From IMG/VR virus record IMGVR_UViG_3300034072_001527, positions 1 to 50,872 of that record: a stretch of DNA of 50,872 bases. One strand, given 5' to 3'. A program made the translations under genes and the position numbers. Within the stretch, counting starts at the first letter, position 1, and each line of letters opens with the position of its first letter. This document shows, piece by piece, positions 1 through 50,872 of the stretch. The notes beneath the pieces are model-generated. The model was not told the origin of the DNA and made no database searches. It saw only the letters and a program-made list of their open reading frames with translations. This stretch comes from a virus.

Positions 1-23
1 TATCAGGCTGACCAGGAGAGGGC

Positions 24-97
24 TGGAGCGGGTGAAGGGAATCGAACCCTCGTCGTAAGCTTGGGAAGCTTCTGCTCTACCATTGAGCTACACCCGC
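24..97 (-). tRNA. tRNA-Gly (anticodon CCC)
   Basis: The complement folds as a complete tRNA: 7-bp acceptor stem GCGGGTG/CACCCGC, D-arm GCTC/GAGC, anticodon loop TTCCCAA (anticodon CCC), T-arm around GGTTCGATT, and an encoded CCA at 24-26. The outermost anticodon-stem pair is G.A. This is the only complete copy of the gene in the window and it is the integration target: its 5' half (from the 3' side of the anticodon stem to nucleotide 1) is repeated at 40358 and 50746. The 5' half and upstream promoter region now in use are therefore supplied by element 1. Confidence 0.93.
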
Positions 98-98
98 A
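58..98. repeat. Attachment-site core, copy 1 (within the intact tRNA-Gly)
   Basis: The 41-bp sequence starting AGCTTGGGAAGCTTC and ending CTACACCCGCA is identical to 40358-40398 and 50746-50786. It covers the tRNA from the anticodon-stem 3' strand through its first base plus one more base. This is the junction of the chromosome (tRNA 3' half) with element 1. Confidence 0.93.
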
Positions 99-137
99 AC
101 CGGCTGACTTCGCTGGAAAAAATCGCCTAAGCTTACG

Positions 138-171
138 ATCCTTCCAACGAGCGAGACGTTGGAATTCCAAC
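138..171. repeat. Candidate integrase arm-type site, left end of element 1
   Basis: ATCCTTCCAAC at 138-148 lies 40 bp inside the left end. It is followed by a perfect 14-bp palindrome GTTGGAATTCCAAC (158-171) that contains the same TTCCAAC/GTTGGAA half. The same 11-mer occurs at the opposite end of the prophage (40277), as expected of arm-binding sites of a lambda-type integrase. The role is inferred. Confidence 0.5.
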
Positions 172-175
172 AAGC

Positions 176-508
176 TCACCGCGGCGCGAGCCGCTCCATA
201 CGCTCGGAGCTGGTTTCGCCGCAAGCGAAATTGCCGCCCATGTCGTTCATCGATCGGCACATGCGCACGGCCGCGTCGGCCACCCGATCGCCCCAGCTCT
301 CGACGTCGGCGTTGTAGGTTTCGCGCGCGGCCGGATCGGTGACGATCGCCGGCGTCGGCAGGGGCTTGGCTTCCTGGCTCTTCTCAACGTCCGCCGCACT
401 CGGGAATTGCGGCCGTGTCCTGCCCAGCCCGCCGCAGGCGCTCACAAGCGAGGCGCACAGCAGGGTCAACATGATCGCCCGCAGCGGGCCGGTGGATTGC
501 ATCGTCAT
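176..508 (-). CDS. Outer-membrane spanin subunit (o-spanin, Rz1-like lipoprotein)
   Basis: A 110-residue protein starts with a short charged N-terminus and a hydrophobic signal ending in a lipobox (SLVSAC, Cys about residue 24). It would be lipid-modified and placed in the outer membrane, where it pairs with the inner-membrane spanin to fuse the envelopes at the last step of lysis. The start at 508 is supported by an AGGAG eight bases upstream. The gene begins inside the i-spanin gene in another frame (overlap 384-508) and extends past its end, a classic Rz/Rz1 layout. It is the last gene before the left end of the prophage. Confidence 0.8.
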   Translation of the reverse strand: MTMQSTGPLRAIMLTLLCASLVSACGGLGRTRPQFPSAADVEKSQEAKPLPTPAIVTDPAARETYNADVESWGDRVADAAVRMCRSMNDMGGNFACGETSSERMERLAPR

Positions 509-776
509 AGGCTTGCTCCTGGTCGCGGTTGGTATCGGCATTGGTGCTGCGCTCTGCATCGGCGCGCGCGTCGGCCTTGCGCTCGCGCTCGGCCGCCTTG
601 GCATTCGCGGCTGCCCGATCGGCATTGATCGCGGCTCGGTCATCGAAATAGTCCCACAGCTGGAAGGCAAGCAGGGCTGCGATGACGATCCCGGCGCCCA
701 GCACCCAGGGGGCCACTTTTCCGGCAACGCGCTCAGACAGGCCCAAACGGGCCAGCAAACCGACAATCATCATCAT
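384..776 (-). CDS. Inner-membrane spanin subunit (i-spanin, Rz-like)
   Basis: This 130-residue protein has one N-terminal membrane segment (about residues 19-38, VAPWVLGAGIVIAALLAF), then a long charged, Ala/Arg/Glu-rich coiled-coil-like stretch (residues 45-85) and a Cys near the C-terminus. That is the usual i-spanin design: anchored in the inner membrane with a periplasmic helix that meets the o-spanin. Three ATG codons in tandem (768-776) make the exact start uncertain. Its first codon overlaps the holin candidate stop (ATGA). The downstream half contains the nested o-spanin gene. Confidence 0.78.
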   Translation of the reverse strand: MMMIVGLLARLGLSERVAGKVAPWVLGAGIVIAALLAFQLWDYFDDRAAINADRAAANAKAAERERKADARADAERSTNADTNRDQEQAYDDAIHRPAAGDHVDPAVRLACERLRRAGQDTAAIPECGGR

Positions 777-1021
777 GGCTCGTTCCCTTCATCAATCGAG
801 CTGGCGCCGCTTTCGTCGCGCCCCTTCGGCCGGAACGTGCCGATCACGCCGACCAGCCCGGTCACGCCGGCCGAGATGAACACCAGCGCGGACAGCACCT
901 CGTCGATGCGCTCCTCCGGCGCCAGCGCCACGGCGACCGCTCCGCCGATCGACATGACCACGATCGCCGCCAGCGTGGCGAGATAGGCGACCATCGCCTC
1001 CTGCGGTGCCTTGAGCCTCAT
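773..1021 (-). CDS. Putative holin (two-TM membrane protein)
   Basis: This 82-residue protein has two predicted membrane helices (about residues 10-33 and 43-62) and a charged, Gly/Ser-rich tail. Size, topology and place between endolysin and spanins fit a class II holin, which forms the inner-membrane lesion that releases the endolysin. No family-specific motif was recognised, so the call rests on topology and context. Starts and stops overlap by ATGA on both sides, implying translational coupling within the lysis cassette. Confidence 0.62.
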   Translation of the reverse strand: MRLKAPQEAMVAYLATLAAIVVMSIGGAVAVALAPEERIDEVLSALVFISAGVTGLVGVIGTFRPKGRDESGASSIDEGNEP

Positions 1022-1635
1022 GCCTCGTTCACGGAAACCGTGCCCCCCGTCATCTTGGGCAGGCCCGGCGTCGGCAGCCCCAGCTGCGTCGGCCAGCGGA
1101 TCGCCACCGCGCGGTTCTTGGCCAGCGGCATGATGTTGACCGCGTTCGACTGATTGCCGCCCAGGACGTAGTAATTGGCCGGGCTTTCGCCGACGAGGAA
1201 GCCGACGTGCCCGCCGCCCGATCGCTTGAACACCACCACCGCGCCGACAGCGGGCGGACATGCCTTGCCCCAGTCTGCCCAGGCGATCGCGCGCGGGAAC
1301 ATCTTGGGAAAAGGCAGGCCGGCCGCCTCAATGCAATGCGCCACGAACAGGCCGCACCACGGGGTTTCGTCATCGGTGAACCACCCTGCACCAAGGCGCT
1401 TCCAGCTGCTCGCAATCCATGCGTTATGCTTCGGGCCGGGGATCTCGCGCTGCCCGATCTTGCTACGCGCCTCGATCAGCCATTTGGGCTCGGGCGCACG
1501 CGGGCTGTCGTCAGCTGGCCAGCGCCCCTCGATCGCGTTGCGGATGAAATCGAGCTCGGCCTGCGTGATCCTTGCCCCGTCGCTGTGCCGGAGCGTGCGC
1601 CAGTGCGCCATGAACCGATCGGAGGGGAAGGTCAT
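1018..1635 (-). CDS. Endolysin, NlpC/P60-CHAP-like (TIGR02594-type) peptidase
   Basis: This 205-residue protein has a C-terminal cysteine-peptidase domain. WCGLFVAHC places the catalytic Cys at residue 94, and GGHVGFLVG places the His at residue 143, as in the TIGR02594 phage/NlpC-like proteins that cut peptide cross-links of peptidoglycan. The first 50 residues form a short helical region of unknown role. No signal peptide is seen, so export through the holin lesion is expected. It overlaps both neighbours by ATGA and lies directly upstream of the holin candidate. Confidence 0.82.
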   Translation of the reverse strand: MTFPSDRFMAHWRTLRHSDGARITQAELDFIRNAIEGRWPADDSPRAPEPKWLIEARSKIGQREIPGPKHNAWIASSWKRLGAGWFTDDETPWCGLFVAHCIEAAGLPFPKMFPRAIAWADWGKACPPAVGAVVVFKRSGGGHVGFLVGESPANYYVLGGNQSNAVNIMPLAKNRAVAIRWPTQLGLPTPGLPKMTGGTVSVNEA

Positions 1636-1913
1636 GGTGTGTTCTCCTTCAGCTTATCGAGGTGTTCCTTGCAGCGCGCCAGCACCGGCGCTGCCGCTTT
1701 GCTCTTAGATGCCGCCTGCCACAGCAGCTCGATCACCAGCAGGTGCTTCGAGGCGATCTCTGACGCGCGCAGCTCGCGCTGGCGGCACTTCTCCAACTCG
1801 CCCTCGACCTTCTTGAACCGCGCATCGACGCGGCGATACAGCCACACCACGCCGCCGCCGCCCGTGCCGAGCGCGGTCGCCGTGGTGCTGATGATTGCAG
1901 GCCAGTCGCTCAT
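1632..1913 (-). CDS. Small membrane protein with coiled coil, lysis region
   Basis: A 93-residue product begins MSDWPAII. It has a hydrophobic Gly-rich N-terminal segment (about residues 5-24) followed by an amphipathic, charged helix (residues 27-70). The start at 1913 overlaps the stop of the 41-residue gene before it, and its stop overlaps the endolysin start (ATGA). The topology (one N-terminal TM and a cytoplasmic or periplasmic coil) would suit an alternative holin, antiholin or spanin-like accessory; no family was recognised. Confidence 0.65.
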   Translation of the reverse strand: MSDWPAIISTTATALGTGGGGVVWLYRRVDARFKKVEGELEKCRQRELRASEIASKHLLVIELLWQAASKSKAAAPVLARCKEHLDKLKENTP

Positions 1914-2035
1914 GCCCCCCCCATATGCGCGCACAGATCGAGCGCGTAATTGATCGCCACCAGAAACAGCGCCACCGCGCACAGGTCGCAGTTGCGCTTG
2001 CCGTGGTTCAGGATGATCTCGACGAGGCCGGTCAT
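1910..2035 (-). CDS. 41-residue membrane micro-protein, lysis region
   Basis: The frame begins MTGLVEIILN, contains a hydrophobic stretch (about residues 20-35) and a Cys pair (CDLC), and ends HMGGA. It fits exactly between two genes: its ATG overlaps the stop of the esterase-domain gene (ATGA) and its stop overlaps the ATG of the next gene (ATGA). The gapless fit is the main evidence that it is real. A role in lysis timing (holin or antiholin) is possible but unproven. Confidence 0.6.
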   Translation of the reverse strand: MTGLVEIILNHGKRNCDLCAVALFLVAINYALDLCAHMGGA

Positions 2036-4053
2036 CGGTAGGACGCCGCGAGAATGGAGATTTCGTTTGCAGTGCCGGTATAGGTCGCCGTCACCGTGCT
2101 CGACGCCGAAGCAGCCGTCCCGGAAGCGCGGCCACTGGTGTGCGAGGAACCCGAGACGTTGAAGAAGTAGTCAGCCGAATAAGTCTCGTCCCCCGAGATC
2201 GATCCTGCCGTTGCCGCGACATTGCGGAAAGAGGCTAACGCAAACACGACACCACCGTCAGAGGTCGGCAGCGTCGTGCTGATGGCCGACGCGCTGGCAA
2301 GGCGGTTGTTCCCCGAACTCACCGCCGTGGTGCTGTTGAAATTCGCAGCGATCCCCGTGGCAACGTGCACCACCGCGTTGGCGAAGGGCGTTGCGCCGAA
2401 GGTCAACTCAACATCAACCGACGTCGTCCCCGATGGCAACTCGGCCTGATAAAGGGCAAGGCGGGGGCGCAAGGTGGTGACTGCGACCAGCGTTGCCGTG
2501 ACGCGAGTGCCGGAAGGCTGCGCAATGGCCGTGCAGCCGCTAGGGGCCACGCCCTGCACCGCAACCCCCATAAGGCACAGCAGCGCATTGGATGACCCGT
2601 CAACCGCGAAGCCGGCGATCGTCTGGGTGGTGTTCGCATTCGCGCTGGAAAGAGTGCCAGCATAAGACAAGACAGGCAGCGTCACCGAACCCGCAGCGAC
2701 AATATCGGACGTGGTGAAATTAATCGGCGCGGCCAGCGCGCCGTCATCTTTGAGAGCACCAGTCACATCGGGAAGCTTGCCGTATTGGTAGTGGAACCGC
2801 CGCTCGTTCGTGCCTAGGCCGGTGTGCGTGAAAATGACGCTATCTTCATCCTCGCGCGCACCCGTTGCGCTTACCCAGGTGCCTCCGCCGTCATTCGAAA
2901 ACTCGGCCCCAGTGATCCCGCTGGCCGGGGTGAAGTCGGCCCCCATCGAATGCGCGAGATTGACCCGCGTTTCAGTTTCACTGACTCGCTCTGCCGAGGT
3001 CCAGAACAAGCGCGGGCGCGCGGTTTCCAGTCCCATGAGAACTTGAACAGTGCGAGCCGAGCGCGCGCCGGAGCGGCCATAGCTGGGGCCATCCCAATGC
3101 ACGCCATCGGTCAGCACTGCATCGCGGTTTGAGTGCGAGTAATGAATATTCGGATAGTCAGCGTTAATGCCCGCGAGCGCCTGCTGGATCGTCTGCCACG
3201 AACTGTCCGGCTGATTGAACGAGGTCGCCACCGCGCTATCGACGTTGGCCAGGCTGGAAAGCACAATCGGCAGCTGCGCACGGGTCTTGCTCAGATCAGA
3301 GGTGATGCTGCCGTGGAACGTATCCAGAGCAGTGCGATAGCCCGAAATGGTGGGCGACGCGGTGTTCGCATCGCCTTCGCCTTGGTGCCAGATCATATAC
3401 TGGGGGTCAGAACCCGACGCGATGATACGCGCAAGCAGGGCTTCGTAGTTTCCGTTTGCAGCACCCTTCTGCAAGAGGGCGATCGGGACGCCAGACTGCC
3501 CGCCGTAGACCATGCGACAGACCCGCCCTGTCGCGGCCTGCATCGCATTAAGGAACGTGCGAACGCCATTGCCCGCAGGTTCGACCCATGCGCTCGTATC
3601 AGGATCCCAGACAAAAGTGTCTGGATGAGCGGCAGGGCGACCGGACGTGTTCGTGATCCAGAAAAGAAAATTCGACTGGCCCATGCCAGCGAAATCGAGC
3701 GGCGGGTTCTCATCAACATCGAGGACACCAATCGTGAACACCCGCACAATCGGATCATCCACGCCGTTGCTCGCGCTGATGGTCACGCTGTGCGAGGTGG
3801 CAGTCTCATAATCCAGCGCCGCCGCCGTGTTGAGGTTCGCATTGTTCGTTCCCGCCAGGGCGAACTTGCTGTCCGGGTCTGCGGTCTTGGTGAAGGTATA
3901 AGTGCCTTCGCCGCCAACCACCGAGAGCACGCCCACGGTCGAGCCGGACACGGCGCTTTCGAGGATGCTGCTGGCCGTGATGACAATGCGGGGCCCCGAA
4001 GCACCCCGCCGCGACCGCCAGAAGCGCGAGCCATATCCGTATCCGTAGCTCAT
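2032..4053 (-). CDS. Putative tail/virion protein with sialate-O-acetylesterase-like (SASA) domain
   Basis: This 673-residue protein has three visible parts. Residues 20-115 form a cadherin/Ig-like repeat ending VDENPPLDF. Residues 120-330 form an SGNH-type esterase of the SASA (CE6-like) class, with GMGQSN (nucleophile Ser127), WHQGEGD at 222-228 and DGVHWDG near 317. The rest is Ser/Thr/Ala-rich beta domains. It likely removes acetyl groups from surface polysaccharide during adsorption. It follows the tail-fibre gene with one micro-gene between. Whether it is a structural tail part or a soluble enzyme cannot be decided from sequence. Confidence 0.75.
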   Translation of the reverse strand: MSYGYGYGSRFWRSRRGASGPRIVITASSILESAVSGSTVGVLSVVGGEGTYTFTKTADPDSKFALAGTNNANLNTAAALDYETATSHSVTISASNGVDDPIVRVFTIGVLDVDENPPLDFAGMGQSNFLFWITNTSGRPAAHPDTFVWDPDTSAWVEPAGNGVRTFLNAMQAATGRVCRMVYGGQSGVPIALLQKGAANGNYEALLARIIASGSDPQYMIWHQGEGDANTASPTISGYRTALDTFHGSITSDLSKTRAQLPIVLSSLANVDSAVATSFNQPDSSWQTIQQALAGINADYPNIHYSHSNRDAVLTDGVHWDGPSYGRSGARSARTVQVLMGLETARPRLFWTSAERVSETETRVNLAHSMGADFTPASGITGAEFSNDGGGTWVSATGAREDEDSVIFTHTGLGTNERRFHYQYGKLPDVTGALKDDGALAAPINFTTSDIVAAGSVTLPVLSYAGTLSSANANTTQTIAGFAVDGSSNALLCLMGVAVQGVAPSGCTAIAQPSGTRVTATLVAVTTLRPRLALYQAELPSGTTSVDVELTFGATPFANAVVHVATGIAANFNSTTAVSSGNNRLASASAISTTLPTSDGGVVFALASFRNVAATAGSISGDETYSADYFFNVSGSSHTSGRASGTAASASSTVTATYTGTANEISILAASYR

Positions 4054-4181
4054 AGCATCACCTCTACATGCAGGCCGGTTTCATCACGCCAGACGCGCCA
4101 TTTTCCGGGCGCACAGATACGGCCAGCTCGGCCTACAATGACGCGGAAGCCGCCAATAAGGGCGGAGAGAAGGCGGATCAT
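4050..4181 (-). CDS. 43-residue micro-protein between tail fibre and esterase genes
   Basis: The frame begins MIRLLSALIGGFRVIVG and ends LHVEVML. Its ATG overlaps the tail-fibre stop (ATGA) and its TGA overlaps the ATG of the following esterase gene (ATGA). The double overlap, with no other codons spare, supports translation. The N-terminal third is hydrophobic (possible membrane segment) and the rest is basic with two Trp. No family was recognised. Confidence 0.6.
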   Translation of the reverse strand: MIRLLSALIGGFRVIVGRAGRICAPGKWRVWRDETGLHVEVML

Positions 4182-6781
4182 GCCAGCGGCTCCAGATCGC
4201 GCAGACGGCCAACCGCAACTGCGGCCATGCGAGCGCCGCCATCAGCGTTCGGGTGTATCCAGCCACCGTCATTGAAGTGATAGGTCGTCTTGTTCGCTTC
4301 GTTGATGCCTGCCTCGCGGAAGTCGATAAACGGCAATCCCCACCAGCGCGCAGCCTCACGGATCGCATCGCCATAATCGTTGATCGTCAGGCCTTGCGTG
4401 TTCGTCGCAGCATCGCCCCAAATGGTATCCGTCACGCGGGCAGGCAACTCGCTCCACGGCGGCGCGCAAAGCACAATGCGGGTCGTGGGGTAGCGGGTCG
4501 TCAGCCGCTCGATCATCACATTCAGCGCACCATAAAACTGCGCTTCGTTTGTGTTCATGACCGTCTGCGACGTCGAGCCAGAGCCGGTGACCGACTTAAG
4601 AACGCCCAGCGGCACCGACTGCGCCCAGTCGTTCGTTCCGCCGAGAACAAGCAGCAGATCAATGCTCGCAGGCAGCGCGTCAATCGTGGTTTGCGCGACC
4701 ATGTGATTTCCCGAACCACCGCCCGCAGCCGTGCTGATCGTCCGCCCACCAACTCCATAGGCGGTGTGAACCAAACTAAGGGATTGCGCGATACCCGGTT
4801 GCCATTGAAGCTGTGCGGTCAGGCTGTCACCGTAGGAGACAAACACCTGATCGGCCCAGGTGGTCGAGGAGCTGCCTCCAGCGTTGATAATATCATCGGT
4901 CAGCCTAAACCCGAACGGCTCGAAGCCAGTCGCCGTAGCGCCCACCTCGACCTGGAAATCATCCACGCGCGCATCCGCAACGGTCAGCCGCATAAACGCA
5001 TCGCCCGACACAGCGGTATAGCTTGTCGTCCCGTCTGTGAGCGTGCTGTTGGGCGCACCACGATTAACTAATGCAGCATCGAACACCGAGCGAAAACGCG
5101 CACCACCTGCGGCGCTGCCGTAGGAATACGTCTCGCCCGGCGTGATCGGAATGTAGTCCGAAAGCTGGAACCCGGCCAAGGATGCAGTGCCACCCGTGCT
5201 CTGGATCGTGTCGAGCGTGTTCGTGGCCTTGTTGTAAAGGTTCTTGCCTTGCTCAAGAAACGTGACTTTTCCCGGCGCAATGCTCGCATCTGCAAGGGCA
5301 TCGCCGGAAACTGTGCCGTCAAGCAAAGCCGCGCCGTCGAGCACTTTGGCAAAATCTGGCCTCGGTGTGATGAGCGAAGCGCCGGGGGTGACGCTAAAAT
5401 TCGCAATCGATATTTGGGGCTTTAGAATTGAAACACGGAAATGAGTTGCACCCACAGCTTTTGTCAAAGTGTAGGGATTGGTATTGGGGTTGGCATTAGA
5501 GCCAACCACGAAAACGAACTCTCCATCCGTCAAAGTGTATTGAGCAACCCAATTGCCGAGCGTCATGGTGACCTGCGTGACACCCTCGGGCCATGCGATA
5601 TGCTCGGTTGCCGCATAGTCGCTGTTGGCGTTCAAGCCGCCAGTGGTGTTGACGAAGAAATTGTCAGTTACCGCCGTGCTATCATAAAGCTGCAAACGAC
5701 TGAAAAACTCGCCAAGGTTCTCCTGATTGCGGGAGGCGGTGGCTTCAACATCATCAAGCGTGTCGCTGATGCTGTCGATCTGATCCTGAATGCCCGCGTT
5801 TGCGAACGCCTCGACAAACGCGATTGCATCAGTGCCAAGCGTCGCCACCTCGGAATAGGTAACAAAGACCCTGCCTCCGTTGGCCGAACCCGCGCTGACA
5901 TAAACCGCAGTGTCGGCCACCTCGCCAGCAGCGTCCATATCCGTCGCCCGCGACCACGCTCCGGCGCCAGAGACATAAATGCCGTTTTGCGCAGCAGTTG
6001 ACTGGTTTTTCACCAGCACGCGGCTCGTAGAGGTCAGCACCCCGTCAATCGTCTGTTCGCCGGAAAGCGTGATGTTGGCAGTCGTGGCAACTGCCACAGG
6101 CCCGCCAGCGGCGAAAGCAGCGCCCGTGACACTGACGGCCTGCGCATCATCACGCGCGCTTTCCGCCGCCGCTTGCGCTGCTTCGGCTGCATCCTGCGCT
6201 GCCTCGGCATTGGCTTCTGCCGTTTCCGCGGCATCTTGCGCGGCCTCCGCCCCTGCGCGCGCAGCCTCCGCTGCCGCTGCCTGTGATGCAGCTTCGGCAA
6301 TATCGGCATCGAGGCCAACGATTTCTTCATCCACAACGGCCAGGAACTTGCCTTCAAGGCTTGCCCGCGCTGCCATCGGCAATCCCTGTTCACCGCGCGG
6401 CGCTTTTACCGTGCGGGCGAGATCCGCATCTTGCTCCTGGTTAACCAGCATCGCCTTGTCGAGCGCGTTTTCGTGGCTCTGCGCGGTGAACGCCCCGCTC
6501 TCAATATAGTCTGCAGTCTGCGCCCGCGCTGTTTCGCGCCAGATGGTCAGCTTTACCCCGCTCGCCGCCGGCGCAGCGGTGGTCAGCGTGCCGCCGGCAT
6601 TGGTTGAACCGCTGGTCGCCGTGAAGTCGACACCGTTGACCAGCACGGTTTCGGTGCCATCGGCCGCGCGCCGGATCGCTCGCAGATCGGCCGGGCTGTC
6701 ATAGCGGAACGGCACCGCAAAAGCCGTGGTGCTGCCGTTCTCGTTATAGATGATCTCGGGGGTCTGGACGGCAACGGTCAT
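4178..6781 (-). CDS. Tail fibre / tailspike with C-terminal SGNH esterase
   Basis: This 867-residue protein is the likely receptor-binding protein. Residues 1-150 resemble the N-terminal virion-attachment domain of T7-type tail fibres (begins MTVAVQTPEIIYNENG). Residues 165-215 are an Ala/Glu-rich coiled coil suited to trimer formation, then come beta-rich domains. The last 225 residues are an SGNH/GDSL hydrolase: YGDSL (Ser653), GGTND (Asn717) and a C-terminal D-x4-H (His843, WIHPN). It probably deacetylates capsule or lipopolysaccharide. It is coupled by ATGA to the 820-residue virion gene upstream. Confidence 0.88.
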   Translation of the reverse strand: MTVAVQTPEIIYNENGSTTAFAVPFRYDSPADLRAIRRAADGTETVLVNGVDFTATSGSTNAGGTLTTAAPAASGVKLTIWRETARAQTADYIESGAFTAQSHENALDKAMLVNQEQDADLARTVKAPRGEQGLPMAARASLEGKFLAVVDEEIVGLDADIAEAASQAAAAEAARAGAEAAQDAAETAEANAEAAQDAAEAAQAAAESARDDAQAVSVTGAAFAAGGPVAVATTANITLSGEQTIDGVLTSTSRVLVKNQSTAAQNGIYVSGAGAWSRATDMDAAGEVADTAVYVSAGSANGGRVFVTYSEVATLGTDAIAFVEAFANAGIQDQIDSISDTLDDVEATASRNQENLGEFFSRLQLYDSTAVTDNFFVNTTGGLNANSDYAATEHIAWPEGVTQVTMTLGNWVAQYTLTDGEFVFVVGSNANPNTNPYTLTKAVGATHFRVSILKPQISIANFSVTPGASLITPRPDFAKVLDGAALLDGTVSGDALADASIAPGKVTFLEQGKNLYNKATNTLDTIQSTGGTASLAGFQLSDYIPITPGETYSYGSAAGGARFRSVFDAALVNRGAPNSTLTDGTTSYTAVSGDAFMRLTVADARVDDFQVEVGATATGFEPFGFRLTDDIINAGGSSSTTWADQVFVSYGDSLTAQLQWQPGIAQSLSLVHTAYGVGGRTISTAAGGGSGNHMVAQTTIDALPASIDLLLVLGGTNDWAQSVPLGVLKSVTGSGSTSQTVMNTNEAQFYGALNVMIERLTTRYPTTRIVLCAPPWSELPARVTDTIWGDAATNTQGLTINDYGDAIREAARWWGLPFIDFREAGINEANKTTYHFNDGGWIHPNADGGARMAAVAVGRLRDLEPLA

Positions 6782-9240
6782 TCCTGTGGTCCTTCTTCAA
6801 GGGCATTGGCAAAATCGGGATTGCGATCAGGCAGAGTGTCGCCGGGCGACCACCAGTAGGCGGTGCCCTGCTCGGCCGCGAAGCGGTGCATCCGGCGCCG
6901 CGTGTTGCGCAGGTCGGGATTGATCGCCTCCTCGATCTGGTCGGCGAGCATCCGGTCGAAAGCGGCGCGCGTGTACCAGAGGTTGTTGCCGGGAATAAAA
7001 CCCTTGGCCTCGCGCACCAGGCGCTTGCGCGGATCCTTGGCGGTGGCGACGTTGACGATCCCCTGCGCGTCGCTGACGATCGGGCCCGCCAGCGTCTGGG
7101 CAAAGCCGCTTCCCGCGCGGTTTTCGGCGGCGAACAGGAAATCGCCGAAGATCCCGAAGCCGCCGCCCTGCAGCATCGCGGCATACCAGAAATCGTCATC
7201 CTCCATCGGGCGCGGATCCTGTCCGGCCGCCAACGCCTTCAACTGCAGCGCCAGCCCGCCCATCAGCGTGGTGCCGATCATCAGCCCGCCAGCATAACGC
7301 GCCGCGGCGGCCGGCTGCATCGCAAGGATTTCGCCAGCCTGGCGCAGCATTACCGAAACGCCGAAGCTCTTGAACAGCAGCGCCGATCGGCCGATCTCGC
7401 CCAGCCAGGTGCCGCGCTCGAGCTTGGAGTTGAACACCGCCCGCGTCTTGAGATCCGCCACCGGCACGGCAAGGTCGGTTTCGGAAAGGATCATCTCCAT
7501 GAAGCGGTCGCCGATCATCCGGTCCGCGTCGGACAGGTTGTGCGGGCTGATCCAGGTCGCGCCGCGATCGGTGTCCATCGGCGCGCGGCGCAGCTTGTCC
7601 CATGCGGCCGCGTCGATCCCGTACCGCTCGAGCGCCGCGCGCAGTGGCACCTCGAGCTCGCCGAAGGCCTTGCCCGCCGCCTCGGTATAGGTGGCAAGGC
7701 TTTCCATGCCATAGACCCAGCGCATCGTCTGCGTGTGGCGCGCCAGCAGCGACACGCGCAGCACACCCGACGCGAGCCTGCGCGACCATTCGCCGGTCAG
7801 CTCCTCCATCAGGTAGCGCGATTGCCCGGCGGTGCGGTTGGCATATTCCTCGGCGATCAGCCCGCGCCGGATCGCCAGCTGCTGGTCCTCGATCGAGCCC
7901 GGCACCATCAGCTTGAGATATTGCGGCAACACGCTCGCCTGGCCCAGCCCGTTGAAGCTGCGCCGCGCGGCCTGGAACGCGAAATCGCTGGTCGCCGAAA
8001 GATAGGCCCCACCCAGCTTGGTCGCCACCTGGAAGCTGCGGATCGCCGAAAAGGTCAGCGCCAGCGTCTGGTTGTCCGCCTCGAGATTGCGGCCGCGATA
8101 TTCGTCCCACAGCCGGTCGAGCTGCTTGGCCCCGCTGTTCGCTGCCTCGATCGCCTTGCTGTCCGGCGCACGGTCGAGCTTGGCCTGCTGGATCATCGTG
8201 TCTTTGATCCAGCGCAGCGTGTTCTCCGGGTTCGGGCCGAGGATCTCGAGCGCGGCGATATCGCGCGCCATGCTCTCAACGTGGCCCATGATCGCGTCAT
8301 AGGGCGTGCCGCTGCCGAACTCGGCGGCATAGGCCATCCAGTCGTCGGCATTGTTGAACACCAGGAAGCGCGCATCGCCGCGGCTGTTGGCAAGGCTCCG
8401 GCCACCCGGGGCGCCGGGCGTCATCTTGGCCGCGCCGTCGCTGCGGATCGTGTCCCACACCTCGATCAGCGCGCGCTCGAGCCCGGCTTCGCTGAACGGC
8501 TGCCCGGTGCGCTGGTCGATCATGCGCGTGCGGTCGAGCTTCGGCAGGATCGCCGCGCGCCAGGCCTCGAAGCCGGCGGCACGCACCTTCTTCCAGTCGT
8601 GGCTCTGCGGCAGGCCCCAGTCGCTGCGGAAACCGATATCGCCACCGGCACGGTTGAACCGCTGGCGCAACGTCTCGGCCGCGCGCCGCCATGCCGCCGC
8701 CATCTCGCGCGCGGCCTCGTCGCCGGTGCCACCTTCAAACAGCTCGCGCACCATGTTATCGAGCTGCGCCTTGTTGCGCACCTTGCCCAGCAGGTTGGCC
8801 GAAAAGTCGGTGAGCACCTTGTCCATCTGGCGGTGCGCGTCGCCGACGATCGCCTTGCGCCGTGCCTCGACGTTGGAATAGGGCGCGCGCGGATCGTGAT
8901 CGATCAGCGCGGCGGCCGCCTTGGGATCGATCGTGCGGCCGCCACCACCCTTGCCAGGGCGGAAACGCGGGTCGCTGGTCGCCCGGCCATAGCTGGCAAG
9001 ATCCGCCGCCACCGCCTGCCGCCGCTTGATCGCCAGCCCTGCGAGGAATTCCTTGCGGGTGACGTTGCGCTCGAGCGCGGCAAGCACCTCCTCGCTCGCC
9101 AGCGCCTCGGCCGTCTCGCGGCTGCCCGTGCGGGCGTGCGCGGCAAGGCGCTCGTCATACAGGGCGCGCGCCGCCGCCGCCTGCTCGGCGGTCAGCTTGC
9201 CCTCGGCCTCGAGGCCGGGAAGGCACGCGCCCAGGCTCAT
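6778..9240 (-). CDS. Large internal virion / DNA-ejection protein
   Basis: This 820-residue, mainly helical, charged protein lies between the transglycosylase-bearing ejection protein and the tail fibre. It has no signal peptide. A hydrophobic Gly/Met-rich stretch near residues 655-680 (GGLMIGTTLMGGLALQL) could insert into a membrane. In T7 the ejection proteome is gp14, gp15 and gp16; here the very large gp16-type function appears to be shared between this protein and the 1001-residue protein. The call rests on position, size and composition. TAATG overlap with the upstream gene and ATGA with the tail fibre show operon coupling. Confidence 0.65.
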   Translation of the reverse strand: MSLGACLPGLEAEGKLTAEQAAAARALYDERLAAHARTGSRETAEALASEEVLAALERNVTRKEFLAGLAIKRRQAVAADLASYGRATSDPRFRPGKGGGGRTIDPKAAAALIDHDPRAPYSNVEARRKAIVGDAHRQMDKVLTDFSANLLGKVRNKAQLDNMVRELFEGGTGDEAAREMAAAWRRAAETLRQRFNRAGGDIGFRSDWGLPQSHDWKKVRAAGFEAWRAAILPKLDRTRMIDQRTGQPFSEAGLERALIEVWDTIRSDGAAKMTPGAPGGRSLANSRGDARFLVFNNADDWMAYAAEFGSGTPYDAIMGHVESMARDIAALEILGPNPENTLRWIKDTMIQQAKLDRAPDSKAIEAANSGAKQLDRLWDEYRGRNLEADNQTLALTFSAIRSFQVATKLGGAYLSATSDFAFQAARRSFNGLGQASVLPQYLKLMVPGSIEDQQLAIRRGLIAEEYANRTAGQSRYLMEELTGEWSRRLASGVLRVSLLARHTQTMRWVYGMESLATYTEAAGKAFGELEVPLRAALERYGIDAAAWDKLRRAPMDTDRGATWISPHNLSDADRMIGDRFMEMILSETDLAVPVADLKTRAVFNSKLERGTWLGEIGRSALLFKSFGVSVMLRQAGEILAMQPAAAARYAGGLMIGTTLMGGLALQLKALAAGQDPRPMEDDDFWYAAMLQGGGFGIFGDFLFAAENRAGSGFAQTLAGPIVSDAQGIVNVATAKDPRKRLVREAKGFIPGNNLWYTRAAFDRMLADQIEEAINPDLRNTRRRMHRFAAEQGTAYWWSPGDTLPDRNPDFANALEEGPQE

Positions 9241-9497
9241 TAGCAGATCCCGTGGATGGTGATCGCGTCGGTGCCGGTGTCGCGCACGTGCGTGACGAAG
9301 CCGACAAAATACTCGCCCGCGGCGAAATTCATCGTCACGTCAGCCGCGCTGTCCTTGACGCGGAAGGTGATCGCGCCCGCTTCATCGGCGCGGATCGCCT
9401 TGGGGATCGGGTCCAGCGCCACGCTGTCGCTCGGCGTGATTGCGAACACGTGGGTCGCGGGGCCCTGCGGACCGGTCGGGTAGGCGGGAATGCTCAT
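9240..9497 (-). CDS. Small structural-type protein of unknown function
   Basis: An 85-residue, beta-rich, acidic product starts MSIPAYPTGP and ends ITIHGIC. The start at 9497 is chosen for its GAGGAG about ten bases upstream. No family was recognised. Its place among ejection and tail genes suggests a virion component. The ATG overlaps a TGA of another frame that reads on from the preceding gene (see the frameshift entry at 9494). Confidence 0.7.
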   Translation of the reverse strand: MSIPAYPTGPQGPATHVFAITPSDSVALDPIPKAIRADEAGAITFRVKDSAADVTMNFAAGEYFVGFVTHVRDTGTDAITIHGIC

Positions 9498-9592
9498 GTC
9501 AGACAGCTCCTCATGGTGGCAATGGCGGCCTTGTCGGCATCGATCTCGGCGGTCAGATCGGTGATCGTGCGCTCGCCGCGCCCGTCGCAAGG
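9494..9592 (-). other. Possible frameshifted C-terminus of the transglycosylase-bearing ejection protein
   Basis: The 1001-residue protein ends in its annotated frame at 9553. In a neighbouring frame a protein-like, helix-forming stretch (ERTITDLTAEIDADKAAI) runs on to a TGA at 9494-9496, which overlaps the next gene's ATG exactly (ATGA). That is the junction style of the rest of this operon. A one-base change within GCGACGGGCGCGGCGAGC (about 9575-9590) would restore one continuous frame. It may be a mutation, a sequencing error or a recoding site. Confidence 0.5.
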
Positions 9593-12558
9593 TCAAATTT
9601 CTGCTGGTCGATCGCGTCGAACAGGGGCGTTCCCATCACGCCGTCCTGCTCGGCCGCGGCGCGCAACGGGGCCTCGGCGCCGAGCTGCGCTTCTTGGCGC
9701 TGACGCGCCGCGATGTTGGGATCAGCCTCTGTCAGCTGGCGGATATCGTGCCAGGCGCTCTCGGCCGACGCGACAATGGCGGGGCTGTCAGCCTCGGCAA
9801 AACGCGGATCGGGATCGGGGGGAAGATCGGTGTGGTCGCTGCGCGGCCGGGCGGCAATCGCCTCGTCGCGCTCGCGGGCATTCAGCCCCTGGCTGTCAAG
9901 CTCCGCTCGACCATCTGCAGGGCTTGCGCCGTCGCCTTGGCCCGCTGGCGCACCTCCGGCGTCATCCGGCTGTCCTGCGCCATCTGCTCCATCTGCACGA
10001 CCGCGCGCTCGTGCGGCCTCAAAGCGGGCGTCGAACTCGGCATCCCATTGCGGGTTCCAGGGGTCATAATAGGTGTACTCCTGCGCGAGCTCGGCGTGGA
10101 CAGCCAACGCGATCAGCTCGTCATACTCGTCTTGCGCCGCCTGCGCAACGGCGTGCATCGGCTCGAGCCCGCGGCCGTTCGCCCACAGCAGCGCCGCGCG
10201 ATCGAGCAGCGGGCCCTCGGGCAGCTCCTCGATCGCATGGCCGTAATCGGCCCAGTCGAGCCGGAACTGATCATTGATCGAAGGCGCGTCATCAGCCGCC
10301 TCGTCGGCCGCGCGCACCAGTCCGCCGAACTCGCCCTCGGTCGCGCCTTCGAGCTTGTACTCGGCAAGCCGCCCCCAATCGTCCATCCGGTAACGCGGCG
10401 CGCCGGCCAGCTCCTGGTCGATCGCCGCCAGCAACAGGCCGGCCTCGTCGAGCAGCTCGTCATAGCCGTTCTCGGCCATGCCTTCGAACTCGGGGAAATA
10501 GCCCGCCTCGCGCGCGTCGCGGAAAGCCGTGTCGAGGCCATAGACCCCTTCACCCGACACCACCCCGCCGCCATCCTGACGCGCGTTGCGAATGATCTTG
10601 CGCCCCATCCGCCGGTCGCTGTTGCGGATCCCCAGCGCGCGCAGATCCCCGCCCGTGTCGTTGATCCCGCCGCGCTCGGCCAGGAACTCGAGCAGCGTGC
10701 GGGGCCGCTTGGTGTTGGCGATCGTCTCGGGCGCGGCGGCCTTGCGCATGAAGGTGCCGGTCTTGCTGTTCTGCGTCAGCACGCCGCGCTCGACCAGCGC
10801 CTGCAGCGCCGCCTTGATCGTCACCTCGTCGGTGCCCAGCTCCTCGGCAAGCGCGGCGAACTGGTTCAGCGAGCGGCCGGGCGTGTTGACGATATCGACA
10901 AGCGGCAGCGCCACCGGCTCGAGCTCGGGCGGCAAGCCGCTCGGAACGCGCGACGGCGGCACCAGCGCGCTCACCGGCCGCTCGGCATCCAGCGCCGGAT
11001 CGCGCAGCGGCGGATTGTCGGGCGCCAGCGGCACCGGGCTGCGCTCGGCCGGATCGCCCATCTTGCCGCGGATGGTCTCGATCGCCTCGCCCACGGTCTT
11101 GCCGCCGCCGAGATAGGTCGGGTTCTGGCGGATCGCCTGGGCCGAGAAGAACGCGCTCACTGGCGCATCGCGCGGCGCGCGCAGCAGCTCGACCGCCTTG
11201 CCCGCTCCGGCAAAGTGGGCAAGGTAGAGATTGCCGGCATCGGCCGGCAGGCCCGCACGCGCCAGCGCGGCCGCGTTGTCGTCGAGCAGGCGATCCATCA
11301 GCCGCTCCTGGACGTTGACGTCGAAGCGGTTGCCCGCCCAGGCGCGCTGTGCCGCCGCCTCGCTTACCCCGTATTCGCGCTGATAGAGCCGCACGAAGGT
11401 GCTCTCGATAAACTGGTAACGGCCGGCCGCGCTCGATCCGGCGCGGTTGACGGCGAAGTCATCGCCGGCACTTTCCGGCCCGCGGATCGCGGCCTTCACG
11501 CCTTCGCGATCAAAACCGCCGCCGCCATTGCCTGCCCGCACCGGCGCGGCCGGGACAGGCGACACGCCGGCCGCCTCGATCTCGACCTGCCCGGGCACGC
11601 GCCCGGCCTCGAGCGCGTCAAGCGCGGTCTGCAGCTTGCCGGCATGGGCATCGAGCGCGTCATAGGTGTCGACGAAAGGATTGGCCGCGCGGATCTCTTC
11701 CGAACGGTTGATGATGAACAGCGCGGCGTCCTGCTCGGGCGTGCGCAGGTGCTGGGGCACCATCTCGGCAAAGGCCCGCGCCAGCTCCTTGTCGGGCAGG
11801 TTGGGATCGATCATCCGCCGCACGGGCTGGATCACGTTGTCGTTGAGCGCGCGGCCGGCCACGGGCGCAACATCTATCCCGCCGCGGATCGCTGCGCCGC
11901 CGGCAAAGGCAAAGCCGACGTCGGCAATGCCCTGTTCGAGAGTGTATTCCTCGCCCAGATTGGCGTAATCCTGCGGCCTGTCCTTGACCTGATACAATTC
12001 GACGCCGGCATTGACCGCACCGTCGAGCAGCATGTTGCGCCAAATGCTTGAGGTCGCACCGACCGGGATCAACGCCGAATAGGCATTGACCGGATCGGCG
12101 AAACTGCCGATCACGCCGCCGGTGAATTGTGCGACGGTCCCGACGATCCCGCCGCCCCGAGCCAACGTCTCCTGGTCGCGCGCACGCTCGCCCTGTCGCG
12201 TATAGGCGTTACGATCGAACTGCTCCTGCTGCTCGGGCAGTCCTTGCAACCCGGCTTGCTTGGCGAGCCGCCAGATCTTGTCGAAATCGGGCGGACCGTT
12301 ACCGAGGTCGATACCGAACAGCGAAGGGCGCGCCTGCAGGTCGCGCGGATTGACCCCGCGCTCGACCAGCGCATCGATCAGCGGGCGATAGGCCTCGGCA
12401 CGGCGCAGCAGTTGGTGGTCGTCGACCGTGTCGACCTGAACGCGCACCGCAGCGGCGGCCTGGTCCAGCACGCCAGGCGCGTCGCGCGTGTCGACCGGCT
12501 CGCCGCTGGGAACGCGCTGCACCGCGCCGGGATCGAAGTCGAGGACCGGGCGGCTCAT
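9553..12558 (-). CDS. Internal virion / ejection protein with lytic transglycosylase domain (T7 gp16-like)
   Basis: This 1001-residue protein starts MSRPVLDFDPG at 12558, overlapping the preceding stop (ATGA). Residues about 350-485 form a lysozyme-like lytic transglycosylase: the catalytic Glu is probably Glu362 in GPESAG, followed by AAGRYQFIESTF and a long helical lobe. During infection this would open the peptidoglycan so that DNA can be ejected. Residues about 560-600 look like a helix-turn-helix (ELGTDEVTIKAALQALVER). The C-terminal third is acidic and helical. The last 20 codons may be frameshifted. Confidence 0.82.
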   Translation of the reverse strand: MSRPVLDFDPGAVQRVPSGEPVDTRDAPGVLDQAAAAVRVQVDTVDDHQLLRRAEAYRPLIDALVERGVNPRDLQARPSLFGIDLGNGPPDFDKIWRLAKQAGLQGLPEQQEQFDRNAYTRQGERARDQETLARGGGIVGTVAQFTGGVIGSFADPVNAYSALIPVGATSSIWRNMLLDGAVNAGVELYQVKDRPQDYANLGEEYTLEQGIADVGFAFAGGAAIRGGIDVAPVAGRALNDNVIQPVRRMIDPNLPDKELARAFAEMVPQHLRTPEQDAALFIINRSEEIRAANPFVDTYDALDAHAGKLQTALDALEAGRVPGQVEIEAAGVSPVPAAPVRAGNGGGGFDREGVKAAIRGPESAGDDFAVNRAGSSAAGRYQFIESTFVRLYQREYGVSEAAAQRAWAGNRFDVNVQERLMDRLLDDNAAALARAGLPADAGNLYLAHFAGAGKAVELLRAPRDAPVSAFFSAQAIRQNPTYLGGGKTVGEAIETIRGKMGDPAERSPVPLAPDNPPLRDPALDAERPVSALVPPSRVPSGLPPELEPVALPLVDIVNTPGRSLNQFAALAEELGTDEVTIKAALQALVERGVLTQNSKTGTFMRKAAAPETIANTKRPRTLLEFLAERGGINDTGGDLRALGIRNSDRRMGRKIIRNARQDGGGVVSGEGVYGLDTAFRDAREAGYFPEFEGMAENGYDELLDEAGLLLAAIDQELAGAPRYRMDDWGRLAEYKLEGATEGEFGGLVRAADEAADDAPSINDQFRLDWADYGHAIEELPEGPLLDRAALLWANGRGLEPMHAVAQAAQDEYDELIALAVHAELAQEYTYYDPWNPQWDAEFDARFEAARARGRADGADGAGQPDDAGGAPAGQGDGASPADGRAELDSQGLNARERDEAIAARPRSDHTDLPPDPDPRFAEADSPAIVASAESAWHDIRQLTEADPNIAARQRQEAQLGAEAPLRAAAEQDGVMGTPLFDAIDQQKFDLATGAASARSPI

Positions 12559-14510
12559 CGCGGCCTCACCGTCACGCGGTAGAGCTTGCCGCTCTTGCGC
12601 CGCACCGGATCGCCCGCCGCGTTGCGGAACTCGTAAACGCCCTCGCCGACCTCGACGGGCGCAAGCCGGAACAGGTTGGCCGTGCTGCCGTCGGGGTTGA
12701 CCGGCGGATCCTGCGTTGCCTGCACTGCGCGCGTGACCGCGGCGGTGAAGCCGCGATGCGTCACGCCTTCGGGCAGGCGATAGGTGCTCTCGCCCCATTT
12801 GCCGAGCCCGCCGGCCCAGCCATCGGGCGTCTTGACCCCGCCCACCGCCAGCTGCAGGCTGGTCTGCCACAGCGCCGGCGTCATCGTCTCGCCGAACTTG
12901 TCGACCTGCCCCGCCGCGATCTGCTTGGCCGTCTCGAAAATCGCCGCGCGCTGTTCGGGCGGGGCAAAGCGCAGCGCCTGCTCGAAGGCGAGCCGCTCGC
13001 TGGTGTAGGCCTCGTTGAGATCGGGATCGTCCTCGAGCATCTTGAACAGCAGGCTCTTGTCCGCGCGCAGCGCCTCGCGGCCGCGCCGCGCCATGTTGCG
13101 CACACCGGGTTGCAAGGTGGCGATGATCGGCAGGGTGCGATCGTTGGGCTCGATCCGCCGCGCGCTTTCCATCGCCTGCTCCGGCGGCAACGCGGACAGG
13201 ATCGAAAGCACCTGCTCCTCGCCCGAACGCCCGCTGTCGTAGAGCGTGCCGAGCTCGCGCATCTCCACCGCCGTAAAGGCCGGAAGCCGCTGGCCCTGCG
13301 CTGCACGGGCGGCGGCCCATTTACCGCGCGCCGCAATGCTCGCCGGATCGGTGAAATCGATCGGCGGCGGCGCACCATTGCCCCCGCGCGCCGCCGCCTG
13401 CCCCACCGGATCGCGCGCTTCCTCGGCCGCCCAGATGCCGTTGTGCTGACGCAGGAACGCCAGCTCGCGGTTTTCGCTGTCGCTGCGTGCCGGCTTGCTG
13501 GCCAGCTCCGCAAGGCGGTTCTCGCGCTGCAGCGCGGTCGCGTTCTCCGGCCCCCATATCCGCACGAATTGCTGGTTGGCCTTGAGCCCCTCGAGCTCGA
13601 GCGCAAGGCTCTTGTCCCCCACCGCCAGCGCGCCGGCGATCGCCTGGTCGAATTGGCCAGGGTCGGTCACCAGGCCTTGCTGCTCGGCTTCCTTGAAGGT
13701 CTGCAGGTTCTCGCGCAGCACCGCCACCTGCTCGGCTTTTTCGCGCTCGGCCGCGGCCTCGTAACGCCGGATCTCCACCGCGCTCGAATCGCGCAGCGCC
13801 TCGACCTGGTCGCCTGTCAGTACCCCGTCAAAGCCGCCGCTATCGATCAGCGCCTGCGCCGCGGCCGGATCGCGGTCGATCATGCCGCGCAGATAGGACA
13901 CGGCGAGCCGCTGCTCGGCCTCGTCGGCGAGCTTGTCCTTGACCGCGTCGGACACCGCCAGCCCGGCGATCGCGTCCATCTGGATCTTGACCTCGGCGGC
14001 ATAGTCGCCTGGGCTTTCGAGCCGCCGCACCCGGCCCTCTGCAATTCCGAACTGCTCCTGGTGGCGCTCGACCACGATCTCGCTCTGGCGCAGATCTTCC
14101 CAGTCCGCCTCGCGCGCGCGGAAGCTCGCGCCCCATTCGGATAGCGTGCCCTGCGCCCGCTCTTTCAGCCGCGTGCTGGTCAGCTTGCCGAGCAGCGCGC
14201 CCTCGCGCTTCTGCCATTCCTCGGCGATGCGTGCGGCATGGCCGGGATCGTCGCTCTTGCGGCCTTCGCGCGCGGCGGCCGCCAGCTCCTCGCGGGTCAG
14301 CGCGAAATCGGTTTGGAACGCGGCCCACTCGCTGTTGTCGCGCAAGCTTCGGTCGAGCCGGGCATCCTCGATCCGCTCCGAATGCAGCACCTCGCCGGCC
14401 TGCTCGATCGCGCGGCCAAGCCCGGCGCCAAACGCATCGGCCGAGACACCGGGAAGCGGCGCCCCTGCCTGCACGCGGACGCGGCTTTCGTATCCGCGCT
14501 CCTCAACCAT
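12555..14510 (-). CDS. Internal virion protein, T7 gp15-like
   Basis: This 651-residue, almost wholly helical and charged protein lies between a small gp14-like gene and the transglycosylase protein, the place of T7 gp15 (core/ejection protein). I prefer the ATG at 14510, which has AGGAG ten bases upstream; an in-frame ATG at 14537 is the alternative. No catalytic motif was seen. The N-terminus is Gly/Ala-rich (GVSADAFGAGLGRAIEQ), as in several phage ejection proteins. The stop overlaps the next start (ATGA). Confidence 0.7.
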   Translation of the reverse strand: MVEERGYESRVRVQAGAPLPGVSADAFGAGLGRAIEQAGEVLHSERIEDARLDRSLRDNSEWAAFQTDFALTREELAAAAREGRKSDDPGHAARIAEEWQKREGALLGKLTSTRLKERAQGTLSEWGASFRAREADWEDLRQSEIVVERHQEQFGIAEGRVRRLESPGDYAAEVKIQMDAIAGLAVSDAVKDKLADEAEQRLAVSYLRGMIDRDPAAAQALIDSGGFDGVLTGDQVEALRDSSAVEIRRYEAAAEREKAEQVAVLRENLQTFKEAEQQGLVTDPGQFDQAIAGALAVGDKSLALELEGLKANQQFVRIWGPENATALQRENRLAELASKPARSDSENRELAFLRQHNGIWAAEEARDPVGQAAARGGNGAPPPIDFTDPASIAARGKWAAARAAQGQRLPAFTAVEMRELGTLYDSGRSGEEQVLSILSALPPEQAMESARRIEPNDRTLPIIATLQPGVRNMARRGREALRADKSLLFKMLEDDPDLNEAYTSERLAFEQALRFAPPEQRAAIFETAKQIAAGQVDKFGETMTPALWQTSLQLAVGGVKTPDGWAGGLGKWGESTYRLPEGVTHRGFTAAVTRAVQATQDPPVNPDGSTANLFRLAPVEVGEGVYEFRNAAGDPVRRKSGKLYRVTVRPR

Positions 14511-14943
14511 CAGCCCGGCGCTCCTGCGCCCAGTCATTGCTCATCTTTGCGGCCGAGCTGCCCGCGCCAAGAATTCCCGAAATCAGTGCAAAGGTGCCTT
14601 CGCGGCTTGCGTCGCGCGCTTGCGCACGCAGCGATCGCGCGCGCAGCTCGCCTTGCCGGCGCAGCTCCATCACGTCGAGCGCCGCCTCGATCTGGCTCTG
14701 GCGCAGCGCGTCGAGCGCCGTGCCGCTGCCGCCTTCAAGGCCGTTGGAAACCTGCGCCGCCAGCTGCTCGCCGATCACCGAGCGGGCTTCGTCTTTGGTG
14801 CGGCGGATCTCGGCCGCCGTCGAGCGCCGCTCTTCCTGCGCCTGCTGACGGAGCCGCTTGGCATTGCTCTTGCCGGCCATGAACCCGCCGACGCCCTGCA
14901 CGACGTTGCCGGCCGCCTGGAGGAAAGGGAGCGCCTGCGCCAT
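14503..14943 (-). CDS. Internal virion protein, T7 gp14-like
   Basis: The 146-residue protein begins MAQALPFLQAAGNVVQG. It has a Gly-rich hydrophobic N-terminus, a long charged helix (residues 25-115) and a short hydrophobic Gly/Ala segment near residues 118-132. Size, composition and order (after the gp13-like gene, before the gp15-like gene) match T7 gp14, the ejection protein that forms the outer-membrane pore. The ATG shares its first base with the preceding TAA stop (TAATG). Confidence 0.68.
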   Translation of the reverse strand: MAQALPFLQAAGNVVQGVGGFMAGKSNAKRLRQQAQEERRSTAAEIRRTKDEARSVIGEQLAAQVSNGLEGGSGTALDALRQSQIEAALDVMELRRQGELRARSLRAQARDASREGTFALISGILGAGSSAAKMSNDWAQERRADG

Positions 14944-15488
14944 TAAGCGATCCTCTCGAACAGCATGTAAGTTTCGCTTGCCCCGCCGAACTTGCGCAGC
15001 ACGTGCGCCGGCTCGAAGCCGAGCATCACCGCCCAACGGCATTCGGGCGTCGGCTCGGTCATCGACGCGCGCACCAGCATCGCGGTGTCGACCGGGAAGC
15101 CCTCGCGCAGCGCGAAATCGCGGAAACTCTCGACGTCGACAGCCTTGGCGATCAGCTCGATCCGTTGCAGGCCCGCGGCTTCCACCTGGCGGCGCATGAA
15201 GCGGGTCAGCGCCAGGTGATCCTTGCCGACCGGGCTCGACAGCATCGCCCAGGCAACGCCCTGCACGCCCCGGCCGAGGAGATCGTCGAAGGTTTCGTGG
15301 ATCCCGAAACAGGCGAGGATCGAACCGTCCGCTCGCCGTGCGGTCCAGGCAACCGGCTGCGCTGCCAACAACAGCGCGTTCTCGTGATCGATCTCGCACG
15401 GCGCGCCCATCCAGGTGCGCTGGCTCGGCTGCTGCTCGATCGCCAGCAGGTCATCGGGCTCGAGCGGGGAGAAGCGGACCTCACGCAT
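14943..15488 (-). CDS. GNAT-fold protein, T7 gp13 / DUF2833-like
   Basis: This 181-residue protein resembles the DUF2833 family, which includes T7 internal protein gp13. It is acetyltransferase-shaped, with the segments VAWTARRADGSILACFG, RFMRRQVEAAGLQRIELIAK and FRDFALREGF. In T7 the protein helps virion assembly; enzyme activity has not been assumed here. It lies between the nozzle and the gp14-like gene as in T7-type genomes, and the start overlaps the end of the nozzle gene by eight bases. Confidence 0.72.
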   Translation of the reverse strand: MREVRFSPLEPDDLLAIEQQPSQRTWMGAPCEIDHENALLLAAQPVAWTARRADGSILACFGIHETFDDLLGRGVQGVAWAMLSSPVGKDHLALTRFMRRQVEAAGLQRIELIAKAVDVESFRDFALREGFPVDTAMLVRASMTEPTPECRWAVMLGFEPAHVLRKFGGASETYMLFERIA

Positions 15489-17724
15489 CGGCTGCGCTCA
15501 CGTCAAGGTTGAGCGCGGCGAGCGTGATCGTCGCCGGCAGGGGCCTGTCGCTGATCCAGCTCACGCGGCCTTCGCGGTCGAACTGGGCATCGACAAGGCC
15601 TTCCTCGGTATCGCCGGAAAACAGCGGGATCTGCTGGTCCATCAGCTGTCCGCCGCGCCGCGGCAACAGATCCTCGCCCGCCGCCCCGGGCGCTGCGATC
15701 TTGAGGCCAAGCGTCTCGAGCAGCCGCGTCACGGTCTTGACGACGCGCTGGCGCAGGCCGGCCGTGCTGCCCCGACCGTCGCGCAGCTCGGGCCGCATGG
15801 AGGTAGCGGTGGCGGTATAGGCGAGGCCGACAATCAGGGTGAAGGCAGACGCCGGAACCACGTCGGAAGGCAGTGTCAACGTCCCGTCGGCCGCGACGGT
15901 GAGGCCAGGCACCACCACCCCGTTGCACAGCACCGCAACCTGCTGCGAGGCGAGATGCGGCACGCTGACACTGTCCGATCCGCCCGACAGCGCAAAGCGC
16001 ACGCCCCCGTCGACATAGAAGCTCGCGGTCGTGGCCTCGCCCAGCTCGCGCCACTTGGACTGTTTCCAAATCTCCCGCACCGTGTTCTCGGCCCCGTCCT
16101 CGCGCTCGACCAGTACCCACAGGTCATCGCGCTTGCCGTCAGCGCCGACCACTGACACGGCCGACAGCGCCCGCGCGCCGCCGCCAAGCTTGAAGCGCGT
16201 CCATCCGCGGATTTCCCCGCGGGTCTTGGCATGGACGATCAGCTCGCCGTCGCCGCGCACTGCAAAGGCCAAAGCGTGCGGCACACGCTGGAAACCCAAC
16301 TGCACCAGGCCACCGGCGGTGATGTGGCGGCTCGTGGCATTGAGATCGGGCGCGTCATAGCGATCGCGCCCGAAATCGTAATCGGCCGCGCGCACCCGGC
16401 GGCCGCCGCGCTCGACGAACAGCGTCTCGGTGCCGATCGTCACCGGGAACACCTGCTCGCTGCCGTAATAGCTTTGCGGCTCGGCCTCGATATTGACGCC
16501 GGAAAAGGCCGTGCTGTCATTCTGCGGGCCGATCGCCATCTCGAGATTGGCGGTGCCGATCAGCAGCCGCCGGTCGGCACTCACCCACACCGGCGGATCC
16601 GCAAGGCCGATGGTGCGCCGGAAAGCAAGATCTGCCTCGATCAGGCCGCTATCGGTGAACTGCGAGAAATTGACACGCCCGCCACCATAGTCCCCGGCGA
16701 CCGAGCCGATGATATCGATCCCCTTGAAGTGGATCAGCCGGCCCTTGTAGATCGTCACCAGCTCCGGCCAGCCCTCGGCATTGCTGAAAGCCTGGTGCGC
16801 CCACTTGTAGCTGGCAACGCTGGTCAGGCTGTCGGGCAGGCGGCGGATGACCGTCGCGGTCGCGCTTGAGGCGCTGGCCACGGTCGCGATCTCGACGATC
16901 CCGAAGCGATCGTGGAGATAGGTCCACTTGACGCCGTAAGGCCCCTTGTCGTTGAGCAGATCGTTGGTCAGCTGCCCGTCGAAGAAGCTGCCCTCGGAGT
17001 GCTCGGGTTCGACCGATCCGGTGGTGCCGGCGGTCGCCGCGATATAGACCTTGCCGCGATTGCGCACCTTGTCGTTGATCGCCACGTCTTTCATGCCGGG
17101 CTCCCACTGGGGGATATTGGCAAAGTCCAGCGCTTCGATGCGCAGCAGCGCGCCGACATGGTTGGCGGTGAAGCCGGCGTTGCCGGTCAGCGTGACCGTC
17201 CCGGTGGTGGCGCTTGCGGTCAGCGTGCGCGTCTCGTCGGTGTTGGTATCGAGGAACGGGCCGTTCTCGTTGTCGATCGTCTCGAAAGTGAAGGTGGTCG
17301 GCGTGTCCCGGCGCAGCGCCGAAGGCGGGTGCGAGGGGTGATCGAGGTACTGGCGCTCGAAGCTTTGCTGTGCCGAGACATAGGGCACCTCGGCCGCGGC
17401 ATAGGGCGTCGTGACCTCGTAAGGCACGCCGGGGCTGCTCTCGATCGGCTCCTCGTTGGTGTAGAAGCGGACCTTCTCCTCGCCCCATTCGAGCACATAT
17501 TCCTGCTCGATCGAAGGACGGAAGGCCGTCAGCCAGACAGACGTGTCATCGGCTGCCTGCACGAATTCGAAGCCCTGGCGCTTGACCAGCGGGCCCTCGT
17601 TGATCGCCACCCAGTTTTCACACAGCGACAGGCCGAAGGCATATTGATCGGTGTCGATCCGCCCGTCGAGATGCGGGTCGAGCTCGCCCGCCATGAAGCC
17701 GGTCAGGATATGCCGCCGCGTCAT
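15481..17724 (-). CDS. Tail nozzle protein (T7 gp12 / tail tubular protein B-like)
   Basis: This 747-residue, beta-rich protein starts MTRRHILTGFMAGELDPHL. The N-terminal pattern (FMAGELDP..., R.D...Y..GL..CENW, GP..KRQGFEFV) is typical of podovirus stabilisation/nozzle proteins that close the tail and hold the fibres. It follows the tail-tube adaptor gene with an ATGA overlap, the same order as T7 genes 11 and 12. No catalytic residues are expected or seen. Confidence 0.8.
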   Translation of the reverse strand: MTRRHILTGFMAGELDPHLDGRIDTDQYAFGLSLCENWVAINEGPLVKRQGFEFVQAADDTSVWLTAFRPSIEQEYVLEWGEEKVRFYTNEEPIESSPGVPYEVTTPYAAAEVPYVSAQQSFERQYLDHPSHPPSALRRDTPTTFTFETIDNENGPFLDTNTDETRTLTASATTGTVTLTGNAGFTANHVGALLRIEALDFANIPQWEPGMKDVAINDKVRNRGKVYIAATAGTTGSVEPEHSEGSFFDGQLTNDLLNDKGPYGVKWTYLHDRFGIVEIATVASASSATATVIRRLPDSLTSVASYKWAHQAFSNAEGWPELVTIYKGRLIHFKGIDIIGSVAGDYGGGRVNFSQFTDSGLIEADLAFRRTIGLADPPVWVSADRRLLIGTANLEMAIGPQNDSTAFSGVNIEAEPQSYYGSEQVFPVTIGTETLFVERGGRRVRAADYDFGRDRYDAPDLNATSRHITAGGLVQLGFQRVPHALAFAVRGDGELIVHAKTRGEIRGWTRFKLGGGARALSAVSVVGADGKRDDLWVLVEREDGAENTVREIWKQSKWRELGEATTASFYVDGGVRFALSGGSDSVSVPHLASQQVAVLCNGVVVPGLTVAADGTLTLPSDVVPASAFTLIVGLAYTATATSMRPELRDGRGSTAGLRQRVVKTVTRLLETLGLKIAAPGAAGEDLLPRRGGQLMDQQIPLFSGDTEEGLVDAQFDREGRVSWISDRPLPATITLAALNLDVSAADA

Positions 17725-18335
17725 CGGTACGGGAACCCGTCGAGATGCAGCAGGTCAGGCGCATAGCCGAGCCAGCGCGAGGTGATGTATTCGCTTTCGT
17801 AAGGCTGGATCGGCGGATTTTCCATCGCATCGGACTGGCGCGCCTCAGCCAGGGCCTTGCGATACTTCTCCCAGTTGAGCTCTTCCTTGAACACGCTGCC
17901 CGCGATGCGGTTGCCAATCGCGCAGGCGATCCGCAAGGCAAAGGCCTTGGCAAACAGCGGATCGAACTCGGCCGGCTCGGTGACGTTGCGCAGGTAACGG
18001 ATCTTCAGCGGGCCAGTGGCATCGGCGAGGATCTTGCGCCCCTCGAGCTGCCAGCGATCGCGCGACAGCTCGTAGATCTCGATCAGACGCAGGCAATCGG
18101 CCGGCAACTGGAATGCGGTGGTGAAACCGTGCGAAGGCGCGTCCTCGAGCGCCGCGATCTGGTCGCGCTTGATCGCGAAATTCCAGGCGCCGTCGCGCAG
18201 CGCGGCAAGCCGCTCGATTTCCCACACCGAAGCCACAGCGCGCCCGAGCGTGGTATCGTCGCCAGGCGTCGTCAGCCGGGCGGCGGTGCCGATCGTGATC
18301 GCTGCGTTATTGGCGATGGCAACATAACTCGACAC
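17721..18335 (-). CDS. Head-to-tail adaptor (T7 gp11 / tail tubular protein A-like)
   Basis: The 204-residue protein starts MSSYVAIANNAAITIGTAA. It contains the usual adaptor pattern of an N-terminal helix (RAVASVWEIERLAALRDGAW), a central FQLPADCLRLIEIY and a C-terminal helical bundle (FAKAFALRIACAI). It would form the ring that joins portal and nozzle. It lies directly upstream of the nozzle gene and overlaps it by ATGA. Confidence 0.78.
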   Translation of the reverse strand: MSSYVAIANNAAITIGTAARLTTPGDDTTLGRAVASVWEIERLAALRDGAWNFAIKRDQIAALEDAPSHGFTTAFQLPADCLRLIEIYELSRDRWQLEGRKILADATGPLKIRYLRNVTEPAEFDPLFAKAFALRIACAIGNRIAGSVFKEELNWEKYRKALAEARQSDAMENPPIQPYESEYITSRWLGYAPDLLHLDGFPYR

Positions 18336-18357
18336 CCGGGCGGTCCTCCCCGCCCGA

Positions 18358-18555
18358 TTACAGCGGCGGCCAGGGCGCCGAGAGTACCTTGTCCTTGATC
18401 TTGTCGATCAGGTGGATCGCCTCGGCCCGCCCCATGGCGGCCAGGTCGATATTGATGCTGATCGTGTCGCTCTGCGCCTCGGCATCGCCGCTGGCGATCG
18501 CCACGTCGGCGCTTCCGGTGCTGCCATACTGGGCGGTGTACTTGTAGGCTGCCAT
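18358..18555 (-). CDS. 65-residue protein, head-tail region
   Basis: A small acidic protein starts MAAYKYTAQYGSTG and ends LSAPWPPL. A good ribosome site (AAGGAG seven bases upstream) precedes the ATG. No family was recognised. Its position between the head protein at 18670 and the head-tail adaptor suggests a small virion component. Confidence 0.7.
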   Translation of the reverse strand: MAAYKYTAQYGSTGSADVAIASGDAEAQSDTISINIDLAAMGRAEAIHLIDKIKDKVLSAPWPPL

Positions 18556-18631
18556 GATCAGCTCCTTGCCGAAATCCGAAGGGGGAGGCCGCTCGCAACT
18601 CCGACGCAGCGCGCAGCCTCCCCGCGGGGTG

Positions 18632-18656
18632 CCCGGGCGAACTCGCCACGCCCGGG
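18632..18656 (-). terminator. Strong hairpin upstream of the 65-residue gene
   Basis: An 8-bp perfect G/C stem (CCCGGGCG / CGCCCGGG) has a 9-base loop. It lies between 18555 and 18670 and would form in the late transcript. No U-run follows it, so it is more likely an RNA-processing or stabilising hairpin or a weak attenuator than a true intrinsic terminator. Confidence 0.35.
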
Positions 18657-18669
18657 CTGTTCGCTACGA

Positions 18670-19110
18670 TCAGGTGACCCCGATCGTCTCGACGATGAAC
18701 GACAGCTCGACCGCCGAACCGATATCGGTGGTGAGGATCGTCGCGTAGAGATCCTCTTCCGCCCCCGGATCGTCGTCCATGGCCGCAGCCATCACGCCGA
18801 TCTCGGTCACCCGATTGGTGGTGGTCAGCGTTGCGCCGTCCACATACTTGTCGGGATCAGCCGCGGTGCCGACGTCGATCGTGGTGGTCGACAGGCTCGT
18901 GCCGGTCACCAGCTTGATCGAAACGACCTTGTGACCGGCCGGCTTGATGCCGAGGCGGACAGTGTCGTTGACGGCCCAGGTGGTGCCGGTGACCTTGCTG
19001 AAAATGCTGGTCCGCGTGCTGCCGCCGACTTCGCCGCCATCGGCCAGCTTGGCCGGGATCAGCGTGCCGTCGGTAACGCCGACCAGCTGCTTGGGAGTGC
19101 GCTCTGCCAT
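18670..19110 (-). CDS. Putative head decoration / minor head protein
   Basis: A 146-residue, beta-rich, Thr-rich protein starts MAERTPKQLVGVTDG. It sits directly after the major capsid gene, a common place for a decoration or cement protein on podovirus heads. No named family was recognised. The gene has AAAGGAG about six bases before its ATG, so strong independent translation is likely. Confidence 0.55.
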   Translation of the reverse strand: MAERTPKQLVGVTDGTLIPAKLADGGEVGGSTRTSIFSKVTGTTWAVNDTVRLGIKPAGHKVVSIKLVTGTSLSTTTIDVGTAADPDKYVDGATLTTTNRVTEIGVMAAAMDDDPGAEEDLYATILTTDIGSAVELSFIVETIGVT

Positions 19111-19155
19111 GTCAGGCTCCTTTCGTTCGCTTTCGCTTCGCTACTTGAGCGGGCC

Positions 19156-20082
19156 TTAGGCCTTGACGTTGAGGACAATCCCGCAGCGGCCCGCTTGGGT
19201 GCGGGTCGAAGCGAGGGTGGTGCCGCCGAAGGTGCCCTGATTGAAGCGCAGCTCGGGGATCAGGCCGACATGGCTGCGCAGGCGCTGCCAGTAATTGGCC
19301 ACGAGGCCGCCCTTCACCCAGAACGGGTTGCGGCGGAAACCCGAACCATTCGTGGCGAGGCCGGGAATGGTGTCGAGGTTGGGATCGTCGAGCTCGACAT
19401 GGATAAAGTGGAAGCTGAGCATCCGCACCAGGTTGCCGTTCTCGTCGACCTGCGCGCCGAACGCCTTCTGGAAGTCGGTGCTGGTCGCCGGCACTTCGTC
19501 GAGCAGCGCGTCATTGTCCTCTTCGGTGAGGATCATGTAGCGCTTCATCGTCTTGTCGTTGAAGTTCTCGCCGAGATACTTCTTCGCCTCGCGCAGCTTC
19601 TTGGTGTTCATGGGCTGGTTGCCGCTCGCGCCGCCGGTGGTCACCGGGATCTCGGCCGCGCCCGGGAAGGCGGTGCTGGTGGTGCCGGCCTTGCCGCTGA
19701 TGATCGGGCCATAGAAGCCCTCGAGCACGCGCTGGATGCGGGCCCGGTTCAGCGTCGCCGCAGTCACCATCGTGGCCGCGCCGTCGAGGTTGATCGAGGT
19801 CGCCAGCTTGTCGGCATTCTCGATCAGCATCGCCTCGTAAAGCTCGTTGGGCTTGGGGATCCACACCCCGTCATTGTCGGGGTTGTCCCACACGGTGCGG
19901 CCGTTGCGTTCGGTGGCTTCCTTCGCGCGCTTGGCCGCGAAAATATCCTTCACCTTGACCTTCTCGGCCGAGGCATCATCGGTCCACACGACGGCTTCTG
20001 CCAGCATCGGGTCCATGCCCTGCTGCAGCACCATCTCGACATTGTTCTGGAACTTGACCTGGTAGGCGTTCTCGACGCTCAT
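19156..20082 (-). CDS. Major capsid protein
   Basis: The 308-residue protein starts MSVENAYQVKFQNNVEM. It has the pattern of podovirus capsid proteins, with an early helical segment (FQNNVEMVLQQGMDPMLAEAVV), a central FYGPIISGKAG and a C-terminal beta-rich domain with GIVLNVKA at the end. It follows the scaffold gene after a 216-bp spacer, the classic scaffold-capsid order. GGAGGG lies a few bases before the ATG, as expected for a highly expressed gene. Confidence 0.82.
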   Translation of the reverse strand: MSVENAYQVKFQNNVEMVLQQGMDPMLAEAVVWTDDASAEKVKVKDIFAAKRAKEATERNGRTVWDNPDNDGVWIPKPNELYEAMLIENADKLATSINLDGAATMVTAATLNRARIQRVLEGFYGPIISGKAGTTSTAFPGAAEIPVTTGGASGNQPMNTKKLREAKKYLGENFNDKTMKRYMILTEEDNDALLDEVPATSTDFQKAFGAQVDENGNLVRMLSFHFIHVELDDPNLDTIPGLATNGSGFRRNPFWVKGGLVANYWQRLRSHVGLIPELRFNQGTFGGTTLASTRTQAGRCGIVLNVKA

Positions 20083-20298
20083 GGCGCCCTCCGTTCAAAT
20101 GGGTTGCATTTGGTCGAAGGGCTAGGGGAGCAAGGCTCCGGCCACTCTATCGTTTTACGCCCGCGGTCGGCGGCTGCATCCGCAGCTGGGCCCGGGGCTG
20201 CTGCCTGAACATCAGGATCGCAGCTAAGCCAGGACTTGGAGCCCTAAAAATCAGTGAGGGGCGACTCGCCGTCAAGCCGCCCCCGCACTTATCCACAG
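20083..20298 (-). other. Spacer between scaffold and capsid genes with hairpins
   Basis: No gene is seen in these 216 bp. In the direction of transcription, a G/C hairpin (GGGGCG / CGCCCC, 20278-20283 with 20258-20263) is followed about nine bases later by a T5 run, which could give partial termination. A second small hairpin (GGAGC CTT GCTCC) and the capsid ribosome site follow. Such a spacer may set the scaffold to capsid ratio or hold a separate capsid promoter; neither is proven. Confidence 0.35.
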
Positions 20299-21228
20299 TT
20301 ACGCGGCGGCACCCTGTGCCGCGGCCTCGAGCAACCGCTCGTAGCGCGTCCGCTCGGCCGAGCCCGGCACCATGATCTTGCCCGCCAGCGCCGGATCGGC
20401 CTTCATCGCGTTGAGCTCTTCCTGCGCCTGTTGCGGCGACATGCCGAAGCTCTTGCGGTCGCCCTTGATCAGGCTGTCCTCGGTGAAATTGCTGCCCACC
20501 TTGGCCATCGCGTCGAGGAACTTCTCGACGCCCGACGGCATCGCCCGCATGTGATCGACGTCGGCCCGCGTGAAGCCGAGATCTTTCAGCGCGGCGTTGA
20601 CCTGGGCGAGCTTCGCGTCCTTCTCCGCGCCCCAGCTGTTGATGTGGGCATTGGCCTTGGTCTGCAGCTCCTTCACCGCTGCGTCGTATTCGGCCAGCTG
20701 CTGCCCGATCTCGGTCGCGATCAGCTGCTCGGCGACGCCCTTGGGCACGCCGAGCTTGTGCATCTCGGCGAAGATCCGGTCGGTCAGCTCGGTGTTGTAG
20801 GGCACCGGGTTGCCGCTCGCATCCTTGGGCTCGGGCCGGGCATAGTCCTCGGGCTTGTCGGGCACGCCGATCGCCTTGCGGTATTCGGCGATCTCGTCGG
20901 CCGTCGCGCCTTCGCCGGGAACCTTGATCCGGCCGTTCTCGCGCAGCGCCTTCTGGTTGTCGCGGGCGATCTTGGCGAGGCTGGCGACGTCCTTCACCCC
21001 CAGCGACTTGACCCAGTCCTGCAGGCTCGCGCCCTCGCCCTCGCCGGTTTCGGTCGGGAACTGCGCAAGGAACTCGGCCGGCACGTCGCCGCCGCCACCA
21101 CCGCTGCCGGCATCCTCGCTCCCGCCCTCACCGGCAGGCGTCGGGGTCGGCGTCGGGGTCGGCGTGCCGCCACCCTCGCCAATCAGCTGGTCCACCGAGC
21201 CGCTGTCGTCATTATTGTCCAAGGCCAT
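20299..21228 (-). CDS. Capsid scaffolding protein
   Basis: This 309-residue, acidic, mostly helical protein has a low-complexity N-terminus (TP repeats at about residues 22-31, Gly-rich to residue 47), a long central helix region and a C-terminal helical segment (AERTRYERLLEAAAQGAAA). This composition, its place before the capsid gene and after the portal gene, and its length all fit a podovirus scaffold. It overlaps the Bbp19-like gene by 17 bases. Confidence 0.75.
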   Translation of the reverse strand: MALDNNDDSGSVDQLIGEGGGTPTPTPTPTPAGEGGSEDAGSGGGGGDVPAEFLAQFPTETGEGEGASLQDWVKSLGVKDVASLAKIARDNQKALRENGRIKVPGEGATADEIAEYRKAIGVPDKPEDYARPEPKDASGNPVPYNTELTDRIFAEMHKLGVPKGVAEQLIATEIGQQLAEYDAAVKELQTKANAHINSWGAEKDAKLAQVNAALKDLGFTRADVDHMRAMPSGVEKFLDAMAKVGSNFTEDSLIKGDRKSFGMSPQQAQEELNAMKADPALAGKIMVPGSAERTRYERLLEAAAQGAAA

Positions 21229-21580
21229 CGTCGAGCTCCATCAGTTGTTGAACATCGGTTTCGTTGAGATTGAGCAGGTTGAAGATCTCCTGCACGGTCG
21301 CCCGCGCGCCCTCGCGATAGGCGAGCACGTGCGGATCGGGATCGAAGTTGGAATGCCGGTGATAGCCGGCGCGCTGGCGCAGCGCGGCGAGCACGATCTC
21401 GCCGGCACGGTGCGGCTTGCCATTCTCGCCGAGGAACAGCCAGCGCAGCACCATGCCGAGAAAGAAGCGGCCCAGCACCGCCTTGGCGAACCGCTCGGGC
21501 ACCGCCAGGAACAGGTGCTTGACCTCGCGCGACAGCAGGATCGTGCGCCAGCGCAGCCGGTTGGCCTGGGTGACGCTCAC
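21212..21580 (-). CDS. Bbp19-like podovirus protein
   Basis: The 122-residue protein starts at a GTG (21580) preceded by a G-rich ribosome site and overlapping the portal stop. The C-terminal half (FDPDPHVLAYREGARATVQEIFNLLNL) matches the pattern of the Bbp19 family of Bordetella phage BPP-1, found next to portal and scaffold genes. Its exact role in the virion is not known to me. The N-terminal 50 residues are basic and hydrophobic. Confidence 0.55.
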   Translation of the reverse strand: MSVTQANRLRWRTILLSREVKHLFLAVPERFAKAVLGRFFLGMVLRWLFLGENGKPHRAGEIVLAALRQRAGYHRHSNFDPDPHVLAYREGARATVQEIFNLLNLNETDVQQLMELDDGLGQ

Positions 21581-23224
21581 CTAGACACCCCCCGCCAGCG
21601 CATCGGCCTGCGCCAGATCCTTGACGGCACCGGCGCCGGTCGCCAGCAGCTCGGCATCGACCGCCGCCTGCTCGGTCTCCTGACGCTGCGCGCGGCGCTG
21701 TGCGACCGCTTCGGGCGTGCGGATCACGCTCCGGCGCACGCCGATATCCTCGAGCGTGGCACGCGCCAGCTCGTCGATATCGACGACGTCGAGCACGCCG
21801 TTGTCGAAGCCCACCAGCGGCGTGATCGCCTCGATCCCGCGCAGATCCTTCTGCACGCTTTCGGCCCGCGCCATCTGCGCCAGCGGGTTCTCGTAATCGA
21901 TCACCGGCCAGGCCCCGGCCTCGCGCACCACCTCGGGGAAGGGGTCGATCTGCCCGGCGCGCAGCGCCAGGTCGAGATCGCGCTGGGTCATCGGGTGCTG
22001 CTTTTCGGTGGCGTAGCGGCTCGCGAACGGCCGCACCAGCACGCCCTGCTTGGCGATCCGCTCGAGCACCTCGGTGGTGGTCATCCGGCTGTTGGGATCG
22101 GTCAGCGTCGCATAGAACTCCTCGAGGAACGCCGTGCGCACCGTCGCCTGCTCGTCCTGGATCATCTCGAGCGTGAACGGGATCCCCGCCTCGCCGCCCG
22201 GCATCTTGGCGATCATCGCCCGCCCGCTCTCGTTGACGAAACCGGGATTGAGCCCGCCCGGCTTGGTGACGATGCTGGTCGCGCCGTAATCGTCGTGGAA
22301 CAGCAGCGGCGGATCGGTGGCCTTGTGCGCAGCGCGCAGCGCCACGTGCTTCATGGTGTTCACGCCCTGGATATTGGGCATCACCTTGAAGGCGGGACTG
22401 CGGCCGTAGATCTCGCCCGCGCTGGTCATGTGCCGCGACACGCTCACCGGCATGGTGAAATAGCCGCGCCGGCGCAGGTAGATCTTCTCGTCGCACGCCA
22501 TGTAGCGGCTGCTGATCGGGAAGCGCCGGAAATCCATCCGGTCGCGGTCCCATTCGGTGTTGGGTGCCACCACGTGGAGGATCTCGAACTTCGTATCGGG
22601 ATCGCCGCCCGGCTCGAGCGCCCTGCGCATCTTTTCGGTCAGCGCTTCCTTGCCGAACATGTCGGCCAGCTGGCGCGCGGTCCGCTCGAACTTGCGGTGC
22701 ACGCGGTTGATCCGGCCGGCGAAATCCTCGTCGATCCAGCATTCGGACAGGTGCAGCGTGCGATAGACCAGCCCCGTCGCGGTCGCTTCCTGCCACAGCG
22801 GGCTCGTGCCGTAGCGGCCGAGCTGATCCCAGTCCTCGTTCACCGCGATCCCGAAGCCGGTATGCGCCGCGTGGCGGATCGCATAGAGGCGCCGCCCGGC
22901 CTTCTCGCACCACAGCTGCACCTCGCGGTCGCGCATCAGCGCATCGTCGAGGAACCGCGGGCGGATATAGTCCTGCTCTTCCGGCGTCGTGATCGCCACC
23001 CCGGCCGCGGCAAACCGCTCGAGCGCCGTGATATGGGTGCTGTCGTAATTGCGCTGGCCGCGGATCGCGCCCGGCGTCGTCTTGTTGAACCCGCCCGCCC
23101 CGTTGGGGAAGCGATCGTCAATCTCGCGCCAGGCATTCTCCCACGGCTTTCTTTCGCTTTCGAGCCGGGCCTGGTCGCGCAGGTCCGCCTTGGCGAGCTC
23201 ACTGTCCTGGATATTCTCGATCAT
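21581..23224 (-). CDS. Portal (head-to-tail connector) protein, podovirus type
   Basis: This 547-residue protein belongs to the bacteriophage head-to-tail connecting family (T7 gp8 type). It starts MIENIQDSELAKADL, with the early pattern W...DDRFP, then ALERFAAAGVAITTPEEQ and an aromatic, basic core. Twelve copies would form the ring through which DNA is packaged and ejected. It lies downstream of the large terminase with two small genes between. Confidence 0.85.
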   Translation of the reverse strand: MIENIQDSELAKADLRDQARLESERKPWENAWREIDDRFPNGAGGFNKTTPGAIRGQRNYDSTHITALERFAAAGVAITTPEEQDYIRPRFLDDALMRDREVQLWCEKAGRRLYAIRHAAHTGFGIAVNEDWDQLGRYGTSPLWQEATATGLVYRTLHLSECWIDEDFAGRINRVHRKFERTARQLADMFGKEALTEKMRRALEPGGDPDTKFEILHVVAPNTEWDRDRMDFRRFPISSRYMACDEKIYLRRRGYFTMPVSVSRHMTSAGEIYGRSPAFKVMPNIQGVNTMKHVALRAAHKATDPPLLFHDDYGATSIVTKPGGLNPGFVNESGRAMIAKMPGGEAGIPFTLEMIQDEQATVRTAFLEEFYATLTDPNSRMTTTEVLERIAKQGVLVRPFASRYATEKQHPMTQRDLDLALRAGQIDPFPEVVREAGAWPVIDYENPLAQMARAESVQKDLRGIEAITPLVGFDNGVLDVVDIDELARATLEDIGVRRSVIRTPEAVAQRRAQRQETEQAAVDAELLATGAGAVKDLAQADALAGGV

Positions 23225-23252
23225 CGATCGCTTCCCTTCAACGTGTGGAAAA

Positions 23253-23924
23253 TCAGCGGAAGATCACGCTTCCGGCGAGGTTGACCGTCTGGCCCGCGCC
23301 GATCGCGATCGGCATCGCCATCGGCGACCAGCCCACCTGCAGGCCGTCCACCAGCAGCGCGACGCCGGCGAGCGTGCTCACCGCATTCTCGCCGCCCGGC
23401 CCGAACACCTCGAGCGGTTCGTCGGTGAACAGCAGCTGCCCGCGCGTGAGGCGGAACGCCTTGGGCGAAACCTTGCGCGGCCGGATCCCGGCGAGCTCGG
23501 CCTTGCCGTCGGAAAACGCGAGCACGATCTCCTCGGCACTGTCGATCGCCGTCATCAGCGTGTCCACCGTGACGTCGCGGCCTTTTTCGTCCTGCACGCG
23601 AGGCACCGGCCCCAGCTTGCGCGGCTTCGCCGCTTCCTCGATTTCCTCGATCCGGTTGCGCGCCTTGGTCGCCGCGCCCTTCTGCGATCGCAGCTGGCGC
23701 TTGAGCGCCGCCACCTCGGCTTCGGCGGTTTCCATGCGCTCGCGGATGCTGGCGGCCACCACCGGCAGAACGCGCGCTACGTATTCCGCCTCGCCTTCGC
23801 CGTCGATCGGCGTCACGCCTTCGAACGGCGCGCACAGCGCGTCCGTCAGCGCCTTGACTGCTTCGGTGATTGCAGCGCCGACAGTCGCCGGCGCGGGCTC
23901 CAAATTGTCCTGATTTTTCGACAC
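23253..23924 (-). CDS. Coiled-coil protein between terminase and portal genes
   Basis: The 223-residue protein starts at a GTG (23924) with GGAAAGGA seven bases upstream. Residues 60-100 form an Ala/Glu/Arg-rich coiled coil and the rest is mixed alpha/beta, ending in a hydrophobic stretch (GQTVNLAGSVIF). No family was recognised. Its place suggests a head-assembly or minor head role. Confidence 0.65.
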   Translation of the reverse strand: MSKNQDNLEPAPATVGAAITEAVKALTDALCAPFEGVTPIDGEGEAEYVARVLPVVAASIRERMETAEAEVAALKRQLRSQKGAATKARNRIEEIEEAAKPRKLGPVPRVQDEKGRDVTVDTLMTAIDSAEEIVLAFSDGKAELAGIRPRKVSPKAFRLTRGQLLFTDEPLEVFGPGGENAVSTLAGVALLVDGLQVGWSPMAMPIAIGAGQTVNLAGSVIFR

Positions 23925-23965
23925 AACGAATGTCCTTTCCTGTTGGATTGTTGCTGCCGGCCGCG

Positions 23966-24202
23966 TCAGCTGCCGACGATCAGCCGTCCGAGCCCGCCGG
24001 CCGGTTCACCGCTTGCGCCGACGATGCGATCGGCGCTGGCGCCGCGCCGGCGCGCCAGCTCCTCCTCGCGCTCGGCCTCGAGCGCCGCGTCGTCGCGGGT
24101 CGCGATCCGCGGCTGCACCACCTGCTGCTTGCGCTTCTTGCCGAACAGCGCCCCGATCCCCATGCCGAGCAAACCGCCGGCCGCTTTCACCAGAAAACCC
24201 AT
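23966..24202 (-). CDS. Small phage protein with hydrophobic N-terminus
   Basis: A 78-residue product starts MGFLVKAAGGLLGMGIGALFG, then a basic patch (KKRKQQ) and a charged helix. The ATG at 24202 has a near-perfect ribosome site (AAGGAGG). Gly-rich amphipathic N-termini of this kind are common in short genes between terminase and portal of podoviruses. Function unknown; a membrane or capsid-shell contact is possible. Confidence 0.7.
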   Translation of the reverse strand: MGFLVKAAGGLLGMGIGALFGKKRKQQVVQPRIATRDDAALEAEREEELARRRGASADRIVGASGEPAGGLGRLIVGS

Positions 24203-24203
24203 G

Positions 24204-25730
24204 TCAACCTCCTTGATACACGTCGAAATCACTGACGAGCCGGATGGGCGCACTGCGCCGGGGGCGGCCCTGAATGTCCCCGATGACGTGCTCGCCTTCG
24301 AGCGCGGCATATTGCTCCGCATCGCACACGTGGGTGTGGATGGTGTCGGCGATCTCGAGGTGCCCTCGCGTCTCGCCGTCGGAAATCTCGGCCTTGCGGT
24401 AGTGGTAACCGCCCAAATGGCCGCGGATCAGGTGCTTGCAGCTGGCGTCGACCAGGTAGCCGTCGCGCTCGCTCATGGCTGACCAGATCGCCTCGTTGCG
24501 CAGCGTCGGGCGGTTGGTCTTGGCCTTGCGCACCCGGTAGCCCAGCCCCTTCTGGAACGCTCGGATCCAGTCCATCTCGGCGTCGGCGCGATCCTCGGCC
24601 GCCCAGGCTGCCGGATCGCCGACGACGCGCAGATTGTCGGGGTGAAGCTCGGGGAAATTGTCGGCGATCATGGTCCGCACCATCGCCCCGGCCGCAGTCG
24701 GCCCGATCTTCATCAGCGTCTTGCCGTCCTCGCGGAACATTACCGCCTCGCGCAGCGTCCGCAGCTGCCCCATGATCGTGCGCTGGCAGGCGACGGCGGC
24801 CGCAAACAGGCCCTGGTCGACGCCCACGATCAGCGGGCGGCTGCGATCCCAGGCGAGGCCCTCGCGCACATGGGTCTTGTAATCGAACTGGGGGTTGACC
24901 GGCTGCCCGTGCTGCAACGGCACGAACTTGTTGTCGATCATCCGGTCGACATAGCCCGGCCGGTGCCGGTTTGCGGCCGCCTGGATCTGGTAATAGCCCT
25001 TGGGCAGGTTGTGCAGGTTCTCGGCGTCGGGCTCGCGGCCGCCGGGCTGGATGAACACCTCGATCAGCTCGCGGTCGCCCAGCAGCTCGCGCAGCTCTTC
25101 GTCCATCTCGCCGAGGTTTTTCTCGATCGCGAGGCCGTAAACCCAGTTGTCGATCGACGGCGCGTTCAGCGAGAGGATGATCTGCGGATCCACCATCAGA
25201 TCGCGGTCGATCCCGCCGCGGCCGACGCGCCCTGTGAGGAACGACAGCAGCTCGGGCGGCTGCAGGTCCGCCTCGTCGACCATCACCGCGCACACCTGCC
25301 ACCCGCGCGTGACTTCCTCGACGCTGCGGTCCCCGATCGCGCGAAACTCGATCTCGAACTCGCACACGTCGATCGGGTTGCCGTCCTCGTCCTCGGCGAG
25401 GATCAGGTTGAGCCGGTGGGTGTAGGGCTGCTTCCAGGTGAACTTGCCCAGCTCCTCGGGCATCAGGTCGAACCAGCTCTTGAGCGTGTTCTTCTCGAGG
25501 TTCGGATAGGTTTCACGGATCACCCCGACGCGCGCGGTGCGCCACAACACGCCGCGGCCGTCGCGCCGCCCGCCCTGCCGCTCGGCCACGCGCCGCAGCG
25601 CGCGCAGCGCGGTCATGGTCTTGCCCGAACCGACCGGCCCGATGATGATCTTGATGAACGCCCGCGACAGCAGGAACGCATCCGAGATCGGCCCCGGCGA
25701 ATTGAGGCGGCGGGTGATGATCTCGGTCAC
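24204..25730 (-). CDS. Terminase large subunit
   Basis: The 508-residue protein has the ATPase and nuclease halves of a phage packaging motor. Walker A is GPVGSGKT (31-38), Walker B is AVMVDEAD near residue 150, and the nuclease half begins around LIVGVDQG with a second acidic cluster near VVGDPAAW. It docks on the portal and cuts and translocates DNA. The start overlaps the ASCH gene stop (ATGA). Confidence 0.9.
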   Translation of the reverse strand: MTEIITRRLNSPGPISDAFLLSRAFIKIIIGPVGSGKTMTALRALRRVAERQGGRRDGRGVLWRTARVGVIRETYPNLEKNTLKSWFDLMPEELGKFTWKQPYTHRLNLILAEDEDGNPIDVCEFEIEFRAIGDRSVEEVTRGWQVCAVMVDEADLQPPELLSFLTGRVGRGGIDRDLMVDPQIILSLNAPSIDNWVYGLAIEKNLGEMDEELRELLGDRELIEVFIQPGGREPDAENLHNLPKGYYQIQAAANRHRPGYVDRMIDNKFVPLQHGQPVNPQFDYKTHVREGLAWDRSRPLIVGVDQGLFAAAVACQRTIMGQLRTLREAVMFREDGKTLMKIGPTAAGAMVRTMIADNFPELHPDNLRVVGDPAAWAAEDRADAEMDWIRAFQKGLGYRVRKAKTNRPTLRNEAIWSAMSERDGYLVDASCKHLIRGHLGGYHYRKAEISDGETRGHLEIADTIHTHVCDAEQYAALEGEHVIGDIQGRPRRSAPIRLVSDFDVYQGG

Positions 25731-26242
25731 AGCAGCAGCCCCTGCGGCGTGGCTGGCAAAGGAGCATCGCGGCGCGGACGGGCAGCTTCATCTGGCCATG
25801 CAGTCATCCACGGCTTTGCCGGATCGATCGATCCCACTCCGGCCCGACTTTCCCACAAAAACATTCCCAACTGACCGGGGCACGCGATAGGCTCGCAGGC
25901 CGCCGGAGTTTCTAGCTCAAGGCACCACGGGCCGAAAAACCACGGGCTAGAACTTTGCTTGGCAACCGCCGTAATTCGCACGGACCCAATGATTGCTCCG
26001 CGCACCAGCGCATCAGGGCGAGGACATTCCACCCCAATCGAAGCCATGAAGCTCCGCGCGCCCTCGTATTCGTCGCGCGTCATGCCCTTCGAGGCGTGGA
26101 TCGCGACCTGACCCGGAGCGGCCATTGAGCCTTTGGTGATTGCCACCTTCGTTCGGTTCTCGACGTCTTTCCCGCCGTGAATGATCGCCCAAGCCCAAGG
26201 CTGGCGAACCGACAGCGCATATGCGGGCAGAAACTCGCTCAT
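25727..26242 (-). CDS. ASCH-domain protein
   Basis: The 171-residue protein contains the ASCH signature at its N-terminus: ALSVRQPWAWAIIHGGKDVENRT (split here as ALSVRQPWAWAII plus GGKDVENRT), then QVAIHASKG and RGAIIGSVRI. ASCH domains are RNA-binding, PUA-like folds, and some cleave or bind RNA or modified nucleosides. It lies between the two terminase genes with ATGA overlaps on both sides, so it is a stable part of the packaging operon. The 35-residue tail is Pro-rich. Confidence 0.8.
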   Translation of the reverse strand: MSEFLPAYALSVRQPWAWAIIHGGKDVENRTKVAITKGSMAAPGQVAIHASKGMTRDEYEGARSFMASIGVECPRPDALVRGAIIGSVRITAVAKQSSSPWFFGPWCLELETPAACEPIACPGQLGMFLWESRAGVGSIDPAKPWMTAWPDEAARPRRDAPLPATPQGLLL

Positions 26243-26835
26243 CCCTCATCCCCTTCTCGAACCGGCAACACCTTGACCGGCGCCTCAAGCAGCCGGTCGC
26301 GCGCCTCGCGCTGGCCGCCGATTTCCTCGACAATGCGCACGCCCTGGATCGTGTGATCGACCTGCACAGGCTGGTCGCCGTGGAAGATCTTGCGCGTCGC
26401 CTCGGCGCAGCGGATGCGGATCGCGCGCGCCTCGGCGAAGGTCATCCGCTTCTTGGGCGGATCGAGCTGGCGCGAGCGTTCGACCATCGCCTCCTCGCTC
26501 TCGCCGAGGATCTTCATCATCACCACCGCCGGATCCGGCCCGAACTGGCGCAGGTAGGCCTGCACGTCGCGGTTGACGCGGTTTTTCGCCCCCTTGGGCC
26601 GCCCTGCCTTGCGCTTCTCGCGCACGTGCCGCAGCACCGTCAGCCCGCCCGGATTGCCGCCGAGCTCTTCATAGGCCTCGGCCGCTTCCTCGGCGGTGAT
26701 CGGATCGTCGTCGAACAGCCCGCCCTGCTCGGCCGCGGCCGCTTCGGCGATCTCGGCATCGATCAGCTTGGCCGCCTCGGCCGCCGCCTGCTCGAGCTCG
26801 ACTTTTCCACCGGGTTTGAACGGGTCAGTTGACAC
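26239..26835 (-). CDS. Putative terminase small subunit
   Basis: The 198-residue product is read from a GTG at 26835, chosen for its GGGAGG six bases upstream. It has an acidic N-terminal helical region, a basic linker (KRKAGRPKGAKNR, about residues 74-86) as in many small terminases, and a C-terminal helical domain. It heads the late operon and lies upstream of ASCH and the large terminase. No crystal-type HTH motif is obvious, so the call relies on position and the basic linker. Confidence 0.65.
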   Translation of the reverse strand: MSTDPFKPGGKVELEQAAAEAAKLIDAEIAEAAAAEQGGLFDDDPITAEEAAEAYEELGGNPGGLTVLRHVREKRKAGRPKGAKNRVNRDVQAYLRQFGPDPAVVMMKILGESEEAMVERSRQLDPPKKRMTFAEARAIRIRCAEATRKIFHGDQPVQVDHTIQGVRIVEEIGGQREARDRLLEAPVKVLPVREGDEG

Positions 26836-26967
26836 GCGCGCCTCCCGCTTTAGCGTGGTTGGTCCGACGCAGCGCCGTATTCCCGGCACCGCAGACGATC
26901 AGGGCCTCACCCCGGCCCGTTGCCGCCACCGCGGCATGGATCGGCGCCCTCACCCTACCCCGACCCG

Positions 26968-27270
26968 TCAGTCCGGCCTCAGACTTGCCGCGTCCCCGCC
27001 CGCGCGGTGCCTGTGCCGCCGCAAGGCTTCGAGGCGCAGCGGCGCTGCCCGGCGTCGGGCAAGCGGATCCAAATCCTGCCAGTCTGGCGCGCCAGGGTGA
27101 TAGGGATCGGGCTCGGCCGCGATGGGGGCATGGGGGGGTCGGGGCCGATCGGCCCCCGGGGCCCTCGACCAGGGGGCCGGGTCGAAGCCTGTCAGGCTTA
27201 CGCCCAGCGCCAGAAAGCGCAGCAATGGCAATGCCTTGCGCCGATCCTTCCAACGCAAGGCTTCCAACAT
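26968..27270 (-). CDS. Possible small protein at the head of the late operon
   Basis: A frame from ATG 27270 gives 100 residues (MLEALRWKDRRKALPLL... to ...GGDAASLRPD) with G/C-rich third positions and no stop; an earlier ATG at 27309 would add 13. The ribosome site is weak and no family was recognised. It lies in a 1.2-kb stretch otherwise without recognisable genes and includes a 16-bp palindrome (27141-27156). It may be an unrecognised late gene or chance. Confidence 0.35.
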   Translation of the reverse strand: MLEALRWKDRRKALPLLRFLALGVSLTGFDPAPWSRAPGADRPRPPHAPIAAEPDPYHPGAPDWQDLDPLARRRAAPLRLEALRRHRHRAGGDAASLRPD

Positions 27271-27517
27271 GCCCGCTCGAGCCCTGCGAAAACGGCAGAA
27301 TTCCGCCATTCCCGCGCTCGCCCTGGACGACGCGCCCCAGCTGCTCGAGCAGCCCGGCCGCGCCCCCGAAAACCCGGAAACTTTTCGCGCCAGTCCCGTG
27401 ATTTTGGCCCCTGCCAGCGCCTCCGACGCCGATCGCGCCGAGCTGCGACCGATATCGCGCCGCTAGAATATCCACCGGCGACCGACCGCGGCCCCCAATC
27501 ACCCGCAGCGCCAAGCC

Positions 27518-27788
27518 GGTTCCCGTCGGGAACCACTCGGGAACCGTTCGGGAACCACTAAACCCTTCTATAACATAGAGAATAGATAGCGGTTCCCAAG
27601 TTCCCGCTTTTTTGCGGAACGCCCTATACGCGCGCGCGCGTGTGCCCGCACGCGCATCTGGCTGCATCCAAAAACCGGGAACCACGGGAACCGGCGCGAT
27701 TATCGAGCAATAACAACGCGCTAGGCGTTCCCCAAGCGGTTCCCGAGCGTTCCCAACGGGAACCACCCCCCGGGCCCAGCTGGTTCCC
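27518..27788. repeat. Helically phased GGGAACC / GGTTCCC array (candidate origin or operator)
   Basis: Thirteen copies of GGGAACC or its complement (some lacking the last base) occur in 271 bp, starting at 27518, 27528, 27539, 27550, 27591, 27600, 27677, 27686, 27727, 27738, 27749, 27758 and 27782. Within clusters the spacing is 9-11 bp, so the sites lie on one face of the helix. An A+T-rich stretch (27557-27590) sits between clusters. The array lies between the late operon and the plus-strand ArdC operon. It resembles an iteron origin or a large protein-binding site. Confidence 0.65.
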
Positions 27789-27948
27789 GAAACGTGCCAA
27801 TCACTTCCTTGGCAAAGCCAACGGGCCGGGGTGAAAGAGGCCAAGCGACGCGGCGCGATCGGGTCCGGGTTGCACGGCAAAGACGAGGCAGAGCGCGAGC
27901 GCACCGCGACCGCTTCGCGGCCGCTGCTCGCGCGCATTATTGGTTGAG

Positions 27949-27970
27949 AAATGGCGGTTTCCCGCCATTT
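27949..27970. other. Perfect 9-bp hairpin upstream of the ArdC promoter
   Basis: AAATGGCGG and CCGCCATTT pair around a TTTC loop. No U-run follows on either strand, so it is not a classic terminator. It may be a protein-binding dyad or a structure of the candidate origin region just to its left. Confidence 0.35.
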
Positions 27971-27986
27971 GCCGGGATGTTGAAAA

Positions 27987-28029
27987 AAACCGCTTGACAC
28001 GGTTTGTTGTATAACTTTATCAATACAAC
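27987..28029 (+). promoter_or_regulatory. Promoter with two operator dyads, ArdC operon
   Basis: TTGACA (27994-27999), an 18-bp spacer and TATCAA (28018-28023) form a sigma70-type promoter. A dyad AAACCG-N7-CGGTTT (27987-28005) encloses the -35 box. A second dyad GTTGTAT-N10-ATACAAC (28006-28029) overlaps the -10 box. Both would place a repressor over the polymerase site. The ArdC start follows at 28079 after an AGAGGA ribosome site. Confidence 0.6.
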
Positions 28030-28078
28030 CACAGCGACGGCAATCGGGCCGCGCTGCGATCACAGAGGATCGATCAAC

Positions 28079-29020
28079 ATGGCCAAATTCGACACCTATC
28101 AGGAAGTGACCGACGCCATCCTCGCCCAGCTCGAGGCCGGCAAGAAGCCCTGGCAAAAGCCCTGGCAGGACGGCGGCCTTTCCATGCCGCGCCGCGCCAC
28201 CGGCGAATATTACCGCGGGATCAACGTGCTCTTGCTGTGGGCGAGCGCGATGGAACAAGGCCTCACCGGCGACCGCTGGATGACGTTCAAGCAGGCGATC
28301 GATCTCGGCGCCAGCGTCCGCAAGGGCTCCAAGGGCACCCGCATCGTGTTCTTCAAGCAGCTCACCGTCGAGGACAAGGAGACCGGCGAGGACAAGGCGA
28401 TCCCGATGCTGCGCACCTACGTCGTGTTCAACAGCGACCAGATCGACGGCCTGCCCGACAAATTCGCCAGCGCCCCGATCGTGCCGGCCGAAGGCATCGA
28501 ACGGGACCGGGCGGCCGAGGCTGCGCTGCGCAGCTGCGGCGCCACGATCCAGGAAGGCGGCGCCGGCGCCTACTACACCCCGGCGACCGATATCGTCACC
28601 ATGCCGGATTTCGAGCGCTTCGCCAGCTCGAGCGGCTATCTCGCCACCCTCGCGCACGAGCTGTGCCACTGGACCGGGCACAAGTCGCGCCTCGACCGCT
28701 TCGGCGCCAACACCAAGACGGCCTACGCCTTCGAGGAGCTGGTGGCGGAAATGGGCGCGGCTTTTGTCGGTTCGCGGCTCGGCATCGTGGGCGAGCACAT
28801 CGAAAACCACAGCGCCTATCTCGCCAGCTGGCTCAAGGCCCTGCGCGATGACAAGCGCGCGATCTTCAAGGCTGCGAGCCTTGCCCAGGCCGCGGCCGAC
28901 ATGGTGCTCGCCAACGCCGGCGACGCCCAGCCCGCCAGCACCCCGGCCGAGGCCCCGATCGCGGCCGCCAAGCCCGCCCCGGCGGCCGAGGCGCCCCCGC
29001 AAGCCGCCTTCGCCTTCTGA
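28079..29020 (+). CDS. ardC: ArdC-like antirestriction protein
   Basis: This 313-residue protein has the two ArdC parts. The N-terminal ssDNA-binding domain (DUF1738-type) starts MAKFDTYQEVTDAILAQLE with PWQKPW and YRGIN. The C-terminal metallopeptidase-like domain carries HELCHWTGH near residue 195 and a conserved EELVAEMGAAF. In plasmids and phages such proteins protect incoming DNA from host restriction. The C-terminal 40 residues are an Ala/Pro-rich tail. It is the first gene of a three-gene plus-strand operon with its own regulated promoter. Confidence 0.85.
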   Translation: MAKFDTYQEVTDAILAQLEAGKKPWQKPWQDGGLSMPRRATGEYYRGINVLLLWASAMEQGLTGDRWMTFKQAIDLGASVRKGSKGTRIVFFKQLTVEDKETGEDKAIPMLRTYVVFNSDQIDGLPDKFASAPIVPAEGIERDRAAEAALRSCGATIQEGGAGAYYTPATDIVTMPDFERFASSSGYLATLAHELCHWTGHKSRLDRFGANTKTAYAFEELVAEMGAAFVGSRLGIVGEHIENHSAYLASWLKALRDDKRAIFKAASLAQAAADMVLANAGDAQPASTPAEAPIAAAKPAPAAEAPPQAAFAF

Positions 29021-29131
29021 CCATCCCTTGCGCCGCCTGGCACCCGCCGGGCGGCCATAGGGACGGCCACCAGGCCCCCCGCACAAGGCGACGGCACAGG
29101 GCCGCGCCTGGTCAAGGAAAGGACCGACACA

Positions 29132-29425
29132 ATGCCCACCAAGCTTGAAGCCCAGCTTGGCCGCAATGGCCTCGCCCCGGATCATAATTATCCGGCGTAC
29201 ATCGCCCGCCTGACGGATCAGAACCAGCATTGGCAGGCGGCCGCCTCGATCGCTGCGCGCTACGGCAACCCGACCGAGGAAGCGGCAATCGACACGTTCA
29301 ACCATCGCCAGGCGAAGCGCGGCTACAGCGAGCCCTCGGAAATCGCTTGCCGCACCGCGATCCTTGCCGGGATCCTCGACCGACTGCCCGCCAACGTGGC
29401 GGCCGAGCTGCGGGAGGCACTTTGA
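29132..29425 (+). CDS. Hypothetical protein, ArdC operon
   Basis: A 97-residue helical protein starts MPTKLEAQLGRNGLAPDHN and has a good ribosome site (AAGGAAAGG). No family was recognised. It lies 111 bp after ArdC and 3 bp before the next gene, so it is probably co-transcribed with both. Confidence 0.65.
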   Translation: MPTKLEAQLGRNGLAPDHNYPAYIARLTDQNQHWQAAASIAARYGNPTEEAAIDTFNHRQAKRGYSEPSEIACRTAILAGILDRLPANVAAELREAL

Positions 29426-29428
29426 GCC

Positions 29429-29779
29429 ATGGCCAAGCTGACCACCTGGACGCCCACCGCCGGCGATATCGTCCACTTTCGCGATGACAAGAACCCGGAA
29501 ATTGCCGGACGCTACCGGCTCGACCTCAAGGACGACGAGCCCGGTTATTTCGCCTTCACCCTGCTCCGCACCGGCAAGGCGCACATGCTGATCAAGCCGT
29601 GCGTGCTGATCGACTGGGAAGAGCGCGGCGTGATCACCCTGATTGATCCGGCCGAGCTCGAGCGCGATCGCAAGGCGCTCGAGCTGCGCAGCCTCGCACC
29701 GCTTCGCGGCCGACGCGCGCAAGCCGACGTCGACGGCCTCGGCCTGTTCGATCGCGTGCGCTCGCCCGCGCTGTTCTAG
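29429..29779 (+). CDS. Hypothetical protein, ArdC operon
   Basis: This 116-residue protein starts MAKLTTWTPTAGDIVHFRDDKN and appears beta-rich in its first 70 residues with a basic tail. GGGAGG lies 12 bases upstream of the start. No family was recognised. It ends 33 bp before the end of the convergent helicase gene. Confidence 0.65.
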   Translation: MAKLTTWTPTAGDIVHFRDDKNPEIAGRYRLDLKDDEPGYFAFTLLRTGKAHMLIKPCVLIDWEERGVITLIDPAELERDRKALELRSLAPLRGRRAQADVDGLGLFDRVRSPALF

Positions 29780-29811
29780 CCCGCCACGGGCCGGGGAGGC
29801 CGCGCGCGTCG

Positions 29812-31815
29812 TCACGCCGCGGCCTCCGCACCCAGCTCTTCCATCCACCGCCGCACCGCCGCCTTCTGGCTGGCTTCGGGCAGCTGCTCCTCGTCCAGGA
29901 CGTGATAGAGCGGCACCAGCACCGCCTTGAGGCCGGTTCGCCCGAATTTGATCTTGCGGCACTCCACCGCCTGCGGGAACCGCGCCAGCACGTCGCCATA
30001 GATCGGCGCCCACAGCGTGCCCTCCAGCAACTTTGAAAGCGGCTGATAATTGGCCGCCAGCGCCAGGAAGCCGGGCTCTTCGGGCTTGTAGCTTTCCGCC
30101 CCCCACCGCGCCGGCTTGGAAACCTTGCCGGCCGCGTCGCGCTCTTCGGGATAGAACCGCGCATTGACCAGCTTCAGCCCGATATTGGCCAGGCGATCGG
30201 CCGCGCGCTCATCGCCGGCGCGCTCGTCGCTCCCGGCAAACATCGGCGTCACGGCATAGTCCAGGGCGTCGCCAATCCAGCTTGACAGCGCCACCCGCTC
30301 GTCGCCGCCGCGCGCCTGCACCTGCCCGCCCAGCATGTGGTGCAGGCAGCGTGCATAGTCGGGCTCTTCCTGCGCGATTTCGCGCATCTTCTCCGGCCGG
30401 CAACGGTCCGCCCATTCCAGCACGGTTTCGAAATCGGGCAAGCCGTCGGCCGTGTCGTGATCATGGATCAGCACGTCGGCACAGGCCAGCAGCGTGCCAA
30501 ACTGGTCGCAGGCGCGGCCATCATGCCCGGCCTCGGCCAGCGCCTCGTGAAACTTGATCTTGGTCGCCTCGAGCCGGTGCCATCCGTCGATCATCCGCCG
30601 CAACAGCTTGCGGCCAAGCACGGGGAGATTGTAGCGCGCCAGATCCGGCGGCGCCGGCCATTCCTGCGGGAAGGGGCGCAGCTCGAGGATCGCAAGCCGG
30701 CTGCGGTCCTGCGGCTGCAGCGCCGGGATGTTGATGCTCGAGAAGAAAAATGCGCTGCGCAGCGTGAATTCGTGCGCGCTATGATCCTGTCCGCCGCGGT
30801 GCATCGGGCTGCCACTCGAGGCAACGCGCGCCAGCTCGACCACCTCGTTGACCTTGCGGTTATCGACGCTCGCCTCGAGCTCGTCGAACAGCACGGGCAC
30901 GGTCGCATTGGCCAGGCTCTGGCGGATCGCGGCCGCGCTGGCATTGCCGGTGCGGAACACGCCCTTGCCCAGCAGCAGCGCCAGCACGCCGTCGTCGCCG
31001 TTCAAGGTCGATTTGCCGGTGCCGCGCCCGCCGGTCAGCCAGGCATTGGGACGCCAGCGCAGCGCGCCGCCGATCATCGCCGCGCCGATCCAGCCCAGCA
31101 ACAGACGCGGATCCAGCAGCGGGCGCCGCCAGTTCCAGGTGCGCAGCAGGCCGGGCAATCCGTCGCGCCCGGGCGTGCCGGCGATCAGCAGCGCGGCCGC
31201 CTCGGGGCCGACCGGCTCGTGCCAGGGCCGGGGGATCGGATCGTCGCCGGGGTACACGTGATCAGCCAGCAGGCCGGGATCCTCCCACTTGAAATCGCGG
31301 ATCCGGCCCTCGATCGTGTGGTGGCTCGCCAGCAGCTTGTCGCCGCAATGCAGCACCAGCCCGCCATTGTCATGGCGGTGCGCGCCGCGGCCGCGCATCT
31401 TGCCGGCGGCGCTGAACACGCCCTTGCGCACGCATTCGCCGATCAGCGCGGCCGTGGCCTCGGCCTGGTCCCAGCCCACGATCTCGGCCGGGCGCTCGCG
31501 CGTCGGCTTGCTCCACTTGGGGAAATGCTCCTCGAGCCATTCCTCGCCGCCGAACAGCGCGACCACGCCGTTCTTGCCGTGGCGATTGTTCGCCTCGAGG
31601 CCGACCAGCTGCTTGTTGACGTCGAGGTAATAGCAGGTCTGCTTGCCGTCGACCGAGCTTTTGATCCCCAGCGGCTTCACCGGGCAATCGCGCGGGAAGG
31701 GCGGCCGGTCGCGGCCGCGGCGATCGGGCCGGGCCTCGCCGTCATCGGCAAGCCGCGGCGCCGGGACCGGATTGTCCAGCGCTTCCTTGATCGGTGTCAC
31801 GTCCGCCCCCGCCAT
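29812..31815 (-). CDS. Replicative helicase-like P-loop ATPase
   Basis: This 667-residue protein has a central ATPase: Walker A GGRGTGKST and Walker B VPVLFDELEA, followed by a sensor-like FFSSINIPALQ. The layout (an N-terminal DNA-interaction region, an AAA/SF3-like centre, a helical C-terminus) fits phage and plasmid helicases that work with a separate Toprim primase. The start ATG 31815 shares a base with the preceding TGA. I place it in replication by motif and neighbours; an SF3 assignment is not certain. Confidence 0.72.
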   Translation of the reverse strand: MAGADVTPIKEALDNPVPAPRLADDGEARPDRRGRDRPPFPRDCPVKPLGIKSSVDGKQTCYYLDVNKQLVGLEANNRHGKNGVVALFGGEEWLEEHFPKWSKPTRERPAEIVGWDQAEATAALIGECVRKGVFSAAGKMRGRGAHRHDNGGLVLHCGDKLLASHHTIEGRIRDFKWEDPGLLADHVYPGDDPIPRPWHEPVGPEAAALLIAGTPGRDGLPGLLRTWNWRRPLLDPRLLLGWIGAAMIGGALRWRPNAWLTGGRGTGKSTLNGDDGVLALLLGKGVFRTGNASAAAIRQSLANATVPVLFDELEASVDNRKVNEVVELARVASSGSPMHRGGQDHSAHEFTLRSAFFFSSINIPALQPQDRSRLAILELRPFPQEWPAPPDLARYNLPVLGRKLLRRMIDGWHRLEATKIKFHEALAEAGHDGRACDQFGTLLACADVLIHDHDTADGLPDFETVLEWADRCRPEKMREIAQEEPDYARCLHHMLGGQVQARGGDERVALSSWIGDALDYAVTPMFAGSDERAGDERAADRLANIGLKLVNARFYPEERDAAGKVSKPARWGAESYKPEEPGFLALAANYQPLSKLLEGTLWAPIYGDVLARFPQAVECRKIKFGRTGLKAVLVPLYHVLDEEQLPEASQKAAVRRWMEELGAEAAA

Positions 31816-32315
31816 CAACCGGCCTTTCTCTTGTCATTGCTGCGCAGCGGGCAATCGCGCTCGATGCACTTGGCGCCGAACCACGCCGGCACAGGGCCGA
31901 AACCGCGGCCGCTCGATCGCGAACCGCATCGGCACATCACCTGGTTGCGCTTGGCTTCGGGGATCGGCGGCGGCTCCATCGGCGCCGGCCGCGGGCCGCG
32001 CCACCGCGCCGCCGTCTGCTCCATGCCGCTCGGCGCGTCGGCGATCGCGATCCGCTCGCCACAGAAAACAACACACGCTTGGCGGGCTTTCTCCGGATAC
32101 CTCACCGGCGGGACTACCACTCCCGCCGGCGCCGCGGGCCGGTTTGCAACGTGCGCGGGGGCTTGCGCTCCCGCCTTCTCCGCAGCCCGCCCATCGCAGC
32201 CGCGCGTGCGGTCGGCTGTTGGCTTACCCGCGGATGAAGTTTGTCGGCGAGCGGCCGCGCGCTCGGCCTTGCGCTTTTCGCGCTCGTAATCTGCCCAGGA
32301 CCAGGTGTAGCTCAT
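31815..32315 (-). CDS. Cys-containing hypothetical protein, replication operon
   Basis: A 166-residue product starts MSYTWSWADYEREKRKAER. The first 60 residues are basic and helical. The C-terminal part holds a possible zinc site (CRCG ... KCIERDCP). It is coupled to both the primase (ATGA) and the helicase (TGATG), so a DNA-binding or loading accessory is plausible. No family was recognised. Confidence 0.6.
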   Translation of the reverse strand: MSYTWSWADYEREKRKAERAAARRQTSSAGKPTADRTRGCDGRAAEKAGAQAPAHVANRPAAPAGVVVPPVRYPEKARQACVVFCGERIAIADAPSGMEQTAARWRGPRPAPMEPPPIPEAKRNQVMCRCGSRSSGRGFGPVPAWFGAKCIERDCPLRSNDKRKAG

Positions 32316-33505
32316 GCCGCACGCTCCTGGCCATTTTTAGCCGGGCCTACCGCTGCGCTGCTTGAGGCCTCGCGCAGCGCCAGCACCCAGTCATTGATAT
32401 CCTTGACCGGCACTCCGCCGACCGCCTTGGGCGGCATCACGATCGAAACCTTCACCCCGCGCGCCTGCTGGCGGGCGATCGCGGTTTCCAGCGCGTCGCG
32501 CGCGGCCGGCTTGTCGTCGCGGTCGGCCACGATCACCAGGCTGCGCGCCTGACGGGGCAGCACGATCGCGCCGATATTGCCGAGATTGATCGAACAGATG
32601 ATCCGCGCTTCGGGCTTGATCATGCGGATCGCCACCGCGTCCTCCGGCCCTTCACAGACATAGATCGGCTCGCCCTCGGTCATGTCGCTCATGGGCTTGC
32701 CGCTCGATCCCTTGTTGATCGGGATGAAACCGCCCCACTGGTTGCCAAGCACCATCTTGGCCGGCGCGCCCGTCAGCTTGCGCCAGCGGCCTTGCCGGTC
32801 CTGCTGCAGGAAGATCCGGTGCGTGCCGATCTGGCGGCCTTCGGGCGTGACGATGCAGGCGACGATCGCCGGCAGCTTGATCTGCAAGCCGCCATGATAG
32901 ATCTCGGGATGGAACCGCAGCGAGCCGGGCCATTGCCCCGTCGATCCCGGCACCAGCCCGCGGCCGCGCAGATAGAAGTCGCCGCCGGTCCCGGCGATCG
33001 GCGCAGCCCCCAGCCACAGCTGGCGCGCGCGCTTGGCCTTGCGCTCGAATTCGTCGCGCTCGGCCGCGGCGCGCTCTTCGGCGCGGGCCTGCGCCTCGGC
33101 CGCGCGGCGCTGCTTTTCCTCCTGGGTCAGCTCGCGCCGCTCGCCGCTCACAGGCATTCCGAGCCGCCGCCGCGCTTCCTCGAAGGCGCCGCGCGCATCG
33201 AGCCCCAGCTTGAGCCGGAGCAGGTCGATCATGTCGCCCTTTTCCTCGCCGGGCGCGCAGTTGCCCGCGTCGCACCAGTGCCCGATCTTGGAACCGGACA
33301 GGTTCACCCAGGCGCTTTCGCTCGCGCCCGTGTCGGGGATCCCGGAAAACATCCACTTGTTGCCCGCCTTGCGCCCGTTCGGCAGCAACTCGGGCGCAAG
33401 GCTAGCGGCAAGCGCGTTGATCGCGTCGACCACCTGCGCGGTGTCGTCCAGATATCGCGTGCCTTGTCGGCCTACCGCTTCGCTACTTGAGGCCCGCCCG
33501 CTCAT
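32312..33505 (-). CDS. Toprim-domain DNA primase
   Basis: This 397-residue protein has a possible zinc ribbon-like region (WCDAGNCAP, residues 78-86), a charged coiled linker (130-160) and a C-terminal Toprim domain with the catalytic Glu in CEGPED (285) and Asp residues in VADRDD (328-331). It would make RNA primers for phage replication, with the helicase-like ATPase two genes downstream. The ATG at 33505 overlaps the preceding gene stop (ATGA). Confidence 0.82.
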   Translation of the reverse strand: MSGRASSSEAVGRQGTRYLDDTAQVVDAINALAASLAPELLPNGRKAGNKWMFSGIPDTGASESAWVNLSGSKIGHWCDAGNCAPGEEKGDMIDLLRLKLGLDARGAFEEARRRLGMPVSGERRELTQEEKQRRAAEAQARAEERAAAERDEFERKAKRARQLWLGAAPIAGTGGDFYLRGRGLVPGSTGQWPGSLRFHPEIYHGGLQIKLPAIVACIVTPEGRQIGTHRIFLQQDRQGRWRKLTGAPAKMVLGNQWGGFIPINKGSSGKPMSDMTEGEPIYVCEGPEDAVAIRMIKPEARIICSINLGNIGAIVLPRQARSLVIVADRDDKPAARDALETAIARQQARGVKVSIVMPPKAVGGVPVKDINDWVLALREASSSAAVGPAKNGQERAA

Positions 33506-33666
33506 TCCGCGCCCTCGACCAGATCGGCAAGCCGCAACAGGTGCCCCGCCAGCTGGCGCGCGCCGGTCGGGTTCATCGTGAAGGTCTGGCTGTCGGTCGG
33601 CAGCGTCAGCTGCGCGGCGATCTCGCCAAACGTGCCCGAAGCGGTGATCTTGAGTTTCAGGCTCAT
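33502..33666 (-). CDS. 54-residue protein, replication operon
   Basis: The small protein starts MSLKLKITASGTFGEIAAQL and ends LADLVEGAE. Beta then alpha structure is likely. Its start and stop both overlap neighbours by ATGA. No family was recognised; a host-takeover or regulatory peptide is possible. Confidence 0.6.
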   Translation of the reverse strand: MSLKLKITASGTFGEIAAQLTLPTDSQTFTMNPTGARQLAGHLLRLADLVEGAE

Positions 33667-33872
33667 GCCGGCGGCAATCCCCGCCGCTCGCGCACCAGCT
33701 TGGCATAGTCGAGCAGGCCCCGGGCAAGCTTCTCGGCCGCGTCGACGTCGAGCTCGTGCTCGATCATGTCGGCACCATCGGGCAGCGGCACCATCAGCAG
33801 CACGCGCCATTGCCCGTCGCTGCCCAGCTTGCCCACCACATGGGCGTGCGGCGTGAGGCGGGGCGCGCTCAT
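33663..33872 (-). CDS. 69-residue protein, first gene of the replication operon
   Basis: The product from ATG 33872 (MSAPRLTPHAHVVG) is 69 residues; TTAGGGA about eight bases upstream supports this start. An in-frame ATG at 33896 would add eight residues but lies between the arms of the operator dyad and has no ribosome site. No family was recognised. Confidence 0.58.
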   Translation of the reverse strand: MSAPRLTPHAHVVGKLGSDGQWRVLLMVPLPDGADMIEHELDVDAAEKLARGLLDYAKLVRERRGLPPA

Positions 33873-33876
33873 CTGC

Positions 33877-33916
33877 CAATCCCTAAGAGTTTGCATTTAC
33901 AGGCCGTTAGGGATTG
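33877..33916. promoter_or_regulatory. Perfect 10-bp inverted repeat upstream of the replication operon
   Basis: CAATCCCTAA (33877-33886) and TTAGGGATTG (33907-33916) are exact complements with centres 30 bp apart, three helical turns. The dyad lies between the Cro-like gene and the replication genes. It is a candidate binding site for the Cro- or CI-like protein, or for a host factor. It differs in sequence from the TATCC-type sites of the switch region. Confidence 0.55.
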
Positions 33917-33964
33917 GACCCTAGGCATGACGCAATGAGGAAAACGCAATTGCATCGCCACGCC

Positions 33965-34180
33965 TCACGCTGCTTGCCGCGCTGCGAGGTTGGGCAAGGC
34001 ATAGAAATCGTTCGGCTGCACCGCCCCGCCGGTCAGCTCGAAGATCGCGATCATCGTCGCCGGGCCGGGCAGCCTTGTGCCGCTCTCGTAACGCGCGATC
34101 GAAACCGGGATCAGGCCCAGCTGGGAGGCGAGATCCTCTTGCGTCAATCCGGCGGTGCGACGCCAATCGGCCAGCTTCAC
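33965..34180 (-). CDS. Cro-like HTH regulator (XRE family)
   Basis: The 71-residue protein starts at GTG 34180 (AGGACAGGTGA upstream). It has one XRE-type helix-turn-helix (LTQEDLASQLGLIPVSIARYE) filling most of its length. It is divergent from the larger XRE repressor gene, and the two starts are separated by 81 bp that carry three copies of a TATCC-type site. This is the classic lambda-like cro/cI layout. It precedes the replication operon on the same strand. Confidence 0.8.
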   Translation of the reverse strand: MKLADWRRTAGLTQEDLASQLGLIPVSIARYESGTRLPGPATMIAIFELTGGAVQPNDFYALPNLAARQAA

Positions 34181-34213
34181 GGTGTCACCTGTCCTGTTCT
34201 GGGACTACAATCG

Positions 34214-34268
34214 TTGCCAAATTGGATAGACAAAACATATCCGCTTTGGCAATACGCCAATATGGATA
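34214..34268. promoter_or_regulatory. Switch region with three TATCC-N3-YTGGC operators
   Basis: Sites at 34214-34228 (complement), 34238-34252 and 34254-34268 (complement) share TATCC-N3-TTGGC, an imperfect dyad with a CCAA/TTGG core. Candidate -35 boxes (TTGCCA) lie on both strands. The last site covers the ATG of the repressor gene. Two more copies occur at 34847 and 34869 over the early promoter. Confidence 0.65.
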
Positions 34269-34648
34269 AGCCACAGTCTGGCTATATTAGGTTGGTGAGC
34301 GACAATTCCGCACCCCCCAACCGGATCCGCGAACTGCGCGAAAAAATTGGCATGTCGCAGGCCGAGCTTGCGCGCCGTATTTCCATCACGGCCGGCGCGC
34401 TGCAGAAGGTCGAAGTCGGCTCGCGCAAGCTCGATCAGCAATGGATGCGCCGCATCGCGCCGGTGCTCGGCGTCACCCCGGCGGACCTGCTCCCAGCTGT
34501 GGATAACCCCTACGCGCTCAGCGAAGAGGAGCGCGCGATGATCGACCGGATGCGCGCGGCCGACCAGCGCGAGCGCCAGCAGCTCAACCAGCTCGCCGAC
34601 GTCGTCGTGCCCTGGAAACACAACCACCCCGAAAGCGACGCCGCTTGA
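34262..34648 (+). CDS. CI-like repressor (XRE family, no peptidase domain)
   Basis: A 128-residue protein has an XRE helix-turn-helix at about residues 25-60 (MSQAELARRISITAGALQKVE) and a short acidic helical C-terminus (LSEEERAMIDRMRAADQRER). It lacks a LexA/S24 self-cleavage domain, so induction by RecA-stimulated cleavage is not expected. The ATG at 34262 lies in an operator site; a GTG at 34295 with TAGG upstream is an alternative start that would drop 11 residues. It likely maintains lysogeny by binding the five TATCC-type sites. Confidence 0.75.
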   Translation: MDKPQSGYIRLVSDNSAPPNRIRELREKIGMSQAELARRISITAGALQKVEVGSRKLDQQWMRRIAPVLGVTPADLLPAVDNPYALSEEERAMIDRMRAADQRERQQLNQLADVVVPWKHNHPESDAA

Positions 34649-34842
34649 ACGAAGCGGACGCCGTGGCCTTGGGGCTGTGGTTTGGTTGCTTCGGTCCTGC
34701 CGCCTATATTGCGGCCAACCTGTGGCTGGACCGGGTCAACGCTTTCCCCCATGAACGCCAGCAATTGCAGAACTGCGTGGCAGCCTTGATTGGCCTGCCA
34801 ACCAGCCTTGCGATCACGCTGGCGTGGATCGCGCTGACCTAG
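34645..34842 (+). CDS. Two-TM membrane protein downstream of the repressor
   Basis: The 65-residue product has two hydrophobic helices (about residues 7-25 and 42-62). It is read from a TTG that overlaps the repressor stop (TTGA); start confidence is low because the ribosome site is poor. A gene expressed with the repressor from the prophage is a candidate superinfection-exclusion protein; this is inference. Confidence 0.5.
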   Translation: MNEADAVALGLWFGCFGPAAYIAANLWLDRVNAFPHERQQLQNCVAALIGLPTSLAITLAWIALT

Positions 34843-34846
34843 GCCA

Positions 34847-34889
34847 TATCCAAACTGGCTTGACAGCATATCCATTCTGGCAATATGAA
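34847..34889 (+). promoter_or_regulatory. Early rightward promoter with two operators
   Basis: TTGACA (34860-34865), an 18-bp spacer and TATGAA (34884-34889) form a strong sigma70-type promoter. TATCC-N3-CTGGC sites at 34847-34861 and 34869-34883 overlap the -35 box and fill the spacer; they are 22 bp apart, two helical turns. Repressor bound here would shut off the 34.9-40.3 kb operon. Confidence 0.72.
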
Positions 34890-34918
34890 CCGCTCCGTAA
34901 CCACCCGGAGGCGTGTTC

Positions 34919-35278
34919 ATGTCTGTCGTTTCCCGACTGCTCGCACAGGATGACGAGCCCACCTGCACCCTGCACTGGATATGCCGCCAGCTCGGCCATG
35001 CCGGCACCGACGTGTCGAAGATCCGTTACGTCGAAGGCCTGATCGCCAATCTCGGTTTTCCGCGGCCGCTGCCGCACCTGGCGCACGGCGGCCGGATCTC
35101 CGGCGATATCCATGCCCAGCGCAGCCGCTGGATCCGCCGCGGCGTCGAAGTCTGGATGGGCGACTATCTGCCCCCCGCCGCCGCCGCCGCGCTCGCCGAT
35201 GAAGCCGCGCACGAAGCCGCCGAGGAAATGGACCGCAACGCCTGCCACCTGCAGCTTGTCGGGGGGCTCGAGGCATGA
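34919..35278 (+). CDS. First gene of the early operon, unknown function
   Basis: The 119-residue protein starts MSVVSRLLAQDDEPTCTLHW at an ATG with GGAGG ten bases upstream. A central segment (LGHAGTDVSKIRYVEGLIANLG) then SRWIRRGVEVWMGDYLP resembles small DNA-binding or excisionase-type proteins, but I do not recognise a family. Its place directly after the repressed promoter suits an immediate-early regulator. Confidence 0.65.
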   Translation: MSVVSRLLAQDDEPTCTLHWICRQLGHAGTDVSKIRYVEGLIANLGFPRPLPHLAHGGRISGDIHAQRSRWIRRGVEVWMGDYLPPAAAAALADEAAHEAAEEMDRNACHLQLVGGLEA

Positions 35279-35442
35279 CCCCGCGCCAGCTGCTTCGCCT
35301 TGCCGCGCGGATCGAGCACGCGCTCGAATATGTCACCGCCGCGATCTTCGGCATTGGCATCGCGCTGCTGCTGAACGTGGCGATCGACGCCGCCGTGCAG
35401 CTCGCCGCGCCAGCGCCGGCCGTGCTCGGAGCCAATCCGTGA
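35275..35442 (+). CDS. 55-residue membrane micro-protein
   Basis: The frame begins MTPRQLLRLAARIEHALEY, has one hydrophobic helix (about residues 21-37) and a Pro/Ala tail. The ATG overlaps the stop before it (ATGA) and its TGA overlaps a GTG start after it (GTGA). The two overlaps support translation. Function unknown. Confidence 0.6.
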   Translation: MTPRQLLRLAARIEHALEYVTAAIFGIGIALLLNVAIDAAVQLAAPAPAVLGANP

Positions 35443-35927
35443 CCGCGCCCGCGATCTTTGCCCATCCCGTACTTCCTCTCGACGGCCTCGACCCGGCGGA
35501 TCGCCCCACGAAATCCGCGGCCGTCGAGGGGGAGACTTTCCAAGCTTCACCGCAATACCGTCGCCTGTTTGGAATGGTCCCTCCTCACCAGGCGATGGCC
35601 CCGCCCGTCGATTGCATTCGCGACGGGCCGCCTGCTTCCCTGCCTGCAACTTGCGACCCATCGCAGGCAGGGGAGCTTTTTCTTTCGCAGGCCCTGCTTG
35701 ACGTCGCCCGGCTACGCGCGCGCCATGCCGAAAAGGGCCACACGCCCGAAGGCGATGCTGCGCACGGTTGGGTCTATTTCAAACGCATATCCGACCAGGC
35801 CTTCCGCGATGGCGTCATGGCTCGCTGCCCGGTCAAGCGCCGCAACCGCCTGATCACCGCCGTCGCCATCCTCGTGGCGCTGATCGATTGTGAAGATTTT
35901 TCCGCACAACAACGGAGCTCCGAATGA
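35439..35927 (+). CDS. Hypothetical early protein
   Basis: Read from GTG 35439, the product is 162 residues ([20 protein letters not shown]). The C-terminal half is more protein-like ([20 protein letters not shown], then [10 protein letters not shown] and a hydrophobic [13 protein letters not shown]). The N-terminal half is Pro-rich and may be poorly ordered. No family was recognised. Both ends overlap neighbours. Confidence 0.5.
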
Positions 35928-36136
35928 ACAATCCCATGCCTTTCAACGAGCGCGATTTGCCCTCAAGCAGCGAAGCGGTAGGGCTCAAGGAATTGCCGGA
36001 GTGGCTGCAGCGCGAGGCCGACGCGATCACTGCGCAGCGCAACCGCGACCAGCGCCTCGTCGTCGCCGCCGCGGCGGCCGTCCTCGCCGCCGGGATCCTC
36101 GCGATCCTGTGGCTCGCCGGAGTGATCGGGGCATGA
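35924..36136 (+). CDS. Small single-TM protein
   Basis: A 70-residue product starts [18 protein letters not shown]. Residues 1-43 are polar and charged; residues 46-67 are an Ala/Leu-rich membrane helix at the C-terminus. It is a tail-anchored-type protein of unknown role. Overlaps of ATGA type occur on both sides. Confidence 0.62.
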
Positions 36137-36396
36137 GCGGTCCCGGACACAATAGCGGCGACACCGCCGCCAGCGACGATCGCCTGCGCTTGCTGATCGA
36201 GCGCATCGAACGCCTCGAAGAGGAAAAGCAGGGCATCGCCGATGATATCCGCGACGTCTATTCCGAGGCCAAGGCGGTTGGCTACGACGCCAAGATCATG
36301 CGCCAGATCGTCCGCCTGCGGAAAATGCGCCCTGACGATCGCCGCGAACAGGAAATGGTGCTCGACACCTACAAGGCCGCGTTGGGCCTCGACTGA
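36133..36396 (+). CDS. gapR: GapR-like nucleoid-associated protein (DUF2312)
   Basis: The 87-residue protein matches the DUF2312/GapR pattern over its length: [40 protein letters not shown] and a C-terminal ALGLD. In Caulobacter GapR clamps overtwisted, A+T-rich DNA ahead of forks and polymerases and stimulates topoisomerases. A phage copy may aid its own replication or disturb the host nucleoid. It lies in the early operon with ATGA overlaps. Confidence 0.85.
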
Positions 36397-36524
36397 TGCG
36401 CCGCCGTCCGCACCGCCTCGACTGGGTAAACCTTGCCACCTGGGCGCTGATCGGCACCTGCACGCTGATCGTGTGGGGTCTGGCCGGGCTCGGCGCGGCG
36501 TGGCTGCTCGGGTGGCTGGCATGA
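36396..36524 (+). CDS. 42-residue membrane micro-protein
   Basis: [16 protein letters not shown] begins the frame, followed by a single hydrophobic helix rich in Trp, Leu and Gly to the C-terminus. Its ATG shares a base with the GapR stop (TGATG) and its TGA overlaps the next ATG (ATGA). The basic N-terminus predicts N-in topology. Function unknown. Confidence 0.6.
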   Translation: MRRRPHRLDWVNLATWALIGTCTLIVWGLAGLGAAWLLGWLA

Positions 36525-36754
36525 GCGCCTTCCACCGCGACGGGATCAACACCACCGAGCGCGAGATCCTCGACCTGTGGGACGCGGACCTGTCCGCCCA
36601 GGCCATCGCCCGCCGCCTCGGCCGCTCCCCGCGCTTCGTCGCCACCACGCTATCGCGCCTGCTCGAAGGCAACGAAACCCGCCTGCACGTCGCCGCGATG
36701 CGCTCCGGCAGCAACGCCCTGCTCGCCGCGATGAAGGAGGCCCGCCATGTCTGA
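36521..36754 (+). CDS. Small HTH protein
   Basis: The 77-residue protein starts MSAFHRDGINTTEREILDLW. A helix-turn-helix is visible (DLSAQAIARRLGRSPRFVATT). It could regulate middle genes of the early operon or act on host promoters. It overlaps the next gene by eight bases. Confidence 0.65.
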   Translation: MSAFHRDGINTTEREILDLWDADLSAQAIARRLGRSPRFVATTLSRLLEGNETRLHVAAMRSGSNALLAAMKEARHV

Positions 36755-37082
36755 CTTTATCGAAACCGGCCTGCGCTTCGGCGCCGAACGCAGCTATTTC
36801 ACCGGGCACGTCAACCTGTACATGCTCAAGCTGTCCGAGGCCGGCCGCCACGCCGCCGCGCCGATCGACTTCACGATCGACGTCCGCGACCCTGGTAAGC
36901 TCACGGCCCCCACGCTCTCGCTGACCGACTTCGAGGCGCAGCAGCTGATCGACGCGCTGTGGAGCGCCGGCCTGCGCCCCGCCGGAGCGAAGCAATCACA
37001 AGGCGCCTACGACGCACAGAGCCGCCACCTCGAGGACATGCGCGCCCTCGCCTTCCACCACGCCAAGGTCGAACGGCCATGA
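36747..37082 (+). CDS. Hypothetical early protein
   Basis: This 111-residue product starts MSDFIETGLRFGAERSYFTG, with AAGGAGG upstream of the ATG. It contains a beta-rich N-terminal half and a helical C-terminus with LTDFEAQQLIDALWSAGLRP, a pattern common in short phage proteins of alphaproteobacteria. No function is known to me. Confidence 0.65.
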   Translation: MSDFIETGLRFGAERSYFTGHVNLYMLKLSEAGRHAAAPIDFTIDVRDPGKLTAPTLSLTDFEAQQLIDALWSAGLRPAGAKQSQGAYDAQSRHLEDMRALAFHHAKVERP

Positions 37083-37411
37083 AGCTCGATCCCTACAAGC
37101 ATATCGGCCGCCCCGACAGCTGGGGCGCATTCGGTGACGGCGAGCACGATGAAATCGCCGACGCGGAGCGCAGGGCCCTTGCCGAGTATTTTGCCGGCCG
37201 GGTGATGCAAGCGGGCCTGCAAGGCATCCCTCACCAGGAATTCATGGTCAGTCTGATCGTGGGGGCACTGGTCGCAAACTGCGGACTGTTCATGGCTGGC
37301 CGGGGTGTCGACAATCTTTCCGATGATGCTTTCGAGCATTGGATCGGCATGGTTACTTTCTCATGGCATCAGGCCTTGGAGTGCTTTTCGCCGGGCGCTG
37401 GGAAGGCATGA
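37079..37411 (+). CDS. Hypothetical early protein
   Basis: The 110-residue, mainly helical protein starts MKLDPYKHIGRPDSWGAFG. It has a mildly hydrophobic centre (FMVSLIVGALVANCGLFMAG) that may be a membrane segment or a buried helix. ATGA overlaps link it to both neighbours. No family was recognised. Confidence 0.6.
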   Translation: MKLDPYKHIGRPDSWGAFGDGEHDEIADAERRALAEYFAGRVMQAGLQGIPHQEFMVSLIVGALVANCGLFMAGRGVDNLSDDAFEHWIGMVTFSWHQALECFSPGAGKA

Positions 37412-37944
37412 ACCTTCACCCCTCCCATCCCGCGATCACCGCCGCGCACGTCGTCGCCGAATGCGCGCGCGAGCTCGAACAGCGCCGCCGCTTCTATCCG
37501 CGTCGGATCGAACAGGCCCGTATGAGCGAGGGCGAGGCCGCCGCCCAGCTCGCCCTGTGCGAGGCATGGCTCGAGGACGCGCGCCGGATCGAGGCGAGCG
37601 ATTACACCCCGGCGCTGCCCGCCCCGGCGCAGCATGGCCTAAGCTGGACGGCCCGCCGCCAGGGCCTGCAGCGCGAGCTCGGCTTCCGCGCCCGGATCTA
37701 CCCCGCGCGCATCGCCGAATGCCGGATGACGCAGGCCGAGGCCGCGCACCGCACCGCCTGCCTCGAGGCGCTGCTCGCGCGCTACGACGACGGCTTCGAC
37801 TGGCTGGCCAGCAACGGCCGCCGTCCGCAATTCGGCCTGGTCACGGTCGGCCCTGATATCGAACAGGCCCGCCGCGAATGGGACGAACACACCGCCGCGC
37901 TTGCCGCGGCCGCAACACCACCCCAGCAACAGGAGCTGATTTGA
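37408..37944 (+). CDS. Early protein with tandem YP-x-R-I repeat motif
   Basis: The 178-residue protein contains the same module twice: FYPRRIEQARMSEGEAAAQ (residues about 31-49) and IYPARIAECRMTQAEAAHR (about 97-115), each followed by a helix ending CEAWLED or CLEALLA. Single copies of this module are common in small phage genes of alphaproteobacteria. The duplication suggests a pseudo-dimer. Function unknown. The Tad2 gene follows directly. Confidence 0.65.
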   Translation: MNLHPSHPAITAAHVVAECARELEQRRRFYPRRIEQARMSEGEAAAQLALCEAWLEDARRIEASDYTPALPAPAQHGLSWTARRQGLQRELGFRARIYPARIAECRMTQAEAAHRTACLEALLARYDDGFDWLASNGRRPQFGLVTVGPDIEQARREWDEHTAALAAAATPPQQQELI

Positions 37945-38246
37945 TGGACGAACAAGGAATGGACTTCGGGCAGGCAATCCGCCTGCTCAAGCAGGGCAAG
38001 CGCGTGGCTCGTGTAGGCTGGAATGGGAAGGGCATGTATCTTTGGCTGCTGCCCGCAGCGACCGTGAAGGCCGAGTGGTGCCGTGAAGAGCATCTGCGCG
38101 CGGTTGCCGAAGCAAACGGCGGTGAGATTGAGGCGCTCGGATCGATCCGCATGATGACCGCCGACAAGAAGGTTCTCACCGGGTGGCTGGCGTCGCAGAC
38201 GGATATGCTGGCCGAGGACTGGGTCGAGGTTTGCGAGCCGGACTGA
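37944..38246 (+). CDS. tad2: DUF2829 / Tad2 anti-Thoeris protein
   Basis: The 100-residue protein shows the DUF2829 pattern: MDFGQAIRLLKQGKRVARVGW, the GKGMYLWLLP segment, and the C-terminal LTGWLASQTDMLAEDWVEV. DUF2829 members shown to be Tad2 bind the cyclic ADP-ribose-type signal of Thoeris defence and keep it from activating the effector. AGGAG lies eight bases before the ATG. Its presence suggests that hosts of this phage carry Thoeris. Binding specificity cannot be read from sequence. Confidence 0.8.
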   Translation: MDEQGMDFGQAIRLLKQGKRVARVGWNGKGMYLWLLPAATVKAEWCREEHLRAVAEANGGEIEALGSIRMMTADKKVLTGWLASQTDMLAEDWVEVCEPD

Positions 38247-38447
38247 CACCTGTGTGATCATTTTGACGGAGCAGCCTATGGACCCATCCCGATAACCGAA
38301 CACTGTCCCGAAGCGGCGCGGGCGGGGATGACCGTCCTCTCTCTCCCCCCTCCAAGGCACCTTGCCCGCGCCGCCTCACCCGATTACCTTACCTTCGCCG
38401 CCGACAATCCGGTCGCGGCACGCTCGAGATCCGACCAGGAGCGATCA
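38247..38447. other. Spacer before the integrase operon
   Basis: No gene is seen. The spacer holds an 11-bp inverted repeat (GCGGCGCGGGC at 38313-38323 and GCCCGCGCCGC at 38364-38374). This is the only sizeable gap in the early plus-strand operon, so a separate promoter or attenuator for the HTH-integrase pair may lie here; no clear -35/-10 pair was found. Confidence 0.4.
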
Positions 38448-38768
38448 ATGTCGAAACCCATCCCCACCGATCCCGATATCCAGCGCACCCGCTTTGCCGA
38501 GGCGGTCGAGCTGCTCGGCGGTTTCCGCGCCACCGCGCGCCTGCTCGACGTCAGCGAGCACACCATCCGCGCCCTGGTCAAAGGCCAGCGCCGCCTGCAC
38601 GACGGCTTCCTGCGCGATATCGCCGCCGCTCTGATCACCCATGCCGACCAGTGCCGCGCGCTCGAGCGCAGGATCTCGCCCGCCTTCGCCGGCAACCTTA
38701 CCGCTGACCAGCTCGCCCGCCCGCCGCACCCCAACCGCTATGACCGGAAGGACCGGAACGATGGCTAG
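38448..38768 (+). CDS. HTH protein upstream of the integrase (possible excisionase or antitoxin-like regulator)
   Basis: The 106-residue protein starts MSKPIPTDPDIQRTRFAEAV with CAGGAG upstream. Residues 20-55 form an HTH (LLGGFRATARLLDVSEHTIRALVKG). It overlaps the integrase start by eight bases, so both are made together. Position suggests a directionality factor, but the HTH is closer to Cro/antitoxin types. Confidence 0.62.
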   Translation: MSKPIPTDPDIQRTRFAEAVELLGGFRATARLLDVSEHTIRALVKGQRRLHDGFLRDIAAALITHADQCRALERRISPAFAGNLTADQLARPPHPNRYDRKDRNDG

Positions 38769-40074
38769 CTTCCGCATCCCCTTCCTTGTCACCCGCCGCA
38801 ACAAGGACGGCAGCGCCAACTACTACTGGCAGCCCAGCAAGACGCTCGCCGACGCCGGTTGGCACGCCCGCCCGCTCGGCCGCGATGAAGCCGCCGCGAT
38901 CGACGCCGCGCGCGAGATCAACCGCCAGGTGGAACGCTGGCGCGAAGGCGAGGCCCTGCCGAAGATCCGCAGCCGGCCGCAGGACGGCACGCTCGCCGGC
39001 GCGATCGCCGATTACACCCGCACCGTGATCGAGGGCACCCGCGCCAACGGCACCCCGCGCGTCGGTGACAACACCGCGCGCACCTATCGCACCGGCCTCA
39101 AGCGGCTCGAGACATGGGGCGGCAAGTTTCCGCTCGCTTACATCACCCGCCAGCGCGTCCGCGCTCTGCGCGACGGCATGATGAAATCGGGCGTCGGCGA
39201 ACACGCGATCCACAACACGCTCAAGATGGGCCGCCAGCTGTTCGCATGGCTGATCGACGAAGGGCGATGGGAGCAGGGCAAGAACCCCTTCGAGGCGTTC
39301 GGCATGGCCGCCCCGGATCCGCGCCAGACGATATGGAGCCCGCCCGCGCGCGAGCTGATCGTCGCCACCGCCGACCGGCTCGGTTTCCCCTCGATCGCGC
39401 TCGCCGTCATGCTCGGCTATGCGATCGGCCAGCGCGAGGCTGATATCCTCGAGACGACGATCCCCCAGTGGGTCGCCCTGCCCGAACACAAGATGCAGCC
39501 CGAGGACCACGCCGTGCTCGCCGCCGCCGCGCCCGATGGCGTGCCGCGCGGGATCCGCATCCGCCAGATCAAGACCGGCGCCTGGATCGAGGTTCCCGTG
39601 GTGGGCGAGGTCCGCCGCCGGGTCGAAGCCAACATCGCCCGCGCACGCGCCGCCGGCCGCTTCGAGCTGATCCTTGATGACACCCGCGTGATCACCGATC
39701 GCCGGATGGAGAAGGGGACACAAGGAACGCTGGCGGCATACGAAGGCAAGCACGGCGCCACCCGCTTCCAGCGCGACTTCGCCGAGATCCGCGAAGCCGC
39801 CGCCGCGTCGGCCGCCGCCAATGGCGATGAGGCGCTCGCGGCCGAGATCCGCGCGCTGCAATTCCGCGACCTGCGCCGCACCTGCGTGGTGTACCTGGGC
39901 GAGCTCGGCCTCGAGGATCACCTGATCGCCGCGATAACCGGCCACGATATCGACGAGACGCGCCGGATCCTCAAGGTGTACATGCCCCGCACCACCGGCC
40001 GCGCCGCCCGCGCGATCGCACTGGTGACCGCGAGGGAAGCGAAGGAAGCCGGGAAGAAGGAGAGTAACCGATGA
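38761..40074 (+). CDS. int: Tyrosine integrase of element 1
   Basis: The 437-residue recombinase has an arm-binding N-terminus, a core-binding domain (about 75-185) and a catalytic domain with Arg225 (GQREAD), Lys271 (RQIKTG), Arg372/373 (RDLRRT), His395 (TGHD) and the nucleophile Tyr407 (KVYMPR). It would recombine the tRNA-Gly 5' half. It sits 283 bp from the right-hand attachment core, beside two copies of the ATCCTTCCAA repeat that are candidate arm sites. Confidence 0.9.
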   Translation: MASFRIPFLVTRRNKDGSANYYWQPSKTLADAGWHARPLGRDEAAAIDAAREINRQVERWREGEALPKIRSRPQDGTLAGAIADYTRTVIEGTRANGTPRVGDNTARTYRTGLKRLETWGGKFPLAYITRQRVRALRDGMMKSGVGEHAIHNTLKMGRQLFAWLIDEGRWEQGKNPFEAFGMAAPDPRQTIWSPPARELIVATADRLGFPSIALAVMLGYAIGQREADILETTIPQWVALPEHKMQPEDHAVLAAAAPDGVPRGIRIRQIKTGAWIEVPVVGEVRRRVEANIARARAAGRFELILDDTRVITDRRMEKGTQGTLAAYEGKHGATRFQRDFAEIREAAAASAAANGDEALAAEIRALQFRDLRRTCVVYLGELGLEDHLIAAITGHDIDETRRILKVYMPRTTGRAARAIALVTAREAKEAGKKESNR

Positions 40075-40277
40075 TCACCTACGGCACGATGGATGCAAAG
40101 CCCGGCGACCAATGCAGCAACTCGCCATGGATAGACTATTTCACCACGCCTTGCTGCTACCAGGACGTGGAGGATGGCACTACCGAATGCCCCAGTTGCG
40201 GCGCCCCGATCGAATGCCGTTATGAACAGCAGCCGGTCGCGATCTGCACCATTCGAGATCCCGAGGATGACGACTGA
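40071..40277 (+). CDS. Small zinc-ribbon-like protein
   Basis: The 68-residue acidic protein starts MITYGTMDAKPGDQCSNSPW. It has Cys pairs PCCYQD and CPSCGAPIEC, enough for one zinc site. It is coupled to the integrase by ATGA and is the last gene of element 1. A role in excision control or cargo is unknown. Confidence 0.6.
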   Translation: MITYGTMDAKPGDQCSNSPWIDYFTTPCCYQDVEDGTTECPSCGAPIECRYEQQPVAICTIRDPEDDD

Positions 40278-40310
40278 TCCTTCCAACAAGACCGCCTGAA
40301 ATCCTTCCAA
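40277..40310. repeat. Candidate integrase arm-type sites, right end of element 1
   Basis: ATCCTTCCAAC (40277-40287) and ATCCTTCCAA (40301-40310) are direct repeats 24 bp apart, between the integrase operon and the attachment core. Together with the copy at 138-148 they flank the prophage. A further copy of the 11-mer at 27244-27254 lies inside the phage, next to the candidate origin region. Confidence 0.5.
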
Positions 40311-40356
40311 TTCACCACAATTCGCGGCAAATTCTCTAGGAAAATCAGTAACCGCC

Positions 40357-40398
40357 AAGCTTGGGAAGCTTCTGCTCTACCATTGAGCTACACCCGCA
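40357..40398. repeat. Attachment-site core, copy 2 (element 1 / element 2 junction)
   Basis: This is an exact copy of the tRNA-Gly 5' half, matching 57-98 over 42 bp. It lacks the tRNA 3' half, so it cannot give a functional tRNA. To the left lie the end of element 1 and its integrase; to the right lies the end of element 2 with its own integrase pointing toward this site. Confidence 0.92.
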
Positions 40399-40444
40399 TT
40401 TCAATAGCTTAGGCCATCGAAACCCCGGCAGTTTACAATGCGGT

Positions 40445-41569
40445 TTACACATCGCCCCGGAGCCGCCGGGTCAAATCACTCACAATGGCCCTGTCGTCAA
40501 CATACTTTTTCCGGATTTGATCGACGTGCTGGGGAGACCAGCCCATCCGTTCGGCGACCTCATTGTTGGTGAGATTTGCATTGGCGTGCGCGATGATGCG
40601 AGTTGCAAACGTCCCGCGAAGATCGTGCAGTCGCTTCTGGATGCGCCTTTCCTCACCAGTGATCGGATCACGTTCAGTGTGCCAGATGCCCGCCCCATTA
40701 TTGGCTCGCTTGCGTGCATCATGAAAGCTGGAATTCAAGCCATCGCCCGTCCAAGATTTTCCAAGGCTATTCACGAGCACAGTCTCCACGTTTGGCCTCC
40801 TTGGCCTCTCACGAAGGGCATCAAGCAGTTGATCGAGTTCCTGAAGCCTAGGGAGAGAGACAGTAAATCGCTTGCCCCGTGAACGCTTTGCGGCGGTCCT
40901 ACGAATACCAACATCACCGACCTCATCCCAACGCAAGGCTACCAAATCTGCGCGCCGCAAACCTGTAAGGACGGCGAGGTCGATGGCATCGCGAAGCGGC
41001 TGATCTGCAACCGCCTTAATGGCCTCCAAATCTTCAGGCAGCCAAATGACCGCCGCGCGACCCTCGGGGCGGTCGATAGTCGGGATGCCAATAGCTGGAT
41101 TGTGGATCATATGCCCTTCGAGCACAGCCCACTGGAAGAACTTCCTTAGCACCATGATCGCGATGTCCGCCGTGCGTGCGGTGTCCGACATGCTGTTGCG
41201 CCAAGCGACAATCTTGGGCCTCATTCTGAGATCATCTAGGGCCTTTAGCGGGGCCTTCCCCCACTTCTTCTCGATCCGGTCTAGAGACGCACCCCACACC
41301 TTTTGCGTGCTGACTGCTAGGCTTTTCCATTCGTTGGATGCTCGAAAGGCGGTCAGCGCCTTTCCGACGGTATCCGTGGGATCATTCACTTCCTCAGCCC
41401 GCGCGGCAGTGATCCTCGCCCAGTCGTCCGCAGTCACCCTCGGCTTTTTTCCGCCTTCCGACTTACGGACAAGCGGCCCCCCACGCCAAGCGTAGATATA
41501 CCAAGCAGGGCCACTCTTGAGGCGCTTGGGAACGATGTGAGGCCCGCCCTTCAAAGACGGTCCTTCCAC
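40445..41569 (-). CDS. int: Tyrosine integrase of element 2
   Basis: The product is 374 residues from GTG 41569; a TTG at 41554 with GGAAGGA upstream is an alternative that starts MKGGPHIVPKRL. Catalytic residues: Arg205 (TGLRRAD), His315 and Arg318 (LHDLRGT), Trp344 in the place of the second His (MGWS, a common variant) and Tyr356 (KKYVDD). It ends 47 bp from the attachment core and reads toward it. It is unlike the integrase of element 1 in sequence although both use the same tRNA half. A similar C-terminus is seen at 50797. Confidence 0.88.
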   Translation of the reverse strand: MEGPSLKGGPHIVPKRLKSGPAWYIYAWRGGPLVRKSEGGKKPRVTADDWARITAARAEEVNDPTDTVGKALTAFRASNEWKSLAVSTQKVWGASLDRIEKKWGKAPLKALDDLRMRPKIVAWRNSMSDTARTADIAIMVLRKFFQWAVLEGHMIHNPAIGIPTIDRPEGRAAVIWLPEDLEAIKAVADQPLRDAIDLAVLTGLRRADLVALRWDEVGDVGIRRTAAKRSRGKRFTVSLPRLQELDQLLDALRERPRRPNVETVLVNSLGKSWTGDGLNSSFHDARKRANNGAGIWHTERDPITGEERRIQKRLHDLRGTFATRIIAHANANLTNNEVAERMGWSPQHVDQIRKKYVDDRAIVSDLTRRLRGDV

Positions 41570-41775
41570 TCGTCGAAGGCGCTCCCATCGGCCTCGACGG
41601 CCATTGTTGGCGTGAGGACTTTCAGCCCGCCATCGGGGGTGAAGCAGACCGCTCCGATCTCAATGCCACTACTTTTGACCGACCCGAGCAACCGCTTGAT
41701 CTCAGGTCTGGTCAGCTTCGTGGACGAACGCTTCCGGCGGGGTCGGGGCAATGGATTTATCGGACGAATTGGCAT
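41551..41775 (-). CDS. Small basic protein coupled to the integrase
   Basis: From ATG 41775 (AAAGGAGC eight bases upstream) the product is 74 residues, MPIRPINPLPRPRRKRSSTK, then a mixed alpha/beta part ending FDEWKDRL. It overlaps the integrase start, so the two are co-translated. Its place and basic N-terminus suit a recombination directionality factor, but no family was recognised. Confidence 0.6.
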   Translation of the reverse strand: MPIRPINPLPRPRRKRSSTKLTRPEIKRLLGSVKSSGIEIGAVCFTPDGGLKVLTPTMAVEADGSAFDEWKDRL

Positions 41776-41916
41776 AAAACTGCTCCTTTCGCCCGAATTT
41801 AGCAGCCCCGCGGAAGAATTAAAGCGCTGATTTATTGACATAAAAAGTCGGTGTTCTTAAATTGCAACAGTTGCCCGGATTGATGCTAGTAATCACCCAG
41901 CCTCACTCACTGTTCG

Positions 41917-43368
41917 ATGCCTGCAAAGGGGGTTGTTGAGTTGCCAATTGTTCCCGCCTCTCGCGCTTCGCACCGCGTTGCTAGGGAACTCCCGCCATAT
42001 CAGCGGTTTCAGCGTGATTTCCCGGACTTTACGGACAAGATGAATGGCCTGCGGAAAGCGTTCACGCGGGATTGCGAGCGACTGGGCGGGTTGGACCAGC
42101 GGTCACAGCGCGGTGCCATCCGGCAATTGCTGCGCAATCGACAATTCTTTCCGCTCTTCGCCTTCGACGCGCTGAAGCGGTGCGACGAGTTTGCGCACGC
42201 AAACCCCGCCGTGGTTGAGGCGCTCGCCGACCAGTTCGACCCGTTTAATCCTATCGAGGACGAGCTTGCCATAATTCGCAATGTCGCTGCCCGTGCGAGC
42301 AGAACGCGGCATGTGATGGATTTTGGACCCAAGCGGAGGATGCATCAGCAAACCATTGCCCGCATCGTCCGCCACACCCATTCCCCCTTGGACAATCAAA
42401 AGTTGTTCCATGGCGGGATGCCGACGGCGCTTAGCGCCATCGAAGCTGCCATCTCGGCTGGAGCAACGCACGCCATGGAAGTGGACTTCGTCAACTTCTA
42501 CGGCAGTGTCCGCTTTGACGGGTTGGTCGAAGTCATGCGGCCACTACCGGCATCGGTCACGTCGCATGTCATCTGGGACGAAACGTGGCGCAACGGCGAA
42601 TTGCTCGTTAACGCGGCACCATCGTCGCACCATGCTACCCCCGAGATACCGAAGGGTCTTCCACTGGGGTCCTCAACATCTCCAATCGTTGGTGAAGTGC
42701 TGATTGCTCGATTGCTGGAGGCCGCGCAGCTTCCCGACATCGTCACCTATGCCGACAATCTGTGCGTCCTAGGGCGTTCAGAGGAAGAGGTGCTTGAGCG
42801 GTTCCACACGCTCCAGACGGTTCTCAGGAACCTGCCTTTCGCTTGTATCTCGGGGCTTAGCATGGCCTCAAATGAAATTCGGAATGTGATCGAACGGGAA
42901 AAACCCAGCAAGTTCGGGATCGAGTTCGCGAACCACGAGAGCATCGTTGCGCAATGTGCGGAGGGCGTAGCCTCGATTGGTGGCTGGCGACCATCGGCGG
43001 CGAAGCTTCAGGATTTTCAGATCAGCGCGTCGGACCGTGTCTCTGTCTCGCAATTGAACCGAGCAATCCGGCAAGTGCGTAACCGAGCCAGATATTACCC
43101 AAGTTGGCCTGAAGGCGAGAAGATGGAGGCCGAGTTTGTTGCCGGACTGCTTTGCAGAAAGTTCAGGCTACAGCCCTCGCAAGCCAACCTGCGAGATGCT
43201 GTCAACGCAGTTGTGACGGCGGCTATCGCGTGGGAAGGTGAGCGACCCTTTCACGATTTCCTCGATGACCAGAACGAACCACTCGAAGCCGCAATCGAGC
43301 GCAAGCTAGAGGCAATGGCACGCATCGCTGCAACTCCACGGAGAGGATCGAGGGTTTGCCTCGACTAG
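41917..43368 (+). CDS. Reverse-transcriptase-like protein with YADN box
   Basis: The 483-residue protein has RT palm motifs in order: motif A MEVDFVNFYGSV (Asp190), motif B IPKGLPLGSSTSPIVG (245-258), motif C TYADNLCVLG (YADN at 278-281) and a later KFGIEF. The usual YxDD is YADN here; the first Asp is kept. A 180-residue N-terminal helical region and a 120-residue C-terminal helical region flank the palm. No intron, retron-type RNA or diversity-generating repeats were recognised nearby, so an anti-phage RT (Abi/DRT/unknown-group) is the most likely class. A TTG at 41941 after GGGGG is an alternative start. Confidence 0.78.
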   Translation: MPAKGVVELPIVPASRASHRVARELPPYQRFQRDFPDFTDKMNGLRKAFTRDCERLGGLDQRSQRGAIRQLLRNRQFFPLFAFDALKRCDEFAHANPAVVEALADQFDPFNPIEDELAIIRNVAARASRTRHVMDFGPKRRMHQQTIARIVRHTHSPLDNQKLFHGGMPTALSAIEAAISAGATHAMEVDFVNFYGSVRFDGLVEVMRPLPASVTSHVIWDETWRNGELLVNAAPSSHHATPEIPKGLPLGSSTSPIVGEVLIARLLEAAQLPDIVTYADNLCVLGRSEEEVLERFHTLQTVLRNLPFACISGLSMASNEIRNVIEREKPSKFGIEFANHESIVAQCAEGVASIGGWRPSAAKLQDFQISASDRVSVSQLNRAIRQVRNRARYYPSWPEGEKMEAEFVAGLLCRKFRLQPSQANLRDAVNAVVTAAIAWEGERPFHDFLDDQNEPLEAAIERKLEAMARIAATPRRGSRVCLD

Positions 43369-43391
43369 CTACGCGCCGATCCCCTGCCCCC

Positions 43392-43407
43392 TTGCAACCC
43401 GTTGCAA
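43392..43407. repeat. Paired TTGCAA sites
   Basis: TTGCAA at 43392-43397 and 43402-43407, spaced 10 bp (CTTGCAACCCGTTGCAAC). A pair with the same spacing lies at 50624-50639 upstream of the methyltransferase gene, and a single TTGCAAC lies at 41862 beside the RT gene. They may be binding sites of a regulator of element 2. Confidence 0.35.
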
Positions 43408-43450
43408 CTGCGACGCACAAACAGGAGGGCACGAGGTCGATCAGCGTGCG

Positions 43451-44212
43451 CTACGGCACGTAAGCCTCATCGCGGTCGGCCCTGACGCAAACCTGTTTCC
43501 AGACATTGTCGATGCTGTCACCGGCTGCAAAATCTGAGGCGAGGAAGGCGAAGTCAGGAACGTCTCCTGCTGCGATGAACCGCTGGAACCCAGAATAACC
43601 GCCGAAGCCGTTCTTGGAGTTCACCTCCCCGCAAACCACGGGTGCAGAGCCGCCAGAATAGAAGCGCGAGTTGCGGAAATCGGCGCTGCCCGGATCGCGA
43701 AGGCGAGCCTTGATCGCGTCGTGCGATCTGACGATCCACAATTGCTGCTTACCAACATCAGCGAACGGGCTTTCGTCGCTCTTGGCGACTGCCTCGGGTT
43801 CCGACTGCGCAGACGGCTTCGCCTCGGGTTTGGGTGCGGCTTGGGCCTTGGTTGCCTTCTTGCCCGCATCCGCGATCTTTTCGGCGTCAGCATCCTTCGT
43901 CTTGAACTTTGTCGGGTCAGCCGTTGCGCCGATCATGACCATGGAAATGATGGACGCAACTGCGAACTGCCACCGAGAAATCCGCTCGGTGTATGGCTTG
44001 ATAGCGCCAAGCGCGACAGCACAGAACACCAGCACAAAAACCTCATTCAAACCAAGCTGGCTTTTGTCTGAAGCCGTAGCCCCGCAGGCCAATCCGGAAA
44101 GGAACGCAATGACAGCGAACTGCCAGCGATTTAGGTGGCTGGTGTATGGTTTGATCACGCCAAGCGTCGCAGCCAGAAACGCGATGAGAAAGAACCCAGA
44201 AACCACCTGCAT
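43451..44212 (-). CDS. Membrane protein with duplicated TM module
   Basis: The 253-residue protein is read from ATG 44212 (AAGGGG seven bases upstream). Residues 1-100 hold two copies of one module: LGVIKPYTSHLNRWQFAV and LGAIKPYTERISRWQFAV, each flanked by hydrophobic helices (four TM in all). An Ala/Lys/Pro linker (115-145) leads to a soluble domain (ARLRDPGSADFRNSRF, VVCGEVN) seen in other envelope-associated proteins. Function unknown; it could be an effector or an immunity-type membrane protein. It is divergent from an XRE regulator. Confidence 0.65.
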   Translation of the reverse strand: MQVVSGFFLIAFLAATLGVIKPYTSHLNRWQFAVIAFLSGLACGATASDKSQLGLNEVFVLVFCAVALGAIKPYTERISRWQFAVASIISMVMIGATADPTKFKTKDADAEKIADAGKKATKAQAAPKPEAKPSAQSEPEAVAKSDESPFADVGKQQLWIVRSHDAIKARLRDPGSADFRNSRFYSGGSAPVVCGEVNSKNGFGGYSGFQRFIAAGDVPDFAFLASDFAAGDSIDNVWKQVCVRADRDEAYVP

Positions 44213-44239
44213 AGCCATCCCCTTGATACGATTAGCAGA

Positions 44240-44292
44240 CTATCGTCTACCAAGCACCAAAGGTGCTGCAAGTGCTTTGTAGCCTATCGTCT
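44240..44292. promoter_or_regulatory. Divergent regulatory region with repeats
   Basis: Two direct copies of CTATCGTCT (44240-44248 and 44284-44292) flank a perfect dyad AGCACC-AAA-GGTGCT (44253-44267). They lie between the membrane-protein gene and the XRE gene and are candidate operators for the XRE protein. Confidence 0.5.
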
Positions 44293-44329
44293 GGTGACTG
44301 GAATTTGAGGCTGTGGTCCATCGTGCTTG

Positions 44330-44551
44330 ATGGGCCTGCGCGATAACCTTGCCGCAAATCTTCTTCGCCTGCGCCGCGAACGTGATCTGCCGCAGGATCA
44401 ATTCGCCGCTGAGATCGGCATCCACCGCACTTACCTGAACCACATCGAGAACCGGAAGCGCGCACCGACGATTGACGTTATCGAGAAGATCATGGCGGCG
44501 CTCGACGTCAGCGTGGTCGATCTGCTCGGCGATCCGCCAAGGGATCGTTAG
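44330..44551 (+). CDS. XRE-family HTH regulator
   Basis: The 73-residue protein is almost only an HTH domain: LAANLLRLRRERDLPQDQFA, IGIHRTYLNHIENRKRAP, then IDVIEKIMAALDVSVVDLL. This is the compact single-domain type that often controls mobile-element cargo (restriction controller or solitary repressor). It is divergent from the four-TM protein gene across a repeat-bearing spacer. Confidence 0.8.
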   Translation: MGLRDNLAANLLRLRRERDLPQDQFAAEIGIHRTYLNHIENRKRAPTIDVIEKIMAALDVSVVDLLGDPPRDR

Positions 44552-44562
44552 GCACTCGCGGC

Positions 44563-45021
44563 TCAACCCATTAAGTGGCGCAACGCCGCGAACACATCTG
44601 GCTGCTTCGCAGCCTCCAGCATCTCAGACCGCGACAACTCCCGCGTAAGCAAGGAATGAACCCAGTCGGCGGCTGGCATCGCAGACAGGAACTGTTCCCA
44701 CCCGACGGGATCGCCGAAGCGGCGATGAACCTTGAAATGGCACGAGCGGCAGATCGGTCGTGCCGCCAGCGGGCGAGCGTATATTTCGCCGTGCCTCATG
44801 CTCCCGGCTGGTTGACCGCACACGTCGCAGGGCGCGGTCCGCGCAATCAGGCCCAGATTGCGGGCGACGGCTACCTTCTGCCAGCCGACAATTCTTTCGG
44901 CACCCGTTGCACCGTTGTAGGATCGCGGGGTGGGCCAGCCCCATCTCGGCAAGAAAGCGCCCTGAGCGATGGCAGCATCGACCGCCCGCTCGATGACAAT
45001 GTCGGCAGGCAGGTCAGGCAT
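44563..45021 (-). CDS. Zinc-binding, HNH-like hypothetical protein
   Basis: The 152-residue product is read from ATG 45021 (GGAGG five bases upstream). It holds CDVCGQPAG and, 25 residues on, ICRSCHFKVHRRFG, a four-Cys zinc knuckle with a following His-Arg-rich loop that recalls HNH endonucleases, though no complete HNH motif is visible. It is the third gene of the resolvase operon. Confidence 0.6.
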   Translation of the reverse strand: MPDLPADIVIERAVDAAIAQGAFLPRWGWPTPRSYNGATGAERIVGWQKVAVARNLGLIARTAPCDVCGQPAGSMRHGEIYARPLAARPICRSCHFKVHRRFGDPVGWEQFLSAMPAADWVHSLLTRELSRSEMLEAAKQPDVFAALRHLMG

Positions 45022-45211
45022 CATGGCCTCCGCACATCGCTTCAATCTCGGCGCACAGGCGCTGGCCGCGCGTCAAGCCTTGTCGCACCTGCCGAGATAG
45101 GCAGTGGCAATACTCGGGCGGCTGATCGGCGCGCTGGCCCTCGACTGTGATCCCGTGGAGGTCTTCGAGCAGCATCGTGAGGCGTGCGAACAGTTCGGCT
45201 GGTTCGGTCAC
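45014..45211 (-). CDS. 65-residue protein, resolvase operon
   Basis: The frame starts at GTG 45211 with GGAGGAT upstream and overlaps the resolvase stop (GTGA). The product (MTEPAELFARLTMLLEDLHG) is helical with a central CHC and a C-terminal Cys. Its stop lies eight bases inside the next gene. No family was recognised. Confidence 0.58.
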   Translation of the reverse strand: MTEPAELFARLTMLLEDLHGITVEGQRADQPPEYCHCLSRQVRQGLTRGQRLCAEIEAMCGGHDA

Positions 45212-45771
45212 GCCCGATCCTCCTTCAAGAGCCGGTATACGGACGCTCGGCTGCAATTGAGCCTAGCGGCGATCTCTGGGGGAGTAAGGCCCTGCCCCGC
45301 CAAGTCGCGCATCATGGGCAATTGTCGGCGGGCTGTAGGCACCCTGCCCTGGTATTTGCCTTCGCGCTTGGCGCGCTCGATCCCTTCGCGCTGCCGGACC
45401 AGCATCAGTTCTCGCTCGAACTGGGCGAGCGCGCCAAACATGGTCAGGACAAGTTTGCCCGTGGGCGACTGGGTGTCCATCTCTGTGCCGCCGAAGTCGA
45501 GCACCCGAAGGCCGACCTTCTTGGCTTCAAGCTGTGCGATGATCTGGAGCAGATCGGACGTTGACCGGGCGAGGCGATCAAGCCGGACAATGACGAACAC
45601 GTCGCCCTCGCGGGCAAAATCGAGAGCGGTGTTGAGTTGCTCCCGCTCAGCGACCGACGACACCTGCTCGAAAAAGACCTTGCTACAACCCATCGAACGG
45701 AGTTGGTCGATTTGCCCCTCCAGTCCAGCCTTCTGGTCGAAGGTCGAGGTCCTCGCATACCCTACTAGCAC
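45208..45771 (-). CDS. Serine recombinase (resolvase/invertase family)
   Basis: The 187-residue protein has the small serine recombinase layout: N-terminal catalytic domain with YARTST (nucleophile Ser9) and the conserved VRLDRLARS, long helix with GKLVLTMFGALAQFERELM, and a C-terminal HTH (LTPPEIAARLNCSRASVYRLL). It probably resolves multimers or inverts DNA of element 2. The GTG start has AGAGGAAA upstream. AATCAGAC repeats upstream (45782-45917) are candidate binding sites. Confidence 0.88.
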   Translation of the reverse strand: MLVGYARTSTFDQKAGLEGQIDQLRSMGCSKVFFEQVSSVAEREQLNTALDFAREGDVFVIVRLDRLARSTSDLLQIIAQLEAKKVGLRVLDFGGTEMDTQSPTGKLVLTMFGALAQFERELMLVRQREGIERAKREGKYQGRVPTARRQLPMMRDLAGQGLTPPEIAARLNCSRASVYRLLKEDRA

Positions 45772-46114
45772 GTCACTTTCCTCTGATTTTCTTCATGAAA
45801 TCAGACTAGGGGAGTGTGCAGGTAGGGCTAGGGCTAAGTGGCATTTCGGCGAGAAGATCGCGCCCCTGAGGGTTCCCCCTCGGACCGCCCCCCCTCAGTA
45901 ATCAGACGAAATCAGACGGAATTGAGGTCTAGGCCTCAGCTAGAATACGTCCAAAAGCCTGAACCTGACCCTTGTGCGACCCGATAGCCATTGCGGGGAC
46001 CGTCCAACATGGGGAAGGCTGTGCGAGATCGGCCTTCATCCCTTTGCCACGCATATGCGCCACCAGTCCCCACTGCCCCAGCCATTCAATCTAGCCATAG
46101 CGAGAACATCGGGT
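45772..46114. other. Intergenic region between resolvase and GHKL genes with AATCAGAC repeats
   Basis: The 343-bp divergent spacer has no convincing gene. AATCAGAC occurs at 45799-45806, 45900-45907 and 45910-45917, with an inverted near-copy at 45782-45788. The last two are 10 bp apart. They may be resolvase subsites or operators for the flanking promoters. A GTG-initiated extension of the GHKL frame back to 45974 is open but lacks a ribosome site. Confidence 0.4.
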
Positions 46115-48475
46115 ATGAATGAGCTTATGGCGACGACTGAGCATTTTAGAGTAAGTTCCTTCCTCAAGGACATCATAGGCCGCGACCTGGTAACCAACGA
46201 ATTCGTTGCCGTCTTTGAGTTGGTAAAGAATGCCTTCGATGCGAACGCAAAGCGCGTAGATATCGCGTTTGACCTCATCAACGACGAACTTTGGATCGTC
46301 GACAACGGTAAAGGTATGGACGAGGCGGGCATCAAGGATCGCTGGCTGTTTGTGGCCTATTCCGCAAAGGCAGATGGCTCCGAAGATAATACCGACTATC
46401 GGGACAAAATAAGGCCACAAGGCCAATTCGCTGGCAGCAAGGGCATTGGTCGCTTTTCGTGTGACACCTTAGGGGCTGAACTCGAGCTTTATTCTAAGGA
46501 AAAAGAAAGTGCGCGAGTTCAGCGGCTCGACGTGGAGTGGGCAAGGTTTGAAGAAGACAGCAAGGACCTCTTTCAAAAAATAAATGTCACCCATGAACCT
46601 GATGCCTCTTTTCCGGAGGAAGCACCTGTCAAACTTCCGGCTAAATCAGGCACCATACTGCGGATCAAGCGGCTCCGCATGGACTGGGATGCAGACGCTA
46701 TAGCAAGGTTGCGTCGTTACCTGGAAAAATTAATTGATCCCTTTGGAACTACAAAGGACACCCCGGTCTACATTTCCGTCGTAAGCGACGAACTCGAAGT
46801 CGATGAAATTGAAGAGCTGAGCGGACAGGTTGGAAACGATCTTCAAGAACTGCTCGCTGAGAAAACCACCCGAATCGTTGTCGAAATAAAAGACGATAAA
46901 ATCGAGACCGAACTCATAGATCGTGGTCGGACAATATACCGAATTTGCGAAGCAAACAGTTATCCTTCCCTGGACGCCGCAATCGTCCGCATGGAAATTT
47001 TTTATCTTAACCGAAGCGCCAAGCACACCTTTACATCTCGCATGAAGGTCCGGCCTGTTGAGTTTGGAAGCGTTTTCCTGTTCTTGAACGGCTTTCGTAT
47101 CTTTCCAATTGGGGAGGAAACGGACGACACGCTGGGGCTTAATCGGCGAAAGCAGCAGGGCACATCACGCTACTTAGGAACGCGAGACATCATGGGCCGG
47201 GTCGATGTGACGGCACCTCCCCGAATGTTTCGTGAAGCGTCCAGCCGAGATGCCGGACTGATTGAAGACGCACGCTCTCGCGAGCTATTCGAGGCTATCC
47301 ATCGAAAGGCAATCGTGAGGCTTGAACGGTATGTCGTTGGCGTAACCTGGGCCGACAAAGACGACATGTTCCGGGATGACGCAAGTGGGCTGCGCTTCGG
47401 TGAGACGAAGGGACGGGTGGCGCAAATAATTGCCAACTTGGCTGCGACCAAAGACCTTGAACTCCTCTATTTCGATCCTGAAATTGCCGAACTTGTCGAT
47501 GACGACGTAAATTCCATTGATGGAGCACTGAAGTCTCTTACCGCTATTGCCGAAAAGCAGGGTGACGAAAATTTACTCCGTCGGATCGAAGGTGCAAAGG
47601 CTCGCATTGCTCAACTCGAAAAGGCAGAGGCCGAGGCTGCACGAGCCGCAAAGGAGGCGCGAGAGGCCAAGGCGCGGGCAGACGCGCGGATCGAAAGATT
47701 AGAGCGTCAGACCAAATACCTTGCCTCGACACAAGACCTTACTGTTGAGCAAATGACGCTGCTACTTCATCAGGTCATGATCTACTCAGGCCACATAGGA
47801 GCAGCAATCGACCGCTCCCTAAAGGGCGCGCGCGTAATCATTGATGCAGCGGTCGAGATTGCCGAGCACGTCTCGGAGGAGGAGTTGGAGGAGGCTGCCG
47901 CAGCAATCCGAAGTCGAGCGAGACGCGTTGCGGACGATCTCGACTATATCCACCTCGAAAATGATCGATTGATTGCTGTCGCTCGCTTTGCATCCAACGC
48001 GCGTTTTGATCTTGAAACCGATCTCCTTGAAGGAGATGTCGTCGCCTTTCTTGACGAGTATGTTAATCAGGTGCGAGGCGGTCGGGATGCAACTTCCACC
48101 GTAATGTTCGACGCCAATGACCTTGAACTTCTTGCCAGTTTCAGGCCTGTGGACCTGGTGGTCGTTGTCGACAATTTGCTCGACAATGCGAGAAAGCATG
48201 GTGCCAGGATGATGACCATGGAGGCACGTAAGGGCGACAAAAAGGGTCGAGTTCAGGTTGCGATTTCCGATGATGGTCGGGGAATAGACGAACAGAGGGT
48301 TGATCCAGCGAGGATTTTCGAGAAGGGCTATTCTTCGACTGCCGAAGGAACGGGTCTTGGTCTGTATCACGCCAAGAAGGTTATGCAGGACATGGGGGGC
48401 GATCTGATTTTGGACCCGAAAAGAGAAGTTGGGCGAGTTGAGTTTGCGATGATCCTACCGGAGCCGAAGAAGTGA
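46115..48475 (+). CDS. Double-GHKL ATPase (MORC/MutL-like N-terminus, histidine-kinase-like C-terminus)
   Basis: The 786-residue protein has two ATPase modules. The N-terminal one is Hsp90/MutL-like: ELVKNAFDA (Glu35, Asn39), DNGKGM (63-68) and GSKGIG (107-112), followed by a transducer-like beta domain. Residues 487-536 are a coiled coil. Next comes a helical segment LLHQVMIYSGHIGAAI (His552 or His560 as a possible phospho-acceptor) and a kinase-type ATPase with NLLDNARKHG (687-696), DDGRGI (719-724) and GTGLGLYHA (745-753). It is coupled by GTGA to a receiver-domain protein, so a sensor that phosphorylates or activates that partner is likely. An ATG at 46127 is an alternative start. Confidence 0.82.
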   Translation: MNELMATTEHFRVSSFLKDIIGRDLVTNEFVAVFELVKNAFDANAKRVDIAFDLINDELWIVDNGKGMDEAGIKDRWLFVAYSAKADGSEDNTDYRDKIRPQGQFAGSKGIGRFSCDTLGAELELYSKEKESARVQRLDVEWARFEEDSKDLFQKINVTHEPDASFPEEAPVKLPAKSGTILRIKRLRMDWDADAIARLRRYLEKLIDPFGTTKDTPVYISVVSDELEVDEIEELSGQVGNDLQELLAEKTTRIVVEIKDDKIETELIDRGRTIYRICEANSYPSLDAAIVRMEIFYLNRSAKHTFTSRMKVRPVEFGSVFLFLNGFRIFPIGEETDDTLGLNRRKQQGTSRYLGTRDIMGRVDVTAPPRMFREASSRDAGLIEDARSRELFEAIHRKAIVRLERYVVGVTWADKDDMFRDDASGLRFGETKGRVAQIIANLAATKDLELLYFDPEIAELVDDDVNSIDGALKSLTAIAEKQGDENLLRRIEGAKARIAQLEKAEAEAARAAKEAREAKARADARIERLERQTKYLASTQDLTVEQMTLLLHQVMIYSGHIGAAIDRSLKGARVIIDAAVEIAEHVSEEELEEAAAAIRSRARRVADDLDYIHLENDRLIAVARFASNARFDLETDLLEGDVVAFLDEYVNQVRGGRDATSTVMFDANDLELLASFRPVDLVVVVDNLLDNARKHGARMMTMEARKGDKKGRVQVAISDDGRGIDEQRVDPARIFEKGYSSTAEGTGLGLYHAKKVMQDMGGDLILDPKREVGRVEFAMILPEPKK

Positions 48476-49374
48476 ACCTCACTTTCAATGTCTGCTGGAT
48501 CGAGGATCAAGCCACCGACGCATTCGTTGAAAGTGTAGAGGAAGCCGTTCGTGCGAACGGATTTGCTCCGAAGATCGAGCGGATTGCAACGCAGGAAGAG
48601 ATTGCCGAGTTCGCACAGCGTCAAGAGCAATTTTATGACTACGAGTTGATCTTATTGGACTTACAACTCGGCGCTACAAAGGGTGATGAGGTCGCCAAAT
48701 CAGTCCGGAGGCATTTTCGCTCGACCCCACTGCTTTTCTACAGCGGCGCGGACGAAGTCGATCTTCGGAAGCTAATGTATGACGCGGGCATTGAAGGGGT
48801 CTACTGCGTTCACCGGGAGGAACTGACAAACCGAGTTCGCGAGCTTGTTGGGGAGCTGTCTCCCGCCCTAAATCGCCTCAACTCGATGCGGGGGCTTGCG
48901 GCCCAAACAGTCGCAGTCTGTGATGAGCGCTTTCGAGAAATCATCATGCATGCCGCCCAAGATGCTGGGCAACGAGACGAGATTTTTCAGTCCTTGCGTG
49001 ACGGTCTCATCAAAAGTGCGCAAGAGCGCGAGCAGGAACTGAATGGCCAGACATCACTCGATGGGTTGATGCAGCTATACATACCGACAGCCGCACTTTT
49101 CCGCGAGGCGTTGAGGATTGCACGAATTGCTGGAGAAAATGATGACGACATTCTCGACTTACATAGAGCGGTAAAAAAGAATTTTTACCCGAAGCTTACA
49201 GCGCGCCGAAATACTCTATCGCACGTAATTGAAGAGCGAACCAGAACCGGATTTGTGGTCCGCACTGCCGACGGAACAGCTCTAACCCGCGACGACTTTA
49301 TTAGCTATCGAGCGGAATTCGCCATTGTCTTGCGAGATGTGACCAACTTGCACAGCCGACTGGTCCCTCAATAG
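48472..49374 (+). CDS. Receiver-domain protein with C-terminal HEPN-like RNase motif
   Basis: The 300-residue protein starts at a GTG overlapping the GHKL stop. Residues 4-125 are a receiver domain: acidic pair Glu11-Asp12 (WIEDQ), phospho-acceptor Asp63 (LILLDLQLG) and LLFYSGA; the usual Lys is replaced near CVHRE. Residues 145-300 are helical and hold RRNTLSH, giving the HEPN signature R-N-x3-H (Arg246, Asn247, His251), then a beta hairpin and a closing helix, as in HEPN ribonucleases. I infer a signal-activated RNA-cutting effector. The RNase call rests on one motif and helix pattern and needs a fold check. Confidence 0.68.
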   Translation: MNLTFNVCWIEDQATDAFVESVEEAVRANGFAPKIERIATQEEIAEFAQRQEQFYDYELILLDLQLGATKGDEVAKSVRRHFRSTPLLFYSGADEVDLRKLMYDAGIEGVYCVHREELTNRVRELVGELSPALNRLNSMRGLAAQTVAVCDERFREIIMHAAQDAGQRDEIFQSLRDGLIKSAQEREQELNGQTSLDGLMQLYIPTAALFREALRIARIAGENDDDILDLHRAVKKNFYPKLTARRNTLSHVIEERTRTGFVVRTADGTALTRDDFISYRAEFAIVLRDVTNLHSRLVPQ

Positions 49375-50559
49375 ACCGATCAATACCTTGCCGATAGCTT
49401 CGGCGAGAAGCGGAGGAACGGCGTTGCCGATCTGGGTGTAACGCGGACAAGCGGTCTTTCTTCGTTCTCCTCCTGTTGTGTATGGTCCATAAAAGGAGAA
49501 CCAATCAGGAAAGGACTGGAGGCGAGCCAATTCTCTGACGGTAAGGGTGCGAGGGTCAGAATAGTGGATTATGTCGTCCGGTAATGTGGTCACTGTCGGG
49601 GCGGGCAGCGACTTATCTAACGGGGTGGTTGACCGTTTGCCGATCCCAAGCCGCAACCGATCTTCTGGTGAGATGCAGCGACCGCGAGGGCAGGTGGCCA
49701 GGATGGTAGCGAAGCGTCCGACCGTCTTTTCATTGTGCCTTGCCAACCGACAGTCGGTCGGCTGCCCTTCCTGCCCATCACGCATCAATGTTTGATAATT
49801 ACTGTCTGCATTTCTTGCGCGGCTGACAGCCCGGTAGCCCCTTCCTCCCCACTCTTGATCTAGAAGCGGCTGACGGTCACCAACAGCGAAGTCGGATATC
49901 GCCTCCCCGACCGAAATGAACCTACTGCCAAGACCCTTTTCTTGCAAAAAGCGCCGTCGGGACGTGCGAAGTCTGACGAGCGGATCAATGCCGGGTAGAG
50001 TTCCTTCAAGTGCTGCGATCAGAATGAACCGTGGACGCTTCTGCGGGACGCCATAGTCCGATGCCAAGAGAACGTCTGACCAGACTTCGTATCCCAAGTT
50101 TCTCAGGCTCTCCTCTGCCGCCTGATTGTATGTGCCGCCACTCGAATGGGGCATAGAGGTGAAACCGCGAACGTTCTCTAGTAAGACGAGCTTAGGCCGG
50201 ACAAGTTCAACAAACCGCAGGTAGGCATCGACCATCTTGCTGCGCGGATCATCTGGATTGCGTCGACCATTAATCGAAAAGCCTTGGCATGGCGGGCCTC
50301 CAGCGATCAGGTCGATGGTGCCATTCAATTTGCGGAGGTCAATTTCGTGCTCGCGGACAATGCAGGTGACATCATGTGGCCGCATTTCAAGCCAGGACGG
50401 CCATTGAACCCTAAACCTATCGCTATCGAGTAGATTGTTTTTGTAAGTTGAGAATGCGTCTTGATGCTGTTCGATGGCGAACTCGCAGTCAAACCCAGCG
50501 TTGTGGAGGCCGAGCGATAGCCCGCCGCAACCAGCGAAAAGATCAATGAACCTTGGCAC
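49282..50559 (-). CDS. dcm: DNA (cytosine-5)-methyltransferase
   Basis: From GTG 50559 (GAAGG upstream) the product has 425 residues, the normal length. The motifs are complete: I FIDLFAGCGGLSLG, IV GGPPCQGFS (Cys91), VI ENVRG, VIII QKRPRF, IX and X near RELARLQSFPDW and QIGNAVPP. It makes 5-methylcytosine in an unknown target. No restriction endonuclease is found beside it. Its 3' end overlaps the convergent REC-HEPN gene by 93 bp, a link that fits a shared function or antisense control. Confidence 0.9.
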   Translation of the reverse strand: MPRFIDLFAGCGGLSLGLHNAGFDCEFAIEQHQDAFSTYKNNLLDSDRFRVQWPSWLEMRPHDVTCIVREHEIDLRKLNGTIDLIAGGPPCQGFSINGRRNPDDPRSKMVDAYLRFVELVRPKLVLLENVRGFTSMPHSSGGTYNQAAEESLRNLGYEVWSDVLLASDYGVPQKRPRFILIAALEGTLPGIDPLVRLRTSRRRFLQEKGLGSRFISVGEAISDFAVGDRQPLLDQEWGGRGYRAVSRARNADSNYQTLMRDGQEGQPTDCRLARHNEKTVGRFATILATCPRGRCISPEDRLRLGIGKRSTTPLDKSLPAPTVTTLPDDIIHYSDPRTLTVRELARLQSFPDWFSFYGPYTTGGERRKTACPRYTQIGNAVPPLLAEAIGKVLIGLLRDQSAVQVGHISQDNGEFRSIANKVVAG

Positions 50560-50745
50560 GGGGCCTTCGTATAGCGTGGCTGATGCGGAAAGCCAGGACA
50601 AAGCGACCTGTCCCGCAAACCTGTTGCAACTCGTTGCAAAAAAAGCGCACAATAGGTTTACAGGAAAATCGTAAGCTACTGAAATGACTGGAGCCAAATC
50701 GGGCGCGGTTTACAGCAGGAAGGGCGGAAATCCGCCAATCACGGC
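50560..50745. other. Spacer upstream of the methyltransferase, with TTGCAA pair
   Basis: No gene is seen. TTGCAA at 50624-50629 and 50634-50639 (10 bp apart) matches the pair at 43392. The methyltransferase frame is open back to 50697 from a TTG without a clear ribosome site, so these sites could lie in its promoter. The right attachment core follows at 50746. Confidence 0.4.
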
Positions 50746-50786
50746 AGCTTGGGAAGCTTCTGCTCTACCATTGAGCTACACCCGCA
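50746..50786. repeat. Attachment-site core, copy 3 (element 2 / element 3 junction)
   Basis: This is the third exact 41-bp copy of the tRNA-Gly 5' half, again without the tRNA 3' half. It marks the right end of element 2. The 30 bases to its right resemble those right of copy 2 but not those right of copy 1. Confidence 0.92.
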
Positions 50787-50796
50787 TTTCAACAGC

Positions 50797-50871
50797 TTAG
50801 GCTACCGAAACTCCCGCGGATTGCAGCGTGGTTTGCGCTGGTCCGCTGAGGCGACGCGTCAATTCCACGAC
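50797..50871 (-). CDS. int: C-terminal fragment of a further tyrosine integrase (cut by window edge)
   Basis: The last 24 codons of a minus-strand frame read VVELTRRLSGPAQTT and end at TAA 50797. The corresponding end of the element 2 integrase is IVSDLTRRLRGDV, and both lie at similar distances from an attachment core. The similarity, plus conserved bases between stop and core, indicates an integrase of the same family belonging to element 3. Confidence 0.6.
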   Translation of the reverse strand, partial: VVELTRRLSGPAQTTLQSAGVSVA

Positions 50872-50872
50872 T

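Follow-up and report, generated by a model that had tools for sequence, protein, structure and literature searches.

The window, i.e., the whole 50,872-nucleotide stretch analysed (virus record IMGVR_UViG_3300034072_001527), contained a tRNA-Gly gene (24–97) with the left copy of a 42-bp attachment repeat (57–98) within it. An identical right copy was found at 40357–40398; the identical tRNA-Gly repeats therefore delimit a prophage at approximately 57–40398. This prophage of approximately 40 kb carried T7-like virion genes, all minus-strand and ending with the terminase genes, followed by an array of short repeats, an ardC gene on the plus strand, a helicase gene, a Toprim primase gene and a CI-like repressor gene (at approximately 34.3 kb). 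On the far side of the array, a minus-strand gene without a Pfam match (26239–26889) lay directly before the large terminase gene, and synteny suggests it is probably the small terminase gene (terS). The Toprim primase (32312–33727, minus strand) was recognised by its DUF7146 and Toprim_3 domains (Pfam E-values of 5.8e-22 and 2.3e-14, respectively), and 63 of the 76 array loci had a primase gene upstream of the helicase gene. Between the array and the helicase gene was an interval of approximately 2 kb with an ArdC-type anti-restriction gene (28079–29020, plus strand; Pfam ArdcN, 1.9e-39) and two small open reading frames (29132–29779), on the strand opposite to the helicase. ArdC was a variable insertion, detected in 7 of the 76 array loci. 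Since both ArdC and the two small open reading frames were missing in most relatives, this interval can be regarded as an insertion hot spot. The closest relatives of the helicase were encoded on contigs of Erythrobacter, Altererythrobacter, Croceicoccus and Novosphingobium, which points to a sphingomonad as the probable host.

The helicase gene (29812–31818, minus strand) encodes a DUF927/Cch-like AAA+ helicase, the proposed reader of the array and a putative self-loader. An AlphaFold2 model built with 65 relatives had a pLDDT of 91.9, with a C-terminal domain at residues ~485–668 that included a wing-like hairpin (618–636). Among solved structures, the model was most similar to SCCmec Cch (5dgk), with a Z of 15.4 for 431 residues that span nearly the entire protein (36–651), and the SaPI5 primase-helicase matched with a Z of 14.0 over 389 residues; MCM structures matched the AAA+ core only. 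DUF927 was the Pfam family most often matched among the relatives (6 of 65, E down to 2.4e-4), with no DUF927 match in the helicase of the window itself, and the sequence similarity to Cch was weak (E 0.75). At the fold level, the predicted model thus places the helicase with the Cch/Rep (DUF927) kind. The structure search with the C-terminal domain alone returned no confident PDB match, so a winged helix is not established for this domain.

A second element of approximately 10.4 kb was integrated in tandem at the same tRNA-Gly site (40399–50786), closed by a third repeat copy (50746–50786). It encoded a reverse transcriptase (41917–43368), a protein with two HATPase domains and a response regulator (45974–49374) and a C5 cytosine methyltransferase (49282–50697). 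The element looks like a defence island or satellite, and contained no recognised integrase.

A mirror-image array of heptamers

The array (27518–27788) consisted of 13 sites, ten with the exact heptamer GGGAACC and three with GGGAAC and an altered last base (GGGAACT at 27599, GGGAACG at 27726 and 27748). A preliminary description of this DNA had already counted the 13 sites. So many GGGAAC cores in 271 bp far exceed chance expectation: in 100 dinucleotide-preserving shuffles of the window, the mean was 2.2 and no shuffle gave more than four. Twelve of the 13 sites formed a two-fold (inverted) dyad centred on 27641, in which every mirror pair was placed within 0–1 bp. From left to right, the plan of the dyad was an outer cluster (− + + +), a 34-bp A+T-rich spacer, an inner pair (− −), 71 bp, an inner pair (+ +), 33 bp and an outer cluster (− − − +). 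Each half thus held six sites, four outer ones at 10–12 bp and two inner ones at 8–9 bp. The preliminary description had given a spacing of 9–11 bp inside the clusters, and this range widens to 8–12 bp from site to site as measured here.

The outer left cluster (27518–27556) contained exact heptamers at 27518 (−), 27528 (+), 27539 (+) and 27550 (+), with their mirror partners at 27758 (+), 27748 (−), 27738 (−) and 27726 (−), respectively, in the outer right cluster (27726–27764). The inner left pair (27591–27605) comprised minus-strand sites at 27591 and 27599, and the inner right pair (27677–27692) plus-strand sites at 27677 and 27686. Between the inner pairs, a central spacer (27606–27676) with a (CG)n run surrounded the dyad axis. 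The left spacer between outer and inner sites (27557–27590; 68% A+T) is a candidate unwinding element. An A+T-rich stretch between clusters had been reported before; this description fits the left spacer and is weaker for the right one (27693–27725; 45% A+T). The thirteenth site (27782–27788, minus strand) lay outside the dyad and had no mirror partner. GC skew across the window was uninformative.

Arrays in relatives of the helicase

A profile search with the helicase retrieved approximately 100 loci. Counts were made on the 90 non-redundant ones that had flanks of 1.5 kb or more in both directions. Arrays were detected by any over-represented heptamer rather than by GGGAACC itself. Comparison of these loci (relatives L115–L219) established that the array, its symmetry and its link to the helicase gene are conserved: of the 90 loci, 69 had an above-threshold array 3' of the helicase gene and three had one upstream, and in relatives with at least 45% helicase identity it lay downstream in 21 of 23. 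The close relatives contained no GGGAACC cluster of four or more. Instead, the heptamer differed by lineage; across the loci, TGGAACC, TGCAACC, CAGAACC, TGGGAAC, CCTAACA, GGTAACA, TGTAACG and TGGGACA were among those used, with an AAC core in most. The proposal to look for the array in related phages was therefore borne out for arrays with other heptamers, present in most relatives, and failed for GGGAACC clusters. Neither the symmetry nor the reader protein was noted in the preliminary description, which also overlooked that the heptamer changes; its statement that absence of the array from close relatives would speak against an origin would have led to a false refutation, because the heptamer changes and the array stays.

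The spacing of the 12 sites was nearly constant (10, 11, 11, 40, 9, 79, 8, 41, 11, 11 and 10 bp). With this spacing as a template, 30 loci with several different heptamers fitted 9–12 of the 12 positions, compared with approximately five for shuffled spacings; because these loci also supplied the template, the fit is a measure of conservation and does not count as independent evidence. In a template-free mirror test, 45 of 77 arrays were dyad-symmetric at p ≤ 0.05. Distant relatives carried 3+3/3+3 and similar versions, many of them also with six sites per half, and in some the array was weaker, non-symmetric or not detectable. The mean A+T content of the 30 template-fitting loci peaked in both outer–inner spacers (~0.6 and ~0.77). 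Additional small A+T peaks were observed outside the outer clusters of these 30 loci, placed symmetrically at approximately 170 bp on either side of the dyad centre (0.58 and 0.65). Helicase relatives also occurred in phages or phage-plasmids, namely Synechococcus phage S-H1 (L226), Phaeobacter pP11_f (L227), a Leisingera plasmid (L222) and Atlantibacter pLH84-a-B (L221); their arrays were weaker or partly degenerate and situated close behind the helicase gene.

Remote helicase relatives (approximately 25% identity) were encoded by linear plasmids of approximately 8 kb from Arsenophonus nasoniae and by one circular plasmid of 11.6 kb. The plasmid arrays had the 4+2/2+4 dyad, starting approximately 50–75 bp after the helicase stop codon, with a spacing of about 12, 12, 12, 44–46, 8, 87–101, 8, 44–59, 12, 12 and 12 bp. 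A scan of all genes of the linear plasmid L220 recognised no other replication protein, primase included. Strain aPv harboured two such plasmids with the heptamers CTAACAA and GGTAACA, and strain aNv_CAN two with TACAACC and ATTACAA. The helicases of plasmids paPv13 and paNv_CAN17 shared 97.6% identity in a stretch of 420 residues; identity fell to 71% in the following 110 and to 55% in the final 29, and these two plasmids had different heptamers. To judge from their sequences, this pair amounts to a naturally occurring swap of the putative reading domain. Together, the plasmid dyads and the paPv13/paNv_CAN17 pair argue that the array functions in replication, that the helicase reads it through its C-terminus and that the heptamer serves as a tag of replicon identity. 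Co-resident small plasmids of one strain (L220, L223, L228 and L233) shared the same dyad and had different heptamers, which suggests an incompatibility code.

The reader of the heptamer and rival explanations

Comparison of loci also established that the heptamer co-varies with the helicase. The distance between heptamers correlated with helicase distance (0.57, Mantel p 0.001), a test that does not fully remove phylogeny. In matched loci, the correlations with heptamer distance were 0.07 for TerS, 0.38 for CI, 0.43 for the large terminase (TerL), 0.54 for the primase and 0.44–0.62 for the helicase. Given the helicase, the partial correlations of the other proteins fell to −0.10 to 0.17, compared with 0.27–0.55 for the helicase given any other protein. 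In sliding windows, the best local signal came from helicase residues 616–645 (0.52–0.66), a stretch that the model folds into a beta hairpin close to the C-terminus. Heptamers thus diverged in step with the helicase, most clearly with the final ~50 residues of its C-terminal domain, and not with the small terminase.

Within this region, residue 631 was compared with motif base −2: A was accompanied by T or N in 12 of 13 cases, G by R, K or W in 32 of 34 and C by R or K in seven of seven. The sister helicases of L153 and L189 (75% identical) differed exactly at residue 631. On a tree of residues 1–484, the residue had changed independently four to five times, and an independent-pair test agreed in three of four pairs (p 0.25); because of these few changes and the non-significant pair test, the link to residue 631 is suggestive only. 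Taken as a whole, the co-variation is suggestive of recognition of the heptamer by the helicase C-terminal domain.

Based on these comparisons, we propose that 27518–27764 is the replication origin of the prophage, of the SaPI/SCC-Rep type, and that its reader is the AAA+ helicase encoded by the phage itself, assembled as two head-to-head hexamers; we assign this reading a probability of roughly 0.88. The preliminary description had offered a replication origin and a cooperative repressor site side by side. The former gains strong support from the dyad geometry, the position 3' of the helicase gene, the co-variation of heptamer and helicase and the ~8-kb plasmids. In the mechanism that we infer, the C-terminal domain of the helicase would recognise and bind the heptamer, and the six sites of each half-origin would collect one hexamer, with one subunit per site, so that two rings face each other head to head. 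Melting would follow in the A+T-rich spacers that separate outer from inner clusters, and forks primed by the adjacent Toprim primase would depart bidirectionally. A host polymerase would extend the primers, presumably through recruitment of the host replisome.

A regulatory role would make the array an operator or stoperator to which the phage repressor or a different early regulator binds cooperatively. Short inverted sites with helical spacing near the early region are in keeping with this role, and the prophage does encode a CI-like repressor. However, heptamer distance tracked the helicase rather than this repressor (the partial correlation of CI was 0.15 after correction for the helicase and 0.11 after correction for the C-terminal wing region, compared with 0.55 for the helicase corrected for CI). 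The remaining 17 GGGAAC copies of the window were dispersed at background density, and a TTGACA promoter-like sequence before ardC was more than 200 bp from the array, overlapping none of its sites. Additionally, a rigid 250-bp dyad of 12 sites is not predicted for repressor operators, and we consider this explanation the least probable of all. Scarcely more credible is a packaging site (pac/cosB-like) bound by oligomers of the neighbouring small terminase. Terminase small subunits often bind repeated sites, and in most relatives the array was located between the helicase gene and terS–terL. Yet the heptamer was nearly uncorrelated with TerS, with a partial correlation of −0.10 given the helicase and 0.42 for the helicase given TerS, and the arrays of the Arsenophonus plasmids lay behind the helicase gene and not beside a terminase, with terS, where present, several kb away.

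The array might also be an origin with another reader, such as the primase. Primase and helicase are collinear in their evolution (r 0.85), and the primase, too, correlates with the heptamer (0.54). The partial correlations nevertheless favoured the helicase and its C-terminus (0.34 for the wing region given the primase, 0.18 for the primase given the wing region), the Arsenophonus plasmid L220 has the helicase and no recognisable primase gene, and the SaPI/SCC systems provide a precedent for reading by the helicase C-terminus. A reader other than the helicase is therefore unlikely, although less so than a packaging site.

Relation to known origins

The SaPI Rep and SCCmec Cch helicases were reported to act as two hexamers, with the C-terminal domain as the origin reader (PMC7581432). 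The phage helicase resembles SaPI Rep and SCCmec Cch/Cch2 as an MCM/SF3-like AAA+ helicase with a short-repeat origin 3' of its gene, and the C-terminal domain is proposed here as the reader from co-variation. By predicted fold and by gene order, the origin in the window belongs with the SaPI/SCC kind as a variant. It differs in being found in tailed prophages and on linear plasmids of proteobacteria, where the SaPI/SCC systems belong to staphylococcal islands, and in having a separate Toprim primase; the near-rigid 12-site dyad with a heptamer that changes by lineage is probably a further difference. Phage P4 alpha fuses primase and helicase, whereas these are two genes here (32312–33727 and 29812–31818). 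P4 also requires a second repeat region (crr), and the window contained no second, crr-like array. Iteron plasmids carry direct repeats of approximately 20 bp, and their separate initiator recruits DnaA and DnaB. Repeated short initiator sites and A+T-rich DNA are shared with these plasmids (RepE, TrfA, RepA). In contrast to direct ~20-bp iterons, the array consisted of seven-base sites in mirror-image orientation, and the helicase itself is the proposed reader. In outline, the inverted sites around an axis that would place two hexamers also resemble the origins of SV40 T antigen and papillomavirus E1. These have different motifs and fewer sites, and their origin-binding domain is N-terminal (PMC7581432); homology is claimed for the AAA+ fold only. 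The origin of the pRN1 plasmid likewise lies directly 3' of its replication helicase gene (ORF904; PMC4234260), but it needs a large stem-loop and has no iterons.

No published description of a near-rigid 12-site mirror design was found in the literature searched, which did not extend to the original SaPI origin papers. The origins may represent a widespread, undescribed bacterial class of double-hexamer origins in tailed prophages and linear plasmids, in which one subunit per heptamer lets the DNA count out two hexamers and the heptamer is a changeable tag that separates co-resident replicons; we put this generalisation forward tentatively, at somewhat less than even odds. If the proposed origin reading is right, dozens of prophages would have an origin whose place can be predicted precisely from its geometry even when a sequence search misses it; the pairs of C-terminal domain and heptamer would form a natural series on the DNA choice of a self-loading helicase. 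The 2 × 6 dyad would further offer a simple bacterial system for head-to-head assembly of two replicative rings on duplex DNA, a process of central interest for MCM, T antigen and E1. The use of different heptamers by co-resident plasmids would suggest how many related replicons share one cell.

GGGAACC also occurred in arrays of another kind. In a heptamer search of viral contigs, dense GGGAACC clusters were found in 28 of 76 loci, and a RepA/AAA_25-like helicase, named from a reading of the sequences and not from a database match, was encoded in 19 of these 28 loci compared with none of the other 48 (Fisher 2e-11). These arrays were not dyad-symmetric. Kinship with them was set aside, and they are treated as an analogous, separate system, because they lack the dyad and the window lacks the RepA/AAA_25 family. 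The clusters lay at or inside the 3' end of the RepA/AAA_25-like genes (L046, L048, L063, L065, L076, L092, L096, L097, L101, L109, L114 and others), often on GC-rich contigs. Some of these helicases were fused to prim-pol-like domains, and in some loci the array encoded the repetitive C-terminus of the protein.
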